64,000 bases of DNA from NCBI RefSeq assembly GCF_902506105.1, contig NZ_LR733304.1:372001-436000 (forward strand), written 5' to 3'. The translations under genes were made by a program, and so were the position numbers. Below the pieces are notes generated by a model. The model was not told the origin of the DNA, searched no databases, and was given only the letters and a program-made list of their open reading frames with translations. Positions within the stretch are counted from its first letter, which is position 1. Every line of letters starts with the position of its first letter. This document shows, in pieces, positions 1 to 64,000 of the stretch. Origin of the DNA: Aeromicrobium sp. 9AM (GTDB lineage: Bacteria > Actinomycetota > Actinomycetes > Propionibacteriales > Nocardioidaceae).

Positions 1-385
1 GGCCACCGAGCAGGGCGCTGATCCCCAGCAGGCCGATCAGGATCTCGAACCCGGCCCACGCGGTGCGCCGCACGACGTACGCCGTGGGGTGCTCGCGCTG
101 GAACGCCTCCTGCCTCGCCGCCTTCGAGCCCGGAGGCGGCACCATGGGGGTCTTCGCGGGCTCACCCTTCTCGTCGGTCTCGACCAGCGCGCAGCTCGTG
201 ATGGTGTTGCGCGGACCCCATCGCACCTCGAACGTGGTGTCGTCGTGCGTCAGCGTCGACGCCTCCCAGTAGTCGGCCGTCTGCTCGTCGACCGCTATGC
301 CGTCGGCCAGCAGCACCGAGACCCGTGGACCGTCGCCGGTGTCGATCTCGTAGGCCGTGCCCCGGTGCCTGATCGTCCAACCCAT
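1..385 (-). CDS. Hypothetical membrane protein, C-terminus beyond the window
   Basis: The reverse strand reads from an ATG at 385 off the left edge of the window without a stop, giving at least 128 residues. The protein begins MGWTIRHRGTAYEIDTGDG. It has an N-terminal soluble part of about 100 residues rich in beta-type sequence, then a hydrophobic stretch (AGFEILIGLLGISALLGG) that looks like a membrane helix where the window ends. I do not recognise a family. The frame is supported by G/C-rich third codon positions. The next gene on the same strand ends at 459, leaving a 73-base gap. Confidence 0.6.
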   Translation of the reverse strand, partial: MGWTIRHRGTAYEIDTGDGPRVSVLLADGIAVDEQTADYWEASTLTHDDTTFEVRWGPRNTITSCALVETDEKGEPAKTPMVPPPGSKAARQEAFQREHPTAYVVRRTAWAGFEILIGLLGISALLGG

Positions 386-458
386 GCGTCGATCGTCGCG
401 GAGCCCGGCAGGTCCGGCATCGTCCGCAAGGCCACGACCGCGCGCCGAAAGTATGACG

Positions 459-755
459 TCAGCGGGGGCGGGCGGGGTGCAGCCAACGGGTGACGACGAC
501 CCGGAGCACGCCCAGGTCGGCGTCCGCCGGCACCTCGGGATGGGTGTCGCGCACGGCGCGGTGGGCGACGACGAGTCCCGTCAGCCATCGTGCGGTGTCG
601 TCGACATGGAGCTCGCGGTCGACCGAGCCGTCGTCGATCGCCTGGGCGCACAGGCTCGCAAACGTACGCTCGACGTCGGGGCTGAGCGGCAGGTCGGGGT
701 TGGCGGCGAAGTGGTCGAGCAGGTCGAGCAGCCGGTCCCACGCGGTGTCGGTCAT
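459..755 (-). CDS. Orphan TetR-type C-terminal (ligand-binding-like) domain protein
   Basis: 98 residues starting at the ATG at 755, which overlaps the stop of the upstream MarR gene by the ATGA arrangement; a start 21 bases earlier is possible but lies inside that gene. The stretch from about residue 30 ([19 protein letters not shown], then [17 protein letters not shown]) resembles the C-terminal helices of TetR regulators, where acidic residues precede an Ala-rich helix. No N-terminal helix-turn-helix is present, so it should not bind DNA alone. Translational coupling to the MarR gene suggests a partner or effector-sensing role. The family match is by eye and tentative. Confidence 0.5.
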
Positions 756-1210
756 GGCTTCCTCGACTCGTGCCACCGGTCAACGAGCTTGGGCATCTCG
801 ACGGCCATGTAGGTGAAGAAATCGCGTGTGGCGGCGAGGCGTTCGTGGGCGGCGCTGCCGGTGTCGACCTGCTCCATGCCCTCCTCGAGCAGGGCGGCCA
901 GGGCCGTGATGGTCTTGGTCTCGGCGGCCATCACCTCGGCCCAGGTGGTGCCGAGCACGTTGTAGCGATCGACCCGTTCGCCCGCCACTCTGCGGCGTAC
1001 GGCCAGCCCCATGCGCGTGAGGTAGGCGGTCGCCCCACTGACCGCAGCAGCGCTGACGCCGAGGGCGTCGCCGATCTCCTTGGCGGTGTAGCCGTTCTCG
1101 GGGGCGACGAGCAGGGCGGCGAAGACCCGGGCGGCCATGCGTTGCATGCCCGACTGGTTGAGCTCGAGTGCGAAGCCCTCCACGAACTCGCTCGCGGTGC
1201 CGGTGGTCAT
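752..1210 (-). CDS. MarR/GbsR-type transcriptional regulator
   Basis: 152 residues from the ATG at 1208-1210. A winged helix-turn-helix spans about residues 25-80: [24 protein letters not shown] is the recognition region, followed by a wing with [14 protein letters not shown]. The C-terminal helices ([13 protein letters not shown] and beyond) would dimerise. It is divergent from a drug-exporter operon starting at 1283, and a near-perfect dyad lies between them, so it is probably the local repressor. A TATGAT -10 box 7 bases before the ATG indicates a leaderless mRNA. Its stop overlaps the start of the small TetR-C-like gene. Confidence 0.8.
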
Positions 1211-1217
1211 GTGAGCG

Positions 1218-1275
1218 ATCATACAGGAATTCACAACTTTCAAGGATTTCACAAATCTATGAAAAGGAGTACGGT
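1218..1275. promoter_or_regulatory. Divergent leaderless promoters for marR and the ABC exporter
   Basis: On the reverse strand TATGAT (1223-1218) sits 7 bases before the marR ATG at 1210. On the forward strand TACGGT (1270-1275) sits 7 bases before the ATPase ATG at 1283. Both spacings put the transcription start on the start codon. The forward box favours ATG 1283 over the earlier in-frame ATG at 1259, which lies inside the operator dyad. Confidence 0.55.
1238..1264. promoter_or_regulatory. 27-bp dyad, probable MarR operator
   Basis: TTTCAAGGATTT, a 3-base centre CAC, then AAATCTATGAAA form an inverted repeat with 10 of 12 positions matching. It is unusually A/T-rich for this sequence and covers the expected -35 region of the forward exporter promoter. 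The position and symmetry fit binding by the divergent MarR-type regulator; binding itself is inferred. Confidence 0.6.
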
Positions 1276-1282
1276 CGGCGGT

Positions 1283-2176
1283 ATGGACACTGTCATCGAC
1301 ATCGCCGGACTCGTGAAGCGGTTCGGCCACGCGACGGCGCTGGACGGGCTCGACCTGCAGGTCGAGCGCGGCGAGGTGCACGGCTTCCTCGGACCCAACG
1401 GGGCCGGCAAGTCGACCACGATCCGGGTGCTGCTCGGCCTGCTCCGCGCGGACGGCGGCACCGTGACCCTGTTCGGTCAGGACCCGTGGCACGACGCCGC
1501 CGAGCTGCACCGGCGCCTGGCGTACGTGCCCGGCGACGTGAACCTCTGGCCCAACCTCTCCGGCGGCGAGGTCATCGACCTGCTGGGCCGGCTGCGCGGC
1601 GGACTCGACGAGAAGCGGCGCAGCCTGCTCATCGAGCGCTTCGAGCTCGACCCGACCAAGAAGTCGCGGACGTACTCCAAGGGCAACCGGCAGAAGGTCG
1701 CGCTCGTCGCGGCGCTGGCCAGTGACGTGGAGCTGCTGATCCTCGACGAGCCGACATCCGGCCTGGACCCGTTGATGGAGGCGGTGTTCACGGACTGCGT
1801 CGACGAGTTCAAGGACGACGGCCGCTCGGTGCTGCTGTCGAGCCACATCCTCGCCGAGGTCGAGCGGCTGTGCGACCGGGTCAGCATCATCCGGGCCGGC
1901 CGCACGGTCGAGTCGGGCACGCTCGCCGACCTGCGCCACCTCACGCGTACGTCCGTGTCGGCCGAGCTCTCGGAGGCACCTGCGGGACTCGACGGCCTCG
2001 CCGGGGTGCACGACCTCGTGGTCGAAGGCGTGCGGGCGACGTTCGAGGTCGACACGGTGCACCTCGGCGCCGCGCTCGAGGCTCTCGGCCGGTCCGGCAT
2101 ACGTACGCTCACGAGCCAGCCGCCGACGCTCGAGGAGCTGTTCCTGCGGCACTACGGCGAGGACGTTTCATCGTGA
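1283..2176 (+). CDS. ABC exporter ATP-binding protein (ABC-2 drug type)
   Basis: 297 residues; powers export by the adjacent permease at the inner face of the membrane. Walker A is GPNGAGKST at residues 37-45, the signature is YSKGNRQKV (a drug-exporter variant of LSGGQ), Walker B is [12 protein letters not shown], and the switch region has [14 protein letters not shown]. The C-terminal 80 residues follow the DrrA/CcmA-type extension. The permease start overlaps its stop (GTGA), so the two form one transcription unit under the divergent MarR regulator. The substrate is unknown; antibiotics or other toxic compounds are the usual cargo. Confidence 0.9.
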
Positions 2177-3753
2177 CGGGTTTGACCGGTGCGCTGACGG
2201 TGTTGCGGTTCCACCTGCGACGTGACCGGATGATGCTGTTCTGGTGGATCGCCGGCGACGTGCTCCTCTACTACTCGCAGGCGGTCAGCACCGACGGGCT
2301 CTACACGACGCAGGCCGAGCTCGACAAGGCCGCAGCGGGCATGGAGGGCAATGCGGCGTTCATCGCGATGGCCGGCCCGGCGCGCGCGCTCAACACGGTG
2401 GGTGGGCAGGTCGCGTGGCAGGCGGCGGCGTTCGGCGCGATCGTGGCGGCGCTCATGAGCATGTTCCTGGTCGGCCGGCACACCCGCGCCGAGGAGGAGA
2501 GCGGGCGCGACGAGCTCGTCCGGGCGGCGGCGATCGGCCGGCACGCCCCGTTGGCGGCGACGGCCCTGCTGGTCACGATCGCCAACGTGCTGCTGGGTGC
2601 GCTGATCTCCGGCAGCCTGATCGCGTACGGCCTGCCGGCCGCAGGGTCGGTGGCGCTGGGGCTGGCGGCCGGACTCACGGGTCTGGTGTTCGGCGGCGTC
2701 GCCCTCGTGGCGGCCCAGCTCGTCGAGAGCACTCGCGCGGCGTACGGGATCACGGGTGCGGTGATCGGCGTCGCGTACGCCTTGAGGGCCGTCGGCGACG
2801 TCGGCAACGGTGCGCTGTCTTGGCTGTCGCCGATCGGGTGGGGCCAGTACCTGCGGCCGTACGCCGACGAGCAGTGGTGGCCCGTGCTGCTGTCGGTCGC
2901 CGCGATCGCGTTGCTGGGCTTTGCCGCGGTTGCGCTCTTCGACCGGCGCGACATCGGATCGGGCGTCTGGCCTGCCCGGCCGGGTCCGGCGCGCGGCTCG
3001 CTCGGATCGGCGTGGGCGCTCTCGTGGCGGCTGCAACGGGGGAGCGTGATCGGCTGGACGGCCGGGATGCTGCTCGGCGGCATCGCGTACGGCTCGATCG
3101 GCGACGACGTCGGTGACCTGCTCGGCGACTCGAACTTCTCCAAGGACGTGTTCGCGTCGGCGGGCGGCTCGATCGTCGACTCGTTCTACGCCACTGCAGC
3201 GGTGATGCTGGCGCTGATCGGTGCGGGCTTCGCGATCGCGTCGGTGCAGCGCTTGCGTGGCGAGGAGGCCTCCGGGTTCGCCGAGGGTCTCCTGGCGACC
3301 GCGCTGCCGCGCTGGCGCTGGGCCGTCGCGCACCTCGTCGTCACGGTCGTCGGGACGATCGCCGTCGTGCTGGCGGCGGGTCTCGGCATGGGTACCGGCT
3401 TCGCGCTGGTCACCGGCGACGGGTCCGCGGTGCTGCGCCTCCTGCGGGCGACTGTGCCGTACGTCGTGCCGGTGCTGCTGCTCGCGGCATTGACCTGGCT
3501 GGCGTACGGGATCCGCTCGCGGTGGGCGGCGATCGGCTGGCTGGCGCTCGGCTTCTGCTTCGTCGTGATGATGTTCGGCGCGGTGCTCCAGCTGCCGGAC
3601 TGGCTGATGGACGTGTCGCCGTTCCGGCACCTGGCGCAGATGCCCGCCGAGGACTTCGACGTCGTCCCGGTCATTGTGCTGCTGGCGATCACGGCGGCTG
3701 TGGGGGCGCTGGGGATGGTGTGCCTGCGGCGTCGGGATGTCGTCAGCAACTAG
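2173..3753 (+). CDS. ABC exporter permease (polyketide-antibiotic exporter type)
   Basis: 526 residues from a GTG that overlaps the ATPase stop by 4 bases. It is very hydrophobic, with about 12 predicted membrane segments in two halves separated by a loop near residue 270 ([16 protein letters not shown]). Both halves carry the same plan, as in fused TylC/DrrB-like exporters of about 530 residues. It would form the translocation pore for the ATPase at 1283-2176. There is no second permease, so one polypeptide probably supplies both membrane halves. Substrate not identifiable. Confidence 0.85.
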
Positions 3754-3766
3754 AACATACGTTCGA
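3751..3766. promoter_or_regulatory. LexA-type SOS box upstream of the AlkB-like gene
   Basis: TAGAACATACGTTCGA matches the actinobacterial/Bacillus LexA operator GAACnnnnGTTC exactly in its 12-bp core, with flanks close to TCGAAC..GTTCGA. It begins inside the stop codon of the exporter permease and ends 19 bases before the ATG of the alkylation-repair-like gene, next to its TACGCT -10 box (3774-3779). Repression by LexA and induction by DNA damage are inferred from this. Confidence 0.7.
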
Positions 3767-3785
3767 TGAGGCGTACGCTGGGCGG

Positions 3786-4409
3786 ATGGAGGAGTTCTTC
3801 CAGGGATCGCTGCTCGACACGGGGCAGCCTGTGGGTCTCGGAGCGTTGGCGCCGGAGCGCACGGTCCTGACGCAGGGTGCCTGGGTCGACGTGCTGCCGG
3901 GATGGGTGACGGGCTCGGACGACCTGTTCCTGCGGCTCCAGGCCGAGGTGCCGTGGCGGGCCGAGAACCGGGAGATGTACGACCGCATGGTCGACGTGCC
4001 GCGGCTGTTGTGCCACTACGGCGTGGGGGCCGAGCTGCCCGACCCGCTGTTGCTCGAGGCCCGGGAGGCGCTGGGTGACCACTACGAGGCCGAGCTCGGG
4101 GAGCGGTTCGTGACCGCGGGGCTCTGCTACTACCGCGACGGTCGCGACAGCGTCGCCTGGCACGGCGACCGCATCGGCCGGGGTCGCACTGAGAACACGA
4201 TGGTCGCGATCGTCTCGCTCGGCGCCGCCCGCCGGTTGTCGCTGCGTCCGCGCGGCGGCGGCCAGCAGATCGGCTTCTCGCTGGGCCACGGCGACCTCGT
4301 CGTCATGGGCGGCACCTGTCAACGTACGTGGGAGCACGCGATCCTCAAGACCGCCAAGCCCGTCGGCCCGCGCATCAGCGTCCAGTTCCGCCCCCGCAAC
4401 GTCCTCTGA
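3786..4409 (+). CDS. AlkB-type 2-oxoglutarate/Fe(II) dioxygenase
   Basis: 207 residues. AlkB enzymes reverse N-alkyl damage on DNA or RNA bases by oxidative demethylation. Iron ligands are visible as H126-x-D128 (WHGDRIG) and H184 (TWEH), and the 2-oxoglutarate-binding arginines are R196 and R202 (RISVQFR). The length fits the compact bacterial family. A TACGCT -10 box 6 bases before the ATG suggests a leaderless transcript, and a LexA-like box lies just upstream, both in keeping with a repair role. It is monocistronic, with an 11-G run and a repeat block following the stop. Confidence 0.85.
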   Translation: MEEFFQGSLLDTGQPVGLGALAPERTVLTQGAWVDVLPGWVTGSDDLFLRLQAEVPWRAENREMYDRMVDVPRLLCHYGVGAELPDPLLLEAREALGDHYEAELGERFVTAGLCYYRDGRDSVAWHGDRIGRGRTENTMVAIVSLGAARRLSLRPRGGGQQIGFSLGHGDLVVMGGTCQRTWEHAILKTAKPVGPRISVQFRPRNVL

Positions 4410-4422
4410 CCCGGGGGGGGGG

Positions 4423-4535
4423 GCGGTGAGTTAGGGCCCAGTCGCTGACGGTGGCGGTGAGTTAGGGCCCAGTCGTCGGCGGGGGCGGTGAGTTAGGGCC
4501 CAAACCCGTGGTCGGCTTGGGCCCTAGGTCACCGC
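4423..4535. repeat. 31-bp-period repeat block 1 (three direct copies, one inverted)
   Basis: The 18-bp core GCGGTGAGTTAGGGCCCA occurs at 4423, 4454 and 4485, exactly 31 bp apart. An inverted copy (TGGGCCCTAGGTCACCGC, two mismatches) lies at 4518-4535. Direct and inverted copies can fold into a hairpin with an 18-bp stem. An 11-base G run (4413-4423) precedes the block. The same core recurs at 5563-5644 and 19630-19711. Confidence 0.9.
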
Positions 4536-4631
4536 TCCAAGTTGTGCACAGACTCTGTTTGGTACGTGGCCTACGCACAGCTGGACGCGTTGCCGGCGCG
4601 GAGTGACGTGGTGGTCGCGAAAACTCGGCTC

Positions 4632-5573
4632 ATGCCTGCTCCGTACGACATACCGGCGTCACTGATGCATCGGCCCTTCGCGCGGCGTGAAGCAGCGGCG
4701 GTCGGGATGCCGCTGAAGGTCCTCCGAGGCAAGCGCTTCCGCAGGCTGTTCCCGCGGGTCTGGGTTCACGTCGACCACGTCATGACCGACCTCGACTGGA
4801 TCGTCGCCGCGAGCCTGGCGATGCCCGACAGAGCGCAGCTCAGCCACCTCACCCGCATCCAGGCGCTCGGGCTCGACTTCGGGGACACCAAGCCACTGCA
4901 TTTCACCGTGACGGGTGACCTTCACCTCGACCTCGACGACATCTTCCTCCACCGCACTGAGGTGTTGGCGCCACTCGACGACGTCGGCGTGACGCCAGCA
5001 GCAGCGTTCATCCAGTTCTGCGCCGATGCGCGCATGATCGACGCCATCAAGATCGGCGACTGGTTGCTGCGCCACCGACACATGACAGTCCTTGAGGTCG
5101 CAGAGCTCGCAAGGCGTGATCATTGGCGTCCGGGAGCCAGCCAGGTCCGCAGGGTCCTCCCGCACCTCGATGCCGGGGCGCGATCTCTCAAGGAGTCGGA
5201 GTCGCGTGCGGTCCTGGTGTTCTCCGGCCTGCCGAGGCCCGAGGTCAACAAGGACGTACGCAATGCGCAAGGCGAGCTCCTTGGGTGCGGCGACCTCGTC
5301 TATCTGCTGTGGAAGCTGCTCGTTGAGTACGAGGGTCGGCAACACCTGACGAACCTGGGTCAGTGGAACAGCTACCGCGGACTCCGTGACGAGGAGTGGC
5401 GATATGTCCAAGTCACCAATGAGAAGCTTGAGACGCCGAAGAAGTTCGTGGCCGAGGTCTACCGGCAGCTCGTGCGCGGCGGCTACGACGGACCCGCCCC
5501 GACTTTCGGACAGCGCTGGTCCTCGCTGTTCGACACGATCTCCGCCCGGCCACGACTTCGAGCGGTGAGTTAG
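4632..5573 (+). CDS. AbiEi-like / DUF559 (Vsr-fold) putative nuclease
   Basis: 313 residues from the ATG at 4632; an earlier in-frame ATG at 4542 lies by the repeat block and gives an atypical N-terminus. Residues 1-60 look like the AbiEi-type winged helix (DIPASLMHRPFARREAAAVG). The C-terminal third looks like the DUF559/very-short-patch-repair endonuclease fold: E188/E190 (LKESESRAV), D221 (GCGDLVYLL) and E232/E234 with a QH pair (VEYEGRQH) could form a PD-(D/E)xK site. This fusion is common in actinobacteria, but its function is not established. The gene is bracketed by repeat blocks, and its stop codon lies within the first core of block 2. Confidence 0.65.
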   Translation: MPAPYDIPASLMHRPFARREAAAVGMPLKVLRGKRFRRLFPRVWVHVDHVMTDLDWIVAASLAMPDRAQLSHLTRIQALGLDFGDTKPLHFTVTGDLHLDLDDIFLHRTEVLAPLDDVGVTPAAAFIQFCADARMIDAIKIGDWLLRHRHMTVLEVAELARRDHWRPGASQVRRVLPHLDAGARSLKESESRAVLVFSGLPRPEVNKDVRNAQGELLGCGDLVYLLWKLLVEYEGRQHLTNLGQWNSYRGLRDEEWRYVQVTNEKLETPKKFVAEVYRQLVRGGYDGPAPTFGQRWSSLFDTISARPRLRAVS

Positions 5574-5644
5574 GGCCCAAGGCGATCGACGCCTTGGGCC
5601 CTGGGTCACCGCTCAGGGGACCCCGTGGGCCCTAAGTCACCGCT
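5563..5644. repeat. 31-bp-period repeat block 2 (one direct copy, two inverted)
   Basis: A forward 18-bp core at 5563-5580 contains the TAG stop of the nuclease gene. Inverted cores lie at 5596-5613 and 5627-5644, again 31 bp apart. The block separates the convergent nuclease and typA genes and could act as a bidirectional terminator. It roughly mirrors block 1 across the nuclease gene. Confidence 0.9.
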
Positions 5645-5655
5645 CCGAGGAAGGG

Positions 5656-7521
<1,866 letters not shown>

Positions 7522-7646
7522 GCGAAAAAAGTCCTATGCGTGGGGAATGCTCGAACACCTCGGAGCCTTGCCATTCTACGGGGGATGACCGTCCTGAGAC
7601 GAATCGTGGTTACCTCCCGGTAGTTGACGGTTCACAAAGACTTCAT

Positions 7647-7681
7647 TTGAGCAAAGGTTGCGTTTGGTTTATGATTTTCCG
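7647..7681 (+). promoter_or_regulatory. Leaderless promoter of marR-MFS operon
   Basis: TTGAGC (7647-7652), a 17-bp spacer and TATGAT (7670-7675) form a good sigma70-type promoter ending 6 bases before the GTG at 7682. A small palindrome TTTGAGCAAA (7646-7655) overlaps the -35 box and may be an operator for the encoded MarR protein. Confidence 0.65.
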
Positions 7682-8137
7682 GTGGCCACTTCACCGGACG
7701 AGCTGTACGTCGCGCTCGAGGACTTCGTCATGCGCCTGATGACGCTGGCCGAGTCCGATGGCATGGATGCATTGATCGATCTCGACCTGTCGTTCTCGCA
7801 GGCACGCACCCTGTTCTTCCTGGCCAAGAAGGGCGAGCCCACGCCGATCCACGCGATCGCCACGGCGCTCGGCCTGTCCGACGCGGCGACCGGCCGCAAC
7901 GTCGAGCAGCTGCTCAAGCTCGATGTCGTCGAACGCCAGGAGAGCCCCGACGACCGTCGGGTCAAGCTCGTCTCGCTCACGCCTGTCGGCGAGAAGCTCA
8001 GCATGCAACACATCGACTCCAAGCGTGAGTCGATCAAGGCCTTCACGGCGGACCTGCCCGAAGACCAGCGCGACAACCTCTATCGCGCGCTCAGCACCAT
8101 CCTCGCCGGCGACACCCTGCGCCGGCACACCCATTAG
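7682..8137 (+). CDS. MarR-family transcriptional regulator
   Basis: 151 residues if translation starts at GTG 7682. This start is chosen because a -10 box ends 6 bases upstream; a TTG at 7658 would lie within the promoter. A winged helix-turn-helix spans about residues 40-105: TPIHAIATALGLSDAATGRNVEQL is the recognition part and ESPDDRRVKLVSLTPVG the wing, typical of MarR. The MFS transporter gene follows 10 bases later in the same operon, so it probably represses its own transcript and is released by a toxic ligand. Confidence 0.88.
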   Translation: MATSPDELYVALEDFVMRLMTLAESDGMDALIDLDLSFSQARTLFFLAKKGEPTPIHAIATALGLSDAATGRNVEQLLKLDVVERQESPDDRRVKLVSLTPVGEKLSMQHIDSKRESIKAFTADLPEDQRDNLYRALSTILAGDTLRRHTH

Positions 8138-8147
8138 GAGAATGCGT

Positions 8148-9758
8148 ATGACTTCCCAAACGGGACAGATCGACGACAGTGACAAGATCACCCCCGCGCT
8201 GCTGAAGATCGCGGGCGTGGTGGTGCTCGGCGCCATCATGTCGATCCTCGACGTCACGGTCGTCAACGTCGCACTGCCGACGTTCCAGACCGAGCTGTCC
8301 GGGAGCGACGAGCCCCTGGCCTACTCGACGGTCGCCTGGACGGCCACGGCCTACATGCTCGCGCTGGCGGCGGTCATCCCGCTGACTGGCTGGGCCGCCG
8401 ACCGGTTCGGCACCAAGCGCCTCTACATGACCGCCATCGCGCTGTTCACGATGGGCTCGCTGCTGTGTGCGACGGCGTGGAACATCGAGGCCCTCATCGG
8501 TTTCCGAGTCCTCCAGGGCCTCGGCGGCGGCATGCTGATGCCGCTCGGCATGACGATCATGACCAAGGCCGCGGGCCCGCACCGCATGGGCCGGCTCATG
8601 GCGATCCTCGGCATCCCGATGCTGCTCGGCCCGATCATGGGCCCGATCCTCGGTGGCGTCCTGATCGATGCCGCCTCGTGGCACTGGGTCTTCCTGATCA
8701 ACCTGCCGATCGGCCTGATCGGCCTGGTCTACGCCTGGCGCGTGCTGCCCAAGGACGCGCCCGAGCCGAGCGAGGCGCTCGACGTCGTCGGCATGATCCT
8801 GCTGTCGCCGGGCCTGGCGTCGCTGCTCTACGGCGTGTCGTCGATCCCCGAGCAGGGCACCGTCGCGGCGATCAAGGTGCTGCTCCCCGCGATCATCGGC
8901 GTGCTGCTGATCGCGTCGTTCGTGTTCTGGTCGTTCAAGCCCAAGCACCCGTTGCTGGACCTGCGCCTGTTCAAGGACCGCAACCTCACGGTGTCCATCA
9001 TCACGATGTTCCTGTTCGCCGGCGCGTTCTTCGGCGCGCTGCTGCTGGTGCCGACCTACTTCCAGCAGGTCGACGGCTACTCGGTCAAGAAGGCCGGTCT
9101 GCTCGTGGCCGCACAGGGCATCGGCGCCATGATCACGATGCCGGTCGCGGGTGCGCTCACCGACAAGATGCCGGTCGGCCGCATCGTGCCGTTCGGATTC
9201 CTCGGCATCCTGATCGGCGTGTTCGGCCTCACGCAGAGCACCGACGTGGGCACCTCCGACTGGACCATCATGGGCTGGCTGTTCGTGACCGGTCTCGGCA
9301 TGGGCGCGACGATGATGCCGCTGTTCACCTCGGCGCTCAAGACCCTCAAGGCCGCTGACGTGGCCCGCGGGTCGACGCTGCTCAACGTGACGCAGCAGGT
9401 CGCGAGCGCGACCGGCATCGCGACGATCTCGGTCGTGCTGACCAACGCCATGAAGAGCGGCGACATCCTGGCGGGATCCGAGAAGCTCCCGGGCGTCGAC
9501 GGCGGACTGACGGCGGCGCAGCTGGCCTCCAGCTCGCACACCGAGCGCGGCGCGAGTCTCAAGGAGATCCTGAACGTCTCGGACGCGACGCTGCAGAAGG
9601 GCTTCCACGACCTGGCCGACGCGTTCCAGTCGTCCTACTGGGTGGCCTTCGGTGTGCTCCTCGCGACGCTGATCCCGGTCTACTTCCTCCCGCGCAAGCG
9701 TGAGGTCGTGCACCTGCTCGACGACGAGGAGAGTGCGGCGCCGGTCATCATGCACTGA
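8148..9758 (+). CDS. MFS drug efflux transporter, DHA2 (EmrB/QacA) family
   Basis: 536 residues with about 14 membrane segments, as expected for DHA2 proton antiporters. DVTVVNVALP in the first helix is the family motif D1, GWAADRFGTKRLY is motif A, and the helix-5 region with GPIMGPILGG is motif C. AGGAG at 8136-8140 favours the ATG at 8148 over the one at 8142. It is the second gene of a marR-controlled operon, so it likely exports a compound sensed by that regulator. The substrate cannot be told from sequence. Confidence 0.93.
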   Translation: MTSQTGQIDDSDKITPALLKIAGVVVLGAIMSILDVTVVNVALPTFQTELSGSDEPLAYSTVAWTATAYMLALAAVIPLTGWAADRFGTKRLYMTAIALFTMGSLLCATAWNIEALIGFRVLQGLGGGMLMPLGMTIMTKAAGPHRMGRLMAILGIPMLLGPIMGPILGGVLIDAASWHWVFLINLPIGLIGLVYAWRVLPKDAPEPSEALDVVGMILLSPGLASLLYGVSSIPEQGTVAAIKVLLPAIIGVLLIASFVFWSFKPKHPLLDLRLFKDRNLTVSIITMFLFAGAFFGALLLVPTYFQQVDGYSVKKAGLLVAAQGIGAMITMPVAGALTDKMPVGRIVPFGFLGILIGVFGLTQSTDVGTSDWTIMGWLFVTGLGMGATMMPLFTSALKTLKAADVARGSTLLNVTQQVASATGIATISVVLTNAMKSGDILAGSEKLPGVDGGLTAAQLASSSHTERGASLKEILNVSDATLQKGFHDLADAFQSSYWVAFGVLLATLIPVYFLPRKREVVHLLDDEESAAPVIMH

Positions 9759-9770
9759 CGCAGCTTGAGC

Positions 9771-9791
9771 TGGTTGAGCTTGTCGAAACCA
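9771..9791. repeat. Dispersed intergenic repeat (TTCGACAAGCTCAACC type)
   Basis: TGGTTGAGCTTGTCGAAACC is a word I recognise as frequent between genes in many bacteria, including actinobacteria. Only one copy is seen in this window, directly before the terminator stem at 9791. Confidence 0.4.
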
Positions 9792-9827
9792 CGAACGGCC
9801 TCATCGCAGCGCGGTGGGGCCGTTCGT
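9791..9827. terminator. Bidirectional hairpin terminator between MFS and SDR genes
   Basis: ACGAACGGCC (9791-9800) and GGCCGTTCGT (9818-9827) form a perfect 10-bp stem with a 17-base loop between two convergent genes. The last base of the stem is within the SDR stop codon. No U-tract follows. Confidence 0.65.
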
Positions 9828-10561
9828 CATTCGCGATGCACCTTGTGGGCCGCCGCCTGGGCGATGGGCTTGAGCACCATGAGGTCGACGTTGACGTGCT
9901 GCGGCCGGGTCGCGACCCAGACGATCGCGTCGGCGATGTCCTCCGCGACGAGCGGCTCGCGCACCCCGGCGTAGATCGCGTCGGCCTTGGCCTGGTCGCC
10001 GGCGAACCGGTTGAGCGAGAACTCGTCGGTGCGCACCATGCCCGGCGCGATCTCGGTGACGCGTACGGGCTGGCCGTTGAGCTCAAGTCGCAGGGTCTCG
10101 GTCATCGCGGTGACGCCGTGCTTCGCCGCGGTGTAGCCGCCGCCGCCCTCGTACGTGATGTGGCCGGCGGTGGAGCCGAGGTTGATCAGGGTGCCCGCGC
10201 CGCTGGCGACCAGTGCCGGCAGCAGCGCCCGCGTCACGAGCAGGGTGCCGATGACGTTGACCTCGTACATGTGCCGCCAGTCGTCAGGACTGCTCGACGC
10301 GACGTGATCGGTGCCGACCGCGCCGCCAGCGTTGTTGAGCAGCAGGTCGAGCGACGGTCCGACCGCCTCGGCGAGCGCGGCGACCTGCGCCTCGTCGGTC
10401 ACGTCGCACGTGACCGCGGTGCCGGAGATCTCGGCGGCGAGCGCCTCGATGCGTTCGGTACGCCGGGCGACGCAGAAGACGTGATATCCGGCCTTGGCGA
10501 GAGCGCGGGCGGTGGCGGCTCCGATGCCGCTGCTGGCCCCGGTGACGACGGCGGTGAGCAT
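9827..10561 (-). CDS. Short-chain dehydrogenase/reductase (YdfG-like)
   Basis: 244 residues. Classical SDR features: TGASSGIG nucleotide-binding loop at residues 7-14, a downstream D-V-T, the NNAG motif, catalytic Ser in NLGSTAGH, and the Y-x3-K pair in GYTAAKHG, then APGMVRTDEF. The sequence resembles the YdfG/serine 3-dehydrogenase group, cytoplasmic NADP-dependent oxidoreductases for hydroxy acids. The actual substrate is unknown. It is divergent from mshA, with 78 bases between the two starts. Confidence 0.88.
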   Translation of the reverse strand: MLTAVVTGASSGIGAATARALAKAGYHVFCVARRTERIEALAAEISGTAVTCDVTDEAQVAALAEAVGPSLDLLLNNAGGAVGTDHVASSSPDDWRHMYEVNVIGTLLVTRALLPALVASGAGTLINLGSTAGHITYEGGGGYTAAKHGVTAMTETLRLELNGQPVRVTEIAPGMVRTDEFSLNRFAGDQAKADAIYAGVREPLVAEDIADAIVWVATRPQHVNVDLMVLKPIAQAAAHKVHRE

Positions 10562-10639
10562 GGCCTCATGCTGCCAGACGGACATCCCCGTGCGGGCTGG
10601 GCACCGGGTGAGACGATGGAGGCGAAAGGCGGCTGATCG

Positions 10640-11902
10640 ATGCTCAAGCGGATCGCGATGCTCTCGGCGCACACCTCGCCGCTCGAGCAGCCCGGCGACG
10701 GCGATGCCGGCGGCATGAACGTGTACGTCCTGGAGCTCTCCCGCCAGCTGGCATCGCGCGGCATCGAGGTCGAGATCTTCACCCGGGCGACCTCTCGCCA
10801 CCAGCCGCAGCTCGTTGACGCCGAGCCCGGCATCCTCGTGCATCACGTACCCGCCGGGCCGTTCGAGGGCCTGGCCAAGAACGACCTGCCGTCGCAGCTG
10901 TGCTCGTTCGTCCGCGACGTGCTGCGCGCCGAGGTGGAGCGGGAGCCGGGTCACTTCGACCTCGTGCACTCGCACTACTGGCTGTCCGGCCAGGTCGGCA
11001 CCGTCGCGCGGGAGCGCTGGGACGTGCCGCTGGTCCACACGATGCACACGATGGCCAAGGTCAAGAACGCGATGCTCGCCGAAGGCGACGAGGCCGAGCC
11101 GATCGGCCGCATCTACGGCGAGGAGGAGATCGTGCGGCTCGCCGACCGGCTCATCGCCAACACGATGGAGGAGCGGCGCGAGCTCATCGAGATGTACGAC
11201 GCCGAGCCCGAGCACGTCGCGGTGGTGCATCCGGGCGTCGATCTCGAGGTGTTCCGCGCCGGCCGCCAGGACGAGGCCCGGGCCGCGCTGGGTGTGCCCG
11301 CCGATGCCGCGCTGCTGCTCTTTGCCGGTCGCATCCAGCCGCTCAAGGCTCCCGACATCGTGCTCGAGGCCGCAGCGCGGATGCTGCAGGACGACCCGCA
11401 GCTTCGCGACCGGCTCGTCGTCGCGATCGTCGGCGGCGCGTCCGGATCCGGCCTCGACCGGCCGACCGCGCTGACCGACCTGAGCGCTCGGCTGGGCATC
11501 GAGGACGTCGTCCGGTTCGTGCCGACGGTCGCGCAGCACGAGCTCGCGGACTGGTACGCCGCAGCGTCGGTCGTCTGCGTGCCGTCCTACAACGAGTCGT
11601 TCGGCCTCGTCGCGATCGAGGCGCAGGCCTGTGGCACTCCCGTGGTCGCCGCGCGAGTCGGCGGACTGTCGACGGCGGTGTCCGACGGGGTCTCCGGTGT
11701 CCTGGTCGACGGACACGACCCGCGCGACTACGCCGCGGCGCTCCACCCGCTGCTGACCGACCCGGAGCTGCGTGAGGCGATGGGCCACAAGGCCGTACGC
11801 CACGCGGAGGGCTTCGGCTGGGACGTCACCGCCGACCGTACGCTGAAGGTCTACGAGGAGGCCATCGAGTGGCACCGCACCCACGTGGAGAAGAACGCAT
11901 GA
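10640..11902 (+). CDS. mshA: D-inositol-3-phosphate glycosyltransferase MshA
   Basis: 420 residues, as usual for MshA. It transfers N-acetylglucosamine from UDP-GlcNAc to 1D-myo-inositol 3-phosphate, the first step of mycothiol synthesis in the actinobacterial cytosol. GT4/GT-B fold: N-terminal acceptor domain with [11 protein letters not shown] and [24 protein letters not shown], then the C-terminal nucleotide-sugar domain with [14 protein letters not shown] and the conserved [20 protein letters not shown] segment. The following ybjN gene overlaps its stop (ATGA), a common actinobacterial pair. Confidence 0.96.
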
Positions 11903-12384
11903 CTGAGACCCGTCAGACGATCGTCGATGCCCTGCAAGCGGCGGAGCTGGAGTTCACCGAGCACCGGCCCGACGTCTTCGAGGTCACCCTCCCGGGCGAG
12001 CGCAAGCTCCAGACGACGTGCCGCCTCGAGATCGGCAAGCACGCCCTCGGCATCCACGCGTTCGTGTGCCGCAACCCCGACGAGAACCACCAGACGGTCT
12101 ATCGCTGGCTGCTGGAGCGCAACCTCAAGATGTTCGGCGTGGCCTTCGCGGTCGACTCGTCCGGCGACATCTACCTCGACGGCCGGCTGCCGCTGCACGC
12201 CGTGACGACCGACGAGGTCGACCGGGTGCTCGGTGCCGTGCTGACGTACGCCGACGAGTCGTTCAACACGATCCTCGAGCTCGGCTTCGCGTCGTCGATC
12301 CGCAAGGAGTGGGAGTGGCGCGAGTCGCGCGGCGAGTCGACCCGCAACCTCGACGCGTTCAAGCACCTCAAGCCGTCGAGCTGA
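11899..12384 (+). CDS. YbjN-domain protein
   Basis: 161 residues covering a single YbjN domain ([23 protein letters not shown] and the helical C-terminal half). YbjN proteins have a fold like type III secretion chaperones; in actinobacteria the gene commonly sits beside mshA, but its biochemical role is unknown. Translation is coupled to mshA through an ATGA overlap. Its last 17 bases overlap the 3' end of the convergent hydrolase gene. Confidence 0.88.
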
Positions 12385-13177
12385 GCACCGTGTCGATCCA
12401 CGCAGCCAGCGCGGCGGCGGACAGCTCGGGCTGCTCGTGGTGCGGGTTGTGGCCGGCCGCGTCCGCGACGAGGTAGGTCGCCCGCGGGTATGTCGCGGCG
12501 AGCGCCAGCGCGTCGGCATACCCGACGACCGGGTCCTGGCGGCCGAGGATGAACGTGACCGGTCGGTCGTACGTCGTGAAGCGTGACTCCGGTCGGACGG
12601 AGAACTCGTAGGCCGCGGAGATGCGTCCGATGGTGTCCATGTCGGCCAGACGGGTGCCGGGGACGACCTCTTCGAGGTAGAGGTCCCAGTGCTGCCGGGT
12701 CTGCCGGAACGTGAGCTCGGCGAAGTCGCTCCGGTCCTCGTCGGTGCCGCCGTCGAGCGGCTCGACGTCGGTGGGCACGAGCGCCGGGACGTCCCGCCGT
12801 GCGTGGTCGGCGATGATCACCGGCGCGATGAGCGCCATGCCGAGCACCCGCGACGGGTCGCGAGCCGTCAGGGCGCGGGCGATGCCGCCACCGAAGGAGT
12901 TGCCCACCACGGCGTACGCCTCGTCGCCGAGCACGTCGTCGAGGAACGTCGCGACGTGGTCGGCCACGTCATCCGACGACGCGACGCCCTCGCCGCTGCT
13001 GCGGCCGTGGCCCGGCAGGTCGAGGTGCAGGCGGCGGAGGCCGGGTCGCGGCTCGAGGACCGACTCGGTGAAACGGCTGATCAGGCGGTGGTTGCCCATC
13101 AAGCCGTGCAGCACGACGATCGGGACGCCGCTGCCGTGCTCGATCCAGTGGATGCCGGTGGGCTCGTGACGAGGCAT
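12368..13177 (-). CDS. Alpha/beta hydrolase
   Basis: 269 residues with a complete alpha/beta-hydrolase core: HGxMGNHRL oxyanion region (VVLHGLMGNHRL), LDLPGHGRSS, the nucleophile elbow GNSFGGG, the acid in ILGRQDPVVGY, and the catalytic His in DAAGHNPHHEQP. A likely cytoplasmic esterase, lactonase or C-C hydrolase; substrate unknown. A TAGGTT box 6 bases before the ATG (13189-13184 on the reverse strand) suggests leaderless transcription. It is divergent from the DsbA-like gene and overlaps ybjN by 17 bases tail to tail. Confidence 0.88.
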   Translation of the reverse strand: MPRHEPTGIHWIEHGSGVPIVVLHGLMGNHRLISRFTESVLEPRPGLRRLHLDLPGHGRSSGEGVASSDDVADHVATFLDDVLGDEAYAVVGNSFGGGIARALTARDPSRVLGMALIAPVIIADHARRDVPALVPTDVEPLDGGTDEDRSDFAELTFRQTRQHWDLYLEEVVPGTRLADMDTIGRISAAYEFSVRPESRFTTYDRPVTFILGRQDPVVGYADALALAATYPRATYLVADAAGHNPHHEQPELSAAALAAWIDTVLSSTA

Positions 13178-13232
13178 GCGTCGAACCTAGACGGACTGAA
13201 CGACGATTTGGTGGTCGCGTAGCGTTGCCCGC

Positions 13233-13898
13233 GTGAAGGCCTTGGTATTCGCCGACGTCACGGACCCGTGGTCCTACATCGGCGCCACCCGGTTCGAACG
13301 TGCTGCTGCCATGTTCTCCATCCTCACCGGTGAGCCGGTCGAGCTGACGTTCCGCGCGTTCCAGCTCGACCCGGACGCACCCAACGACGGTCGCCTGCTC
13401 ATGGACGTCAACGCCGACGAGCTCGGCGGCGCCGACAAGGCGCAGCTCATCAACGCGCAGGTCACCGCCGCGGCCCGGATCACCGGCATCGACCTCAACT
13501 TCGACGAGGCCGTGCGGGCCAACTCCTTCGACGCCTGGCGACTGCTGACCTGGGCCGACGAGGCCGGACCGGGCTTCCAGCGCGACCTGGCCCATCAGCT
13601 GTGGCGCGCCCACTTCCTCGAGGGCTCCGACATCGGTGACCCGTTCGCACTGGCCACCCGCGCCGCACTCGTGGGGCTCGACCTCGAGACGGCCGAGGCG
13701 CTGCTTGCCAGCACCGAGTACGCCGAAGAGGTCCGCACGCAGGTCGCGACCGGCGAGGCGCTCGGCATCACGCAGCTGCCGTACGTCGTCGTCGAGCAGC
13801 AGTGGACGCTGTCGGGCATCCACTCGCAGAACGACTACGTGCAGGCGCTCGACCAGATCTACCGCGAGTGGAAGGCTGCTGAAGGCCCCGAGGAGTGA
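13233..13898 (+). CDS. DsbA/FrnE-like thioredoxin-fold protein without cysteines
   Basis: 221 residues from a GTG start with a TAGCGT box 7 bases upstream (13220-13225). The N-terminal DVTDPWSYIG matches the FrnE active site CPWCYIG, but both cysteines are replaced (D11 and S14). The helical insertion and the cis-Pro loop (GITQLPYVVV) are kept. The protein contains no cysteine at all, so it cannot act as a thiol oxidase. It may act as an isomerase in the manner of HCCA isomerases, which share this fold, or as a chaperone. Convergent with nothing; gpmA follows 18 bases later. Confidence 0.8.
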   Translation: MKALVFADVTDPWSYIGATRFERAAAMFSILTGEPVELTFRAFQLDPDAPNDGRLLMDVNADELGGADKAQLINAQVTAAARITGIDLNFDEAVRANSFDAWRLLTWADEAGPGFQRDLAHQLWRAHFLEGSDIGDPFALATRAALVGLDLETAEALLASTEYAEEVRTQVATGEALGITQLPYVVVEQQWTLSGIHSQNDYVQALDQIYREWKAAEGPEE

Positions 13899-13916
13899 CC
13901 CAATAGGCTCACTCGC

Positions 13917-14660
13917 ATGAGCACCTTGATCCTCCTGCGCCACGGTCACAGCGAGTGGAACGCCAAGAACCTGTTCACCGGCTGGGTCGATGTCGACCTC
14001 AACGAGCAGGGCCTCACCGAGGCCTCGCGCGGCGCCGAGCTGCTGGCCGATGCCGGCCTCGCACCCGACGTCCTGCACACCTCGCTGCTGCGTCGTGCGA
14101 TCCGAACCGCCGAGATCGTGCTCAACGGCATCGACCGTCACTGGATCCCCGTACGCCGCTCGTGGCGGCTCAACGAGCGCCACTACGGCGCGCTGCAGGG
14201 CAAGGACAAGAAGGCGACCCTCGAGGAGTTCGGCGAGGAGCAGTTCATGACGTGGCGTCGTTCGTACGACACCCCGCCGCCGCCGCTCGAGGACGACTCG
14301 GAGTTCAGCCAGGCCTCCGACGCGCGCTACGCCGCGCTGCCCGACGAGCTCCTGCCGCGCACCGAGGCGCTGGCCGACGTGCTGCAGCGGATGCTGCCCT
14401 ACTGGTACGACTCGATCGTCCCCGACCTGCTCGCCGACCGCGTCGTCCTGGTCACGGCGCACGGCAACTCGCTGCGGGCCCTCGTCAAGCACCTCGACGG
14501 GCTGAGCGAGGAAGCCGTCGTCGGCCTCAACATCCCGACCGGCATCCCGCTGGTCTACGAGCTCGACGACGACCTGAAGCCAACAGTCAAGGGCGGCATG
14601 TACCTGGACCCCGACGCAGCAGCAGACGCGATCGCAGCTGTAGCAAACCAAGGGCGATAG
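13917..14660 (+). CDS. gpmA: 2,3-bisphosphoglycerate-dependent phosphoglycerate mutase
   Basis: 247 residues, the standard length. It interconverts 3- and 2-phosphoglycerate in glycolysis. The phosphohistidine is in [10 protein letters not shown] near the N-terminus, followed by [11 protein letters not shown], the [15 protein letters not shown] substrate loop, and the second catalytic His in [17 protein letters not shown]. Sequence is full length. A TAGGCT box (13904-13909) lies 7 bases before the ATG, so it probably has its own leaderless promoter despite the close upstream gene. It lies near regX3-senX3, the usual actinobacterial neighbour. Confidence 0.96.
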
Positions 14661-14851
14661 AAAGTCCGCTGCGGCAGGGCGCCGAGCTGACGAGGCCGTT
14701 AGGGCCCGTCGACGAGCGGACGACGCAGCGCAAGCTGGTCGACGAACGGCGCTTGTCGATGGGCGCTAAACTGACTTGTCAGCGCTGGTGAGCGCCTCGA
14801 AGCGAACGCGGACGACGCAAACGCGGGAGCCGCGACGCAACCCAAGAGCCG

Positions 14852-15532
14852 TCACGAGTCGTACTTGTATCCCAGTCCTCTGACGGTTGTCAGCGTGATG
14901 GGGTTCGTCGGGTCCTTCTCGATCTTGGCTCGCAGGCGCTTGACGTGGACGTCGAGGGTCTTGGTGTCGCCGACGTAGTCCGCGCCCCACACCCGGTCGA
15001 TCAGCTGCCCACGGGTCAGCACGCGGCCGGGGTTGCGCAGGAAATACTCGAGCAGCTCGAACTCCTTGAGCGGGAACTTCGTCTCGGCCCCGTCGATCGT
15101 CACGAGGTGCCGGTCGACATCCATGCGTACGCGGCCCTGCTCGAGCGAGGCGTTGTCGTCGATCTCGTCGGTGAACCCGCGGCGCAGCACCGCGCGGATG
15201 CGGGCAACGAGCTCGCGGGGCGAGTACGGCTTGGTGACGTAGTCGTCGGCGCCGAGCTCGAGCCCGACGACCTTGTCGACCTCGGTGTCCTTGGCGCTGA
15301 CCATGATGATCGGCACGGACGAGATGGCCCGCAGGGCGCGGCACACCTCGGTGCCCGACAGCCCCGGCAGCATCAGGTCGAGCAGCACGATGTCCGCACC
15401 GCCGCGATCGAACTCGGTCAGTGCGTCGGGACCGGTCTCGGCGATCGCGACCTCGAACCCTTCCTTGCGCAGGACGTACGACAGCGCCTCGCTGTAGCTC
15501 GTCTCATCCTCGACGACCAATACTTTGGTCAC
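14852..15532 (-). CDS. regX3: Response regulator RegX3
   Basis: 226 residues: an OmpR/PhoB-type regulator. The receiver domain has the acidic pair in VVEDETSYSE, the phospho-acceptor Asp in IVLLDLMLPG, Thr/Ser in MVSAKD and Lys in YVTKPYSPRELVAR. The winged-helix DNA-binding domain covers about residues 125-226 (LKEFELLEYFLRNPGRVLTR). With SenX3 it controls phosphate-starvation genes. Its ATG overlaps the end of senX3 by 4 bases. The 191 bases downstream (14661-14851) hold no gene; I see only a lone GTTAGGGCCC word there. Confidence 0.96.
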   Translation of the reverse strand: MTKVLVVEDETSYSEALSYVLRKEGFEVAIAETGPDALTEFDRGGADIVLLDLMLPGLSGTEVCRALRAISSVPIIMVSAKDTEVDKVVGLELGADDYVTKPYSPRELVARIRAVLRRGFTDEIDDNASLEQGRVRMDVDRHLVTIDGAETKFPLKEFELLEYFLRNPGRVLTRGQLIDRVWGADYVGDTKTLDVHVKRLRAKIEKDPTNPITLTTVRGLGYKYDS

Positions 15533-16686
15533 GCGTTCTCCTCTTCGATGTCATGGCTGTGTGCCGGCAGGACCAGGGTGAACGACGAGCCGAGTCCCGG
15601 CTCGCTCCACACCTCGACCGTCCCGCCGTTGCTCGCCGCGACGTGCTTGACGATCGACAGGCCGAGGCCGGTGCCGCCCGTCGCACGGGCGCGGGCGGGA
15701 TCGACGCGGTAGAACCGCTCGAAGATCCGGTCGAGCTCGTTGCCCGGGATGCCGATGCCGTTGTCGGCAACGGTCAGACGTACGTCGTCGTCGTCGAGCT
15801 GCGCCGTCACGGTGACGCGCGATCCGTCGGGGCTGTAGGTCACGGCGTTCTCGACCAGGTTGCTGACCGCGGCGTGCAGCTGCGCGCGATCGCCGTGGAC
15901 GTGCAGGTCGGGCTCGACCGTGGTGACGATCTCGATGTTCTTGTGCTCGGCGTCGGTCGCGGAGTGCTCGGTGGCCTCCGAGACGAGCTCGCCGATCTTG
16001 ATCGTGGAGGCGTCGTCGCTCAGGATGTCGTTCTGGAGGCGCGAGAGGTCGATGATCTGCTGCACCAGCCGGGTCAGTCGCTCGCTCTCCAGGTGCATGC
16101 GGCTGGAGAACCGAACGACGGCCTCGGGATCGTCCTTGGCCTCGCCGACGGCCTCGGCCAGCAGGTTGAGCGCGCCGACCGGGGTCTTGAGCTCGTGGCT
16201 GACGTTCGCGACGAAGTCGCGGCGGATCGACTCGACCCGGTGCTCGCGCGTACGGTCGTCGGCCAGCACCAGGATCAGGCGCGAGGTGAGCGGTGCGACG
16301 CGGGCGTGCACGTACGACGTCGTGCCGCGCCGTGGCTGCAAGGAGACGTCGGCCTCGCGCACCTGGCCGTCACGGCGTACCTGCCGGACGAGCGTCATGA
16401 GCTCTTCGGGCTCGAGCCGGTCCTCGTGCACGATGCCCATCGCGAACGCGGGCGCCGAGGCCTTGACCACGGTGTCCGACGAGTCGATCAACACCGCGGA
16501 CGACGAGATCACCGCGAGGACCTGGTCGGCTCCGGGCGGTACGAGGGGGGCGGGCGGTGGCACGGTGGCCTCGCGGCGCTCGCTGAAGCGCCACACATAG
16601 GTGATCATCGCGCCGACGACGGCGCCGATCGCCCCCGCGATCAACAATCCTGCACTGGTGTCCACAGCATTGATCGTAGAGGGCAT
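15529..16686 (-). CDS. senX3: Sensor histidine kinase SenX3
   Basis: 385 residues from ATG 16686 (a GTG at 16704 is possible). One N-terminal membrane helix (SAGLLIAGAIGAVVGAMITYVWRF region) is followed by a PAS-like domain, the H-box NVSHELKTPVGALN, and an ATPase domain with the N-box NLVENAVTYSP, DNGIGIP and GGTGLGLSIVKHVA. It phosphorylates RegX3 in response to phosphate limitation, with PhoU as a negative partner. Unlike Mycobacterium, phoU lies immediately divergent, and shared regulation through the Pho-like repeats between them is likely. Confidence 0.95.
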   Translation of the reverse strand: MPSTINAVDTSAGLLIAGAIGAVVGAMITYVWRFSERREATVPPPAPLVPPGADQVLAVISSSAVLIDSSDTVVKASAPAFAMGIVHEDRLEPEELMTLVRQVRRDGQVREADVSLQPRRGTTSYVHARVAPLTSRLILVLADDRTREHRVESIRRDFVANVSHELKTPVGALNLLAEAVGEAKDDPEAVVRFSSRMHLESERLTRLVQQIIDLSRLQNDILSDDASTIKIGELVSEATEHSATDAEHKNIEIVTTVEPDLHVHGDRAQLHAAVSNLVENAVTYSPDGSRVTVTAQLDDDDVRLTVADNGIGIPGNELDRIFERFYRVDPARARATGGTGLGLSIVKHVAASNGGTVEVWSEPGLGSSFTLVLPAHSHDIEEENA

Positions 16687-16738
16687 TTCCGTCCCGACCG
16701 GCACTCTGACCCCTGCAGCGACAGGCCTTTCGGTTGCT

Positions 16739-16781
16739 GTTCACACCGCGTTCACCGGAGGTCGCCGTCCGTTCATCCCGC
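16739..16781 (+). promoter_or_regulatory. PHO-box-like direct repeats between senX3 and phoU
   Basis: GTTCACACCGC (16739-16749), GTTCACCGGAG (16750-16760), a weak unit, and GTTCATCCCGC (16771-16781) repeat with an 11-bp (then about 10-bp) period, as in actinobacterial PhoP/RegX3 boxes built on GTTCACC. A TACGGT -10 box (16787-16792) sits 7 bases before the phoU ATG. Autoregulation by RegX3 is inferred. Confidence 0.65.
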
Positions 16782-16799
16782 CTGCCTACGGTCTAGGAC

Positions 16800-17441
16800 A
16801 TGCGCGATCAGTATTACGAACAGCTCGATGCCATCGTCGACGACCTGGTGAACCTGACCGGGACCGTCCGCCGTGCCGTTGCCGACGCGACCAAGGCCCT
16901 GCTCGAGGCAGACGCCCAGATCGCGGAGTCCGTCATCGCCGGCGACAAGGACATCGACGAGGCGACCGAGATCATCGAGGAGCGCGCACTTCTGCTGCTC
17001 GCCACGCAGCAGCCGGTCGCAACCGACCTCCGGCAGCTCGTCGCGACCCTGCGGATGCTGACCGACCTCCAGCGGATGGGCGACCTGTCGGTGCACGTGG
17101 CCAAGGTGGCCCGGCGCCGTATGCCCGACTCGGCGGTGCCGGAGCACCTGCACCCCAGCATCACCGCGATGGCGGCTGTCGCCGACTCGATGATCGACTC
17201 GGCCTCGCGCATCGTCGCGAACCGCAACGTCGACGCGGCCGGCCAGCTCGAGAACGAGGACGACGAGATGGACAGGCTCCGCAAGGACCTGCTGCGCTCG
17301 CTCCTCGGCGACTCGTGGACGTACGGCGTCGAGCCGGCCGTCGACCTGGCGCTCCTGGGCCGCTACTACGAGCGCATCGGCGACCACGCCGTGTCGATGG
17401 CTCGTCGCGTCGTCTACCTGGTCACCGGCCAGCTGAGCTGA
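16800..17441 (+). CDS. phoU: Phosphate transport regulator PhoU
   Basis: 213 residues forming two PhoU repeats of three helices each, with the metal-binding acidic motifs around DKDIDEATEIIEE and the second-repeat ENEDDEMDRLRK, and YYERIGDHAVSMARR near the end. PhoU keeps the SenX3-RegX3 and Pst systems quiet when phosphate is sufficient. It is leaderless by the -10 spacing and divergent from senX3. No pst genes are in the window. Convergent with the lipoprotein at 17449, only 7 bases apart. Confidence 0.94.
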   Translation: MRDQYYEQLDAIVDDLVNLTGTVRRAVADATKALLEADAQIAESVIAGDKDIDEATEIIEERALLLLATQQPVATDLRQLVATLRMLTDLQRMGDLSVHVAKVARRRMPDSAVPEHLHPSITAMAAVADSMIDSASRIVANRNVDAAGQLENEDDEMDRLRKDLLRSLLGDSWTYGVEPAVDLALLGRYYERIGDHAVSMARRVVYLVTGQLS

Positions 17442-17448
17442 CGTACGC

Positions 17449-18294
17449 CTATCCGGCGACGACCTTGAACGGCACGATCGCGTCGCCTGACTGGAACGGG
17501 ATCGTGACCATGATCGTCTCGCCCACCGTCACGTCCTTGGCGTCGAAGTAGTCGGCGTCGCCTTCGCCATCCTTGTAAGGCGCGCCACTGCCGATCTCGA
17601 TCCTCTTGCCCTTCCGCGCCGCCATTCCGTACGGTCCGCCCGTCGCTGTCTGGTGTCGGTAGGCAACGGGATCGCCGTCGGCGTCCACGGCCGTTGGCAG
17701 GTCCCAGGCGCTGTCGTCGATCGTGCCGACCACAGTGCCGTCGACGTACGCCTTGCGCTGCCCCGGGACAACCGTGATGCGGGCGTTCTCGACCTTGATC
17801 GACGTGATGATCTTGCTGTCGGTGACGTCGTTATACGTCGCGGTGCGCGCGACCACCGGGACCGTCAGCGGGATCGAGTACCAATCCCCGGCGTCATTGC
17901 CGAACTCCAGGGTGAACGCAACGGCGGCGCCAGCGCCGGGGGAGTTCGCGATGCGGACGGCTGCCGGCGCCTCATGGCCCAACGTGGCCTTTCCATCGGC
18001 GGCGATGTTGACAGCGCCCGTCCGGACGACTCGGAGCTGTGGGCCCTCGGGTCTGGCGTCATCGAAGTACGCGTTCGAGATCGCCACGACCTTGTCGGTG
18101 TGGTTGAGGATCCTGGCCGACAGAGTGGCAAGACCGTTCTCATTTCTGACCAGCACAGGATCTAGCACCTCGACGTCAGCCCGAGGAGCTGCGCTGGTTG
18201 ACGGTACGGCCTTCGCCGGAGGCTTCGACTCGGACCCACACGCGGCGACCAGCAACAGCGCAAGGACCACCGGCAACAACCGTCGCGAGAGCAT
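17449..18294 (-). CDS. Secreted lipoprotein, paralogue of the 18335-18895 product
   Basis: 281 residues. A lipoprotein signal peptide ends in LLVAAC (lipid-modified C19). The body has a beta-rich domain (VLDPVLVRNENGLATLSARI, then LNHTDKVVAIS) resembling the copper-chaperone-like DUF461 fold. The next gene's product has a parallel segment (VLNTLLVANDDGSATLSAGI), so the two are tandem duplicates, though this one carries an extra C-terminal domain of about 120 residues. No function known. A TAGGCT box 6 bases before the ATG (18306-18301, reverse strand) suggests a separate leaderless promoter. Confidence 0.75.
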   Translation of the reverse strand: MLSRRLLPVVLALLLVAACGSESKPPAKAVPSTSAAPRADVEVLDPVLVRNENGLATLSARILNHTDKVVAISNAYFDDARPEGPQLRVVRTGAVNIAADGKATLGHEAPAAVRIANSPGAGAAVAFTLEFGNDAGDWYSIPLTVPVVARTATYNDVTDSKIITSIKVENARITVVPGQRKAYVDGTVVGTIDDSAWDLPTAVDADGDPVAYRHQTATGGPYGMAARKGKRIEIGSGAPYKDGEGDADYFDAKDVTVGETIMVTIPFQSGDAIVPFKVVAG

Positions 18295-18296
18295 GC

Positions 18297-18315
18297 CCGG
18301 AGCCTAGGGCTCCGG
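18297..18315. repeat. Perfect 8-bp inverted repeat over the promoter of a lipoprotein gene
   Basis: CCGGAGCC, TAG, GGCTCCGG is a perfect dyad lying between the two same-strand lipoprotein genes and covering the downstream gene's -10 box. It could be an operator or a terminator for the upstream gene. Which of these applies cannot be decided from sequence. Confidence 0.5.
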
Positions 18316-18334
18316 AGACGCCGGTGAGACAGGT

Positions 18335-18895
18335 TTACTCGGAGTCGGTGGACTCGGTCTCGGTGTCCGTCGGCGAGGGGCTCGGTGTGGGCTCGGTCCT
18401 GGGCGCGCCGCCGACCTTCTCGTACTCGGCGGTGCGGGCCACGACGGGCGCCTCGATCGTGACGGGCGCGGCGTCGCTGAAGGTCAGGGTCACCTTGACG
18501 TAATCGCCGGCCGTCGCGTCCTTGAGGACGGCGAAGCCGCCGGCATCGGCGATGCTGCCGATCGTGGTGAGCTTGTCGGCCGGGAGGGACAGGATCATCT
18601 TGGTGCTGGCGACCGTGAGCGGCTTGTCGTCGAGCGTCGTGACCGTGACCGAGGCGAGCCGCTGCTCGTCCTTGGTGTTGTTGACGATCCCGGCCGACAG
18701 TGTGGCGGATCCGTCGTCGTTGGCGACGAGCAGCGTGTTGAGCACGTCCATCTCGCCGCGATGGTTGGCGCCGGTCCCGGCCTGGTAGACCTGATTGGTC
18801 TGGGCGCTGAAGCCCGTGCCGCAGGCGCCGAGGGCCAGAAGGGCGGTCGCGGCAAGGGCGGTGGCCGCGAGGCGGCGACGTCGTACGGTGCTCAC
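18335..18895 (-). CDS. Secreted lipoprotein with acidic Ser/Thr-rich tail
   Basis: 186 residues from GTG 18895. The signal peptide has an Arg-rich start (STVRRRRL) and the lipobox ALGAC. A single beta-rich domain of about 120 residues follows, and the tail is Pro/Ser/Thr/Glu-rich (TEPTPSPSPTDTETESTDSE). It shares the segment pattern of the 281-residue neighbour and is probably its paralogue. A copper-chaperone-like role is possible from the fold impression, but the Met/His copper motif is not seen. Function unassigned. Confidence 0.72.
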   Translation of the reverse strand: MSTVRRRRLAATALAATALLALGACGTGFSAQTNQVYQAGTGANHRGEMDVLNTLLVANDDGSATLSAGIVNNTKDEQRLASVTVTTLDDKPLTVASTKMILSLPADKLTTIGSIADAGGFAVLKDATAGDYVKVTLTFSDAAPVTIEAPVVARTAEYEKVGGAPRTEPTPSPSPTDTETESTDSE

Positions 18896-19080
18896 GAGAT
18901 CACTGCTTTCAGTCCGTCATTCATGCGTCGAGGGGTCGCCAAGATCGTATCGGAGGACGCTGCGGGCTCCGCCTTTGACCTGCTGCGATGTCATCTGGTA
19001 TGGGCGGGATGGCCTGAAACGGCAGGGATCGACATCCGTTCCGCATGTTAGACTGGTCACCTAGGAAAGGTGTTTTCTCT

Positions 19081-19566
19081 ATGACTTTTGTTGTCGGCGA
19101 AACCGTTGTCTATCCCAATCACGGCGCTGCAGTCATCGAGGACATCGAGACCCGGACGATCAAGGGCGAGGAGCGTGAATACCTCGTACTGCGCATCGTC
19201 TCGCAGAACGACCTGGTCGTTCGCGTTCCCGCGTGCAACCTTGATCTTGTCGGAGTTCGCGACGTCGTCGACGAAGCAGGGCTTGAGCGGGTTTTCGGAG
19301 TTCTCCGTGCCGAGCACGTCGAGGAGCCGACCAACTGGTCTCGGCGCTACAAGGCAAACCTCGAGAAGCTGCACTCCGGTGACGTGCTCAAGGTCGCCGA
19401 GGTCGTACGCGACCTGTGGCGCCGCGATCACGAGCGCGGACTGTCGGCCGGTGAGAAGCGGATGCTGGCCAAGGCTCGCCAGATCCTGGTCTCCGAGCTC
19501 GCGCTCGCCGAGAAGACCAACGAGGACAAGGCCGAGACCCGTCTCGACGAGGTCCTCGCGTCCTGA
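19081..19566 (+). CDS. carD: RNA-polymerase-binding regulator CarD
   Basis: 161 residues, standard for CarD. The N-terminal Tudor-like RNAP-interaction domain ([19 protein letters not shown]) binds the beta subunit; the C-terminal helical domain (residues about 60-161, with [16 protein letters not shown] and the wedge tryptophan region) contacts promoter DNA and stabilises open complexes, especially at rRNA promoters. Start ATG 19081 is preceded by AGGAAAGG at 19063-19070 and by TAGACT at 19049-19054, so this gene, unlike many here, has a leader and ribosome-binding site. A strong terminator follows. Confidence 0.97.
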
Positions 19567-19580
19567 TCTGAACCCCGTAC

Positions 19581-19611
19581 GAAGCCCCCGACTCATCGAG
19601 TCGGGGGCTTC
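19581..19611 (+). terminator. Strong hairpin terminator of carD
   Basis: GAAGCCCCCGACTC (19581-19594), loop ATC, GAGTCGGGGGCTTC (19598-19611): a perfect 14-bp stem starting 15 bases after the carD stop. No long U-tract. Confidence 0.9.
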
Positions 19612-19629
19612 GTCGTGTCATGAGTGGGG

Positions 19630-19711
19630 GCGGTGAGCTAGGGCCCAGTTGGGCGATCGGTGTGGGCCCTAGGTCACCGCTCAAGGGTGACGGTGGGCCC
19701 TAGGTCACCGC
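19630..19711. repeat. 31-bp-period repeat block 3 (one direct copy, two inverted)
   Basis: A forward core GCGGTGAGCTAGGGCCCA (19630-19647, one change from block 1) faces two inverted cores at 19663-19680 and 19694-19711, 31 bp apart. The same layout as block 2, here between convergent carD and ispF and ending 6 bases before the ispF stop. This is the place where ispD lies in mycobacteria. Confidence 0.88.
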
Positions 19712-19717
19712 CCAGGG

Positions 19718-20194
19718 TCAGAGGGGGACGACGAGGGCGGTGGCGATCGCGGCGATGCCTTCGCCGCGGCCGGTGAGGCCGAGGCCGTCGGTCGTCGTCG
19801 CCGAGACGCTGACCGGGGCGCCGAGCGCGTCGCTGAGCACGCGCTGCGCCTGGCCGCGCCGCGGGCCGATCTTGGGGAAGTTGCCGATGACCTGGACCGA
19901 GGCGTTGCCGACCCGCCAGCCGTGGTCGCGCAGACGCTGCTCGATCTCGACCAGGAAGTCGACCCCGGAAGCGGCCGCCCACTCGGGCTCGCCGGTGCCG
20001 AACATGCCGCCGATGTCGCCCAGGCCAGCGGCGCCGAGTGCCGCGTCGACGAGGGCGTGGGCTGCGCAGTCGCCATCGGAGTGGCCTTCGAGGCCCTGCT
20101 CCTCGCCGGGCCAGAGGAGGCCCGCGAGCCACATCGGGCGTCCGGGCACGAGCCGATGGACGTCGGTGCCGATGCCGATGCGCGCAGATGTCAC
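19718..20194 (-). CDS. ispF: 2-C-methyl-D-erythritol 2,4-cyclodiphosphate synthase IspF
   Basis: 158 residues from GTG 20194, the typical length; the reading frame extends further upstream but that part is not family-like. IspF makes MEcPP in the MEP isoprenoid pathway. Zinc ligands are visible in GTDVHRL and [13 protein letters not shown]. The segments [14 protein letters not shown] and [15 protein letters not shown], the C-terminal [21 protein letters not shown], are hallmarks. A CATGAT box 6 bases before the GTG suggests a leaderless message. ispD, its usual partner, is not adjacent. Confidence 0.96.
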
Positions 20195-20250
20195 AGGTCG
20201 ATCATGCCGTACGTCCGGCGGCGCTAGGAGTTGCGCGGGAGGATGGGGGA

Positions 20251-21744
20251 GTGACAACCCGGCGGTCGATCCTCAGCGGACTGCTCGCGGCGACCGCGGC
20301 GATCGCGGCGAGCGAAGGCCTGGCGGCCCTGTTCAACCTGCGCGAGTCGCCGGTGCTGGCCGTCGGCCAGTCGGTCATCAAGCTCACGCCCGGGCCGATC
20401 GCGGAGCGCATCATCAGCGTGGTCGGCCACGCCGACAAGCCACTGGCGGTGTCAAGCGTGGTGGTCGCCATCCTGCTGCTGGGTGCGCTCGTCGGCCTGT
20501 GGTGGCCCCGACCTCGGGCGTATGCCGTGGTGGGCGCCCTCGTCGTGCTCGCGTCGGCTGCGGTGCTGGCGCGTCCGCACGGTGACTCGGGCGGAGTGCT
20601 GGCCAGCGTGGCGGCGGGCGCAGTGGTGATCGGCGTGCTGCACCTGCTCCGGCAACAGCCCCAGCACACGGTGGACGAGTCCCGCCGCACGTTCCTTCGT
20701 ACGTCCGCGGTCATCGCCGTCGCCGCGATCATCGTCGGATCAGCCGGTGAGGTCCTCGCGTCGCGCCATCGCCGGCGGCAGGCACTGGAGCGCATACGGG
20801 CAGCGCTGAAAGTTCCGGCGAGCCGGGTGCCGGCACCGGAGGGAGCCGACCTGGCGGTCGAGGGCCAGGGCGGGTGGCTGACGAGCAATCGCGACTTCTA
20901 CCGGATCGACACGGCGCTGTCGCCGCCGCTGGTCAATCCCGAGGGCTGGACCCTGCGCATCCACGGGATGGTCGACAAGGAGCTGACGCTGACCTACCAG
21001 GACCTGCTCGACCGGGGTCTCGAGCACGAGTGGATCACGATCTGTTGCGTATCCAATCCGGTCGGCGGCGACCTGATCGGCAACACGGTGTGGGGTGGCG
21101 TGCCGATCAAGGGCATCCTCGACGAGGTCGGGATCCAGGCCGGCGCGGACGCCCTGCTGTCGACGTCCGACGACGGCTGGACGTGCGGCACGCCGCTCGA
21201 AGCCCTGACCGACGGTCGCAACGCGCTGCTGGCGCTGACCATGAACGGCGAGCCGTTGCCGATCCCGCACGGCTTCCCCGTACGCCAGGTGGTGCCCGGC
21301 CTGTACGGCTACGTCTCCGCGACGAAGTGGGTCGTCGACTGGGAGGTGACCCGGTTCGCCGACTTCAAGGCGTATTGGACGCAGCGCGGGTGGGGCGAGC
21401 GCGGGCCGGTCAAGACCGAGTCGCGCATCGACGTGCCGAAGGGTGGTGAGTCCCTCGACGCGGGCCGGACCACGATCGCGGGCGTCGCATGGGCGCAGCA
21501 CGTCGGCATCGACGGCGTCGAGGTCAGGGTCGACGGCGGCGAGTGGCAGAAGGCGACTCTCGGCACGGTCCCGAACGTCGACACCTGGGTGCAGTGGCGG
21601 CTGGAATGGAGCGCCGAGTCCGGTGATCACACGATCGAGGCCCGCGCCACGAACGTCAAGGGCGAGCCGCAGACCGACGAGAAGGCGGACGTGCTTCCTG
21701 ATGGTGCGACCGGCTACCCCAAGATCAGCGTCAAGGTGAAGTAG
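20251..21744 (+). CDS. Membrane-anchored molybdopterin-dependent oxidoreductase (sulfite-oxidase fold)
   Basis: 497 residues from GTG 20251 with a GGAGG-type site upstream. Residues 1-155 contain about four membrane helices, and two Tat-like twin-arginine motifs are present (TTRRSILSG at the start, SRRTFLRTS near residue 150). The catalytic domain follows (about 210-370) with the molybdenum-ligand cysteine region ITICCVSN and the [13 protein letters not shown] and [12 protein letters not shown] segments; residues 385-497 form the Ig-like dimerisation domain. It would act on the outer face of the membrane. Its substrate is unknown; sulfite or protein sulfoxides are known for relatives. Confidence 0.87.
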
Positions 21745-21785
21745 TCCTTCGCTCGCAGAGCTCGCGCCCCCTACTCGCAGAGCTC

Positions 21786-21801
21786 GTGGGGGGACCCCCA
21801 C
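21786..21801. terminator. Short G/C hairpin between convergent genes
   Basis: GTGGGG, GGAC, CCCCAC (within 21786-21801, up to 7 bp of stem) lies between the molybdoenzyme gene and the convergent C39-like gene. It is a plausible bidirectional terminator. Confidence 0.5.
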
Positions 21802-21837
21802 CAGTCGGCCGCGGGCGGCCTCCTTAGGAACCGAGGG

Positions 21838-23079
21838 CTACCAACGGGCGGTGTCGGGTGGGAGTGCTCGCGTTGCGGGACGGATGACGTAGACGACACC
21901 GCCGCTGCCCTTGAGCCACGCTCGCTCGAACTGCGCCCGTGAGTAGATCCGCTTGACGGTGGAGTTGGTCGCCGCGGCCGGATCGTTGGCGATGACCCGT
22001 CCGCCAGCGGTGAACCCGCGGATCACCAGCAGGTGACCGGGCGTCGACGAGATCGGGGCGCCGTCGAGCCCGCCCTTGCTGAAGGCGATCGAGGCGACTA
22101 GCGGGATGCCGGCCTTGATGAACGCCTCCGCGTCGCGCAGGTTGTGCAGCCGGGTGACGAACGAGTCGAGGGAGTAGCGGCCCGCGTACGCGGTGTTGAA
22201 CGGCCAGTTGCCCGTGCCGTCATACGCATAGTCGAACGTGTCGCGCGCGGCGTGGTCGACGAAGCTGTCGGTGTAGGGCGACCACGAGTAGGACGCGGCG
22301 CTGGGCCCCTCGCCGAAGTAGCGCATGACCATCGAGGTCGACGTCGGCGAGCACCAGGCCTCGCCGCCTCCGCCCCATGCCGGGTACTCGCCGCGGTGGA
22401 TCATCTGCGATGAACGCGGGACGGCGAGCTCCTTGGTCGCGGTCATCGTCGTGGTGGTCGTCGTCGAGGGGGAACGGGTCAGGTAGTTGGCGGCGACGCC
22501 GTTGACGGCATAGACCGTCGGGCTGTCCATCGTGCCGCCCGGACGCAGCAGCTGCACCCGGATCTGCCAGCCCGTGAACGACTTGCCGGAGTTGGCGACG
22601 ATCGTGTCGGTCGAGAGCCTGGCGAGGTCATCGGACTGGCTCGAGTAGGACGACCTGCGGATGTTGGTGGTGTTGGCGGCCCAGCGCGCGACCGTGTCCC
22701 AGCTGCCGATCGTCGACCCGGAGCGCACGCGGACGAGGACACGGATCCACGAGCCCTTGGGCGCCGTCGCCTGCCACGACGGGATCAGGCTCTTCGCGGC
22801 GAACCCGGTCGACTTCCATGGCGAGGTCCAGTGGGCGGTGCGGTAGGTCTTGGCGCCGCCGGCAACCCGCGGGTCGTCGTACGTCATGACGGTCGTGCCC
22901 TTGCCCTGAGTGATCTTGCCGGGCTGGGCCGAGATGCCGGTGGACGTACCGGTGGCGAAGTCGGCGGTGCTGGTCCACCGCTCGAACGCCGTCGAGGTCG
23001 AGGCGGCGGTGGCAGGAACGGCCGGCAGGAGGGCGAGGCCGAGCAGGGTTGCGGCGGCAATGCGGGGAAGGTGGCGCAT
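21838..23079 (-). CDS. Secreted C39-like cysteine peptidase
   Basis: 413 residues. Signal peptide of about 25 residues (MRHLPRIAAATLLGLALLPA then VPATAA). Residues about 30-200 form a beta-sandwich-like domain; a Thr-rich linker (STTTTTTMT) leads to a papain-like C39 domain with catalytic Cys in GEAWCSPTSTSMVMRYF, His in TPGHLLVIRGF and Asn/Asp in VIANDPAA. Probably exported and active on peptides or the cell envelope. Divergent from the GH5 gene. TACCAT lies 6 bases before the ATG (23091-23086, reverse), pointing to leaderless transcription. Confidence 0.85.
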   Translation of the reverse strand: MRHLPRIAAATLLGLALLPAVPATAASTSTAFERWTSTADFATGTSTGISAQPGKITQGKGTTVMTYDDPRVAGGAKTYRTAHWTSPWKSTGFAAKSLIPSWQATAPKGSWIRVLVRVRSGSTIGSWDTVARWAANTTNIRRSSYSSQSDDLARLSTDTIVANSGKSFTGWQIRVQLLRPGGTMDSPTVYAVNGVAANYLTRSPSTTTTTTMTATKELAVPRSSQMIHRGEYPAWGGGGEAWCSPTSTSMVMRYFGEGPSAASYSWSPYTDSFVDHAARDTFDYAYDGTGNWPFNTAYAGRYSLDSFVTRLHNLRDAEAFIKAGIPLVASIAFSKGGLDGAPISSTPGHLLVIRGFTAGGRVIANDPAAATNSTVKRIYSRAQFERAWLKGSGGVVYVIRPATRALPPDTARW

Positions 23080-23225
23080 CGATACATGGTAGGCGAGTTT
23101 GGGACCAATGGGACTGGTGTGACAGCGCTGAGCTCCCGGGCGTACCTCCGCCGCGTGACCGCGAGCCTCCCGTGTCGTTAAAGTCCGGCATAAGCGGTGT
23201 CACTCCACACGATTGCGAGCTGACC

Positions 23226-25253
23226 ATGACGAGACCTCCGAGAGCTCTCCGCTTCCTCGCCGCGCCGGTGCTGATGATCGGCGCCACCCTGGTCTTCACA
23301 TCCGGGCCGGCGCAGGCCGCCGCAGCCGCCGCGACGATCAGGTATGTCGAGGTCGGTGCCGACTCGGCGACCCTGAAGCTCAGCTGGGACCACGTCGGCG
23401 GGACGATCGCCAGGTACGAGGTGCAGTACCGCAAGACCGGCACGACGATCTGGCACGCGAGCACCGCATCGACAGTCGGATCCACGTATGCCTCCAAGGT
23501 CGCGTACGTCCGCGGCCGGACGACCTACACCAAGCAGTTCCGCGCGACCGGGATCACGCCCGGCGGCTCGTACGACGTCACGGTGCGCACGTTCCCCAGG
23601 TCCGGCACTGCGAGCAACCGCGAGCTGTCGAAGGTCGCCGTCAGGACCAACCCCCAGCTGGGCGCCCTGTCGACGGCCGCCACGGAGACGGGTGGTCTCA
23701 CGGTCACCTGGCCGGCCTACGCGGCGACCCCGTTCCACCAGTACGACCTCTACCTCAGTGAGGGCAGCGCCAGTCCGGCGTGGAACACGCACAGGACGAC
23801 GATCGGCACGACCAGTCACACCTTCACGGGCCTCACCCCTGGCGCGACCTACACGGTCGGGGTGCGGGTCACCCAGTCGCAGGCCCGGCGCAACGACCGG
23901 CCGATCAAGTGGGTGCGCTCGCAGATGAGGACGGCCGTGCAGTCGATTCCGGTCCCGCCCGCCCTGCCGTCCGGAGAGCTGTTCCGATCGGAGGCGTCCT
24001 CGCCATTCGTCAGCACGACGACGGGCGCGCCGTTCGTGGCCAACGGCGTCAACATCAAGCGCACGGCCCTCAAGAGCGGCGGCGTGTGGCAGACCCCGTA
24101 CGTCGTCAAGGAGATCGAGGGGATGGGCGCGGCCGGGGCGCCGGCGTTCAACACGGTCCGGCTGGCGATGGACTGGCCGTACTTTCAGAAGCGGGTCGGC
24201 TCGTCGATCGTCATCGACACCGACGCGTTCGCGCAGCTCGACAGCATCATCGACGAGGCGGTCGAGCAGGGCCTGTACGTGATCCTCGACCCGATGCACC
24301 TCTCGAACATCGCGACGGCCTCGAACCCCAACTCGGCCATCTGCCGGGAGGATCCGGTCATGGCCGGCGCCCACAAGGGCATCCCGGCCTGGGCCTGGAC
24401 CAAGGTCGGAGCGACGCCGGGCACCTCGTGCGAGTCGAGCACCACATGGGACGGACTGGTCGACGACGCTCTCGGCCTGCAGGAGACCGCCGACTACCTG
24501 AAGTTCGTCCTCAACCGTTATGACGGCTCCACCAGTCGGGGTAAACACGTCATCGCCGTCGACCTGGTCAACGAGCCGGCCGCCGACGGCACCACGGCGG
24601 TCGACCGCACGCAGAAGCTCATCGACACCGTGTACGGACCGTGGCTCGCGCCGACCGGCAGCAAGTCGCTGCGCGCCACCGACCCGGACAAGATCCTGAT
24701 CGTCACGCCGGTCGCCGGGAGCGGATCACTCGTCGGGGTCGACCTGGCCAAGGTGGCGAAGCCCAACGTGGTGATGACGTTCCATGACTACTTCGGCCAG
24801 GCCACCGGGACCGACGCGACGTACGGGATCGGCTACTCCTCCAGCGGCTACGCGACCAAGAAGGAGGACACCGACCAGACGAGCAGCAGTGCGATGGGCG
24901 GCACCTACGTCCCGTACGACCTGGCCGCCAAGGCGTACGCGACCCGCAAGGCCGAGCACACCACCTTCGTCCAGAACGCCGTCAACGTCGCGGCGGCCGC
25001 CGGGATGCCGCTGTTCGTGGGGGAGTACGGCATCGTCAACCCCTGCAACGGCGGCAGCCTGGCCGCCTCGACGCACTACTCGCAGGACACCAACGCGATC
25101 TACAACAGCCTGGGACTGTCGCGAACCGTGTGGGCGAACGGCTGGTGGGACGACATGTCGATCTGGTGGCGTGAGTCCACGCCGTGCGGGACCGTCACCC
25201 ACGGCAGCTACTTCCCGTACGCGGCCGACCTGACGAGCGGCGTGACCCGATAG
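23226..25253 (+). CDS. Secreted GH5-family glycoside hydrolase with fibronectin III domains
   Basis: 675 residues from ATG 23226, with a signal peptide (FLAAPVLMIGATLVFTSGPA then QAA). Two fibronectin type III repeats (about 35-140 and 140-245, each ending near TVGVRV/VTVRTF) precede a GH5 (beta/alpha)8 domain (about 255-675). The acid/base Glu is in VDLVNEPAADG and the nucleophile Glu in FVGEYGIVNP. Endoglucanase/mannanase-type activity on polysaccharide is likely. There is no cellulose-binding module. It is divergent from the C39-like gene, so the pair may work together outside the cell. Confidence 0.88.
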   Translation: MTRPPRALRFLAAPVLMIGATLVFTSGPAQAAAAAATIRYVEVGADSATLKLSWDHVGGTIARYEVQYRKTGTTIWHASTASTVGSTYASKVAYVRGRTTYTKQFRATGITPGGSYDVTVRTFPRSGTASNRELSKVAVRTNPQLGALSTAATETGGLTVTWPAYAATPFHQYDLYLSEGSASPAWNTHRTTIGTTSHTFTGLTPGATYTVGVRVTQSQARRNDRPIKWVRSQMRTAVQSIPVPPALPSGELFRSEASSPFVSTTTGAPFVANGVNIKRTALKSGGVWQTPYVVKEIEGMGAAGAPAFNTVRLAMDWPYFQKRVGSSIVIDTDAFAQLDSIIDEAVEQGLYVILDPMHLSNIATASNPNSAICREDPVMAGAHKGIPAWAWTKVGATPGTSCESSTTWDGLVDDALGLQETADYLKFVLNRYDGSTSRGKHVIAVDLVNEPAADGTTAVDRTQKLIDTVYGPWLAPTGSKSLRATDPDKILIVTPVAGSGSLVGVDLAKVAKPNVVMTFHDYFGQATGTDATYGIGYSSSGYATKKEDTDQTSSSAMGGTYVPYDLAAKAYATRKAEHTTFVQNAVNVAAAAGMPLFVGEYGIVNPCNGGSLAASTHYSQDTNAIYNSLGLSRTVWANGWWDDMSIWWRESTPCGTVTHGSYFPYAADLTSGVTR

Positions 25254-25295
25254 CAAGCGTCGGGAGGCTGGGGCCGGAGCCGATAAGGTTGGCGC

Positions 25296-26708
25296 GTGGC
25301 ATTCCAGCTCTATGACACTGCGTCCCGGCAGATCCAGCCCCTCGTCCCGGTCCAGCCGGGACGAGTCTCGATCTACCACTGCGGGCTCACGGTGCAGGGT
25401 CCGCCGCACATCGGCCACATCCGCAAGGAGGTCGTGTTCGACGTCCTGCGGCGCTGGCTCGAGCGCTCCGGCTTCGCCGTCACGATCGTCGCGAACGTCA
25501 CCGACATCGACGACAAGATCCTGGCCAAGGGCGTCGAGCAGGACCGCCCGTGGTTCGCCGTGGCCTACGAGAACGAACGTGCCCTGCACGCCGCCTACGA
25601 GGTGCTCGGCTGCGTCCCTCCGACGTACGAGCCGCGCGCGACCGGCGTCGTGCCGGAGATGATCGAGATGATGCAGACCCTGATCGAGCGCGGTCACGCC
25701 TATGCCGCGGCTGATGGCTCGGGTGACGTCTACTTCGACGTACGTTCGTGGCCGTCGTACGGCGAGCTGTCCAACCAGAAGATCGACGACATGCAGGCCG
25801 CCGAGGACGCGCCGCCCGAGGGCAAGCGCGACGCCCGCGACTTCGCGCTCTGGAAGGGTCACAAGGCAGGCGACCCCGAGTCCGCCTCGTGGCCGACGCC
25901 GTGGGGCCGGGGCCGTCCGGGCTGGCACCTGGAGTGCTCGGCGATGGCGTCGAAGTTCCTCGGCGACGAGTTCGACATCCACGGCGGTGGCCTCGACCTG
26001 CGCTTCCCGCACCACGAGAACGAGCTCGCGCAGTCCCGCGCGGCCGGACAGCAGTTCGCCCGGCTCTGGATCCACAACGCGATGCTCAACCTCGCCGGCT
26101 CCAAGATGTCCAAGTCGGTCGGCAACACGCTGCTGGTCAGCGAGGTCGTCAAGCGCGTACGCCCGATCGACCTGCGCTACTACCTCGCCGCGTCGCACTA
26201 CCGGTCGATCGTCGAGTTCTCCGAGGAGTCGCTGGCCGAGGCCGCGACGGCGTTCCAGCGGATCGAGGGATTCGTCCGTCGTGCGGCTGAGGTCGTCGGC
26301 GAGGGCGAGCCGGGCGAGGTGCCGGCGGCGTTCGCCGAGGCGATGGACGACGACCTGTCGGTGCCGGCCGCCTTGGCGGTGCTGCAGGCCACGATCGGCG
26401 AGGGCAACAAGCTGCTGGCCGAGGGCAACAGTGCCGATCTCGCGGGCGTGCTGGCGAGCGTACGTTCGATGCTCGACGTGCTCGGTTTGGACCCACTGTC
26501 CCCGACGTGGGACCGTGGAGGTGACGATGCGGCGTACGCGCAGGCGATCGACTCCCTCGTGGGCGGCCTGCTGGAGCAGCGCCAGGAGGCGCGAGCCAGC
26601 AAGGACTACGCCGCGGCGGACCGAGTGCGTGACCAGCTCACGGCCGCCGGCATCGAGATCGAGGACACTCCGCAGGGCGCGAGATGGTCCGTGAAGGGCG
26701 ACAACTAG
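25296..26708 (+). CDS. cysS: Cysteinyl-tRNA synthetase
   Basis: 470 residues from GTG 25296, full length. Class I synthetase charging tRNA-Cys. The zinc ligands include the Cys of YHCG, the Cys of HLECSAMA and the His/Glu of HHENE. The HIGH signature is PHIGHIR and the KMSKS signature SKMSKSVGN. The C-terminal DALR-like helical domain closes the protein ([20 protein letters not shown]). TAAGGT (25284-25289) 6 bases before the GTG suggests leaderless transcription. rlmB follows after 2 bases, the standard actinobacterial pair. Confidence 0.97.
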
Positions 26709-26710
26709 AC

Positions 26711-27655
26711 ATGCCAGGCAACAGCAAGCGCAAGGGCGCGATCAAGAAGACCGGCAAGGGCAACCCCACCGCCGGCTCGGGTGGCCGCCGCCGCCAGGGG
26801 CTCGAGGGCAAGGGCCCGACCCCGCGCGCGGAGGACCGCCCCAACCACAAGATCTACAAGATGAAGAATGCCGCGCAGAAGCGCGAGCAGGCCAGGCCCA
26901 AGCGCAAGCAGGGCGACGCCGCCGAGTGGGTCGCGGGGCGCAACTCGGTGCTCGAGCTGCTCAAGGCGACCGTGCCGGTGCACGCGCTCTACGTCGCCGA
27001 GGGCACGGATCGCGACGAGAAGGTTCGCGAGATCTTCAAGCTCGCCGCCGAGCAGCACGTCAGCCTGCTCGAGATCGGCCGCATCGAGCTCGACAAGCTC
27101 ACCGGCGGAGCGGTGCACCAGGGCATCGCGGCCAAGCTCAACGCGTACGAGTACGCCAACCCGCAGGACCTGCTCGAGCTCGCCGCCGAGCGTGACGAGC
27201 CGGCCCTGATCGTGATGCTCGACGGCGTCACCGATCCCCGCAACCTCGGCGCGATCATCCGCTCCGCATCCGGGTTCGGCGCGCACGGCGTCGTCATCCC
27301 CGAGCGCCGCGCCGCGCAGATCACCGCTGCGGCGTGGAAGACCTCGGCCGGTGCTGCCGCCCGGGTGCCCGTCGCCCGGGTCACCAACCTGACCCGCACG
27401 CTCAAGGATTTCCAGGACTCAGGCTGCATGGTCATCGGCCTCGCCGCCGACGGCACGGTCGACATCGCGCAGTCGCAGATGGTCGACGGACCGGTCGTCG
27501 TCGTGATCGGCAGCGAGGGCAAGGGGCTGTCCCGCCTCGTCGGCGAGACGTGCGACGAGATCGTGTCGATCCCGATGTCGACGGGTCTCGAGAGCCTGAA
27601 CGCTGGGGTCGCTGCAGGCATTGCGCTCTACGCGATCGCCCAGGTCCGCGCCTAG
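26711..27655 (+). CDS. rlmB: 23S rRNA (guanosine-2'-O)-methyltransferase RlmB (SpoU family)
   Basis: 314 residues. An N-terminal, strongly basic extension of about 75 residues (KRKGAIKKTGKGN) typical of actinobacterial members probably binds RNA. A substrate-binding L30e-like domain (WVAGRNSVLELLKA) and the SPOUT domain follow: DPRNLGAIIRSA, IGSEGKGLSRL and IPMSTGLESLNAGVAAGI form the deep-trefoil knot that binds S-adenosylmethionine. It methylates a guanosine in the 23S rRNA peptidyl-transferase region. Cotranscribed with cysS. Confidence 0.95.
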   Translation: MPGNSKRKGAIKKTGKGNPTAGSGGRRRQGLEGKGPTPRAEDRPNHKIYKMKNAAQKREQARPKRKQGDAAEWVAGRNSVLELLKATVPVHALYVAEGTDRDEKVREIFKLAAEQHVSLLEIGRIELDKLTGGAVHQGIAAKLNAYEYANPQDLLELAAERDEPALIVMLDGVTDPRNLGAIIRSASGFGAHGVVIPERRAAQITAAAWKTSAGAAARVPVARVTNLTRTLKDFQDSGCMVIGLAADGTVDIAQSQMVDGPVVVVIGSEGKGLSRLVGETCDEIVSIPMSTGLESLNAGVAAGIALYAIAQVRA

Positions 27656-27656
27656 C

Positions 27657-27730
27657 GTCACCGCGATGTGGCGCCTGAACCACCACCCGCCTGCGCGTTC
27701 TTGGTGGTCGACCCGCCACATCGCGGTGAC
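27657..27730. terminator. Nested inverted repeat after rlmB
   Basis: GTCACCGCGATGTGGCG (27657-27673) pairs perfectly with 27714-27730, a 17-bp stem. An inner 7-bp arm pair ACCACCA (27679-27685) and TGGTGGT (27702-27708) adds a second stem. It begins 1 base after the rlmB stop. It is likely a terminator, and it contains GTCACCGC, also found in the 31-bp-period repeat. Confidence 0.75.
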
Positions 27731-27819
27731 TCACGTACACCGCTTGGGTTACGCGAAAGGACATCGTCCGGTATCTGGGCATGTCATGACGTGGCGCTGA
27801 GTCGCTCTACGGTCGAATC

Positions 27820-28779
27820 ATGGCTGCAACTCTGGACATCATCCATCTGCGTACGTTCGTCGCGATCGCCGAGTGCGGTGGCTTCGGGCGCGCGGCCATC
27901 GCGCTGCACATGAGCCAGCCCACCGTGAGCCAGCACGTGCGAGCGTTGGAGAAGCGGCTCGGCCAGCCCCTCGTCGAGAAGTCCGGGCGTGGCGTCAAGT
28001 TCACGCCGTCGGGGGAGAAGCTGTTGCTCGAGGCCCGCCGCATCCTCGGCGTGCACGACCAGGCGCTCGAACGCCTCGACGCGAGCCTGCCCCGCTCGAT
28101 CGTGATCGGCTCGACCGAGACCGCGGCCGACTCGATCCTGCCGGAGCTGCTGACGTCGATCCGCAGTGCATACCCCGACCACGCCGTGCAGTTCCACATC
28201 GACCGCTCCACGCAGATGGAGGAGGCGGTCGTCAAAGGCACGATCGACCTCGCCGTCACGATGGGGCTGGGCGCTGACCTGCCGGGCAACGAGGTCGGCC
28301 TGCTCCCGCTCAACTGGTACGCCTCGCCGGCGTTCGAAGCGCCCGCCGACGGAGATCCGTGGCCGCTTGTCGCATACGTCGAGCCGTGCGGCATGCGGCA
28401 ACGGGCGCTCGACGAGCTCGGCACCCGCGGCCACCACGTCGAGGTCGTCGCCGAGTCGACCAGCCTCGAGGGCGTCATCGCCGCGGCTCGAGCCGGACTG
28501 GGTGTCGCGGTGCTGCCGACCGCAGGCTCGGTCCCGTCGGGCCTCGAGGTGCGCCGTGACCTGCCGGATCTCGGCCAGATCAGCCTTCGCCTCGTGACCC
28601 GCAAGGGCCTCGACCGCGACATCGAGCAGACCGCGTTCACGGCTCTGCAGGAGTTCTACGCCGTCAAGCGTTACGTGCATCCCGTACGTTCTGACGCCCG
28701 ATTCATCGGCTCCGCCACTGAGTCATTGATCGGCTCCGCCGATGGGTTCCCATCCACAAACGTTGTTGGACTGGGCTGA
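27820..28779 (+). CDS. LysR-type transcriptional regulator
   Basis: 319 residues. The N-terminal helix-turn-helix is residues about 5-65 (HLRTFVAIAECGGFGRAAIALHMSQ region with TVSQHVRALEKRLGQPL), and the periplasmic-binding-like effector domain covers 90-295. Divergent control is not evident; it lies directly upstream of, and on the same strand as, the sulfur operon, so it is the natural candidate to control it, as CysB/Cbl do. The C-terminus holds a tandem IGSATESL/IGSADGF duplication (24-bp repeat at 28705-28740). TACGGT (27808-27813) is 6 bases before the ATG. Confidence 0.85.
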   Translation: MAATLDIIHLRTFVAIAECGGFGRAAIALHMSQPTVSQHVRALEKRLGQPLVEKSGRGVKFTPSGEKLLLEARRILGVHDQALERLDASLPRSIVIGSTETAADSILPELLTSIRSAYPDHAVQFHIDRSTQMEEAVVKGTIDLAVTMGLGADLPGNEVGLLPLNWYASPAFEAPADGDPWPLVAYVEPCGMRQRALDELGTRGHHVEVVAESTSLEGVIAAARAGLGVAVLPTAGSVPSGLEVRRDLPDLGQISLRLVTRKGLDRDIEQTAFTALQEFYAVKRYVHPVRSDARFIGSATESLIGSADGFPSTNVVGLG

Positions 28780-28795
28780 GGTTCCCCGGGAGAAT
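28766..28795 (+). promoter_or_regulatory. Promoter of sulfur operon 1
   Basis: TTGGAC (28766-28771), an 18-bp spacer and GAGAAT (28790-28795) end 7 bases before the ATG of the Cys-containing leader ORF. The promoter overlaps the last codons of the LysR gene. Confidence 0.5.
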
Positions 28796-28802
28796 GGACA
28801 CC

Positions 28803-28853
28803 ATGAACGGCACTGTGCGCACCCCCTCCGGGCGGTGTCGCTGTCGCCCCTAG
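28803..28853 (+). CDS. Cysteine-containing leader peptide (attenuator uORF), operon 1
   Basis: A 16-residue ORF, MNGTVRTPSGRCRCRP, on a likely leaderless transcript (an in-frame ATG at 28794 would add three residues). Two Cys codons (TGT CGC TGT CGC) near the end are the signal for cysteine-dependent ribosome stalling. GTCGCC (28843-28848), overlapping the second TGT-CGC, can pair with GGCGAC (28856-28861) around the stop codon, so ribosome position would alter folding. The ORF is 89 bases before a sulfurtransferase gene that opens a sulfur operon. Cys-rich uORF attenuation is known in mycobacteria; its operation here is inferred. Confidence 0.75.
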   Translation: MNGTVRTPSGRCRCRP

Positions 28854-28942
28854 CCGGCGACCACCACGCACCTGCTGCACCCACACCCACCGCGCGAGAG
28901 CGCACCTTCCTGGCTACCCCCATGCCTGAAACCGGAGTCCCC

Positions 28943-29776
28943 ATGTCCATCCTCATCACCGCCGACGAGCTCGCGGCCACCCCGGCCGTGCTGCTCGACG
29001 TCCGCTGGCGGCTCGACCGCCCGGACGGCAGCGAGGAGTTCCGCGCCGGCCACGTGCCGGGCGCCGTCTACGTCGACCTGGACCACCAGCTCGCGAGTCA
29101 CGGCGAGCCGGCCGACGGCCGCCACCCGCTGCCAACGGTCGAGGCGCTGCAGGCCGCAGCCCGCTCGTGGGGCGTCGACGACGACAGCACCGTCGTGGTC
29201 TACGACGACCAGGGCAACCTCGCCGCGGCCCGCGCCTGGTGGCTGCTGACGTACGCGGGTGTCGCCGACATACGCGTGCTCGACGGCGGGCTGCAGGCCT
29301 GGACCGAGTCGGACCGGGCCCTCGAGACCGGTGATGCCGCACCGGCGGCCGGGTCGGTGACGTTGTCTTACGGGCACCTGCCGGTGGTCGACGCCGACGA
29401 GGTGCTCGACGTCGCCGCCGCGGGTTCACTGCTCGACGCGCGCGCCCCCGAGCGCTACCGCGGCGAGACCGAGCCCATCGATCCGGTCGCCGGCCACATC
29501 CCCGGAGCGGTCAACACCCCCACGGGACAGAACCTCGCCGACGACGGCCGGTTCCTCGATCCCGCGACCCTCCGCAGCCGGTTCGTGGCCGCGGGCGTCG
29601 ACCCCGATCGTCCGGTCGCGACCTACTGCGGCTCCGGCGTCACCGCAGCGCACAACATCGTCGCCCTGACCCTCGCCGGGTTCACGCCGGCCCTCTATCC
29701 CGGCTCGTGGAGCCAGTGGTCCAACCAGCCCGAGCGCCCCGTCGCGACCGGACAGACACAAGGAGTCCCCGCATGA
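28943..29776 (+). CDS. sseA: Sulfurtransferase, 3-mercaptopyruvate/thiosulfate type
   Basis: 277 residues with two rhodanese domains. The N-terminal domain is inactive (DDDSTVVVYDDQGNLAAARAW); the C-terminal domain has the active Cys in YCGSGVTA, the loop usual for mercaptopyruvate sulfurtransferases rather than thiosulfate rhodaneses. The GGAG site (28934-28937) selects ATG 28943. It would move sulfane sulfur to acceptors in the cytoplasm. First structural gene of the operon; its stop overlaps the next start (ATGA). Confidence 0.88.
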   Translation: MSILITADELAATPAVLLDVRWRLDRPDGSEEFRAGHVPGAVYVDLDHQLASHGEPADGRHPLPTVEALQAAARSWGVDDDSTVVVYDDQGNLAAARAWWLLTYAGVADIRVLDGGLQAWTESDRALETGDAAPAAGSVTLSYGHLPVVDADEVLDVAAAGSLLDARAPERYRGETEPIDPVAGHIPGAVNTPTGQNLADDGRFLDPATLRSRFVAAGVDPDRPVATYCGSGVTAAHNIVALTLAGFTPALYPGSWSQWSNQPERPVATGQTQGVPA

Positions 29777-30936
29777 CCGTCGAATTCATCAGCGCCATCA
29801 ACGTCAATCCAGGCAACGAGCTCAACGGCCTGCGCGACCCCCGCATCGACCCGAAGTACGTCGCCCGGTACGCCCGGGTGCTCGAGGACGGTGGCTTCGA
29901 CTACACCCTCGTGCCGTACTTCTCGGGCGGTCACGACCCGTTCACGCTGGCCACCGCGATCACGTCGGTCACCGAGCGGCTCAAGCCGATCATCGCGCTG
30001 CGACCCAACACGATCTATCCGACCGTCGCCGCCAAGGCGCTGGCGACGCTCGACCAGCTCTCGGGCGGCCGCGCCGTCGTGCACTTCATCGCCGGTGGCA
30101 GTGACGTCGAGCAGGCCCGCGAGGGCGACCGGCTGTCCAAGTCCGAGCGATACGCCCGTCAGGAGGAGTACATCCAGATCCTCAAGCGGGTCTGGACCGA
30201 GCGCACGCCGTTCGACCACGCCGGGACCTACTATTCCTTCGAGAACTTCGTGTCGCTCGTCGAGCCGGTCAACGGCACGATCCCGGTCTCGGTCGGCGGC
30301 TCGTCCGACGACGCGTACCGGATCGGTGGCGCGCTCGGTGACATCTTCGGCCTGTGGGGTGAGCCGCTCGCCGACACCAAGCAGCAGATCGACCGCGTCG
30401 CCGAGGCGGCCCGTGTCGCCGGCCGTACGGACACGCCACGCACCTGGGTGACGTTCCGGCCGATCGTCGCGGCGACGGAGGAGCTCGCGTGGGAGAAGGC
30501 GCACCGCACCCTCGAGATCCTGCAGGACGGCTCGAAGGCGTCGGCACTCTGGAGCCGCAACATCCTGAAGGCCTCACCTGACGGCCCGGCCAACGTCGGC
30601 TCGCAGCGGTTGCTCGAGATCGCGTCGCGCGGTGACCTCCACGACCGCGCTCTGTGGACCCCGACCGCCTCCGCCACCGGCGCCCAGGGTGCGTCGACCG
30701 CACTCGTCGGCACGCCCGAGACCGTCGCGGCCGCGATCCTCGACTACGTCGAGCTCGGTGCCGACCTGATCTCGATCCGCGGTTACGACAACTTCAACGA
30801 CGCCGTCGACTACGGCCGCTACGTCATCCCGCTCGTGCGCCAGGAGCTCGCCCACCGCGAGGCCACCGGGCAGCGCGGCGAGATCGTCGCCCAGCCGCCG
30901 CTCGACGAGGTGCTTCGAGAGCGCGCCGCATCATGA
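29773..30936 (+). CDS. LLM-class flavin monooxygenase, SsuD-like
   Basis: 387 residues. Bacterial luciferase-like TIM barrel: FYTLVPYFSGGHDPFTLATA region, LKPIIALRPNTIYPTVAAKALATLDQLSGGR, and IPVSVGGSSDDAYRIGG. This resembles alkanesulfonate monooxygenases, which use FMNH2 and O2 to release sulfite from an organosulfonate. It has AAGGAG seven bases before the ATG and ATGA overlaps on both sides. The FMN reductases at 40114 and 40608 in the same run would supply reduced flavin. Exact substrate unknown. Confidence 0.87.
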   Translation: MTVEFISAINVNPGNELNGLRDPRIDPKYVARYARVLEDGGFDYTLVPYFSGGHDPFTLATAITSVTERLKPIIALRPNTIYPTVAAKALATLDQLSGGRAVVHFIAGGSDVEQAREGDRLSKSERYARQEEYIQILKRVWTERTPFDHAGTYYSFENFVSLVEPVNGTIPVSVGGSSDDAYRIGGALGDIFGLWGEPLADTKQQIDRVAEAARVAGRTDTPRTWVTFRPIVAATEELAWEKAHRTLEILQDGSKASALWSRNILKASPDGPANVGSQRLLEIASRGDLHDRALWTPTASATGAQGASTALVGTPETVAAAILDYVELGADLISIRGYDNFNDAVDYGRYVIPLVRQELAHREATGQRGEIVAQPPLDEVLRERAAS

Positions 30937-32114
30937 CGGTCGTCGAATCAGCCCGGGCGGCGCTGCCGGTCGTCGACGTCAGCGACGAGCGACTGGCGCG
31001 GCTGACCCGTGAGCTCGCGGTGCACGCCGAGGACGTCGACCGCACCGCGCGGTTCCCGTGGGAAGGCCTGCAGGCCGTGCACGAGGCAGGCCTCCTGACC
31101 GCCGCTGTCAGCACGCAGCACGGCGGCCACGGCGGCCTGAGCGCGGTCGACACCTTGCGGGTCTTCCGCGCCCTCGGCAAGGGCGACCCCTCGACGGCGC
31201 TGATCGCCGCGATGACCTACATCGGGCACGGCGCGTTCGCGTCGGTCTGGCCCGAGGAGGCGTACGACCGGTTCCTCCGCGCCTCCGCCGAGGGCCCGGC
31301 GCTGGTCAACGCGATCCGCGCGGAACCCGAGCTCGGAGCACCCGCCCGTGGTGGCCTGCCCGCGACGACCGTCAGGCGTACGCCTGAGGGCTGGGTGCTG
31401 AACGGCCACAAGGGCTTCGCCACCGGTTGCGAGGGCCTGGCCTATCACCTGGTCTGGGCCGTCAGCGAGGACGACGAGCCGGTCATCGGCCACGTCGTCG
31501 TGCCGGCGACTGACGATGACGGCAACCCCATTCCGGGGATCCGCATCGAGGAGACGTGGGACCACCTCGGGATGCGCGGCACCAGCACGCACGACGTCAT
31601 CTACACCGATGTCGTCGTGCCGGCCGATCACTTCGTCGGCGTGCCGGTCGGATCGGTCCCCAACAACTCCGGCCCCGCGGACGGTTCGATCCTCGGCGTC
31701 TTCGGGCTCTACCTCGGTGTCGCCGAGGCGGCCCGCGACTTCTTCGGCGAGTTCGCCCGTACGCGGGTGCCGACCGCCCTCGGCCGCCCGATCGCGACGA
31801 CCGAGCGCATCCAGGCGGTCGCCGGCGAGATCGAGGCGCACCTCACCACGGCGCAAGAAGTGCTGCACAGCCTCGCTGTGCGCATCGATGCCGGCGACAC
31901 GACCGCGTTCGCGCGACTCGGGCTCGCCAAGGTCATCGCGTCGCGCTCCTCGATCGCGGCGGTCGAGACTGCGGTCGCCGCACTCGGCAACCCCGCCCTG
32001 ACCCGCCACCACCCGCTCGAGCGCCACCTGCGCGACGTGCTGTGTTCGCGCATCCACCCGCCCCAGGACGACACCGCGCTGATCGGCGCGGGTCGGCTCG
32101 CGCTCCAACCCTGA
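30933..32114 (+). CDS. Acyl-CoA dehydrogenase-fold flavoprotein, DszC/SfnB type
   Basis: 393 residues with the three-part acyl-CoA dehydrogenase fold. Recognisable parts: FPWEGLQAVHEAGLLTAAVS, a WDHLGMRGTSTHDVIY segment, and a C-terminal helical bundle. The catalytic Glu motif of true dehydrogenases is not apparent at the end, and the context is flavin-dependent desulfurisation, so a monooxygenase such as DszC (sulfide/sulfoxide oxidation) or SfnB (dimethyl sulfone) is more likely. Cytoplasmic, needing FMNH2 from the operon's reductases. The ABC binding protein gene follows 42 bases later. Confidence 0.82.
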   Translation: MTVVESARAALPVVDVSDERLARLTRELAVHAEDVDRTARFPWEGLQAVHEAGLLTAAVSTQHGGHGGLSAVDTLRVFRALGKGDPSTALIAAMTYIGHGAFASVWPEEAYDRFLRASAEGPALVNAIRAEPELGAPARGGLPATTVRRTPEGWVLNGHKGFATGCEGLAYHLVWAVSEDDEPVIGHVVVPATDDDGNPIPGIRIEETWDHLGMRGTSTHDVIYTDVVVPADHFVGVPVGSVPNNSGPADGSILGVFGLYLGVAEAARDFFGEFARTRVPTALGRPIATTERIQAVAGEIEAHLTTAQEVLHSLAVRIDAGDTTAFARLGLAKVIASRSSIAAVETAVAALGNPALTRHHPLERHLRDVLCSRIHPPQDDTALIGAGRLALQP

Positions 32115-32156
32115 CCCCCCAACCCCCTGAAATCCCCCCGAAAAGAAGGAACCACC

Positions 32157-33803
32157 ATGTCCCGCCAGCATCGCCCGGCCTTCCGCCGCGGCGCCCTCGC
32201 CACGCTCGCCGCTGCCGCCCTGATCGCGCTCAGCGCGTGCGGCGGCAGCGACGGGTCCTCCGCCAAGAGCGACGGCCCGGTCCAGGAGGGCGGCACGCTC
32301 AGGCTCGCCTTCAACCAGGACGTCTACGGCAACCTCGACCCCAACCAGAACTTCTGGATCGAGTCGCGCTCGATCGACCGCAACCTGGTCGACTCACTCA
32401 CGGACCAGGACCCCAAGACCGGCAAGATCGTGCCCTGGCTCGCGACGAAGTGGACCGTCTCGCCGGACGCCAAGACGTACACGTTCACGTTGCGTGACGA
32501 CGTGACGTTCAGCGACGGCACCCCGCTCGACGCCAAGGCGGTCAAGACCGCGTACGACGGCATCATCAAGCTCGGACCGCTCGCCTCGCTCGGCGCGACC
32601 TACCTGTCGGGCTACAAGGAGACCAAGGTCCTGGCGCCCAACAAGGTCGAAGTCGACTTCAGCACTGCCAACGCGGCGTTCCTGCAGGCCACGGCCACGA
32701 CGACGCTCGGCATCCTGTCGCCCAAGTCGTACGACATCGACCCCAAGAAGCGGGCGCTCGGTGACTTCGTCGGCAGCGGTCCGTTCACGCTCAAGAGCTA
32801 CAAGGTCGCCCAGTCGGTCAAGCTCGCCAAGCGCAAGGACTACGCCTGGGGCTCGGAGATCAATGAGAACCGCAAGGCGGCCCACATCGACGCGCTCGAC
32901 GTGACGTTCGTGCCGGAGGAGAGCGTCCTGGTCGGCAGCCTGACGTCCAAGCAGATCGACGTGGCATGGCCGCGCAACCCGCTGTCGGAGCAGAGCCAGC
33001 AGACCATCACGAGCAGCGGCGGCAAGGTCGACAGCACGGTGCTGCCCGGCCTGACGTACAACCTGATCCCCAACCTCAAGGGCATCCTGGGTGAGGTCAA
33101 GGTGCGTGACGCGCTGCAGAAGTCGATCGACCGCACCGAGTGGGCGCACACGGTCTTCGGTGACAAGTACCCGGTCACCAAGAGCGTCGTCGACTCGACG
33201 ACCCCGCAGTGGAGCGACCAGTCGAGCCTGCTGGCGTACGACCCCAAGGGCGCGGAGACGCTGCTCGACGAGGCCGGCTGGAAGAAGGGTTCGGGCGCGT
33301 ACCGGACCAAGGGCGGCAAGCCGCTGGAGATCTCGCTGACCGTCGCCGCCCCGTGGGCCGGCTGGGACCTGCTGCAGGACCAGCTCAAGAAGGTCGGGAT
33401 CAAGCTGACCCAGAAGGTCGTCACCCCCGCGGAGTACACGGCCAAGGCCAACGCCGGTGAGTTCGACCTGACCGCGTCCTACTTCACCCGTGCCGACGCC
33501 GACGTGCTGCGCACGTTCTACGACACGAACGTGGTGAAGCCTGGCACTGGCCCGGGTGCCTACACCCAGGACCCGGCGACGGCGAAGGCCCTGAGCGCGC
33601 TGTACGCCCAGGAGATCAGCGAGGCCGACCCGGTCAAGCGCAAGGCGATCTTCGCGGAGATCCAGAAGCAGATCATCACGGCGGGCGTGCTCTTCCCGCT
33701 GCAGGATCGCGCGCAGATCGTCGCCACGACCGACCAGGTGCACGACCTCAACTACACCGCTGAGACGTTCCTGCGCCTCAACGACGTGTGGCTGTCGAAG
33801 TAG
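32157..33803 (+). CDS. ABC transporter substrate-binding lipoprotein, family 5 (peptide/nickel type)
   Basis: 548 residues. Signal peptide with lipobox LSAC (Cys23). SBP family 5 features: EGGTLRLAFNQDVYGNLDPNQN, the GSGPFTLKSYK and WSDQSSLLAYDPKGAETLLDEAGW segments. It captures a peptide-sized or conjugated ligand outside the cell for the DppBC/DF-like components that follow. In this sulfur context the ligand may be a sulfonate or sulfur-containing conjugate; this is inferred. An AAGAAGGAA site precedes the ATG. Confidence 0.9.
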   Translation: MSRQHRPAFRRGALATLAAAALIALSACGGSDGSSAKSDGPVQEGGTLRLAFNQDVYGNLDPNQNFWIESRSIDRNLVDSLTDQDPKTGKIVPWLATKWTVSPDAKTYTFTLRDDVTFSDGTPLDAKAVKTAYDGIIKLGPLASLGATYLSGYKETKVLAPNKVEVDFSTANAAFLQATATTTLGILSPKSYDIDPKKRALGDFVGSGPFTLKSYKVAQSVKLAKRKDYAWGSEINENRKAAHIDALDVTFVPEESVLVGSLTSKQIDVAWPRNPLSEQSQQTITSSGGKVDSTVLPGLTYNLIPNLKGILGEVKVRDALQKSIDRTEWAHTVFGDKYPVTKSVVDSTTPQWSDQSSLLAYDPKGAETLLDEAGWKKGSGAYRTKGGKPLEISLTVAAPWAGWDLLQDQLKKVGIKLTQKVVTPAEYTAKANAGEFDLTASYFTRADADVLRTFYDTNVVKPGTGPGAYTQDPATAKALSALYAQEISEADPVKRKAIFAEIQKQIITAGVLFPLQDRAQIVATTDQVHDLNYTAETFLRLNDVWLSK

Positions 33804-33828
33804 TCCGACGGAAGAAGGAGGAGACGAC

Positions 33829-34803
33829 ATGGTGCAGTACACGGTGAGGCGCGTCGCGCAGGCGATCGCGGTCCTCTGGGCGGCCTACACCGTGACGTTC
33901 GTCGTCCTCTACGCGCTGCCGAGCGACCCGGTCTCGATCCTGCTCAACCAGGCAGGCGGGACCGGGCGCCCGTCGGCGGACCAGGTCGCCAAGATCCAGG
34001 CGGCGTACGGGTTCGACGACCCGATCGTCGTGCAGTACTGGCACCACCTCGTCGACGCGTTCCAGCTCGACTTCGGCCAGTCCGTGTCGCGTGGCCAGTC
34101 GGTCACCTCACTGCTGGCCGAGAACCTGCCGCCGACGATCGCCCTCACGGCGATGGCGCTGGTGCTGACCACCGTGATCGGCGGCGGGCTCGCGTTCCTC
34201 GCGACGTACGTCGGCTGGCGACCGCTGCGGTCGTTCCTGCACCGGCTGCCGGCCGTTGGGGTCTCGTTCCCGACGTTCTGGGTCGGTCTCCTGCTGATCC
34301 AGCTGTTCTCGTTCTCGCTGGGCTGGTTCCCGGCCACCGGCTCGAGCGGAGTGTCGTCGCTCGTGCTGCCGGCGCTCACGATGTCGCTGCCGACGTCGGG
34401 AATCCTCGCGCAGGTGCTGATCCGTGGCCTCGACGACACGCTCGACCAGGCGCACATCGCCACCGCACGGGCCAAGGGACTCTCACGGTTCACGATCCAC
34501 ACCAAGCACGCACTCAAGAATGCGAGCCTGCCCGCGCTGACGATCCTCGGAGTGCTGGTCGGCGCCACCGTCACCAACGCGGTCGTCGCCGAGACTGTCT
34601 TCTCCCGTCTCGGCATCGGCCGGCTCGCACAACAGGCCGTCCTCGCGCAGGACATCCCGCTCGTGCAGGGGATCGTCGTGCTCGCCGCTGGTGTCTTCGT
34701 CGTCGTCAACCTTGTCGTCGACCTGATCTATCCGCTGCTCGATCCGCGGGTCCTGCAGCACTCCTCGTCCCGCTCGCTCGCACCCGTGGAGGTGGCGGCA
34801 TGA
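33829..34803 (+). CDS. ABC transporter permease, DppB-like
   Basis: 324 residues, six membrane helices: MVQYTVRRVAQAIAVLWAAY start, GYGFDDPIVVQYW periplasmic loop motif, and the EAA-loop DQAHIATARAKGLSRF in the cytoplasm. It forms half of the importer pore with the 34800 product, to which it is coupled by an ATGA overlap. The preceding start is within GGAGGAG-type spacing. Part of the complete peptide-type ABC importer in this operon. Confidence 0.92.
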   Translation: MVQYTVRRVAQAIAVLWAAYTVTFVVLYALPSDPVSILLNQAGGTGRPSADQVAKIQAAYGFDDPIVVQYWHHLVDAFQLDFGQSVSRGQSVTSLLAENLPPTIALTAMALVLTTVIGGGLAFLATYVGWRPLRSFLHRLPAVGVSFPTFWVGLLLIQLFSFSLGWFPATGSSGVSSLVLPALTMSLPTSGILAQVLIRGLDDTLDQAHIATARAKGLSRFTIHTKHALKNASLPALTILGVLVGATVTNAVVAETVFSRLGIGRLAQQAVLAQDIPLVQGIVVLAAGVFVVVNLVVDLIYPLLDPRVLQHSSSRSLAPVEVAA

Positions 34804-35693
34804 CTCTCGCCGATGTCGAGCTCGTCCGGTTCACGCCGCCCGCCGCCGAGCGGGACGGCACGTCGAACCGCGCGCGCCAAACTGCCCACGCACTCCTGAG
34901 GCGTCCCGGCTTCCTGATCGCCGTCGCGTACGTCGTGCTGGTCGTCCTCAGCGCAATCGTCCCGCGGCTGTTCACGTCCGGCGACCCCACGCAGACCGCG
35001 CCCAAGGACAAGTTCCTCGCGCCGAGCCTGTCCCACCTGTTCGGCACCGACGAGCTGGGCCGCGACCTGTTCACCCGCATGGTGCACGGCAGCGCGCTCT
35101 CGATCGAAGCCACCGCGATCTCGGTCGGGCTGGCGGTCGTCGTCGGTCTGACCATCGGCGTCGTCTCGGGCTACGCCGGCGGGTGGGCCGACAGCCTGTT
35201 GATGCGGTTCGTCGACGTGCTGCTGGCGATCCCGGCGCTGCTGCTGGCCCTGGCGATCGTCACGGCTCTCGGCTTCGGCACGGTCAACGTGGCGATCGCG
35301 GTCGGTGTCGGCCTGACACCGGGGTTCGCCCGCGTCACGCGCGCCGAGGTGCTGCGGGTCAAGACCCTCCCGTACGTCGAGGCAGCCCGCTCGAGCGGCG
35401 CCGGCCCGCTGCGGGTCCTGCGACGCCACATCCTGCCCAACTCGTGGGGACCTGTGGCTGTCCTCGCCGTCCTGGACTTCGGCACCGCGATCCTGGCCGT
35501 CTCGTCGCTGTCGTTCCTAGGCTTCGGGGCGCCGCCGCCGGAAGCCGAGTGGGGCTCGCTCGTCGCGGCCGGCCGGACGTACCTGGTCACCTCGCCGTGG
35601 CTGACGCTGCTGCCCGGTCTCGCGGTCGGCGCTGCGGTCTACGCCCTCAACCACATCGGCAAGACGTTCGAGGAGCTCCAGAGATGGCACTGA
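34800..35693 (+). CDS. ABC transporter permease, DppC-like
   Basis: 297 residues with a soluble N-terminal tail and about six membrane helices. LFGTDELGRDLFTRMVHGSA is the DppC-family hallmark; the cytoplasmic EAA loop is around YVEAARSSGAGPLRVL and the C-terminal LGFGAPPPEAEWGSLV is also typical. It pairs with the DppB-like subunit. The ATPase gene begins inside its end (10-base overlap), so translation is coupled. Confidence 0.92.
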   Translation: MTLADVELVRFTPPAAERDGTSNRARQTAHALLRRPGFLIAVAYVVLVVLSAIVPRLFTSGDPTQTAPKDKFLAPSLSHLFGTDELGRDLFTRMVHGSALSIEATAISVGLAVVVGLTIGVVSGYAGGWADSLLMRFVDVLLAIPALLLALAIVTALGFGTVNVAIAVGVGLTPGFARVTRAEVLRVKTLPYVEAARSSGAGPLRVLRRHILPNSWGPVAVLAVLDFGTAILAVSSLSFLGFGAPPPEAEWGSLVAAGRTYLVTSPWLTLLPGLAVGAAVYALNHIGKTFEELQRWH

Positions 35694-37342
35694 CCTTCAC
35701 CCCCGCACCCGCCGTCCTCGCGCCACCCGATCAGGCTGTCCTGGAGATCGACGAGCTCTCGGTCGGCTTCGGGCCCAAGGGTCGCGAGCGACGCGTCGTG
35801 GAGAACCTGTCCCTCACGGTCCGTCCGGGCCAGGTCGTCGCGCTCGTCGGCGAGTCCGGCTCGGGCAAGTCGACGACCGCGCACGCCGCCCTCGGCCTGC
35901 TCCCCGCAGGCGGTCGGATCGTCGGCGGGCGGATCACGCTGGGCGGCCATGACGTCACGAACGCCGACGACAAGGCATTCCGCCAGCACCGCGGACCGCT
36001 GGTCGGGCTCGTGCCGCAGGACCCGATGGTCGCGCTCAACCCCACGCTGCGGATCGGTGAGCAGGTTGCTGAAGCCGTACGCCGTCGAGGTGTGCCCAAG
36101 CGGTCCGTCGCTGTCGAGGTCTCCGAGGTGCTCGAGCGCGCTGGTGTCGACAACCCCACCGTGAAGGCGCGGCAGTATCCGCACGAGCTCTCCGGCGGCC
36201 AGCGCCAACGCGTCCTCATCGCCATCGCGTTGGCCGGACACCCGCGGCTGCTGGTCGCCGACGAGCCCACCAGTGCGCTCGATGCCACGGTCCAGCGCCG
36301 CATCCTCGACCACCTGGACCGGCTCGTCGCCGACAGCGGCACGTCGCTGCTGCTGATCACCCACGACCTCGGCATCGCGGTGGATCGCGCGGACCATCTC
36401 GTCGTGATGTCCGAAGGTCGCATCGTCGAGCAGGGCCGGCCGGCCGAGATCGTCGCCGCACCCCAGCACGAGTACACGCAGCGACTGCTCGACGCGGCTC
36501 CCGGCCTGGGCCGCATCCGCCGCCCGGCTCCGGTGCCACCGGTCGACGACGTCGTGCTCCGCTTCGACGGCGTCAGCAAGGAGTTCACGTCGCGCAGCGG
36601 CTTCGGCTCGCGGAGCCGTGCGCGCGTGCTCGACGACGTGACGCTCGACGTGCACCGCGGACGTACGCTCGCGCTGGTCGGCGAGTCGGGGTCGGGCAAG
36701 ACCACGGCACTGCGTATCGCGATGGGACTCGAACGCCCGACGTCGGGTCGCGTCCTGTTCGACGGTGTCGATGTGGCGTCGTCGGACCGGCGCGAGCTCC
36801 GGGCCCTGCGCCGCCGGTTCCAGTTCGTGCACCAGAACCCGTTCGCCGCCCTCGACCCGAAGTTCAGCGTGCGGGACCTGGTCGCCGAGCCGCTCGAGTC
36901 GTTCCGGGTCGGAGATCGATCGTCCCGCACGGTTGCGGTCACGAAGCTGCTCGATCAGGTCGCGCTGCCGGCGAGCTATCTCGGCCGTCGCGCCGCGGAG
37001 CTGTCGGGTGGCCAGCGGCAGCGCGTAGCGATCGCCCGTGCCCTCGCGCTCGAGCCGGAGCTGCTGCTCCTCGACGAGCCGGTGTCGGCCCTCGACGTCT
37101 CGGTGCAGGCGCAGATCCTCGACCTGCTGGTCGACCTGCAGAGCGAGCTCGGCCTGACGTACGTCCTGGTGTCGCACGACCTCGCCGTCGTCGCGGAGGT
37201 GTCGCACCAGCTCGCGGTGCTCGACGGCGGACGGATCGTCGAGAGCGGCCCCACGCAGCAGGTCTTCGACCACCCCGAGCACGCCCTGACCCGCGCGTTG
37301 CTCGCCGCTGTCCCGGGGCTCAAGACGGAGGTGGGGGCATGA
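35684..37342 (+). CDS. ABC transporter ATP-binding protein, fused DppD-DppF
   Basis: 552 residues with two complete nucleotide-binding modules. Module 1 (about 20-270): GESGSGKST, LSGGQRQRV, LLVADEPTSALD. Module 2 (about 285-552): GESGSGKTT, LSGGQRQRVAIA, LLLLDEPVSALD. In many bacteria these are two genes (dppD, dppF); here they are one polypeptide. It drives import through the two permeases upstream. The C-terminal oligopeptide/dipeptide extension is present after each module. Its stop overlaps the next start. Confidence 0.93.
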   Translation: MALTFTPAPAVLAPPDQAVLEIDELSVGFGPKGRERRVVENLSLTVRPGQVVALVGESGSGKSTTAHAALGLLPAGGRIVGGRITLGGHDVTNADDKAFRQHRGPLVGLVPQDPMVALNPTLRIGEQVAEAVRRRGVPKRSVAVEVSEVLERAGVDNPTVKARQYPHELSGGQRQRVLIAIALAGHPRLLVADEPTSALDATVQRRILDHLDRLVADSGTSLLLITHDLGIAVDRADHLVVMSEGRIVEQGRPAEIVAAPQHEYTQRLLDAAPGLGRIRRPAPVPPVDDVVLRFDGVSKEFTSRSGFGSRSRARVLDDVTLDVHRGRTLALVGESGSGKTTALRIAMGLERPTSGRVLFDGVDVASSDRRELRALRRRFQFVHQNPFAALDPKFSVRDLVAEPLESFRVGDRSSRTVAVTKLLDQVALPASYLGRRAAELSGGQRQRVAIARALALEPELLLLDEPVSALDVSVQAQILDLLVDLQSELGLTYVLVSHDLAVVAEVSHQLAVLDGGRIVESGPTQQVFDHPEHALTRALLAAVPGLKTEVGA

Positions 37343-38325
37343 CTCGCTATGTCGTGATCGGCGCTGGCGCGCTCGGTGGGCTGCTCGCCGCCGAGCTGCA
37401 CTCCAGCGGTGTCGAGTCGCTGCTCGTCGCGCGGGGAGCCCACGGCGAGGCGATCCGCACCGGCGGCCTGCGCATCCGGCGTCCGGACGTGACCGATGTC
37501 GTACGCCTGCCGGTCGCGTCGGGACCCGACGAGGTCGACCTGCGACCCGATGACGTGCTCGTGCTGGGGGTCAAGGCCCAGGATGTCGAGACGGTCCTGC
37601 AGGCGTGGTCGTGGCTGCCGGTCGAGGGTGGGGGAGTCGCCGCCGACCTGCCGGTGCTGACCCTGCAGAACGGCCTGGCCACCGAGGATGCCGTGCTGCG
37701 CCGGTTCGGCGAGGTCTACGCCGCCACGGCGTGGATCGCGGCCAGCCACCTCAGCCCCGGAGAGGTGGTGAGTCCCAGCTGGCCGACCGTCGGCATCATC
37801 TGGCTCGGGCGGCACCACTCCGGCACCGACGAGCGGGCCGGGCAGATCGCGGCCGACCTGCGTGGCGCGCGCTTCGGCGCGACCGCCGTCGACGACATCG
37901 CGGCCTGGAAGGCACACAAGCTCCGCGGGAACATCACGAACGGCCTCGACCTGTTCGCCGGCTCCGCAGACGATCTCGCCGAGGCGGGTGCCCTGCTGGT
38001 CGCCGAGCTCGACAACGTCTTCGCCGCCGCCGGCATCGAGGTCGTCGACCCGGCCACGGCGGTCCCGGACCTGCCGGCGCTCGAGATCGGCACCGTGCCG
38101 GACCACGAGCACCGGCGCTCGACCTGGCAGAGCTTCGCCCGTGGCGCCGGCTCCGAGGTCGACCACCTCAACGGCGAGATCGTGCTGCTCGGTCGCCGAC
38201 ACGGCGTACCGACGCCGGTCAACGAGGCCCTGCAACGCGCGCTCGGTGCGCGTTCGGCCGCCGGAGCCTCCACCGAACCGATCGACGTACGCATCCTGCT
38301 CGACCCAGCCATGCAACCCATCTGA
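37339..38325 (+). CDS. Ketopantoate-reductase-like (ApbA/PanE) NADP oxidoreductase
   Basis: 328 residues: N-terminal Rossmann domain (YVVIGAGALGGLLAAEL, residues 4-20) and a C-terminal helical domain with the conserved Lys in AAWKAHKLRGNITNG. PanE reduces 2-oxo acids. Placed between an ABC importer and a rhodanese/oxidase pair in a sulfur operon, it is unlikely to serve pantothenate synthesis. It may reduce a 2-oxo acid released from the imported compound; this is inferred. Start overlaps the ATPase stop (ATGA). Confidence 0.85.
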   Translation: MTRYVVIGAGALGGLLAAELHSSGVESLLVARGAHGEAIRTGGLRIRRPDVTDVVRLPVASGPDEVDLRPDDVLVLGVKAQDVETVLQAWSWLPVEGGGVAADLPVLTLQNGLATEDAVLRRFGEVYAATAWIAASHLSPGEVVSPSWPTVGIIWLGRHHSGTDERAGQIAADLRGARFGATAVDDIAAWKAHKLRGNITNGLDLFAGSADDLAEAGALLVAELDNVFAAAGIEVVDPATAVPDLPALEIGTVPDHEHRRSTWQSFARGAGSEVDHLNGEIVLLGRRHGVPTPVNEALQRALGARSAAGASTEPIDVRILLDPAMQPI

Positions 38326-38345
38326 CCACCGGAAGGACCACCATC

Positions 38346-38729
38346 ATGACCGAGACCACCACCGCCTGCGACCTGCCCGCAGCACCGCACACCACGCACT
38401 CCGCCGTGCTCGTCAGCCCCGCCATCGCCGCGGCGGCGGTCGAGGGTGGCGCGCGGTTCATCGACGTACGCAGCGAGGGCTTCCGCGCGCGCACCGGTGG
38501 GCTCCCGCAGGCCGAGATCGTCGACAAGCCGGCCCTCGCCGAGGCCTTCGCCGACCGTGAGGACGGCAGGCCGGTCGTCGTGATCTGCGGCTCGATCAAC
38601 GGTTCGGGTCCCGTCGCCGACCAGCTCGTCGAGTGGGGCTTCAGCAACGTCGTGCACGTCGACGGCGGCTTCGCTGCCTGGAAGGACGCCGGCCTCGCCA
38701 CGACGCCGGCGACGGACCCCGACGCATGA
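38346..38729 (+). CDS. Single-domain rhodanese-like sulfurtransferase
   Basis: 127 residues with one rhodanese domain. The catalytic Cys sits in VVICGSINGSGPVADQL, a six-residue active-site loop (GSINGS) as in sulfurtransferases; HVDGGFAAWKDAGL closes the domain. It probably carries sulfane sulfur released by the operon's enzymes. Its stop overlaps the GlcD-like start (ATGA), so the two products may work together. The second rhodanese in this operon, after the one at 28943. Confidence 0.86.
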   Translation: MTETTTACDLPAAPHTTHSAVLVSPAIAAAAVEGGARFIDVRSEGFRARTGGLPQAEIVDKPALAEAFADREDGRPVVVICGSINGSGPVADQLVEWGFSNVVHVDGGFAAWKDAGLATTPATDPDA

Positions 38730-40090
38730 CCCTTGCCGCCACCTTCTCCCTCGACGACCTCGTCGCGGACCTCGACGACTGGTCGGTCGTCCCGGCCGAC
38801 GTCGAGTCGGCGAGCCGCGACCGCTCGGGCTCACCGATCGGTCCCGCGGCGGTCGTCGTGCGCGCCGGCTCGGTCGAGCAGGTGCAGGCGACGCTGCGGT
38901 TCGCTCAGCTGCACGGCATCGCGGTCGTGCCGCGTGGCGCCGGCAGCGGCGTCGCGGGCGGTGCCGTCGCGGGCGTCGGCAGCATCGTGCTCGACCTGTC
39001 CCGGCTCGACCGGATCGTCGAGATCCGAGCGGACGACCAGGTCGCGGTGGTCGAGCCCGGCGTCATCACCGCCGATCTCGACGCCGCAGCAGGGGCCCAC
39101 GGGCTGTTCTACGCCCCCGATCCCGGCAGCGTCGGCATCTCCACGATCGGCGGCAACATCGCGACCAACGCCGGCGGGCTGCGGGGCGCCAAGTACGGCG
39201 TGACCCGCGACGCCGTGCTGTCCCTCGACGTCGTCCTCGCCGACGGGCAGCTCATCACGGTGGGCCGCGAGACGCTCAAACGCGTGACAGGCTACGACCT
39301 GCTCGGCCTGCTCGTCGGCTCGGAGGGCACGCTTGGCGTCGTCGTCCGCGCCACGCTGCGGCTGCTGCCCAGGCCGGTCGCCACCAGCACCGTCGCGGCG
39401 TACTTCGAAAGCATCGACGAGGCCGCCGCCGCGGCGATCGCGGTGCGCGCGTCGGGCGTACGCCCTGTCGTCCTCGAGATCGTGGACGGGCCGACCCTCG
39501 CGGCCATCGATGCGCTGGAGGGCACCCAGCTTCGCGCCAACGGCGCAGCCTTCCTGCTCGCCCAGTCCGACGGCCACGCCGCCGCGATCGAGGCAGGGGT
39601 CATCGCCGACGTCCTGACCCCACTGGCGGCGTACGTCGAGACGTCCGACGACCCCGTCGAGAGCGCTCGTCTGATGACGGCTCGCCGACAGGCGCTGCCG
39701 GCGCTCGAGCGCATCGGCCGGGTCGTGATCGAGGACATCGCCGTGCCGCCGTCGCGGCTCGCCGAGGCGATCCGCGGGATCCACGCGATTGCCGAGGAGA
39801 CCGGTGCCCGCATCTTCGTGTTCGCTCACGCCGGCGACGGCAATGTGCACCCGATCCTCGTGGTCGACGACGGCGAGGAGGTGCTGCCACCGCACGCTCT
39901 GGAGGCGGTCGACCGGATCTTCGCGCTGGCCCTGAACCTCGGCGGCACTCTGACCGGGGAGCACGGCGTCGGACTCCTCAAGCGTGACTGGGTCACGCGC
40001 GAGGTCGGCGGTGTCGTCGACGGTCTGCAGCACGCCATCAAGTCATTGTTCGACCCGGCCGGGATCCTCAATCCCGGCAAGGCCATCTGA
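38726..40090 (+). CDS. FAD-linked 2-hydroxyacid oxidase, GlcD-like
   Basis: 454 residues: PCMH-type FAD domain (residues about 35-215; VVPRGAGSGVAGGAVAG and PDPGSVGISTIGGNIATNAGG) and the C-terminal FAD-linked oxidase domain with HAGDGNVHPI and GTLTGEHGVGLLKRDW. Related to glycolate/lactate oxidases GlcD and D-lactate dehydrogenases. Together with the PanE-like reductase it suggests that a 2-hydroxy/2-oxo acid is produced or consumed here; sulfolactate-type compounds are one possibility. Function not established. Confidence 0.85.
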   Translation: MTLAATFSLDDLVADLDDWSVVPADVESASRDRSGSPIGPAAVVVRAGSVEQVQATLRFAQLHGIAVVPRGAGSGVAGGAVAGVGSIVLDLSRLDRIVEIRADDQVAVVEPGVITADLDAAAGAHGLFYAPDPGSVGISTIGGNIATNAGGLRGAKYGVTRDAVLSLDVVLADGQLITVGRETLKRVTGYDLLGLLVGSEGTLGVVVRATLRLLPRPVATSTVAAYFESIDEAAAAAIAVRASGVRPVVLEIVDGPTLAAIDALEGTQLRANGAAFLLAQSDGHAAAIEAGVIADVLTPLAAYVETSDDPVESARLMTARRQALPALERIGRVVIEDIAVPPSRLAEAIRGIHAIAEETGARIFVFAHAGDGNVHPILVVDDGEEVLPPHALEAVDRIFALALNLGGTLTGEHGVGLLKRDWVTREVGGVVDGLQHAIKSLFDPAGILNPGKAI

Positions 40091-40113
40091 TCCAGCAAGG
40101 AGCTGAACCACTC

Positions 40114-40611
40114 ATGCGCGTCTCTCTCGTCGTGGGCAATCCCAAGGCCAGGTCGCGGACCTGGGAGGCCGCCCACCGCCTCGCGGACGGACTCGGCGCG
40201 ACCGACGTCGTCGCCCATGACCTCGTCGACCTCGGCCCCGGCCTGCTCGGCTGGGGCGACCCCGACGTGTCGGCCGCGGTCAAGGCGGTGGCGTCGAGCG
40301 ACGTGGCGATCTTCGCGTCGCCCACGTTCAAGGCGACGTACACGGGGCTGCTCAAGCTGTTCCTCGACCAGCTTCCCGGCGGAACAGGGCTCGAGGGTGT
40401 CGTCGGCATCCCGTTGATGCTCGGCGCGGGCCCAGCCCACCAGCTGGCAGCGGAGCTGCACCTCAAGCCCGTCCTCGTCGAGGTGGGCGCGACAGTCCCG
40501 GCACCGGCGCTCTACCTGATCGACAGCGCTCCTCAGCCGGACGCCGTCGAGCATTCGTGGCTCGCCAGCTGGGCGCCGGTCGTCCGCGCTGCGGTGGGGG
40601 TAGAGGCATGA
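40114..40611 (+). CDS. NADPH-dependent FMN reductase, SsuE-like
   Basis: 165 residues, flavodoxin-like fold. SLVVGNPKARSRTWEAAHRLA holds the FMN-phosphate loop, and SPTFKATYTGLLKLFLDQLP is the hallmark of SsuE/MsuE-type reductases. It would supply FMNH2 to the monooxygenases at 29773, 30933 and 45050. AAGGAG precedes the ATG by about 10 bases. Its stop overlaps the start of the next gene (ATGA). Confidence 0.9.
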   Translation: MRVSLVVGNPKARSRTWEAAHRLADGLGATDVVAHDLVDLGPGLLGWGDPDVSAAVKAVASSDVAIFASPTFKATYTGLLKLFLDQLPGGTGLEGVVGIPLMLGAGPAHQLAAELHLKPVLVEVGATVPAPALYLIDSAPQPDAVEHSWLASWAPVVRAAVGVEA

Positions 40612-41099
40612 GCGCTGAGATCGACGACGAGGTGCTGCAGAAGTCGTTCCGGTCTGCCATGGGCAACGTCGCGGCTGCCGTGTCGGTTGTGACGACGTTT
40701 GCCGATGGTGAGCCGCTGGGCTCGACGGTCAGCGCCTTCGCTTCGCTGTCGATGGACCCGCCGATGCTCCTGGTGTCGCTCGACAACCGATCGTCCTTGC
40801 TGGCGAGGCTGCACATCGAGTCGATCGTCGGCGTCAACGTGCTCGCCGCGCACCAGGACCAGATCGCGCTCCGGTTCGCCCGCACCGGTCCTGACAAGTT
40901 CGCCGACATTCCGTGGCGGCCCGAGAACGGTGCGCCCGGCCTCGTTGACCGGCACGCCTGGGTGGCGATGGCGGTGACGCAGCTGATCGAGGCCGGCGAT
41001 CACACGCTGGTGCTGGGCCGGGTCGAGGCGGCGGACACGTACGCCAACGCGCCGCTGACCTACTGGCAACGAGCCTTCGGAACCCACAAGAGCTTCTGA
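40608..41099 (+). CDS. Flavin reductase domain protein (HpaC/DszD-like)
   Basis: 163 residues covering one flavin-reductase-like FMN-binding split barrel: GNVAAAVSVVTTFADGEPLG, SLDNRSSLLARL and VNVLAAHQDQIALRFA. Reduces free FMN with NAD(P)H for two-component monooxygenases, a second source of FMNH2 beside the SsuE-like enzyme. Last gene of operon 1, coupled by ATGA overlap, followed by a hairpin. Confidence 0.88.
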   Translation: MSAEIDDEVLQKSFRSAMGNVAAAVSVVTTFADGEPLGSTVSAFASLSMDPPMLLVSLDNRSSLLARLHIESIVGVNVLAAHQDQIALRFARTGPDKFADIPWRPENGAPGLVDRHAWVAMAVTQLIEAGDHTLVLGRVEAADTYANAPLTYWQRAFGTHKSF

Positions 41100-41116
41100 G
41101 ACTGCCTAGCGTCGTA

Positions 41117-41144
41117 CCTTCTGAGGGTCATGTGCCTCAGAAGG
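41117..41144 (+). terminator. Hairpin at the end of sulfur operon 1
   Basis: CCTTCTGAG (41117-41125) and CTCAGAAGG (41136-41144) form a 9-bp stem with a 10-base loop 18 bases after the stop. AAGGCATG (41141-41148) and CATGCCTT (41152-41159) form an overlapping, mutually exclusive second stem. The stretch 41160-41303 holds no gene that I can support. Confidence 0.6.
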
Positions 41145-41303
41145 CATGACGCATGCCTTCCGTGGCCCGAGGACTGCACACCCCGCCCACTGTTCCGCGG
41201 TTTGCAGCCAGTTATCGACGTCGCTCACGTCCTGAGACCCGGCCGGAAATGCCGGAAACTGTGCTTCGCGCGGGTGGGCGCGAGTAGCACGAACCGGCTG
41301 CGA

Positions 41304-41339
41304 TCACGGGGCCGTTCCAAGGTTCGAAACGGGCCGTGA
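41304..41339. promoter_or_regulatory. Inverted repeat over the operon 2 promoter
   Basis: TCACGGGGCCGTT (41304-41316) and AACGGGCCGTGA (41328-41339) are near-perfect reverse complements with one bulge. The right arm overlaps the predicted -35 box, so a regulator-binding site is likely. Which protein binds is unknown; the LysR at 27820 is a candidate. Confidence 0.5.
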
Positions 41340-41363
41340 CCAGCGGTTTTGCGGCCCTAGCGT
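41336..41363 (+). promoter_or_regulatory. Promoter of sulfur operon 2
   Basis: GTGACC (41336-41341), a 16-bp spacer and TAGCGT (41358-41363) end 7 bases before the ATG of the second leader ORF, implying a leaderless transcript. Confidence 0.45.
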
Positions 41364-41370
41364 CATCGGC

Positions 41371-41445
41371 ATGAACTCGATGACGAACCTCGTCGCGCGC
41401 CTCGCGGTCGACCTGATGCGGACCCAGAGCGCGACCTGTTGCTGA
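41371..41445 (+). CDS. Cys-Cys-stop leader peptide (attenuator uORF), operon 2
   Basis: 24 residues beginning MNSMTNLVARLAVDLMRT and ending QSATCC directly before TGA. The R..VDL.R..SA.C pattern is that of short leader peptides found before sulfur-metabolism genes in actinobacteria, and the last two codons (TGT TGC) would stall when charged tRNA-Cys is scarce. It lies 47 bases before a TauD-like gene. Paired with the leader at 28803, this implies that both sulfur operons sense cysteine by translation. No strong hairpin is visible between it and the next gene, so the mechanism (Rho-dependent?) is open. Confidence 0.75.
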   Translation: MNSMTNLVARLAVDLMRTQSATCC

Positions 41446-41492
41446 CCAGCAGCCCCGTCCCGTACGTCCGCACGCCCATCGAAGGAACTCGC

Positions 41493-42398
41493 ATGACCAT
41501 CTCCATCCGCAAGCTCACCAGCCGCATCGGCGCCGAGATCTCCGGCGTCGACCTGTCCCGGCCGCTCGACACCGAGACGATCGCGGCGATCCGCCAGGCG
41601 CTCAACGCGCACAAGGCCGTCGTGTTCGACGGTGCCGACCTCGACCAGCGCGGCCAGGAGCGCATCGCCGGCTACTTCGGCGACCTCACCGCGGCGCACC
41701 CGACGGTGCCAGCCGCCGACGGCAGCGCGGCTGTCCTCGCGGTCGACAGCGCCGAGAGCAAGGCCAACCAGTGGCACACCGACGTCACGTTCGTCATCAA
41801 CCCGCCGGCGATCTCGACGCTGCGCAGCATCACGGTGCCTCCGTACGGCGGAGAGACGCTGATCGCCGACGCGGCCGGCGCCTATCGAGACCTGCCGCCG
41901 GCGCTGCGCGAGCTCGCCGACGGGCTGTGGGCGGTGCACTCCAACGACTACGACTACGCCGTGCCGCCTGAGACGCTGACCGATCACCAGAAGGCGTACA
42001 ACGAGACGTTCACCTCGACGGTGTTCGAGACGGCGCACCCCGTCGTGCGCGTCCACCCCGAGACGGGGGAGCGTGGCCTGTTCATCGGCGGGTTCGTGCG
42101 CCGGCTCGTCGGGCTGTCCAACACCGAGTCGCGCGACATCCTGCGCCTCCTGCAGGCGTACGTGACGAGGCCCGAGAACATCCTGCGCTGGTCGTGGTCG
42201 CCGGGCCAGCTGCTGATCTTCGACAACCGGATCACGCAGCACTACGCGATCGACAACTACGACGACCAGCCGCGCCGCCTCGAGCGGATCACGATCGCCG
42301 GCGACGTGCCGGTCTCGGTCGACGGCAAGCTGTCGTACGTCATCACGGGCGACTCGAGCCACTACTCGAGCATTGCCGAGAGCCGGTCGGCCGCATGA
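41493..42398 (+). CDS. TauD/TfdA-family 2-oxoglutarate dioxygenase (sulfonate/sulfate ester)
   Basis: 301 residues. Fe(II) ligands: H-x-D in QWHTDVTF and the distal His in TQHYAIDNYD, with the 2-oxoglutarate Arg in QPRRLERITIAG. TauD-type enzymes oxidise the carbon next to sulfur in taurine or in alkyl sulfates (AtsK), releasing sulfite or sulfate. First structural gene of operon 2, after the Cys-Cys leader. Its stop overlaps the permease start (ATGA). Taurine versus alkylsulfate cannot be separated by eye. Confidence 0.9.
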   Translation: MTISIRKLTSRIGAEISGVDLSRPLDTETIAAIRQALNAHKAVVFDGADLDQRGQERIAGYFGDLTAAHPTVPAADGSAAVLAVDSAESKANQWHTDVTFVINPPAISTLRSITVPPYGGETLIADAAGAYRDLPPALRELADGLWAVHSNDYDYAVPPETLTDHQKAYNETFTSTVFETAHPVVRVHPETGERGLFIGGFVRRLVGLSNTESRDILRLLQAYVTRPENILRWSWSPGQLLIFDNRITQHYAIDNYDDQPRRLERITIAGDVPVSVDGKLSYVITGDSSHYSSIAESRSAA

Positions 42399-43288
42399 GC
42401 ACCGGTTTCGCGCCGGCGCGCGTACGCCCGTCGCGCGGCGCCGCGGCGCCATCGCGCGAGCGGGCGACCGAGACGTTCACTGCCCCGGCCGGGCGTGAGG
42501 GCAGTCGGCTGACCCGCCTGCGGCGCCGCGTGAGCTGGCCGCTGGGGATCTACACGACGCCCGTCGCGATCCTCGTGCTGTGGCAGGTCACCAGCGAGCT
42601 CGGCTGGTTGCCGGAGAAGATCGCGCCGGCCCCCACGGCGATCGTCCAGGCCGGCGTCGACCTGTGGAAGCTCGGCGAGCTGAGCGTCGACCTGACCACA
42701 TCGCTGCGCCGGGTCGGCATCGGACTCGCGATCGGTCTGACGATCGGCATCACGACGGGCATCATCGCCGGCCTGCTGCGATCGGGGGAGTACCTGTTCA
42801 ACGGCGTCGTGCAGATCGTGCACACGATCCCGCTGCTCGCGATCCTGCCGCTGATGATCGTCTGGTTCGGCATCGACGAGCTGACCAAGGTGCTGCTGAT
42901 CTCGTTCGGCGCGGGCCTGCCGATGTACCTCAACCTGTTCGCGGCGATCCGCGGCGTCGACCAACGCCTGATCGAGATGGCCCGAGCCGCCGGAGTGCGT
43001 CGGTGGCGGCTGATCACGCGGGTGCTGCTGCCGGGCGCCCTGCCGGGATTCCTCGTCGGCCTGCGGTTCTCCCTCGCGTACAGCGTGCTGGGACTCGTCG
43101 CGGCCGAGACGATCAACGCCAACGCCGGCATCGGCTACCTGATCAACCGCGCACAGACCTATCTGCGCATCGACCAGGTCTACCTGGGGCTCGTCATCTA
43201 CGCGATCCTCGGTCTCCTCGCCGACCAGTTCGTCCGCATTCTCGAGCGGGTGCTGCTGCAGTGGCGCCCCAGCTATGAGGCGTCATGA
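42395..43288 (+). CDS. ssuC: Sulfonate-type ABC transporter permease (SsuC/TauC family)
   Basis: 297 residues. A Pro/Ala/Arg-rich N-terminal tail of about 45 residues precedes six membrane helices. The family start of the core is WPLGIYTTPVAILVLWQVTSELG; the EAA loop is LIEMARAAGVRRWRLITRVLLPGALPG. It forms a homodimeric pore for import of aliphatic sulfonates or related anions. ATGA overlaps on both sides tie it to tauD-like and ssuB-like genes. Confidence 0.9.
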   Translation: MSTGFAPARVRPSRGAAAPSRERATETFTAPAGREGSRLTRLRRRVSWPLGIYTTPVAILVLWQVTSELGWLPEKIAPAPTAIVQAGVDLWKLGELSVDLTTSLRRVGIGLAIGLTIGITTGIIAGLLRSGEYLFNGVVQIVHTIPLLAILPLMIVWFGIDELTKVLLISFGAGLPMYLNLFAAIRGVDQRLIEMARAAGVRRWRLITRVLLPGALPGFLVGLRFSLAYSVLGLVAAETINANAGIGYLINRAQTYLRIDQVYLGLVIYAILGLLADQFVRILERVLLQWRPSYEAS

Positions 43289-43998
43289 GCACCACGACCA
43301 CGACCTCCGTCGACGTACGCAACGTCGGTCGGCGGTTCGGCGACCGGGTCGTCCTCGACGACCTGAGCCTGACGATCGGCGAGTCCGAGTTCGTCGTCCT
43401 GCTGGGCCCGTCCGGCTGCGGCAAGAGCACGCTGCTGCGGTTGCTGGGCGGCCTCGACCTTCCGGACGCCGGAACGGTCAGCGTGCCCAAGGCAAGGGCG
43501 ATCGTCTTCCAGAACGACCGGCTCCTGCCGTGGCAACGCGTGCTCCGCAACGTCACGATCGGCCTGTACGAGGACGGCGCCGACGAGCGTGCCCTTGCCG
43601 TGCTCGACGAGGTCGGCCTCAAGGACCGGGCTCGCGCCTGGCCCAAGACGCTGTCGGGCGGCGAGGCCCAGCGGGTGTCGCTCGCGAGGGCGCTCGTCGC
43701 CGACCCCGACCTCGTGCTGCTCGACGAGCCGTTCGCCGCGCTCGATGCGATCACCCGGCTGAGGATGCACGACCTGGTGCGCGACCTGCGGCACCGGCAC
43801 AACGCCGCGATGCTGCTCGTCACGCACGACGTCGACGAGGCCATCGCGCTCGCCGACCGGATCCTCGTGATGAGCGACGGCCGGATCGGCAGCACCTACG
43901 ACGTACGACTCGACGATGACGAACGCGACGTCGGCACCGCGCGGGAGGACCTCCGGGCCTCGCTGCTCGGCGATCTCGGCCTCGCCGCCGTCCACTGA
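43285..43998 (+). CDS. ssuB: Sulfonate-type ABC transporter ATP-binding protein (SsuB family)
   Basis: 237 residues. Walker A GPSGCGKST, Q-loop IVFQNDRLLPWQ, signature LSGGEAQRV, Walker B LVLLDEPFAALDA, then H-loop LVTHDVDEA. This pattern is the nitrate/sulfonate/taurine group. It powers the SsuC-like permease. The binding-protein gene follows after 44 bases, whose AAGGAG sits 44031-44036. Confidence 0.92.
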   Translation: MSTTTTTSVDVRNVGRRFGDRVVLDDLSLTIGESEFVVLLGPSGCGKSTLLRLLGGLDLPDAGTVSVPKARAIVFQNDRLLPWQRVLRNVTIGLYEDGADERALAVLDEVGLKDRARAWPKTLSGGEAQRVSLARALVADPDLVLLDEPFAALDAITRLRMHDLVRDLRHRHNAAMLLVTHDVDEAIALADRILVMSDGRIGSTYDVRLDDDERDVGTAREDLRASLLGDLGLAAVH

Positions 43999-44042
43999 CC
44001 AACCCACCCTGCAATCCCCATAAACCCCCAAGGAGCTCCACC

Positions 44043-45053
44043 ATGAACCGCACCCTGCCCAAAATCGTCGCCGCCATCGGTGCGCTCGCGCTCGCGAGCA
44101 CTCTGACCGCGTGCGGTGGGGCTGCCGACTCGTCGACCGTCAAGAAGGTCAACCCCGAGTGGAAGAAGTACACGTTCACGATCGGCCAGCAGAGCGACGG
44201 CATCGTCGAGCTCGCTGACGAGTCGGGCGCGTTCGACTCGGCGTCGTACAAGATCAAGTTCGCCAAGTTCGACTACGGCCCGCCGCTGGTGCAGGCCGCG
44301 GCATCGGGTGACATCGACCTCGGCAGCGTCGGCGCCGTGCCGCCCATCACGGGTGCGGCCAAGACGCTGGGCTTCCGGATCATCGCGATCCAGACGCCGA
44401 CCGACCCCAACCGTGCGCTGGAGAACATCCTCGTGCCGAAGGGTTCGCCCATCAAGACGCTCGCCGACCTCAAGGGCAAGCGCATCGCGATCCCGCAGGG
44501 CAGCTCGGCACACGGCCTGGCGCTCAACGCGATCCAGAGCGTCGGCCTGACGCCCAAGGACGTGAAGTTCGTCTTCCTGCCGCCGGCCGACGGGCAGAGC
44601 GCCTTCGCCGCAGGCAAGGTCGACGCGTGGGCGATCTGGGACCCGCAGTCGTCACTCGCGGTGTCACAGGGGGCCCGGGTCATCGCCAAGGGCGTCCCGC
44701 CGCTCGACTACGGCAGCCAGTTCTACGTCGGCTCCAAGAAGACGCTCGACGACCCGGTCAAGCGCAAGGCGCTCGCCGACGTGCTGAAGCGGCTCGCCAA
44801 GGCGTACGGGTACGCCCACAAGAACCCCGACAAGCACGTCGAGGCGCTCGTCAAGGAGACCGGACTCGACCCCAAGGTCATCAAGTCGAACATCGCAGCC
44901 TGGAGCTTCACGATCGGCGCGGTGACGCCCGATCAGGCCAAGGGTGAGCAGAAGCTGGCCGACAACTTCTATGACGCCGGCGAGATCACCAGCAAGGTCG
45001 ACGTCGACCAGGTCATCGACAACATCCTGCCTGCTGGGTTCGGTGCCTCATGA
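44043..45053 (+). CDS. ssuA: Sulfonate-type ABC substrate-binding lipoprotein (SsuA family)
   Basis: 336 residues. Signal peptide with lipobox LTAC. NMT1/SsuA-like mature domain: FAKFDYGPPLVQAAASGDIDLGSVGAVPP, then FAAGKVDAWAIWDPQSSLAV, and WSFTIGAVTPDQAKGEQKLADNF near the end. It binds the sulfonate outside the membrane. Its stop overlaps the next start by the ATGA arrangement. Confidence 0.9.
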   Translation: MNRTLPKIVAAIGALALASTLTACGGAADSSTVKKVNPEWKKYTFTIGQQSDGIVELADESGAFDSASYKIKFAKFDYGPPLVQAAASGDIDLGSVGAVPPITGAAKTLGFRIIAIQTPTDPNRALENILVPKGSPIKTLADLKGKRIAIPQGSSAHGLALNAIQSVGLTPKDVKFVFLPPADGQSAFAAGKVDAWAIWDPQSSLAVSQGARVIAKGVPPLDYGSQFYVGSKKTLDDPVKRKALADVLKRLAKAYGYAHKNPDKHVEALVKETGLDPKVIKSNIAAWSFTIGAVTPDQAKGEQKLADNFYDAGEITSKVDVDQVIDNILPAGFGAS

Positions 45054-46390
45054 GCACGCGGCAGCTGCACCTCAACGCGTTCCTGATGGAGGCCGGCCAC
45101 CACGAGGCCGCCTGGCGGCTGCCGCAGAGCAACGTCGACGCGGACTTCGACCTGCAGCACTGGGTACGCCTGGCCAAGCTCGCCGAGGACGCGAAGTTCG
45201 ACTCGCTGTTCCTCGCCGATGGTCCGGCGTTGCAGGGCTCGGGGGAGTTCCGCCCGCCTGGGCAGCTCGAGCCCTTGACGCTGCTGACCGCGCTGGCTGC
45301 GGCCACCAGCAGGATCGGGCTCATCGCAACGGTCTCCACGACGTACAACTCGCCCTACAACCTGGCGCGCCGGCTGGCGTCGGTCGACCACGTGAGCGGC
45401 GGCCGCGCGGGCTGGAACATCGTGACCTCGGCGACGCAGCGCGAGGCGGACAACTTCGGTCTCGACTTCACGCTGGGGCACGGCGCACGGTACGAGCGGG
45501 CGGCGGAGTTCCTCGACGTCGCGCTCAAGCTCTGGGACAGCTGGGAGGACGAGGCCCGCGTCGGCGACAAGGCCGCTGGGCGGTTCGCGGACCCGTCGCG
45601 GATCCACCCGATCAAGCACCACGGGAAGTACTTCCGGGTCGAGGGCGCCTTGAACGTACGGCGACCTCCTCAGGGCTATCCGTTGCTGGTACAGGCCGGG
45701 TCGTCCGACGACGGCAAGCAGTTCGCCGCGGCGTACGCGGAGGCGATCTTCACGGCGCACCAGACGATCGAGCGGGCGCAGGACTTCTACGCCGACATCA
45801 AGGACCGCGCCCGCAGGATCGGCCGTGATCCCGAGGGGATCAAGGTGCTTCCGGGGATCGTGCCGGTCATCGGCTCGACCGAGGCGGAGGCCCAGCAGCT
45901 TGCGCAGCAGCTGGACGACCTGCGGGTGCCGGAGTACGGCCTGCTGCAGCTGTCGACGATCCTCGAGGTGCCGGCCGACTCGCTGGCGATCGACGAGCGA
46001 CTGCCGCGGTCGGTCATCAACCGGCCGACGGTCGAGGGCTTCCAGAGCCGTGCCGACCTGATCGTCGAGCTCGCGACCCGGGAGGACCTCACGGTCCGCC
46101 AGGTGCTGTCGAAGCTCGGCGGCGGTCGCGGCCATCACACGGTAGCCGGCACGCCCGAGCAGATCGCCGACACGATCACGACGTGGTTCACCGATGGCGC
46201 CGCGGACGGGTTCAACATCATGGGCCCGGCACTGCCGTCAGGTCTCGAGGCGTTCATCGAGCACGTCCTGCCGATCCTGCGTTCGCGTGGGTTGTTTCGC
46301 GAGGACTACACCGGCACGACGCTGCGGGAGAACTACGGCCTCGCAAAGCCGGCCAACCAGTTCCACGCAAGGGAGCTGGCCACGGTCTAG
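45050..46390 (+). CDS. NtaA/SnaA/DszA-family FMN-dependent monooxygenase
   Basis: 446 residues. LLM-class barrel with the NtaA/DszA features WRLPQSN, FLADGPALQGSG, SGGRAGWNIVTSATQREADNFG, GKYFRVEGALNVRRPPQGYPLLVQAGSS and TVAGTPEQIADTI. Relatives oxidise sulfones (DszA), dimethyl sulfide (DmoA) or nitrilotriacetate using FMNH2. Being in a sulfonate operon behind a Cys leader, a C-S cleaving role is most likely. Last gene of operon 2, followed 22 bases later by a 22-bp hairpin. Confidence 0.88.
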   Translation: MSTRQLHLNAFLMEAGHHEAAWRLPQSNVDADFDLQHWVRLAKLAEDAKFDSLFLADGPALQGSGEFRPPGQLEPLTLLTALAAATSRIGLIATVSTTYNSPYNLARRLASVDHVSGGRAGWNIVTSATQREADNFGLDFTLGHGARYERAAEFLDVALKLWDSWEDEARVGDKAAGRFADPSRIHPIKHHGKYFRVEGALNVRRPPQGYPLLVQAGSSDDGKQFAAAYAEAIFTAHQTIERAQDFYADIKDRARRIGRDPEGIKVLPGIVPVIGSTEAEAQQLAQQLDDLRVPEYGLLQLSTILEVPADSLAIDERLPRSVINRPTVEGFQSRADLIVELATREDLTVRQVLSKLGGGRGHHTVAGTPEQIADTITTWFTDGAADGFNIMGPALPSGLEAFIEHVLPILRSRGLFREDYTGTTLRENYGLAKPANQFHARELATV

Positions 46391-46411
46391 AGGCGTCGCG
46401 AGATCCCACAC

Positions 46412-46468
46412 GATGTGGACAGATTCGGCCCACGATGGGGCTTTCGGTGGGCCGAATCTGTCCACATC
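46412..46468. terminator. Perfect 22-bp inverted repeat, bidirectional terminator
   Basis: The arms 46412-46433 and 46447-46468 are perfect reverse complements (GATGTGGACAGATTCGGCCC and on) around a 13-base loop. It lies between the convergent monooxygenase and surface-protein genes. It is longer than usual for a terminator and contains words (GATGTGG, GGCCCA) shared with the repeats at 27657 and 4423. Confidence 0.8.
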
Positions 46469-46486
46469 TCGAGGATCAGCCGCCGG

Positions 46487-47785
46487 TCAGACCTTCGCCT
46501 TGCGGTAGCCGTAGCTTCGGGCAGCTGCTTGCGTCGAGAAGCAGTCCTCAGGCTTGGTCGCCTTGTAGAAGCGCTGGCCCGGCATGTGATAGATCATCGA
46601 GCTCGCGTTGCCCTTGATCGGTGCCCAGGACGGGCAGTTCCAGGACGAGACGGGATCGGTGCGACCGGGCAGCGTGACGGCGCTCGACGACGAGCTCATG
46701 TCGGAGAAGGTGCTGTAGCCACTCTTCCGTCCCGTCACCCGGACCTTGAGCTTCTTGCCCTTCCACGACGGCTTGACGTAGATGTGCGAGGACGTGGCGC
46801 CCGAGATCTTCTTGCCGTTCAGGTACCAGGCATACGTGAACGTCGTCCCCGACACCCAGCTGCCCGTCCTCGCGGTGAGTGACCGAGTCGCAACGGGCTT
46901 GCCAGAGATCCCGGCACTGCCGATTCGCTGGACGTGCGGGGTGGCGCCGGAGAACCGGGTCACTGTGGCGTAGCCCGCGCGAGTGCCGAGCGTGCGAAGC
47001 GTGATCTTGCGGGTCACCTGGCCGGAGGAGATCTTGTACGTCGACCGGGTCGCGCCCGAGATGGGGCTGCCATCGGCGTACCAGCGGTAGTGGATCCGCA
47101 CCCCGGACATCCAGGTGCCCGGCCTCGCGGTCAGAGTACGGCCGACCGCTGCAGCACCGGAGATCCTCGGCTTGGCTGCCGCCGTCACGACCTTCGCCGA
47201 CTTCACCGACGTGGTGGAGAACGTCGGGTAGTCCGTCAGGAAACCGGTGACGCGCACCGAGATGCCGCGGCGTCCCTGCGACGAGGTCAGACGGAACGTG
47301 GAACCGACCGCGTTGGGAATCGCCTGGCCGTTGTCGAGCCACTGGTAGGTCAGGTTGGTGCCAGCGGTCCACGTGCCAGGACTTGCGGTGAGCGTCGACC
47401 CCACCAGGTAGGTGCCGGCGACTGTGGGCTGGCCGGCAAGGAGGACCTTGGCGGTGGGCGCAGACGTACGCGTCTCGCCGCTCGGAGTGCTCGACAACGT
47501 CACCGTGATCTGCTTGCCCTGTTCACCCGGAGTGGGCACCAAGGTCGCCGCGTCGGTTCCGAGGGGGGTGCCGTCGGCTGCCCAAACATACGTCGGGGTC
47601 TCACTGGTGGGCCAGTCCGACGGCGTGACTGCGGTGAGCACCTGACCGACGACGGGCGTGCCCGTGACCGTCGGAGCGACAGGATCGGTGACCTCTTCGG
47701 CGGAGGCGCCGCCGAGTGGCGTCACCAGGGCGAAGGTCAGCAGGAACAGCAGGACGGCGCGCAGCAGCCGAGTCTTTGATGGCAC
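46487..47785 (-). CDS. Secreted protein with four Ig-like repeats and a C-terminal sunset domain
   Basis: 432 residues from GTG 47785 (GGGGGAG site 6 bases upstream). Signal peptide ends near PLGGASA. Four repeats of about 80-90 residues follow, each with the pattern GxPxVGxTLTA, a WTSGTxLTYQW-like core and a terminal V-x-V-T-G strand. The C-terminal 55 residues (WNCPSWAPIKGNASSMIYH, GQRFYKATKPEDCFSTQAAA then GYRKAKV) match the sunset domain of actinobacterial surface proteins; two cysteines may form a disulfide. Function unknown, probably cell-surface adhesion or binding. Confidence 0.85.
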   Translation of the reverse strand: MPSKTRLLRAVLLFLLTFALVTPLGGASAEEVTDPVAPTVTGTPVVGQVLTAVTPSDWPTSETPTYVWAADGTPLGTDAATLVPTPGEQGKQITVTLSSTPSGETRTSAPTAKVLLAGQPTVAGTYLVGSTLTASPGTWTAGTNLTYQWLDNGQAIPNAVGSTFRLTSSQGRRGISVRVTGFLTDYPTFSTTSVKSAKVVTAAAKPRISGAAAVGRTLTARPGTWMSGVRIHYRWYADGSPISGATRSTYKISSGQVTRKITLRTLGTRAGYATVTRFSGATPHVQRIGSAGISGKPVATRSLTARTGSWVSGTTFTYAWYLNGKKISGATSSHIYVKPSWKGKKLKVRVTGRKSGYSTFSDMSSSSSAVTLPGRTDPVSSWNCPSWAPIKGNASSMIYHMPGQRFYKATKPEDCFSTQAAARSYGYRKAKV

Positions 47786-47900
47786 AGGAATCTCCCCCGA
47801 AAACGATTGGAACCTGGCGAAGCTAACACCCGCTTCTGGCGGCAGTCCGTCGTTCGGGAAAAGATGGTTACAACGAGTCGCATCCAGTGGTCGGAACGAG

Positions 47901-49202
47901 TCAGCCCAGTATTCGGTCGAGGTAGTCGTTGCTGAACGTACGGGCGGGGTCGAGCTCGTCGCGTACGCCGACGAAGTCGCCGAAGCGGGCGTAGCGGTCG
48001 GCGAAGTACGAGGCGTCGAGGGTGTGGATCTTGCCCCAGTGCGGCCGGCCCTCGTGCGCCGTGAAGATGTCCCGGGCGGCGGCGAAGTAGGCCTGGTAGT
48101 CGCTGCGCCAGTACTGGTGCACCGCGACGTAGCAGTTGTCGCGCTCGTGGCCCGTCGACATCCACACGTCGTCGGCGGCGGTGAAACGTACCTCGATGGG
48201 GAACGAGATGTTCTCGTGGCCGGCGCCGAACCACGCCTTGAGCTCGGCCAGCACCGACGGCAGCGCCTCGCGCGGCATCGCGAACTCGGACTCGCGAAAC
48301 CGTACGGTGCGCGAGGACACGAACACGTTGAAGGAGTCGTCGACGTACTCCCGGGCGCTGAGCACCGACGCGGCGACGGAGTTGAGGCGCGGGATCCACG
48401 AGCGCTGGCGGGCGACGACGCGGTTGAGTCCCTCGAACACCGTGTTGCTCAGGAACTCGTCGTCGAGCCAGTGCCGGAACCGGCCGACCGGCTGGCGCTC
48501 GGTGCCCTCGGGGACGCGGTTGTTGCGCTTGGTGAGGGCCTTGTCGGTGTGCGGGAACCAGTAGAACTCGAAGTGGTCGTTGTCGTCGACGAGCGCGTCG
48601 ACCTGGTCGAGCACGTCCGGCAGCGCCATCGGCTCCTCACGGGCGTGCAGCAGGAACGCGGGTACGCACTGCAGCGTCACCTCAGTCACGATGCCGAGTG
48701 CGCCGAGCGTCACCCGGGCGGCGCCGAACCACGTGTGGCTCTCGTCGATCTCGAGCACCTCACCGTCAGCCGTGACGATCTGCACGCCGACGACTGCGGC
48801 CGAGATGCCGAACAGCTTGCCGCCGGTGCCGTGCGTGCCGGTCGACACCGCGCCGGCGACGGATTGCGGGTCGACGTCGCCGAGGTTGGGCAGCGCGAGC
48901 CCGAGCGCCTTGAGCTTGGGGTTGAGGTCGTGCAGCGAGATGCCGGCCTGCACGCGCACGCGCCCGGTCGCCGAGTCGTGCGCGAGGATGCGGCTCATGC
49001 GGTCGAGCCGCAGCAGCACACCGTCGGTCGCGGCGATCGGGGTGAACGAGTGGCTGGCGCCGACTGCCTTGACCTTGAGGCCTGCCGCTGCGGCCGCACG
49101 GACGATCCGCTGGACGTCAGCAGTCGACGCGGGATGCTCGATGCGTACGGGATGGGTCTCGACGCTGCGGCTCCAGTTGGTCCACGTGTTCGCGGTCGTC
49201 AT
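47901..49202 (-). CDS. D-arabinono-1,4-lactone oxidase-like FAD oxidoreductase
   Basis: 433 residues. PCMH FAD domain (residues about 10-180: VKAVGASHSFTPIAATDGV and GAVSTGTHGTGGKLFGISAAVV) then the ALO domain (VHQYWRSDYQAYF to RPHWGKIHTLDA and the C-terminal FGDFVGVRDELDPARTFSNDYL). Such oxidases act on aldono-lactones or sugar alcohols. No His-FAD linkage is apparent in the first segment (GASHS is present, though). Its start overlaps the stop of the upstream aldolase gene; the two form a pair. Confidence 0.88.
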   Translation of the reverse strand: MTTANTWTNWSRSVETHPVRIEHPASTADVQRIVRAAAAAGLKVKAVGASHSFTPIAATDGVLLRLDRMSRILAHDSATGRVRVQAGISLHDLNPKLKALGLALPNLGDVDPQSVAGAVSTGTHGTGGKLFGISAAVVGVQIVTADGEVLEIDESHTWFGAARVTLGALGIVTEVTLQCVPAFLLHAREEPMALPDVLDQVDALVDDNDHFEFYWFPHTDKALTKRNNRVPEGTERQPVGRFRHWLDDEFLSNTVFEGLNRVVARQRSWIPRLNSVAASVLSAREYVDDSFNVFVSSRTVRFRESEFAMPREALPSVLAELKAWFGAGHENISFPIEVRFTAADDVWMSTGHERDNCYVAVHQYWRSDYQAYFAAARDIFTAHEGRPHWGKIHTLDASYFADRYARFGDFVGVRDELDPARTFSNDYLDRILG

Positions 49203-50371
49203 CCGAAGTTCTTGCCCTCTCCGCGATACGTCGGGACGCGCCGGGTCGTGCCGTCGCCAGAGACGAGGGCGATCTCGTCGAACCGCTCGCACATCTCGCC
49301 GGCCTTGGCGTAGCGCATCACCACTCGGTCGCCGATAGACAAAGACTTCGCTACCTGACCCTTGACAGGTGTTTGCACCTCGCCGGCGCCTTCAGTGCCG
49401 ATCGGCTTGAGCCCCTCGGGCCAGGTCGGGGTGGGTTGCCGGTTCTTGTTGGTCGGCCCGGATGCGATATAGCCGCCGGCGAACAACGTCGCGATGTCAG
49501 GTGCGGGCTTGCGTACGACGGAGAGCACGAAGTAGGCCGCCGGTCGTGCGTCGAACGCGTCGTAGCCGTCGAACAGGGTCGGCGCGAACAGGCCCGATCC
49601 GGCGGTGAGCTCGGTGATCGCCGGGTCGGCGCCGGTGACCTCGAGGCTGCCGGTGCCGCCGGCGTTCACGATCTCGAGCTTCGCGTGCCCGGACACTGCG
49701 TCGACGACCTTGGACCGTCGGTCCAGCAGCTCGGCGGCGGAGCGCTTCTTGATCAGGCGTACGGCCGGTGACGAGTCGGGCAGCCCCGCGATCTGCGCGT
49801 CGTAGAACATCAGCCCGACGAGATCGAATCCCTGACGGCTGGCGATGGCCGCGGCCAGCGTGCCGGCGTCCTCGGCGGTGTGCACAGGGGAGCGGCGTAC
49901 GCCCAGGTGTGCGGGCCCGAACTTGAGCGACGCATCGACGTCGATGCAGACCCGGATCGACGGGTGACCGGTGCCCAGCAGGCTGTCGATGTGGTCCAGC
50001 GACTCGGTGCTGTCGACCATCACGGTGATCTGCGCGCGACGGCGTTCGTCGGCGACGAGGTAGTCGAGCGCACGGTGGCTCGTCGTCGGGTAGGCCAGCA
50101 GGATGTCGTCGATGCCGTTGTCGACTAGCCAGTTGGACTCGGCGAGGGAGTAGGACATGACGCCCGCGAACCCGTCCCGCGCGAGGGTGCCCTCGAGGAT
50201 CGAGCGCACTCGCACGGACTTGCTGGCGACCCGGATCGGCACGCCGTTGGCGCGGCGCACGAGATCGTCGGCGTTGGCCCACAGGGACGGCTCGTCGATC
50301 ACCGCGAACGGGGTGTCCAGTGTCTGGGTCGCGGCGAGCAGTCGGGCATACGAGCTGGACGGTTGTGGCAC
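49199..50371 (-). CDS. PLP-dependent amino-acid deaminase/aldolase (alanine racemase N-terminal fold)
   Basis: 390 residues from GTG 50371; a GTG at 50389 is also in frame. A CATACT box lies 7 bases upstream (50384-50379, reverse), which supports 50371. The N-terminal barrel carries the PLP Lys in RVASKSVRVRSIL, and the domain resembles D-threonine aldolase and D-serine dehydratases (CIDVDASLKFGPAHLGVRR, NAGGTGS). The C-terminal beta domain has ATLFAGGYIASGPTN. Its ATGA overlap with the lactone-oxidase gene suggests joint sugar or amino-acid catabolism; substrate unknown. Confidence 0.86.
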   Translation of the reverse strand: MPQPSSSYARLLAATQTLDTPFAVIDEPSLWANADDLVRRANGVPIRVASKSVRVRSILEGTLARDGFAGVMSYSLAESNWLVDNGIDDILLAYPTTSHRALDYLVADERRRAQITVMVDSTESLDHIDSLLGTGHPSIRVCIDVDASLKFGPAHLGVRRSPVHTAEDAGTLAAAIASRQGFDLVGLMFYDAQIAGLPDSSPAVRLIKKRSAAELLDRRSKVVDAVSGHAKLEIVNAGGTGSLEVTGADPAITELTAGSGLFAPTLFDGYDAFDARPAAYFVLSVVRKPAPDIATLFAGGYIASGPTNKNRQPTPTWPEGLKPIGTEGAGEVQTPVKGQVAKSLSIGDRVVMRYAKAGEMCERFDEIALVSGDGTTRRVPTYRGEGKNFG

Positions 50372-50424
50372 GCCGACAGTATGTCGCACCGTCGGTGCAG
50401 GAATCGATCACGGATACTGGACCG

Positions 50425-51243
50425 ATGCGCAGGCTCACACCACTCCTGTTGGCGGTCGCGATCCTGGTCTCGGGGTGCACCAGCGGCTCGGACGACCCCA
50501 AGCCCACCGCCACGGCGACTGGTGACGATCGTTCGGTCACGCTCGCGGCGCTGCGCCTCGACTGGCCCAAGGCCCAGGGCAAGCTCGTTGTGGCCAAGCC
50601 GCCGGCAACGCCCGACGGATTCGACGACGCGACGTACGCCCGTATGGCGAAGGTGCTGACCACGTGGGCCAAGGTCGCGGCGGTCGACGACTCGGTCTGG
50701 CACAGCAACGACCCGCTGGCTGCGATCACGAAGGCGCTGCCGGCCAAGGCTGCGGACACCTTCACCAAGCAGGGCAAGGGAGTCGTCTCGCCTCATCTCC
50801 GCGTCGCCAACGTGTTCGGCGACGACGTCACGGTCGTGGGCACGCCCATGATCACGACGGCGTGGAAGGTGACGGTCGACAAGGACGACGCCGACAGGCC
50901 GTACGTCCTGCTGGAGCTGCAGACGCGCGCGGCGTACGAGGTGCGGTTCAAGAACGGGGCCACCCGGGTCATCGGTGTGCTGCGCGTGCACGGCCTGAGC
51001 GCGTACAAGGACACGAAGGACGACTTCGGCGTCGGCGGCGGGTGGCAGGAGTTCGGCGCCAGTGACTGTGCCCTCGCGCTCGACGATGCGCTGGTGCCGG
51101 ACAGCGATCGCGAGGAGGGCCTCGCCGACCTGGCGACGTTCCTCCGGGTCGGCAAGGGCAGCAAGCTCGAGATGCCGAAACTCTCCGCGCCGGAGCGGGT
51201 CGACGACGAGTACCTCAAGCGCTGCCGCGACGGCCAGACCTGA
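50425..51243 (+). CDS. Lipoprotein of unknown function
   Basis: 272 residues. Signal peptide MRRLTPLLLAVAILVSGC with the lipobox VSGC, then a Thr/Pro-rich linker and a globular domain of about 220 residues (LDWPKAQGKLVVAKPPATPDGF). I recognise no family. GATACT (50413-50418) 6 bases before the ATG suggests a leaderless transcript. It stands alone, divergent from the aldolase gene, with the tRNA-Thr gene 47 bases downstream. Confidence 0.75.
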   Translation: MRRLTPLLLAVAILVSGCTSGSDDPKPTATATGDDRSVTLAALRLDWPKAQGKLVVAKPPATPDGFDDATYARMAKVLTTWAKVAAVDDSVWHSNDPLAAITKALPAKAADTFTKQGKGVVSPHLRVANVFGDDVTVVGTPMITTAWKVTVDKDDADRPYVLLELQTRAAYEVRFKNGATRVIGVLRVHGLSAYKDTKDDFGVGGGWQEFGASDCALALDDALVPDSDREEGLADLATFLRVGKGSKLEMPKLSAPERVDDEYLKRCRDGQT

Positions 51244-51290
51244 GGCCCCGCGCCCACCCACTACGATGGATCCCGGGCTTCGGCCCGTAC

Positions 51291-51363
51291 GCCTCTGTAG
51301 CTCAGTTGGTAGAGCGCCTCACTTGTAATGAGGATGTCGCGGGTTCGAATCCTGTCGGAGGCT
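51291..51363 (+). tRNA. tRNA-Thr (anticodon TGT)
   Basis: A 73-base cloverleaf: acceptor GCCTCTG/CGGAGGC with one G-T pair, D arm GCTC/GAGC, anticodon arm CCTCA-CTTGTAA-TGAGG with anticodon TGT (threonine, codon ACA), T arm with TTCGAAT. No CCA is encoded. It borders the lower-G+C catabolic region that follows. tRNA 3' ends are common integration sites, but no duplicated 3' end or integrase is seen in the window. Confidence 0.95.
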
Positions 51364-51763
51364 CAGGGAAAATTCGGGTTTGATGGACTGGAGCGCACAC
51401 CTCCGGGACTCCGCCGCAGGTTGAGGACCGGCGGGTGTCGTACGTCGGACGGCTAGACGAGCCGCCGTGACGGGCGACGCCTCGGCGGAGCAACATGTCA
51501 CGAGCTGGACGGGTCGTACAGCGTGTGCTGGCGCTCCAAGTCCTCGCACGCCTTGGTCAGCGCGACCGCGAGCGCCGCCTCTTCGGAGACGAAACCTGAT
51601 CGGCTGAGGCTCGCGGCCCAGGCGATGCGCCCCACCGCGAGGTGGGAGGACGGCATCTCTGCAAGGACCCCTCGGCAGTGCGTCGAGTATCGCGGGGCGC
51701 CAACGACGTAATCGCCCTTGCGGTCGAGCTTGCGTCGTTGATGGAAGACCTCATGACATCGAA
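51364..51763. other. 400-bp gap without a convincing gene
   Basis: I see no gene that I can support. A reverse-strand reading frame (51498-51839, up to 113 residues, ending DLERQHTLYDPSSS) runs through it, but its start would lie in the promoter at 51764 and I recognise no family. It could be the remnant of a regulator. Confidence 0.5.
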
Positions 51764-51835
51764 CATAATCCTTATATTTATTGACAGAGATTCGGGTTGC
51801 GAGCATTATCGAGGCGTGTGATGTGGATCGCATTC
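51764..51835 (+). promoter_or_regulatory. Twin promoter P1 of the ABC importer operon
   Basis: TTGACA (51781-51786), 17-bp spacer, CATTAT (51804-51809). The AT-rich upstream element ATAATCCTTATATTTATT and the downstream GTGGATCGCATT are shared with P2 at 55895. The leader before the importer ATG is about 80 bases long. Near-identity over about 70 bp with P2 points to a common regulator. Confidence 0.8.
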
Positions 51836-51896
51836 TCACCGCAACTCATTGAAGGCACGGCGATCTCCACTGTCGCCGCCAATCCGGAGGTACTTC

Positions 51897-53054
51897 ATGA
51901 ATCACCGACTCCCCCTCGCGTGCATCGCGCTCGCAGCGACGATGTTCATCGCAGGTTGCGCAGGCGACAAGGGCACAGGCGACGAGCCGACGAAGGCTGC
52001 CGCGGCCACGTCTGGTGTCGAGGCTGCGAAGGCCGCACTGCCGGCCCTGCAGAAGGGCACCAGCGTCTTGCCCTCTGGTGACTCGCGGCCGATCAAGAAG
52101 GGAGCGCGGGTGGCCCTTCTGTCGGCTGGGCAGAACAATCTTTCCGCTCAAGGGCCCATCGACGGTGCCAAAGCGGCCTGCAAGGTAGCGGGGTGGACCT
52201 GTGACGTCTTCGACGGTGCCAGCGATCCCACGAAGTACTCCGGCTTGGTCAACCAGATCGTCGCGGCCGGCTACGACGGCATCATCGACGTCGGCGTCGA
52301 CTGCCCGCTGATCTCCACGGCGTTGGATGCGGCGAAGAAGAAGGGCATCAAGATCATCAGTGCCTACGCGTTCGACTGCAACGACCCCAAGTACAAGGGA
52401 GAGAAGCAGTTCGACGGAGAGATGCTTTACGTGGACGACCGCACCGGCGCTGAGCAGTTCGTTGCGTTCGGTCGCGCTCAAGCGACGGCGATGCTGGCCC
52501 TGTCCGGGGGCAAGCAGAAGATCTTGCACGTGACCGACGGCGAGTTCAGAATCCTCGACTACATTGCTGAAGGGCTCGAGGCTGGTCTGGCCGATGACCC
52601 GTCCACCAAGGTCGTCGAGACGCTCGACATCAAGGCTGCTGACTTGGTCACCGGCAAGGCGGCGCAGCAGATCTCGTCCCTGCTGACCAAGAACCCCACT
52701 GCCACGGCGATCACCACGCCGTACTTCGCGGCCGGGATGGCAGCCGTCTACCCGTCGCTGCAGTCGACCGGCAAGGCGGGGAAGATGTTCGTCCAGGGCG
52801 CGGAGGGCCAGGCACCCGAGCTCGACATGGTTCGCGCTGGCGTCGCCTCGTTCGTCAACATCGCCTCCCCTGATTGGACTGGCTGGGCGGCGGTCGACAC
52901 GCTGAACAGCGTCCTGATCGACAAGCCGGTGGTGTCCAGCGGCGTCGGGTTCACGATCGTCACGAAGGAAAACGCCACTGGCAAGAAGGGCTCGACGTTC
53001 AGCGAGCTGCCGGACTACCAGAGCGCCTACCGCAAGGCATGGGGCGTCAGTTGA
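51897..53054 (+). CDS. ABC transporter substrate-binding lipoprotein (CUT2 / RbsB-like)
   Basis: 385 residues from ATG 51897 with GGAGG 6 bases upstream. Signal peptide ends at lipobox FIAGC. Mature domain resembles periplasmic sugar-binding proteins of family 4: KGARVALLSAGQNNLSAQGPIDGAKAACK, DGIIDVGVDCPLISTALDAAKKKGIKIISAYAF and AAGMAAVYPSLQSTGKAG. The ligand is unknown; CUT2 importers take pentoses, autoinducers and various cyclic compounds. First gene of an importer operon with ATPase and permease. Its stop overlaps a TTG start. Confidence 0.9.
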   Translation: MNHRLPLACIALAATMFIAGCAGDKGTGDEPTKAAAATSGVEAAKAALPALQKGTSVLPSGDSRPIKKGARVALLSAGQNNLSAQGPIDGAKAACKVAGWTCDVFDGASDPTKYSGLVNQIVAAGYDGIIDVGVDCPLISTALDAAKKKGIKIISAYAFDCNDPKYKGEKQFDGEMLYVDDRTGAEQFVAFGRAQATAMLALSGGKQKILHVTDGEFRILDYIAEGLEAGLADDPSTKVVETLDIKAADLVTGKAAQQISSLLTKNPTATAITTPYFAAGMAAVYPSLQSTGKAGKMFVQGAEGQAPELDMVRAGVASFVNIASPDWTGWAAVDTLNSVLIDKPVVSSGVGFTIVTKENATGKKGSTFSELPDYQSAYRKAWGVS

Positions 53055-54637
53055 CAAGCACCTTCCATGAGGTTGGTCAGGTTGAGCGCGAGCAGGCTCT
53101 CGCGCTCAACCTGACCAACGTCTCCAAGACGTTCGGGGTCACCAAAGCCTTGGACGGCGTCAGCCTGCAGGTCCGCAAGGGCAGCATCCACGCATTGCTC
53201 GGTGCCAATGGCTCCGGCAAGTCGACGCTCGTCAAGATCATCGCGGGCGTGGAGTCGGCTGACCACGGCAGCCAGGTCGAGGCGGGCGGTCGCACCGTGG
53301 CCGGCCACCACACATCTCCGGCTTTCGCACGCGAGACCGGGATCCACGTCGTGCACCAGGATCCCGCGGTCTTCGGGCATCTCTCCGTCGCAGACAACCT
53401 GGCGATCGGCCGCGCCGCCGGGTACGACGCCGGGCTGGTCGCTCCGATCCGTGAACGTCGCGTGCACCGTCACACGCGGGCCGTTCTCGACCGATTCGGC
53501 CTCGACATCGATCCCAAGACACCAGTTGCCGCTCTCGGACCAGGGGCTCGTGCGATGCTCGCCATCGCGCGTGTGCTCCAGGACCAGGAACAGGACACCG
53601 GCGGCGTGCTGATCCTTGACGAGCCCACCGCGTCTCTGCCGAGCGCCGAGGCCGACCAGTTGATCGCGACGCTTCAGCGGTGGGCCGCTGCGGGCCAGGC
53701 GATCGTCTATGTCACGCATCGTCTCGACGAGGTCACCCGGATGGCCGACACCGTGACCGTCCTGCGCGACGGCGCTCACGTCACGACGCGGCAGGCCGCG
53801 GGTCTGACCGAGGAGGACCTGGTGGAGCTGATCGTCGGACGGAGTGTCGCGGAAGCGTTCCCGCCTTCCCGCCCCATCGTCGATGCCGAGCCCCTTCTCG
53901 AGGTGCGTGGCCTATGCTCCGGTCGCATCCAGGATCTTTCCTTCGACGTGCGCCGTGGCGAGATCCTCGGCATCGGCGGCTTGCTCGGATCAGGGCGGAC
54001 CACCCTGCTCAGTACGCTGTTCGGCGTCCGACAACCGGCAGCCGGAGAGATCCGACTCGATGGCGAACCGTTGGCTGCCGGGGGCATTCGTGCGGCGATC
54101 CGCCGCGGGATCGTGATGGTCCCAGAAGACCGCTCCCGAGAAGCGGCTCTCCCCGGTTTGACGACGCGCGAGAACCTCTCGGCGTCGAGGGTGAGTCGCT
54201 ACTGGCGGCGCGGAAGACTGGACCACCGATTGGAGGCTCGCGAGGCCCGCGGCTCGATCGCGGAGTTCCTGGTGCGAGTCGCGTCGGACGCCCAGCCGTT
54301 TCACACATTGTCGGGAGGCAATCAGCAGAAGGTGATCCTCGCACGTTGGCTGCGGCTGACACCGGGCCTGATCCTTCTCGACGAACCCACCCAAGGCGTT
54401 GACGCCGGAGCACGCGCCGAGATCTACCGGTTGGTGCGCACTGCAGTCGATGCCGGAGCCAGCGCGATCGTGGTCAGCAGTGATCCTGAAGAACTCGCCA
54501 AGATGGCCGACCGCGTCCTGGTCATTTCGCGAGGCAAGCTCTCGGCGGAGCTCACCGCACCCGCCGTCACTGCGCACCGCATCGTCGAGGCCTCGTTCGG
54601 CAGCGCCCACCCCCATGAGGAGAGAGAACGCCCATGA
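53051..54637 (+). CDS. ABC transporter ATP-binding protein, RbsA-like (two modules)
   Basis: 528 residues from TTG 53051 (TTGA overlap with the binding-protein stop); no better start is found. Module 1 (about 15-255): GANGSGKST and VLILDEPTASL, but its signature is degenerate (ALGPGARAMLAIA instead of LSGGQ). Module 2 (about 265-520): GLLGSGRTTL as a weak Walker A, LSGGNQQKVILARW and LILLDEPTQGVD. This asymmetric pattern is usual for sugar CUT2 ATPases. A perfect 21-bp hairpin lies in its first codons. It powers the permease at 54634. Confidence 0.9.
   Translation: MTSTFHEVGQVEREQALALNLTNVSKTFGVTKALDGVSLQVRKGSIHALLGANGSGKSTLVKIIAGVESADHGSQVEAGGRTVAGHHTSPAFARETGIHVVHQDPAVFGHLSVADNLAIGRAAGYDAGLVAPIRERRVHRHTRAVLDRFGLDIDPKTPVAALGPGARAMLAIARVLQDQEQDTGGVLILDEPTASLPSAEADQLIATLQRWAAAGQAIVYVTHRLDEVTRMADTVTVLRDGAHVTTRQAAGLTEEDLVELIVGRSVAEAFPPSRPIVDAEPLLEVRGLCSGRIQDLSFDVRRGEILGIGGLLGSGRTTLLSTLFGVRQPAAGEIRLDGEPLAAGGIRAAIRRGIVMVPEDRSREAALPGLTTRENLSASRVSRYWRRGRLDHRLEAREARGSIAEFLVRVASDAQPFHTLSGGNQQKVILARWLRLTPGLILLDEPTQGVDAGARAEIYRLVRTAVDAGASAIVVSSDPEELAKMADRVLVISRGKLSAELTAPAVTAHRIVEASFGSAHPHEERERP
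53072..53119 (+). promoter_or_regulatory. Perfect 21-bp mRNA hairpin inside the ATPase gene start
   Basis: The arms 53072-53092 and 53099-53119 are perfect reverse complements around the loop CAGGCT, starting 17 bases after the binding-protein stop. It lies within codons of the ATPase. Such intra-operonic hairpins often protect or separate the upstream message, giving an excess of binding protein; here this is inferred. Confidence 0.75.
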
Positions 54638-55659
54638 CCACCACCGACGCTGCTGTCGCAGCCACCTCCGAGAACGCCCCCGTCACCGCGGCGCGGCGCC
54701 AGCACGTGGCCCGGTCACTTGTCGAGCGCTACGGCCTGGTCATCTTGTTCGTGGTCGTCTTCGTGGCGTTCGCCAGCGTGTGGAACTACCCGGCGACCTT
54801 CCGCAGCAGCGACAACGTGCAACAGGTCCTGCGCAGCCAGGCCATTCCCGCGATCCTGGCGCTGGCCAGCATCCTGCCCCTGGTGTGCGGCCAGTTCGAC
54901 CTGACCGTCGGGTCCGTCGCCGGCATCAGCGCGATCACGGTCGCCGGGGCGATCACCGACCACCACCTTTCGCTCGCCCTCGGCATCGTGCTCGCACTTG
55001 GTATCGGGCTGGTCATCGGGCTGGTCAATGGGCTCCTTGTCGCATACGTCGGAGTCAACTCCCTGATCGCGACGCTCGGAGTCGGCATCGCCGTCAGCGG
55101 GCTGGTCGAGTGGTACGCAGGCGGCCGGTCGATCTTGATCGCGACGACCGGCAGCCTGGCGAAGGTTGGCAGCCGCAACTGGTTCGGGGTGCCGTCGCTG
55201 GTCTACTTCGTGGCCGGCTTCGCGGTCGTGTTCTACTACCTGCTGCAACACACCCCGCTCGGTCGCTACCTCCACTCCATCGGTTCCAACGCCACCGCGG
55301 CGCACCTCGTCGGGCTGGACGTGCGCCGCTTGACGCTGCTGGCGTTCGTCGTGTCGGCATTGGTGTCGGCCATCGCCGGTGTGCTGTACCTCGGAGCGAT
55401 CGGCAGCGCCTCCGCCTCAGGCGGCGGCATCCCGCTGACCTTGCCGGCCCTGGTGGCTGTTTTCCTCGGCGCCACCACCATCAAGCCCGGACGATTCAAC
55501 GTCCTCGGTACGTTGGTCGCGGTGTATCTGCTGGCTTTCGCCCTTTCTGGCCTGAGCCTCAACGGCGTCGAGAGCTGGGTGCAGAACCTCGTCACCGGCA
55601 CCGGTCTCGTGCTGGCGGTCACCTTCTCGACCCTCGCGGCTCGTGAGGGGTCACCCTGA
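54634..55659 (+). CDS. ABC transporter permease, RbsC-like
   Basis: 341 residues with about eight to ten membrane helices. Family motifs: LPLVCGQFDLTVGSVAGISAI (the branched/CUT2 permease signature), NGLLVAYVGVNSLIATLG and GRYLHSIGSNATAAHLVGLD. It completes the CUT2-type importer (binding protein, ATPase, permease). ATG overlaps the ATPase stop region by 4 bases. A hairpin terminator follows at 55772. Confidence 0.92.
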   Translation: MTTTDAAVAATSENAPVTAARRQHVARSLVERYGLVILFVVVFVAFASVWNYPATFRSSDNVQQVLRSQAIPAILALASILPLVCGQFDLTVGSVAGISAITVAGAITDHHLSLALGIVLALGIGLVIGLVNGLLVAYVGVNSLIATLGVGIAVSGLVEWYAGGRSILIATTGSLAKVGSRNWFGVPSLVYFVAGFAVVFYYLLQHTPLGRYLHSIGSNATAAHLVGLDVRRLTLLAFVVSALVSAIAGVLYLGAIGSASASGGGIPLTLPALVAVFLGATTIKPGRFNVLGTLVAVYLLAFALSGLSLNGVESWVQNLVTGTGLVLAVTFSTLAAREGSP

Positions 55660-55771
55660 CCCAGCCGGTGCCGGTGACGAGGTGCTGTGGCAAAGATGCG
55701 CGGCAGCAGCCGAAGCCGATCGGACGAATCGATCTGGTTTTCACAGGTCTGCCAGCTAGCCGCGTACGAGG

Positions 55772-55795
55772 CACCCCGCGCGGTTGCGCGGGGTG
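55772..55795 (+). terminator. Terminator of the ABC importer operon
   Basis: CACCCCGCGC (55772-55781), loop GGTT, GCGCGGGGTG (55786-55795): perfect 10-bp G/C stem. It lies 113 bases after the permease stop in the 344-bp gap 55660-56003, which otherwise holds only promoter P2; I see no gene in it. Confidence 0.75.
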
Positions 55796-55894
55796 AATCG
55801 CGGTCGAGCAGGTCGACCGCACTCAGACGCTCGAGCACCCGATCGGGACATGCGTCGCGCCACGATGCGATGCGAGCGCTTGTGTGCCCCAAAA

Positions 55895-55964
55895 TATAAT
55901 CCTGATATTTATTGACAGAGATTACGGTGGCGACCATGATCGATGTGTGACGTGGATCGCATTG
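55895..55964 (+). promoter_or_regulatory. Twin promoter P2 of the hydantoinase operon
   Basis: TTGACA (55912-55917), 17-bp spacer, CATGAT (55935-55940), with ATAATCCTGATATTTATT upstream and GTGGATCGCATT downstream, matching P1 almost base for base. AAATAT/ATATTT arms flank the AATCCTG centre as a small dyad upstream of the -35 box, a possible operator. Confidence 0.8.
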
Positions 55965-56003
55965 GTGGTCACGGGCACTCAAACCGCAGCGAAAGGATCG
56001 AGC

Positions 56004-58085
56004 GTGGAGAACGTCTCGCAGGATCGCCCATGGGTTGTCGGAATCGATGTCGGTGGGACATTCACTGACATCGTCGCGCTCGACCTCGTCGCAGGTGAGG
56101 TGCGTGACGGGAAGGTGCTCACGACCCCCGAGCAGGAAATTGGGGTGCTCGAGGCGATACGACAAATCGGTATCGCACCTGGGCAGATCGGTGAGCTCGT
56201 ACACGGCCATACGGTCGGCATCAACGCTGTGCTGAGCCGCGTTGGTGCCAAGACGGCGCTACTCGCCACCGACGGCCACCGCGACCTGCTCGACATCGGG
56301 CGGATGAACCGTGAGTTCGGTCCGCAGTTCTACGACCCCACATGGGTGCGCCCCCACCAGGCGCGGCCCATTGTGCCGAGACATCTGCGAATCGGTGTGC
56401 CCGAACGAATGTCGTCTGACGGCGACGTCGTACGTGCCCTCGACTCGCGTGCTGTCCGCGAGGCGGCGGAGCAGCTCAAGGTCGACGGCGTCGAGAGCGT
56501 CGGAATTTGCTTCGTCAACGCCTATAACAACCCCGTCCACGAGCAGCGCGCTGCCGAGATCGTCCGGGAGGTGCTTCCGGAGGCCTATGTGCAGACTTCG
56601 TCGCTGTATTCGGTGACGAAGGAACACGAACGCACCACGACCGTGGCTCTCGATGCGTACGTCGGCCCTGCTGTCACGCACTATCTGCAGCGACTCCGCG
56701 GTGTGTTGGCTGACGCTGGCTTTGACGGTCTGTTGTGGATCATGACCATGAACGGTGGTGTTGCAACCGTCGAACATGCTGCCAAGGCGCCAGTGTTCCA
56801 ACTCGTCTCCGGACCGGTCGGTGGCGTCGCGGGCGCGGTCCGCCTCGCCCAATCCGGCGGCCCGGCAAACTTGCTGACGATGGACGTTGGCGGAACCAGC
56901 ACCGATGTCGCAAGCGTCGTGTCGGCCGCTACCCCCCTAACCGACCTCTGGACTCTGGAGCAGGGGCTGACCATGACGATGCCGCTGGTCGACGTCGGAA
57001 GCGTCGGATCTGGCGCAGGCAGCATCATCTCCATGGACTCCTTGGGTGCATTGCGCGTCGGCCCCGCGTCAGCCGGCTCGACGCCGGGCCCCGCGTGCTA
57101 CGGCCGCGGCGGTTCGGAGCCGACGTTGACCGATGCCTGCGTGGCGCTCGGCATCTTGCAGCCCGACCTGTTTGCGGGCGGATCGATGACACTCGACACA
57201 GCCCTGGCGCACAAGGCACTCTCGACGGCTGGCGATGGCCTCGGCCTCGACGCCATCGGGTTGGCCTCGGCCGCCTACGCGGTCGCCTGCGAGGACATGG
57301 CAGCCAAGATCCGGTCGGTTTCGGTCTACCGGGGGATGGACCTGCGCGACTTTGCCCTGCTGCCGTTCGGCGCGGCTGGCCCCATGCTGGCCAACCAAGT
57401 GGCCGAGATCCTGGGCGTCGACACCATTGTGGTGCCATACAGTCCTGGCCAGTTCTCGGCGCTCGGCCTGCTCGGCAGCGACCTACGAGTCACGACCGCA
57501 ACGGCACCCATGTCGGTCCTTACCGGGCCCGGCGCCACCAAGCTCGAGCAGTCTTTCGCGGCAATGGAGGACGGCATCCGGGGCGACCTCGTGGCAGAAG
57601 GTCTCGACGTCAGCGCCTTGCAGTTCGAGCGGGCCTTCTTCGGCATGTACGTGGGACAGACATGGGACAACCGGCTGCGGTTGGATGAGGGTCCGCTCAC
57701 CGCCGACACGATCGCCGACATGGTTGAAAGGTTTCACACCTTCTACCAGCAGACCTACGGATTCTCGGCACGCGAGCTGCCGGTCATGTGCACGAGCCTC
57801 GAGGTCACGGGTGTCATCAAACGCTCCGCAGAGGTGACACGGCAGGTGTCGGACGACCACGGTACGTCGTTCGTTCGGACCGCCACCGTCATCCCGACGG
57901 GTCATGGGCCGCTCGAGGCCGAAGTTCACCAGCGCGAGCGGCTCACGTCCGACGCCAAGATCGAGGGCCCGGCGCTTGTCGTCGAGCGATTCGCCACCAC
58001 GTTCATCCAGCCGGGTTGGTCCGGCGGGCTACGAGATGACGGTTGTCTCGTCGTCAGTCGCAACGAAGAGAGGGGTTCGCGATGA
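56004..58085 (+). CDS. hyuA: Hydantoinase/oxoprolinase A-type subunit (ATP-dependent)
   Basis: 693 residues from GTG 56004 (AAAGGA 6 bases upstream). An actin-like ATPase of the HyuA/ApcA/acetone-carboxylase beta class: VGIDVGGTFTDIVALD at the N-terminus binds phosphate, LTMDVGGTSTDVASV is the second hydantoinase-A motif, and GPACYGRGGSEPTLTDACVALG is conserved. The enzyme phosphorylates a carbonyl or amide to drive ring opening or carboxylation. Forms a complex with the 58082 product, to which it is coupled (ATGA). Substrate unknown: hydantoin, oxoproline, acetone- or acetophenone-like ketones are known for the family. Confidence 0.9.
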   Translation: MENVSQDRPWVVGIDVGGTFTDIVALDLVAGEVRDGKVLTTPEQEIGVLEAIRQIGIAPGQIGELVHGHTVGINAVLSRVGAKTALLATDGHRDLLDIGRMNREFGPQFYDPTWVRPHQARPIVPRHLRIGVPERMSSDGDVVRALDSRAVREAAEQLKVDGVESVGICFVNAYNNPVHEQRAAEIVREVLPEAYVQTSSLYSVTKEHERTTTVALDAYVGPAVTHYLQRLRGVLADAGFDGLLWIMTMNGGVATVEHAAKAPVFQLVSGPVGGVAGAVRLAQSGGPANLLTMDVGGTSTDVASVVSAATPLTDLWTLEQGLTMTMPLVDVGSVGSGAGSIISMDSLGALRVGPASAGSTPGPACYGRGGSEPTLTDACVALGILQPDLFAGGSMTLDTALAHKALSTAGDGLGLDAIGLASAAYAVACEDMAAKIRSVSVYRGMDLRDFALLPFGAAGPMLANQVAEILGVDTIVVPYSPGQFSALGLLGSDLRVTTATAPMSVLTGPGATKLEQSFAAMEDGIRGDLVAEGLDVSALQFERAFFGMYVGQTWDNRLRLDEGPLTADTIADMVERFHTFYQQTYGFSARELPVMCTSLEVTGVIKRSAEVTRQVSDDHGTSFVRTATVIPTGHGPLEAEVHQRERLTSDAKIEGPALVVERFATTFIQPGWSGGLRDDGCLVVSRNEERGSR

Positions 58086-60007
58086 CCATCGCACCCGAGA
58101 CAACGTCGTCAGCAGCACCCGCCGGCCTGTACGACACGATCCGGTACGGATTGATCGAGATCGCACGCGAGATGAATCTCTCCTTGATGCGGAGCGCTTT
58201 CTCGCCCGTGGTGCGCGACATCCTCGACTGCACCACCGCCGTGCACTTGAAGACTGAGCACGGCTGGGAGATGGTCGCCTGCTTCGAGGGCTGCATGCAG
58301 CACGCGTTCACGTCGCAGCACATAGCCAACTTCACGATGGACGAGTGGGACCTCGACCGCACCGAGCCCGGCGACGTCATCTTCGTCAATGACCCGTGGC
58401 GCGGCGCGATCCATCAGTCGGACGTCAATCTGCTTCGACCAATCCACATCGACGGCGAGGTCCGCGCGGTCCTGCACTCCACGTCGCACGTTGTCGATCT
58501 TGGTGGGCCGATCCCCGGCGGGTTCTCCAACGGTGTCGAGACCGCGTTCGAGGAGCAGCTCAAGTTTCCGCCGACTCTCCTCTACGCCGACGATGTGCCG
58601 GTGCGTCCGGCGTTCAACTACTTGCTCGAGAACACGCGTGTCCCGTCGATGCTGCTTGGTGACATTCGCGCCCTCTACGGATGTCTCGTCGTCGGCGAGG
58701 GGCGCTTGCGCGACCTCCTTGCCCGCTACGGAACCGACACTGTCTTCTCCGCGGCGCAGCATGCCATCGATGTCACCGAGGCGAGCATGCGTGCGGGTAT
58801 CCGGCAAATCCCGGACGGCGACTACCGCATTGAGGATTTTCTCGATGATGACGGCGTCGATTCCGAGCCACTGCCAATGGTCGTCACCGTCAAGGTGCGC
58901 GGCGATTCGATGGAGATCGATTTCTCAGGCACCGGACGTCAGCCCCGCGGTAACGTCGGGACGGCGTGGGTCGAGGCCACCAGGTGCATCGAGGCGGTCA
59001 AGATGCTCGTCGACCCCGAGCCGCCGGTCAACAGCGGTACCTTGCGGCCGATCGAGACGATCCTGCCGCCAGGTAGCGCAGTCTGCGTGCTACCGCCATC
59101 GAGCTGCTCCAACCACATGGACGTGGGGTCCCGATCGATCAACATGGTCGTCAAGGCAATCTCTGGAGCGCTGGTCTCCAAATCCATCGCGGCTGACTCA
59201 GGAACCTGCGCGACGATCGTCATGGGCGGCATCGACATGCGGCCAGGTCGCGAAGGCAACCAGTGGGGGTCTTTTGCCGGACCTGGCGGAGGCTGGGGTG
59301 GTACCTGGAAGGGTGACGGCCTCACCTATTGCATCGCCCCGATCGGAAACTGCCGCACCTCGGTGCACGAGCATGCCGAAGCCGAGTCGCCGACCGTGGT
59401 CGGTCAGATGGAAGTCATGCCGGACTCAGCCGGGGCGGGCAAGCACCGCGGCGGATTCGGCGGCATCTACACGATGGTCGCGATGTCCGACACCTTGGTC
59501 ACCATTACCTCAGACCGGGTCCGCCACGGCGCAGATGGTGTCGTAGGCGGTGGCCGCGGAATGTCGTCATATGCCTGGTACATCCCGCAGTTCGACTGGT
59601 CCAAGCACATGAACCCTCGTATGCTGCACGGCCTTGAACCTCTATATGGAGCGTTCGACGAAAATGGTGTGCCCAGCGCTGACCGCGGATCGGTCGAGGG
59701 CGGCGCTACGAACTCCACCGGCAAGCTCGCTGGCGTCGTCGTCAAGGCAGGTGACGCTCTGCGAGTTGTCATCGGCGGCGGCGGCGGGTGGGGTGATCCT
59801 CTTGAGCGCGATCTGGAGGCCATAGCCAACGATGTCCGCGATGGCCTGTACTCGGCCGGCTACGCGGCCGAGGCGTTCGGAGTGGTCTTCGAGGACGGCG
59901 AGGTTCGGGATGTCGAGTCTCGCGAACGTCGCCGGCATCTGGCCGCCGAGCGTGAAGCTGGCAGATGGACGGTCCCCTCTGCCTCGCCCACCGACTGGAT
60001 CCTGTGA
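58082..60007 (+). CDS. hyuB: Hydantoinase B-type subunit
   Basis: 641 residues, somewhat longer than the usual 550-600. Hydantoinase_B domain throughout: EIAREMNLSLMRSAFSPVVRD, GDVIFVNDPWRGAIHQSDV, HSTSHVVDLGG, then MEIDFSGTGRQPRGNVGTAW, CSNHMDVGSRSIN and GGGGGWGDPLERD near the C-terminus. The histidines and acidic residues of the central part would bind a divalent metal. It is the catalytic partner of HyuA in ATP-dependent hydrolysis or carboxylation. A small zinc-ribbon gene follows 57 bases later with GAAAGGAG upstream. Confidence 0.9.
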   Translation: MTIAPETTSSAAPAGLYDTIRYGLIEIAREMNLSLMRSAFSPVVRDILDCTTAVHLKTEHGWEMVACFEGCMQHAFTSQHIANFTMDEWDLDRTEPGDVIFVNDPWRGAIHQSDVNLLRPIHIDGEVRAVLHSTSHVVDLGGPIPGGFSNGVETAFEEQLKFPPTLLYADDVPVRPAFNYLLENTRVPSMLLGDIRALYGCLVVGEGRLRDLLARYGTDTVFSAAQHAIDVTEASMRAGIRQIPDGDYRIEDFLDDDGVDSEPLPMVVTVKVRGDSMEIDFSGTGRQPRGNVGTAWVEATRCIEAVKMLVDPEPPVNSGTLRPIETILPPGSAVCVLPPSSCSNHMDVGSRSINMVVKAISGALVSKSIAADSGTCATIVMGGIDMRPGREGNQWGSFAGPGGGWGGTWKGDGLTYCIAPIGNCRTSVHEHAEAESPTVVGQMEVMPDSAGAGKHRGGFGGIYTMVAMSDTLVTITSDRVRHGADGVVGGGRGMSSYAWYIPQFDWSKHMNPRMLHGLEPLYGAFDENGVPSADRGSVEGGATNSTGKLAGVVVKAGDALRVVIGGGGGWGDPLERDLEAIANDVRDGLYSAGYAAEAFGVVFEDGEVRDVESRERRRHLAAEREAGRWTVPSASPTDWIL

Positions 60008-60064
60008 TCCGATCGCGCCCGGGCACCGCGCCCGGACCCGATTCAACCTACGAAAGGAGCCCTC

Positions 60065-60325
60065 ATGGGTGTTGATCGCTTGCTCTTCGGGCCGCCGCAA
60101 AAAGCCACAGTCAGCGTCGAGCGGGTCAGGACGGGCCAGACGTGTCCCGCCTGCGGCTCGAGTGATGTGGCCCGCTACCCGGTGGCCAACTTCCTCGGCC
60201 CACGCATGGTCGTCAAGTGCCAGGATTGCTTCGAAAACCTCGAAACGACCGTACCGACGGCTGACGACCACTGGCCCCCGTGGGCATCAGCGACGTCCGA
60301 CTGGCCAGCCTCTCGCAACGGTTAG
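60065..60325 (+). CDS. Small zinc-ribbon protein, possible third subunit
   Basis: 86 residues with a zinc ribbon: C27-x2-C30 (CPACGSSD) and a second C-x2-C (KCQDC), about 30 residues apart. The rest is short (MGVDRLLFGPPQKATVSVERV; DDHWPPWASATSDW). I recognise no named family. It directly follows hyuAB and has its own AAAGGAG site. Acetone and acetophenone carboxylases carry a small extra (gamma) subunit that binds zinc, so this may be the analogue here; inference from position and metal motif only. Confidence 0.7.
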   Translation: MGVDRLLFGPPQKATVSVERVRTGQTCPACGSSDVARYPVANFLGPRMVVKCQDCFENLETTVPTADDHWPPWASATSDWPASRNG

Positions 60326-60395
60326 CCGGCGTCCGCTCGCCGGCCGACCAGAGCGACATCGACCGCACAGCGAACAAGATCAGAACAGAGGCTCC

Positions 60396-61190
60396 ATGGG
60401 TTCACTAGACGGCAGGACAGTCATCATCTCGGGCGGAGCCCGAGGCATGGGAGCCGCAGAGGCTCGGCTCATCGCGGCCGCCGGCGGCAGCGTCGTTGTC
60501 GGTGACGTGTTGGTCGACGAGGCTCGGGCAGTCGCGCGTGAGATCGAGCAGGAAGGCGGCCGAGCGGTCGCGGTCGAACTCGATGTCACGAACGACGACG
60601 ACTGGAAGCGCGCGACGGCGATCGCCACTGAGCTGGGCGGCGCCGATGCGTTGGTCAACAACGCCGGCATCAGTGAGCGCGTCGGCATCCTCGACACCGA
60701 CCGGGAGGGCTGGGATCGAGTCCTGGCCGTCAACCTGACCGGGTGCATGCTCGGCATCCGCGCCGTCGCGATCGGTATGCGTGAGCGGGGCAATGGGTCG
60801 ATCGTCAATGTCTCGTCCATCGCAGGGCTGACCGCCTACTCATCTGCTGCCTACTCAGCCAGCAAGTGGGGGCTGCGCGGTCTGTCGAAGGTCGCGGCGC
60901 TCGAGCTAGGACCATTCGGCATCCGTACCAACTCGATCCATCCCGGCATCATCGAGACGCCGCTCATCAGCGACGTGACCCCGCTGGTGCGCTCGTCGTT
61001 CGCTGCCGTCACGCCTCTCAAGCGTGTGGGACAGTCCAACGAGGTCGCCGAGCTGGTGACCTTTTTGTGCTCTGACGCGTCCTCGTACATCAACGGCGCT
61101 GAGATCGCGGTGGACGGCGGGTTTTCGGCTGGTGGGGCGTTCCAGGGCGTCATCAACGAAATCACGTGGCAGTCCTCATCGTCGTCGTAG
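60396..61190 (+). CDS. Short-chain dehydrogenase/reductase (NAD-type, steroid/alcohol class)
   Basis: 264 residues, classical SDR: SGGARGMGAAEARLI binding loop, LDVTNDDDW, NNAGIS, catalytic Ser in NVSSIAGL, YSASKWG with the Y-x3-K pair, and IHPGIIETPL. It resembles 3alpha/20beta-hydroxysteroid and secondary-alcohol dehydrogenases. It follows the hyuAB-zinc ribbon genes and would oxidise the alcohol that yields the ketone substrate, or reduce a ketone product. No own promoter visible, so it is probably in the same transcript. Confidence 0.88.
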   Translation: MGSLDGRTVIISGGARGMGAAEARLIAAAGGSVVVGDVLVDEARAVAREIEQEGGRAVAVELDVTNDDDWKRATAIATELGGADALVNNAGISERVGILDTDREGWDRVLAVNLTGCMLGIRAVAIGMRERGNGSIVNVSSIAGLTAYSSAAYSASKWGLRGLSKVAALELGPFGIRTNSIHPGIIETPLISDVTPLVRSSFAAVTPLKRVGQSNEVAELVTFLCSDASSYINGAEIAVDGGFSAGGAFQGVINEITWQSSSSS

Positions 61191-61218
61191 TGACGTGGCT
61201 CGACACCGTCCGACGGGG

Positions 61219-61246
61219 TTGCAGAATCTCGGCTATCTAGTATCAT
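61219..61246 (+). promoter_or_regulatory. Promoter of the acyl-CoA dehydrogenase pair
   Basis: TTGCAG (61219-61224), 16-bp spacer, TATCAT (61241-61246), ending 7 bases before the ATG at 61254. It differs from P1 and P2, so this operon may respond to another signal. Confidence 0.5.
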
Positions 61247-61253
61247 AGTTTGC

Positions 61254-62471
61254 ATGAATACAGTGGCCGGTCCATCGACGGACGTCGGAGATTTCCGCGC
61301 GCGCGTCAGGGCGTTCCTGGACAGTGAGCTGCCAGACGACTGGGCCGGGGTAGGCAAACTCGACCATGCTGAGGCAAGGGAGTTTGCTCAACGTTGGCGG
61401 GCATCGCTCGCCGAGCATGGGTTCTTGGCGGCCTCGTGGCCCGTGGAATACGGCGGCGCTGGTCTCACTGACGCCGAACGGGTCCTGCTTGCCGAGGAGT
61501 TCGCTCGCGTGGGCGTACCCACTGGGATCATGAACGACATCTTCAGCATCGTCATGATTGGCAACACCCTGCTCCACTGGGGCACGGAGGAGCAGAAGAA
61601 GCACTTCCTGCCGCGCATCTTGTCTGGTCAGGATGTCTGGTGCCAGGGCTACTCCGAGCCAGACTCTGGCTCCGACCTCGCCTCGCTGTCCACCCGCGCG
61701 GTGCTTGACGGTGACGAATGGGTCATCAACGGCCAGAAGATCTGGACCTCCGGTGGCCACCTCGCCGACTGGATCTTCGTGCTCGTCCGCACCAACTCCG
61801 AGGCTCCTGCGCATCGCGGCATCACGATGCTGCTGGTACCGATCGAGCAGGACGGTGTCGACGTTCGACCGATCAAGAACATCGCGGGGGAGAGCGAGTT
61901 CAATGAGGTCTACTTCACCGACGCGCGGTGCCCCAAGGAGAACGTGGTCGGGGAGGTCGACAAGGGCTGGCCGGTAGCCATGACCTTGCTCGGCTTCGAG
62001 CGGGGGGAGTCTGCGGCCACGCTGCCGATCATGTTCCGTGCGGAACTCGATCGGCTCTTGGATCTGGCTCGCGAGAACGGTGCGGCCGCGGAGCCCGTCA
62101 TGCGTGACGCGCTGGCTGACATCTACATCGACAACGAGGTCATGCGGTTCCTGGGTCGCGACTCGCTGGCTCGCTTCTTGGCCGGTCACGCGCCCGGACC
62201 GGACGCCGCGATCAGCAAGCTCTTCTGGAGCGAGTACCACGAGAAGGCCACCGAGTTGGCGCTCGACGTGCTCGAGCGCGAGAGTCTGGTGGCCGAGGGG
62301 CGTCGACCGACCAACACCACGCTGTTCCAGACCGACGACGTCGGCGCGCCCAACACCAGCGCCTCGTGGATCACCACGGCCCTGAACTCGCGCTCTGGAA
62401 CCATCTACGCCGGCACCTCCGAGATCCAGAAGACGATCATCGGTGAGAAGCTGCTCGGCCTCCCCAAGTGA
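61254..62471 (+). CDS. Acyl-CoA dehydrogenase, FadE type, subunit 1
   Basis: 405 residues, full length. N-terminal helical domain (WRASLAEHGFLAASWPVEYGGAGL), the middle FAD-binding beta domain (YSEPDSGSDLASLSTRA, GQKIWTSGGHLADWI), and a C-terminal bundle ending SGTIYAGTSEIQKTIIGEKLLGLPK. The C-terminal motif belongs to the subunit of actinobacterial heteromeric dehydrogenases such as those acting on steroid side chains. The next gene begins TGATG across its stop. Together they probably form an alpha-beta complex. Confidence 0.9.
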   Translation: MNTVAGPSTDVGDFRARVRAFLDSELPDDWAGVGKLDHAEAREFAQRWRASLAEHGFLAASWPVEYGGAGLTDAERVLLAEEFARVGVPTGIMNDIFSIVMIGNTLLHWGTEEQKKHFLPRILSGQDVWCQGYSEPDSGSDLASLSTRAVLDGDEWVINGQKIWTSGGHLADWIFVLVRTNSEAPAHRGITMLLVPIEQDGVDVRPIKNIAGESEFNEVYFTDARCPKENVVGEVDKGWPVAMTLLGFERGESAATLPIMFRAELDRLLDLARENGAAAEPVMRDALADIYIDNEVMRFLGRDSLARFLAGHAPGPDAAISKLFWSEYHEKATELALDVLERESLVAEGRRPTNTTLFQTDDVGAPNTSASWITTALNSRSGTIYAGTSEIQKTIIGEKLLGLPK

Positions 62472-63604
62472 TGACGACCGCACAGAAGGCAGCCCCCATG
62501 GATCCCTTGCTCGACGACGACCAGCTCTCGTACCAGCGCAGTCTGCGGGCCTTCCTCGACGTGACCTGGGGCGACGCCCAGGTCCGAGCCGACCTGGATG
62601 CTCCCTCGCCCGACCGCGACACCTGGCGCCGTCTCGCGGCCGACCTCGGTGTGGCCGGCTTGAGCATCCCCGAGCAGTACGGCGGCTCGGGTGGGGCGCC
62701 GGCCGAGGCACTGCTCGTGGCAGAAGAGCTCGGGCGGGCGATTTACGGCGGCCCGTATCTGAGCACCGTGGTGCTTGTCGCCAATGCGATCGTGCTGAGC
62801 GGCGACGAGGCGATGGCTGCGGAGCTGCTGCCGGGCATCGCCAGCGGGGACAAGACCGCCGCTTTGGCGACCATCGACGTCGGCCGTGACCGCTACGCCG
62901 CTCTCGTCCCGGAGGCGACGTCCACGGGGGACGGTTGGGTCGTGAGCGGCGAGGCGCGCCGAGTCATCGACGGCGCCGACGCCGACCACGTGATCGTCGA
63001 GGCCACCACGCCGGCGGGACGCTCGTTGTTCCTCCTCGCCGGCACGGGCGTCGAGCGCACAGCGTCTGAGACGCTCGACCCGACACGTCGCATGGCCACC
63101 CTCGTCCTGAACGAGGCACCGGCGCGACTGATCGGCCGGAACGGCCAGGCCGGGGAGATCCTCGCGGCGATCAAACCCCTCGTGGCACTGGCGCTCGCGG
63201 CCGAGGCGGTCGGCGGCGCGGATCGTGCGACCCGCGACACCGTCGAGTACGCCAAGGTGCGCCACCAGTTCGGCAAGCCGATCGGCTCGTTTCAAGCCGT
63301 CAAGCACCGCTGCGCCGACATGCAGGTGCGGCTCGCCGGCGCGCGCGCCGGTCTGCGCCACGCCGGCTCGGTGCTGGTCGACGGCAGCGAAGACATCGAC
63401 TTGCTTGCGTCGGTCGTCAAGGTCTACGCCACGAAGTCGTACTTCCGGACGGCCGCCGACATGATCCAGCTGCACGGCGGCATCGGCTTCACCTGGGAGC
63501 ATCCTGCGCACTTCCACTTCAAGCGCGCCAAGTCCCTCGAGATCTTGGGCGGGACGCACGTCGAGCTGCGTGCGGCGATCGCCGATGTCGTCCTCGCCGG
63601 CTGA
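62471..63604 (+). CDS. Acyl-CoA dehydrogenase, FadE type, subunit 2
   Basis: 377 residues from ATG 62471 overlapping the previous stop (TGATG). Sequence ends HGGIGFTWEHPAHFHFKRAKSLEILGG, the motif of the second subunit in heteromeric FadE pairs; the FAD-binding middle domain is present but diverged. In known pairs only one half carries the catalytic Glu. Substrates are typically CoA esters of cyclic, branched or side-chain compounds rather than straight chains. Confidence 0.88.
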   Translation: MTTAQKAAPMDPLLDDDQLSYQRSLRAFLDVTWGDAQVRADLDAPSPDRDTWRRLAADLGVAGLSIPEQYGGSGGAPAEALLVAEELGRAIYGGPYLSTVVLVANAIVLSGDEAMAAELLPGIASGDKTAALATIDVGRDRYAALVPEATSTGDGWVVSGEARRVIDGADADHVIVEATTPAGRSLFLLAGTGVERTASETLDPTRRMATLVLNEAPARLIGRNGQAGEILAAIKPLVALALAAEAVGGADRATRDTVEYAKVRHQFGKPIGSFQAVKHRCADMQVRLAGARAGLRHAGSVLVDGSEDIDLLASVVKVYATKSYFRTAADMIQLHGGIGFTWEHPAHFHFKRAKSLEILGGTHVELRAAIADVVLAG

Positions 63605-64000
63605 GACCGCTTCCGGGCCGGCATGGTTCGTCGACGCACTGGCTGACGCCGGCGCGACTCGCGACGTGCAGGTCAAAGGCGCCCGTGTCGAGTACCGCGT
63701 CTGGGGCCCCGAGAGCGCGCCGACGGTGGTGCTCGTCCACGGCGGTGCGGCGCATGGGGGATGGTGGGATCACGTCGCGCCGCTGCTGGCCTCGGACCGC
63801 CGAGTGGCTGCGATCGACCTGACGGGACACGGCTCGAGCGACTCGCGATCTCACTACGACTTCTTCACGTGGTCGGACGAGATCGTCGCTGTCGGCGACG
63901 CCGAGAGCGGAGGCGCCCGGTTCGACGTCATCGGTCACAGCATGGGCGGCGTCGCCGCCCTGACGACGGCTCTGCTGCGCGGCGAACGACTGGGCGGGAC
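63585..64000 (+). CDS. Alpha/beta hydrolase, truncated by the window end
   Basis: At least 138 residues from ATG 63585, overlapping the end of the preceding gene by 20 bases; no stop before 64000. Oxyanion region VVLVHGGAAHGGWWDHV, GHGSSDSR, and the nucleophile elbow GHSMGGVAAL are visible; the acid and histidine lie beyond the window. A likely CoA-thioesterase or hydrolase for the same catabolic pathway, in the operon with the acyl-CoA dehydrogenase pair. Confidence 0.85.
   Translation, partial: MSSSPAETASGPAWFVDALADAGATRDVQVKGARVEYRVWGPESAPTVVLVHGGAAHGGWWDHVAPLLASDRRVAAIDLTGHGSSDSRSHYDFFTWSDEIVAVGDAESGGARFDVIGHSMGGVAALTTALLRGERLGG

Follow-up and report, generated by a model that had tools for sequence, protein, structure and literature searches.

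A repeated promoter precedes a CUT2 importer and a HyuA-HyuB-zinc protein operon of a probable catabolic regulon in Aeromicrobium sp. 9AM

In a 64,000-nucleotide stretch of the Aeromicrobium sp. 9AM genome (the window, to whose numbering all positions refer), a sugar-type CUT2 importer and an operon coding for a HyuA-HyuB pair with a small zinc protein, ZnR, stand behind two copies of what appears to be one promoter. The arrangement is best read as a co-regulated importer together with a HyuAB-type enzyme of a new, three-part form. Our overall interpretation, to which we give a probability of roughly 0.55, is that a promoter-operator was copied, that both copies serve a catabolic regulon and that HyuA, HyuB and ZnR make up a three-part enzyme, most likely a ketone carboxylase.

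The repeated promoter and the importer behind it

The copy in front of the importer, P1 (51762-51834, forward strand), includes the box ATTTATTGACAGAGAT (51776-51791), TTGACA (51781-51786) and CATTAT (51804-51809). The copy in front of hyuA, P2 (55893-55963, forward strand), has the corresponding box at 55907-55922, TTGACA at 55912-55917 and CATGAT at 55935-55940. Their alignment of 73 columns comprises 62 identities, nine mismatches and one 2-base gap (85%), and its local score is 90, whereas none of 2000 dinucleotide shuffles scored above 31. The spacer between TTGACA and CATTAT or CATGAT is 17 bases long in both copies, the gap directly follows the -10 element and the stretch GTGGATCGCATT located 3' of it is identical. 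The core of the repeat has a G+C content of 24% versus 68% for the window, and the repeat ends 62 bases (P1) and 40 bases (P2) before the start codon. A perfect 10-bp inverted repeat with a 4-base loop lies between the two operons (55772-55795); it is not followed by a T run and may act as a terminator.

P1 and P2 are the only copies in the 4.19-Mb genome (33-base pattern, up to 3 mismatches), and 292 further genomes of the order contained no match to the repeat (25-base pattern, up to 2 mismatches). The box pattern AWYTATTGACANAGAT, which was drawn from these very sites and covers the -35 element of P1 and P2, was found with up to 2 mismatches at two places in this genome (P1 and P2) and at one place, 5' of hyuA, in G206, a relative from another genus whose hyuA is orthologous to that of the window; the reversed pattern gave no match in either genome. 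In G206 the distance between TTGACA and CATGAT is 19 bases instead of 17. Against the G206 upstream region alone, 26 (P2) and 61 (P1) of 2000 shuffles scored as high as the real sequence. Since the box occurs only at P1 and P2 in the one genome and once in the other, again in front of hyuA, P2 looks like the older hyuA promoter and P1 like a later copy that would have brought the CUT2 importer under the same control.

The importer is encoded on the forward strand by genes for a lipoprotein-type substrate-binding protein (51897-53054; Peripla_BP_4, lipobox read from the sequence), a two-domain ATPase (53051-54637; two ABC_tran stretches) and a permease (54634-55659; BPD_transp_2). A sugar-type binding protein, a two-domain ATPase and a permease of this family within a single operon define a CUT2 importer. 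Across 244 further genomes of the order, the best relative of the binding protein is 32% identical. The ATPase reaches 416 bits with the xylose ATPase model (cut-off 699), and none of the sugar transporter models listed reaches its cut-off with the importer proteins. No match to the binding protein or permease was found at 1e-5 in the DNA around 30 other distinct loci with HyuA-HyuB-ZnR genes; near one of these, in Amycolatopsis deserti, a CUT2-like ATPase is encoded. On this evidence the link between importer and enzyme is confined to this genome, and the importer could have a role different from that of the enzyme.

Cluster sites and a candidate regulator

The genes downstream of the enzyme operon code, all on the forward strand, for a short-chain dehydrogenase (SDR; 60396-61190), which is closest to the NCBIfam model ChcB1 (234 bits, cut-off 400), a PimC-like acyl-CoA dehydrogenase (61254-62471) and an IpdE2/PimD-like one (62468-63604), both below the cut-offs of these models, and an alpha/beta hydrolase (63585-64000) that continues beyond the window end. 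Just 5' of the first acyl-CoA dehydrogenase gene lies the site ATCTAGTATCATAGTT (61235-61250, forward strand). A related 16-bp site is found at the majority of the remaining promoters in this catabolic cluster and hardly occurs outside it in either genome: with the pattern WWNTANTATCATANWW (up to 1 mismatch), all three matches in this genome and three of the four in G206 fall within the cluster, and the control gave none. P1 and P2 resemble this site only loosely: when the hyuA sites were left out of the matrix training, their scores were reached by 74 and 24 of 1000 shuffles, and a palindromic matrix gave 61 and 2 of 1000.

Downstream of the hydrolase gene, and closing this gene run, is a gene for a GntR/FCD regulator (L014:1521-2276, or 64520-65275 in continued window numbering). 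Both its GntR and FCD domains exceed their cut-offs, while its score for the NanR subfamily, 120.5 bits, stays below the required 260. The gene is 86% identical between this genome and G206 and lies inside the cluster in both, and its product is the likely reader of P1, P2 and the cluster sites. Overall, we consider it highly probable that the importer and the HyuAB operon are under shared control. Because both stand behind two copies of the same switch, the importer and the enzyme probably handle one compound together.

A preliminary description of this DNA had pointed out the similarity of P1 and P2, including TTGACA, the 17-base spacer, the -10 element and the stretch downstream; our analysis confirms it, with ends that differ by at most a few bases from the positions stated there. 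The same description had proposed a regulon and suggested searching related genomes for the promoter, for further members and for a nearby regulator. The proposal has gained from that search: apart from P1 and P2, the box stands at a single place in the two genomes (up to 2 mismatches), 5' of hyuA in the second genus, and a regulator gene and further likely members are located nearby. Its gene calls (Peripla_BP_4, two-domain ABC ATPase, BPD_transp_2, Hydantoinase_A, Hydantoinase_B, SDR, two acyl-CoA dehydrogenases and a CxxC...CxxC protein) were also right.

The HyuA-HyuB-ZnR enzyme and its possible reaction

The operon behind P2 codes on the forward strand for the ATP-binding subunit HyuA (56004-58085), the metal-site subunit HyuB (58082-60007) and ZnR (60065-60325), an 86-aa zinc-ribbon protein with C27, C30, C52 and C55. 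The family domains Hydantoinase_A, Hydant_A_N and Hydantoinase_B exceed their cut-offs. ATP motifs of the alpha subunit and Asp-His-Asp-His metal ligands of the beta subunit have been described (PMC5214803, PMC8453981); the former (here DVGGTFTD, DVGGTSTD and GSTPGP) are present in 31/31 HyuA sequences and the latter (D49, H111, D114, H136) in 33/33 HyuB rows, 31 of them distinct. By way of the 7hk5 alignment, D49 would correspond to CapB D41.

Relatives were found by searching genome contigs with a four-row HyuB profile, while a two-row profile found none. A search of 296 genomes of the class at 1e-150 returned the query genome's own gene only. At 1e-40 there were matches in 59 of 394 genomes; identities of at least 63% were limited to this genome, G587 and G580, and the remaining matches listed did not exceed 33%. 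The clade is rare, yet occurs in at least ten actinobacterial genera. HyuA-HyuB are followed by ZnR at all 31 distinct loci (29 named ones plus the window, G206, G587 and G580, less two duplicates, since G587 and G580 each supply one of the named contigs), which makes HyuAB and a small zinc protein a fixed unit. Beside 13 other HyuA loci, a small CxxC..CxxC ORF was seen twice, with a coding score above 0 in none of the 13. We think it likely that the three proteins form a complex.

ZnR has no Pfam match. As a candidate gamma subunit of PF08882, a family without any match in this genome, it was rejected at an hhalign probability of 3.6% over 13 columns only; the zinc protein of a sister type, whose gene order is zinc protein-alpha-beta, gave 2.4%. 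A weak Foldseek hit at rank 11 (E 1.2) prompted a comparison with VdcD, which was rejected as well: ZnR does not match the NCBIfam model, the sister type reaches 20 bits at best (cut-off 30) and the family is found in 0/118 genomes of the class. Foldseek gave no match to the ZnR model (mean pLDDT 73.5) with an E value at or below 0.001. Among PDB sequences, four ZnR sequences matched only 2ayj (E 1.1), 31 sequences matched none up to E 10, and the best E value for the sister type was 0.21. ZnR is probably a structural zinc subunit, analogous to the gamma subunit of ketone carboxylases in role and not in descent.

ZnR-type HyuA proteins form one tight clade in two trees (support 100/98 and 100/99) on the hydantoinase side of the family. 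Their joining to Apc/Acx was rejected by the AU test (p-AU 0.0006, for a group named after the first tree was seen and with long branches present). The lineage is separate from the four characterised enzymes sampled. Because it is a clade of its own, in a tree that includes no 5-oxoprolinase of known activity, ZnR-type HyuA does not appear to be of the plain 5-oxoprolinase type. The likeness to ketone carboxylases put forward in the preliminary description is possible in view of the gene neighbours; kinship by descent is not supported, given the HyuA tree, the AU test and the dissimilarity of ZnR to PF08882 gamma.

By analogy with the family, HyuA would phosphorylate a carbonyl group and HyuB would complete the reaction at its metal site. 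In the most likely scheme, a ketone made by the SDR would be carboxylated by HyuAB-ZnR, and the product would be converted to a CoA thioester and passed to the acyl-CoA dehydrogenases. Taken by itself, ketone carboxylation as the reaction of HyuA-HyuB-ZnR has somewhat less than an even chance. A special form of the scheme, in which a cyclic ketone is carboxylated and its ring then opened to give a pimeloyl-CoA-like acid, was dropped as the acyl-CoA dehydrogenases resemble PimC, PimD and IpdE2 only below cut-off; for the enzyme encoded by the enoyl-CoA hydratase-type gene, no ring-cleavage hydrolase is among the best 25 of 71 models.

The same regulon could instead contain an ATP-dependent ring-opening hydrolase for a cyclic amide, imide or hydantoin, with ZnR as a stabilising accessory and with the SDR and acyl-CoA dehydrogenases acting on the skeleton afterwards. 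We regard this as a serious competitor, short of even odds. HyuA is of hydantoinase length (693 aa; CapA 696, ApcC 732), lies on that side of the tree and, as a profile, scores best with N-methylhydantoinase 7hk5 (477 bits), ahead of CapA (364), ApcC (318) and AcxB (281). Hydantoinases, however, are described as having two genes only (PMC5214803), whereas ZnR is present at every distinct locus. The flanks of the 29 named loci have SDR genes at 23, aldehyde dehydrogenase at 22, thiolase at 5, a CoA ligase at 8 and another CoA ligase type at 4; CoA ligases, thiolases and alcohol/aldehyde dehydrogenases suit ketone chemistry. No aminotransferase or amidase family was found among 20 neighbour proteins annotated by Pfam (one without a match), drawn from 44 families that recur at three loci or more.

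The other two explanations depart further from ours, and we consider both improbable. P1 and P2 might be a mere local DNA duplication near a -35-like sequence, with no co-regulation and with an importer for another compound, e.g., a sugar alcohol. This would suit the D-arabinono-1,4-lactone-oxidase-type gene upstream of the importer (47901-49202), a binding protein without close relatives in the order and an importer unlinked to hyuA in G206 and elsewhere; the preservation of the -35, spacer, -10 and leader in both copies at similar distances from the start codon argues against it, as does the box, which another genus has kept in front of hyuA and which has no further match in either genome at up to 2 mismatches. 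Slightly more doubtful still is a single origin, in which ZnR would be a gamma subunit that has diverged far and the enzyme would be of a diverged acetone carboxylase type, its true position masked by long branches. It is favoured by a gene order that follows acetone carboxylases, or acetophenone carboxylase in the case of the sister type, and by the two CxxC pairs, with four cysteines in all, that ZnR and gamma each have; the AU test, with its reservations, the poor profile match and the difference in length (86 aa versus 119-142 aa in six gamma proteins) speak against it.

Comparison with known systems

To our knowledge, few ATP-dependent ketone carboxylases have been studied. We tentatively suggest, with a probability of about one in three, that HyuAB-ZnR is a third, independently evolved kind, in which a hydantoinase-type pair has acquired an unrelated zinc ribbon and would carboxylate ketones supplied by its partner dehydrogenase; in this genome, an importer recruited by a copied promoter would feed the enzyme. 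In the published scheme a small zinc subunit marks carboxylases, as opposed to two-gene hydrolases (PMC5214803). A hydantoinase-side clade with an apparently unrelated zinc protein breaks this rule and offers a direct test case for the purpose of the small zinc subunit: the clade would add a new carboxylase or else a hydantoinase of three parts, the latter missing from the scheme. The promoter copy would also be a neat case of importer recruitment into a regulon. A literature search, with most subscription journals outside its coverage, recognised no HyuAB enzyme with a zinc ribbon in actinobacteria.

The gene order is alpha-beta-small zinc protein in acetone carboxylases and zinc protein-alpha-beta in acetophenone carboxylase (PMC5214803). 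AcxABC of Xanthobacter and Aromatoleum shares with the window HyuA-type and HyuB-type subunits and, encoded downstream of the two, a small zinc protein with four cysteines; it differs in that the window HyuA lies outside the Acx/Apc clade, ZnR does not belong to PF08882 and HyuB has 641 aa versus 776 in the acetone carboxylase structure. ApcABCDE of Aromatoleum aromaticum has the same family domains, ATP motifs and, by alignment, metal-ligand tetrad, and the dehydrogenase/ligase/thiolase logic of its published pathway (PMC5214803) is common to HyuAB-ZnR loci. Its second HyuA-type subunit alpha' is absent from the window and G206 clusters, each with one HyuA only, and this genome has no match to a PF08882 gamma. 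VdcD of the hydroxyarylic acid decarboxylases is likewise a small zinc ribbon with two CxxC pairs and belongs to a (de)carboxylase context, but its model is not matched by ZnR.

Caprolactamase CapAB and N-methylhydantoinase (6yra, 7hk5) are the closest solved structures and lie on the same side of the tree; CapA is the closest curated model for HyuA, although the scores of 430 and 186 bits are below the NCBIfam CapA/CapB equivalog cut-off of 1000, and these enzymes are described without a zinc-ribbon partner. With two-part hydantoinases and oxoprolinases in general, the ZnR loci share an alpha subunit of the hydantoinase side and differ from their two-gene organisation by the invariable third gene.

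A shared promoter in front of the importer and hyuA

In Aeromicrobium sp. 9AM (4.19 Mb in nine contigs; the window is G000:C7:372001-436000) the stretches P1 (51762-51834, before the CUT2 importer) and P2 (55893-55963, before hyuA) are copies of one repeat. Their local alignment covers 73 columns with 62 identities and one 2-base gap, and its score of 90 compares with 31 as the best among 2000 dinucleotide shuffles. The pair was also recovered by an unguided repeat search of the window (84% over 57 bases) and by blastn (85%). Both copies include TTGACA, a 17-base spacer and CATTAT or CATGAT, so the promoter shared by the two operons, as the preliminary description had it, is confirmed by alignment, shuffles and promoter elements alike. 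P1 and P2 are the only matches in the 9AM genome to a 33-base pattern with up to three mismatches, while a 25-base pattern with up to two mismatches is matched in one of 293 genomes of the order, that of 9AM itself. The 23 other sampled genomes of the genus range from 3.0 to 4.0 Mb. Since a perfect 10-bp inverted repeat (55772-55795) separates the permease gene from P2, the importer and hyuA operons are probably separate units.

When 13 upstream regions from both clusters, those of 9AM and of G206 (a relative from another genus of the family), with P1 and P2 included, were searched by expectation maximisation, a near-palindrome of 16 bp, approximately AAnTAnTATCATAnTT, emerged as common to most regions; the upstream region of the 9AM CoA-transferase gene lacks a good copy. 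The pattern WWNTANTATCATANWW was derived from cluster sites, which makes its presence at them a given but not its scarcity elsewhere: with up to one mismatch it has three matches in 9AM, all inside the cluster, and four in G206, three of them inside, while the reversed pattern, used as control, has none in either genome. One of the 9AM matches (61235-61250) precedes the gene of the first acyl-CoA dehydrogenase. In the hyuA promoters, a variant box covers the -35 hexamer; it reads ATTTATTGACAGAGAT in both P1 and P2, and AACTATTGACATAGAT in G206. With up to two mismatches this box occurs only at P1 and P2 in 9AM and at one place in G206, where it ends 74 bases 5' of hyuA. Five positions in the 64-kb window reach the score of the P1/P2 boxes, four in P1/P2 themselves and the one at 61235.

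Counted against a shared site are the shuffle scores and the G206 spacing. With a matrix trained without the hyuA sites, the P1 and P2 regions were equalled or exceeded by 74 and 24 of 1000 shuffles, and with a palindromic matrix by 61 and 2; compared with the G206 upstream region alone, P1 was reached by 61 and P2 by 26 of 2000 shuffles. TTGACA and CATGAT are 19 bases apart in G206 versus 17 in P1/P2. From the sequences we conclude that P1 and P2 are likely descendants of one ancestral hyuA promoter-operator, and position and conservation suggest the GntR/FCD gene as its putative reader. The proposal that importer and hyuA genes form one regulon is well supported by the comparison with this second genus.

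The catabolic cluster and the CUT2 importer

Genes of the cluster were called by a codon-usage script and part of them scanned against a domain library. Two acyl-CoA dehydrogenase genes are followed by genes for an alpha/beta hydrolase, a GntR/FCD regulator, a MaoC hydratase and an enoyl-CoA hydratase-type protein, then by two further acyl-CoA dehydrogenase-like genes (blast only), a class-III CoA transferase, a ChsH2-type OB-fold protein with a thiolase, a second GntR/FCD gene, a SnoaL-like protein, an F420-type luciferase-like oxidoreductase, and a second thiolase with a protein like the first OB-fold one (blast only); next are the genes of a PaaK-like ligase and a LIV-like importer. The large part beyond the window (L014:2615-17001) is largely kept in G206, where the same cluster is rearranged. 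Identity to G206 is 84% for HyuA, 92% for HyuB, 90% for the zinc-ribbon protein ZnR (60065-60325), 82.5% for the SDR (60396-61190), 87% and about 80% for the acyl-CoA dehydrogenases and 86% for the GntR/FCD protein. For the second regulator (L014:8910-9554), the gene calls of the G206 stretches examined include no close match. Both thiolases of L014:2615-17001 adjoin ChsH2-type OB-fold proteins (one by Pfam, one by blast), pairs which we take to be retro-aldolase-like.

The importer (51897-55659) does not adjoin the G206 cluster. Pfam assigns its binding protein, two-domain ATPase and permease to the CUT2 type, and among the matches listed for these proteins no sugar transporter model attains its cut-off. 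The best relative of the binding protein among 244 other genomes of the order is 32% identical; two plasmid records match it at 1e-20 with 30% identity. At 1e-5, neither the binding protein nor the permease is matched in L012-L014, L048-L050 or the 29 named loci described below. An Amycolatopsis deserti locus has a gene for a two-domain CUT2-like ATPase (L068:1927-3414; 34% identity over 524 aa) some 4.5 kb 5' of hyuA on the same strand, and any permease or binding protein belonging to it would fall outside the stretch examined. This may be another case of a CUT2 importer paired with HyuAB-ZnR; because of this ATPase and the absence of importer matches at the other loci, the pairing may not be unique to 9AM, yet it is not general.

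Just 5' of the importer operon, a D-arabinono-1,4-lactone-oxidase-type flavoprotein adjoins an alanine-racemase-N-like protein (47901-50371). Further upstream, 41493-46390 encodes a TauD-type dioxygenase, an NMT1-type binding protein and a luciferase-like monooxygenase with apparent ABC permease and ATPase genes in between, perhaps a cluster for uptake and oxidation of sulfonate or similar compounds.

Distribution and ancestry of HyuA-HyuB-ZnR

Pfam places HyuA (56004-58085) and HyuB (58082-60007) in the hydantoinase/ketone carboxylase family. The closest curated models are the caprolactamase subunits CapA (430 bits) and CapB (186 bits), both far under the 1000-bit cut-offs. Among the matches listed, HyuB relatives fall into one clade at 60-92% identity and others at up to 33%; among 394 genomes of the class, a sample that excludes G206, the close type is present in 9AM, G587 and G580 only. 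In a scan of named genomes, 29 loci were found; they belong to Rhodococcus, Amycolatopsis, Nocardia, Pseudonocardia, Saccharopolyspora, Gordonia, Skermania, Actinomycetospora, Pseudofrankia and Frankia, and each has HyuA, HyuB and ZnR next to one another in this order. Together with the window, G206, G587 and G580 these make 33 records but 31 distinct loci, L059 and L066 being contigs of G580 and G587 (identical HyuA). The four cysteines of ZnR, in two CxxC pairs, are present in all 31 distinct sequences, as are the HyuA ATP motifs (31/31), and the HyuB metal ligands, the same as in CapB and acetophenone carboxylase, are kept in 33/33 rows.

A further small zinc protein, of 67-82 aa, occurs at 11 of the 29 loci (L058:189-5456, L072:3096-5362 and nine others). 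It mostly precedes another, distinct HyuA-HyuB pair, whose two families occur at 11 and 10 loci; nine loci also have a family of zinc alcohol dehydrogenases. The two zinc proteins are akin (hhalign 98.8%, E 5.5e-17). Profile comparison shows no likeness of either to the PF08882 gamma subunit of ketone carboxylases (3.6% for ZnR, 2.4% for the sister type). In a survey for small CxxC..CxxC ORFs beside HyuA, such an ORF adjoins 28/31 type-1, 11/11 type-2 and 2/13 other HyuA loci, and 7/7 PF08882 rows, which come from four loci picked for PF08882; a coding score above 0 was obtained for 24, 10, 0 and 7, respectively. The opposite-strand control, with no score limit, gave two ORFs for type-1 and none for the rest.

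The HyuA tree has 66 rows: the 63 of 65 candidates that are 600 aa or longer, minus two identical rows, plus the window and four structures. Both ZnR-bearing HyuA types form one clade (100/98), with HyuA of the sister pair as sister to the window type. This clade lies on the hydantoinase side, split from AcxB, ApcC and PF08882-linked rows (99/94), in a tree that is rooted at its midpoint, has several long branches and includes just four characterised references; a 36-row subset agrees (100/99 and 98/94). Grouping of the ZnR enzymes with ketone carboxylases was rejected by the AU test (p 0.0006), the tested group having been named after the first tree. The kinship with ketone carboxylases suggested at the outset is not supported by ancestry.

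The reaction and known enzymes

Neighbour families were counted in flanks of up to 10 kb per side of the 29 named loci, one member per family being annotated. SDR (23 loci), aldehyde dehydrogenase (22) and LuxR-GAF regulator (22) are common; CoA ligase (8), thiolase (5) and another ligase type (4) also occur. No aminotransferase was found among 20 neighbour families (one member each, Pfam) of the 44 present at three or more loci. At four loci (Pseudonocardia, Frankia), SDR, thiolase and ligase genes directly follow ZnR and correspond to the steps of the acetophenone route as published. Overall, the neighbours lean to ketone carboxylation over cyclic-amide hydrolysis, and the former is our working hypothesis, with a probability of about 0.4; the ketone-carboxylase label thus draws on gene neighbourhood and has no support from ancestry. 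That HyuA-HyuB-ZnR instead hydrolyses a cyclic amide, as the HyuA ancestry it shares with the hydrolases would suggest, is only slightly less probable.

One published account distinguishes hydrolases with two genes, acetone carboxylases with three and acetophenone carboxylases with four or five, and in its scheme hydrolases lack gamma (PMC5214803); metal ligands and a two-site mechanism of the family are described in two others (PMC8453981, PMC5543143). The nearest solved structures are those of N-methylhydantoinase (7hk5) and caprolactamase (6yra), followed by acetophenone and acetone carboxylase chains. One genome (G376; L106, L107) has two separate PF08882-bearing clusters, which share the published order of acetophenone carboxylase, with gamma between two HyuA-type genes. 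HyuA-HyuB-ZnR adds a new variant with three parts to a known enzyme family; it is like acetone carboxylase in gene count and like the hydrolases in the ancestry of HyuA.
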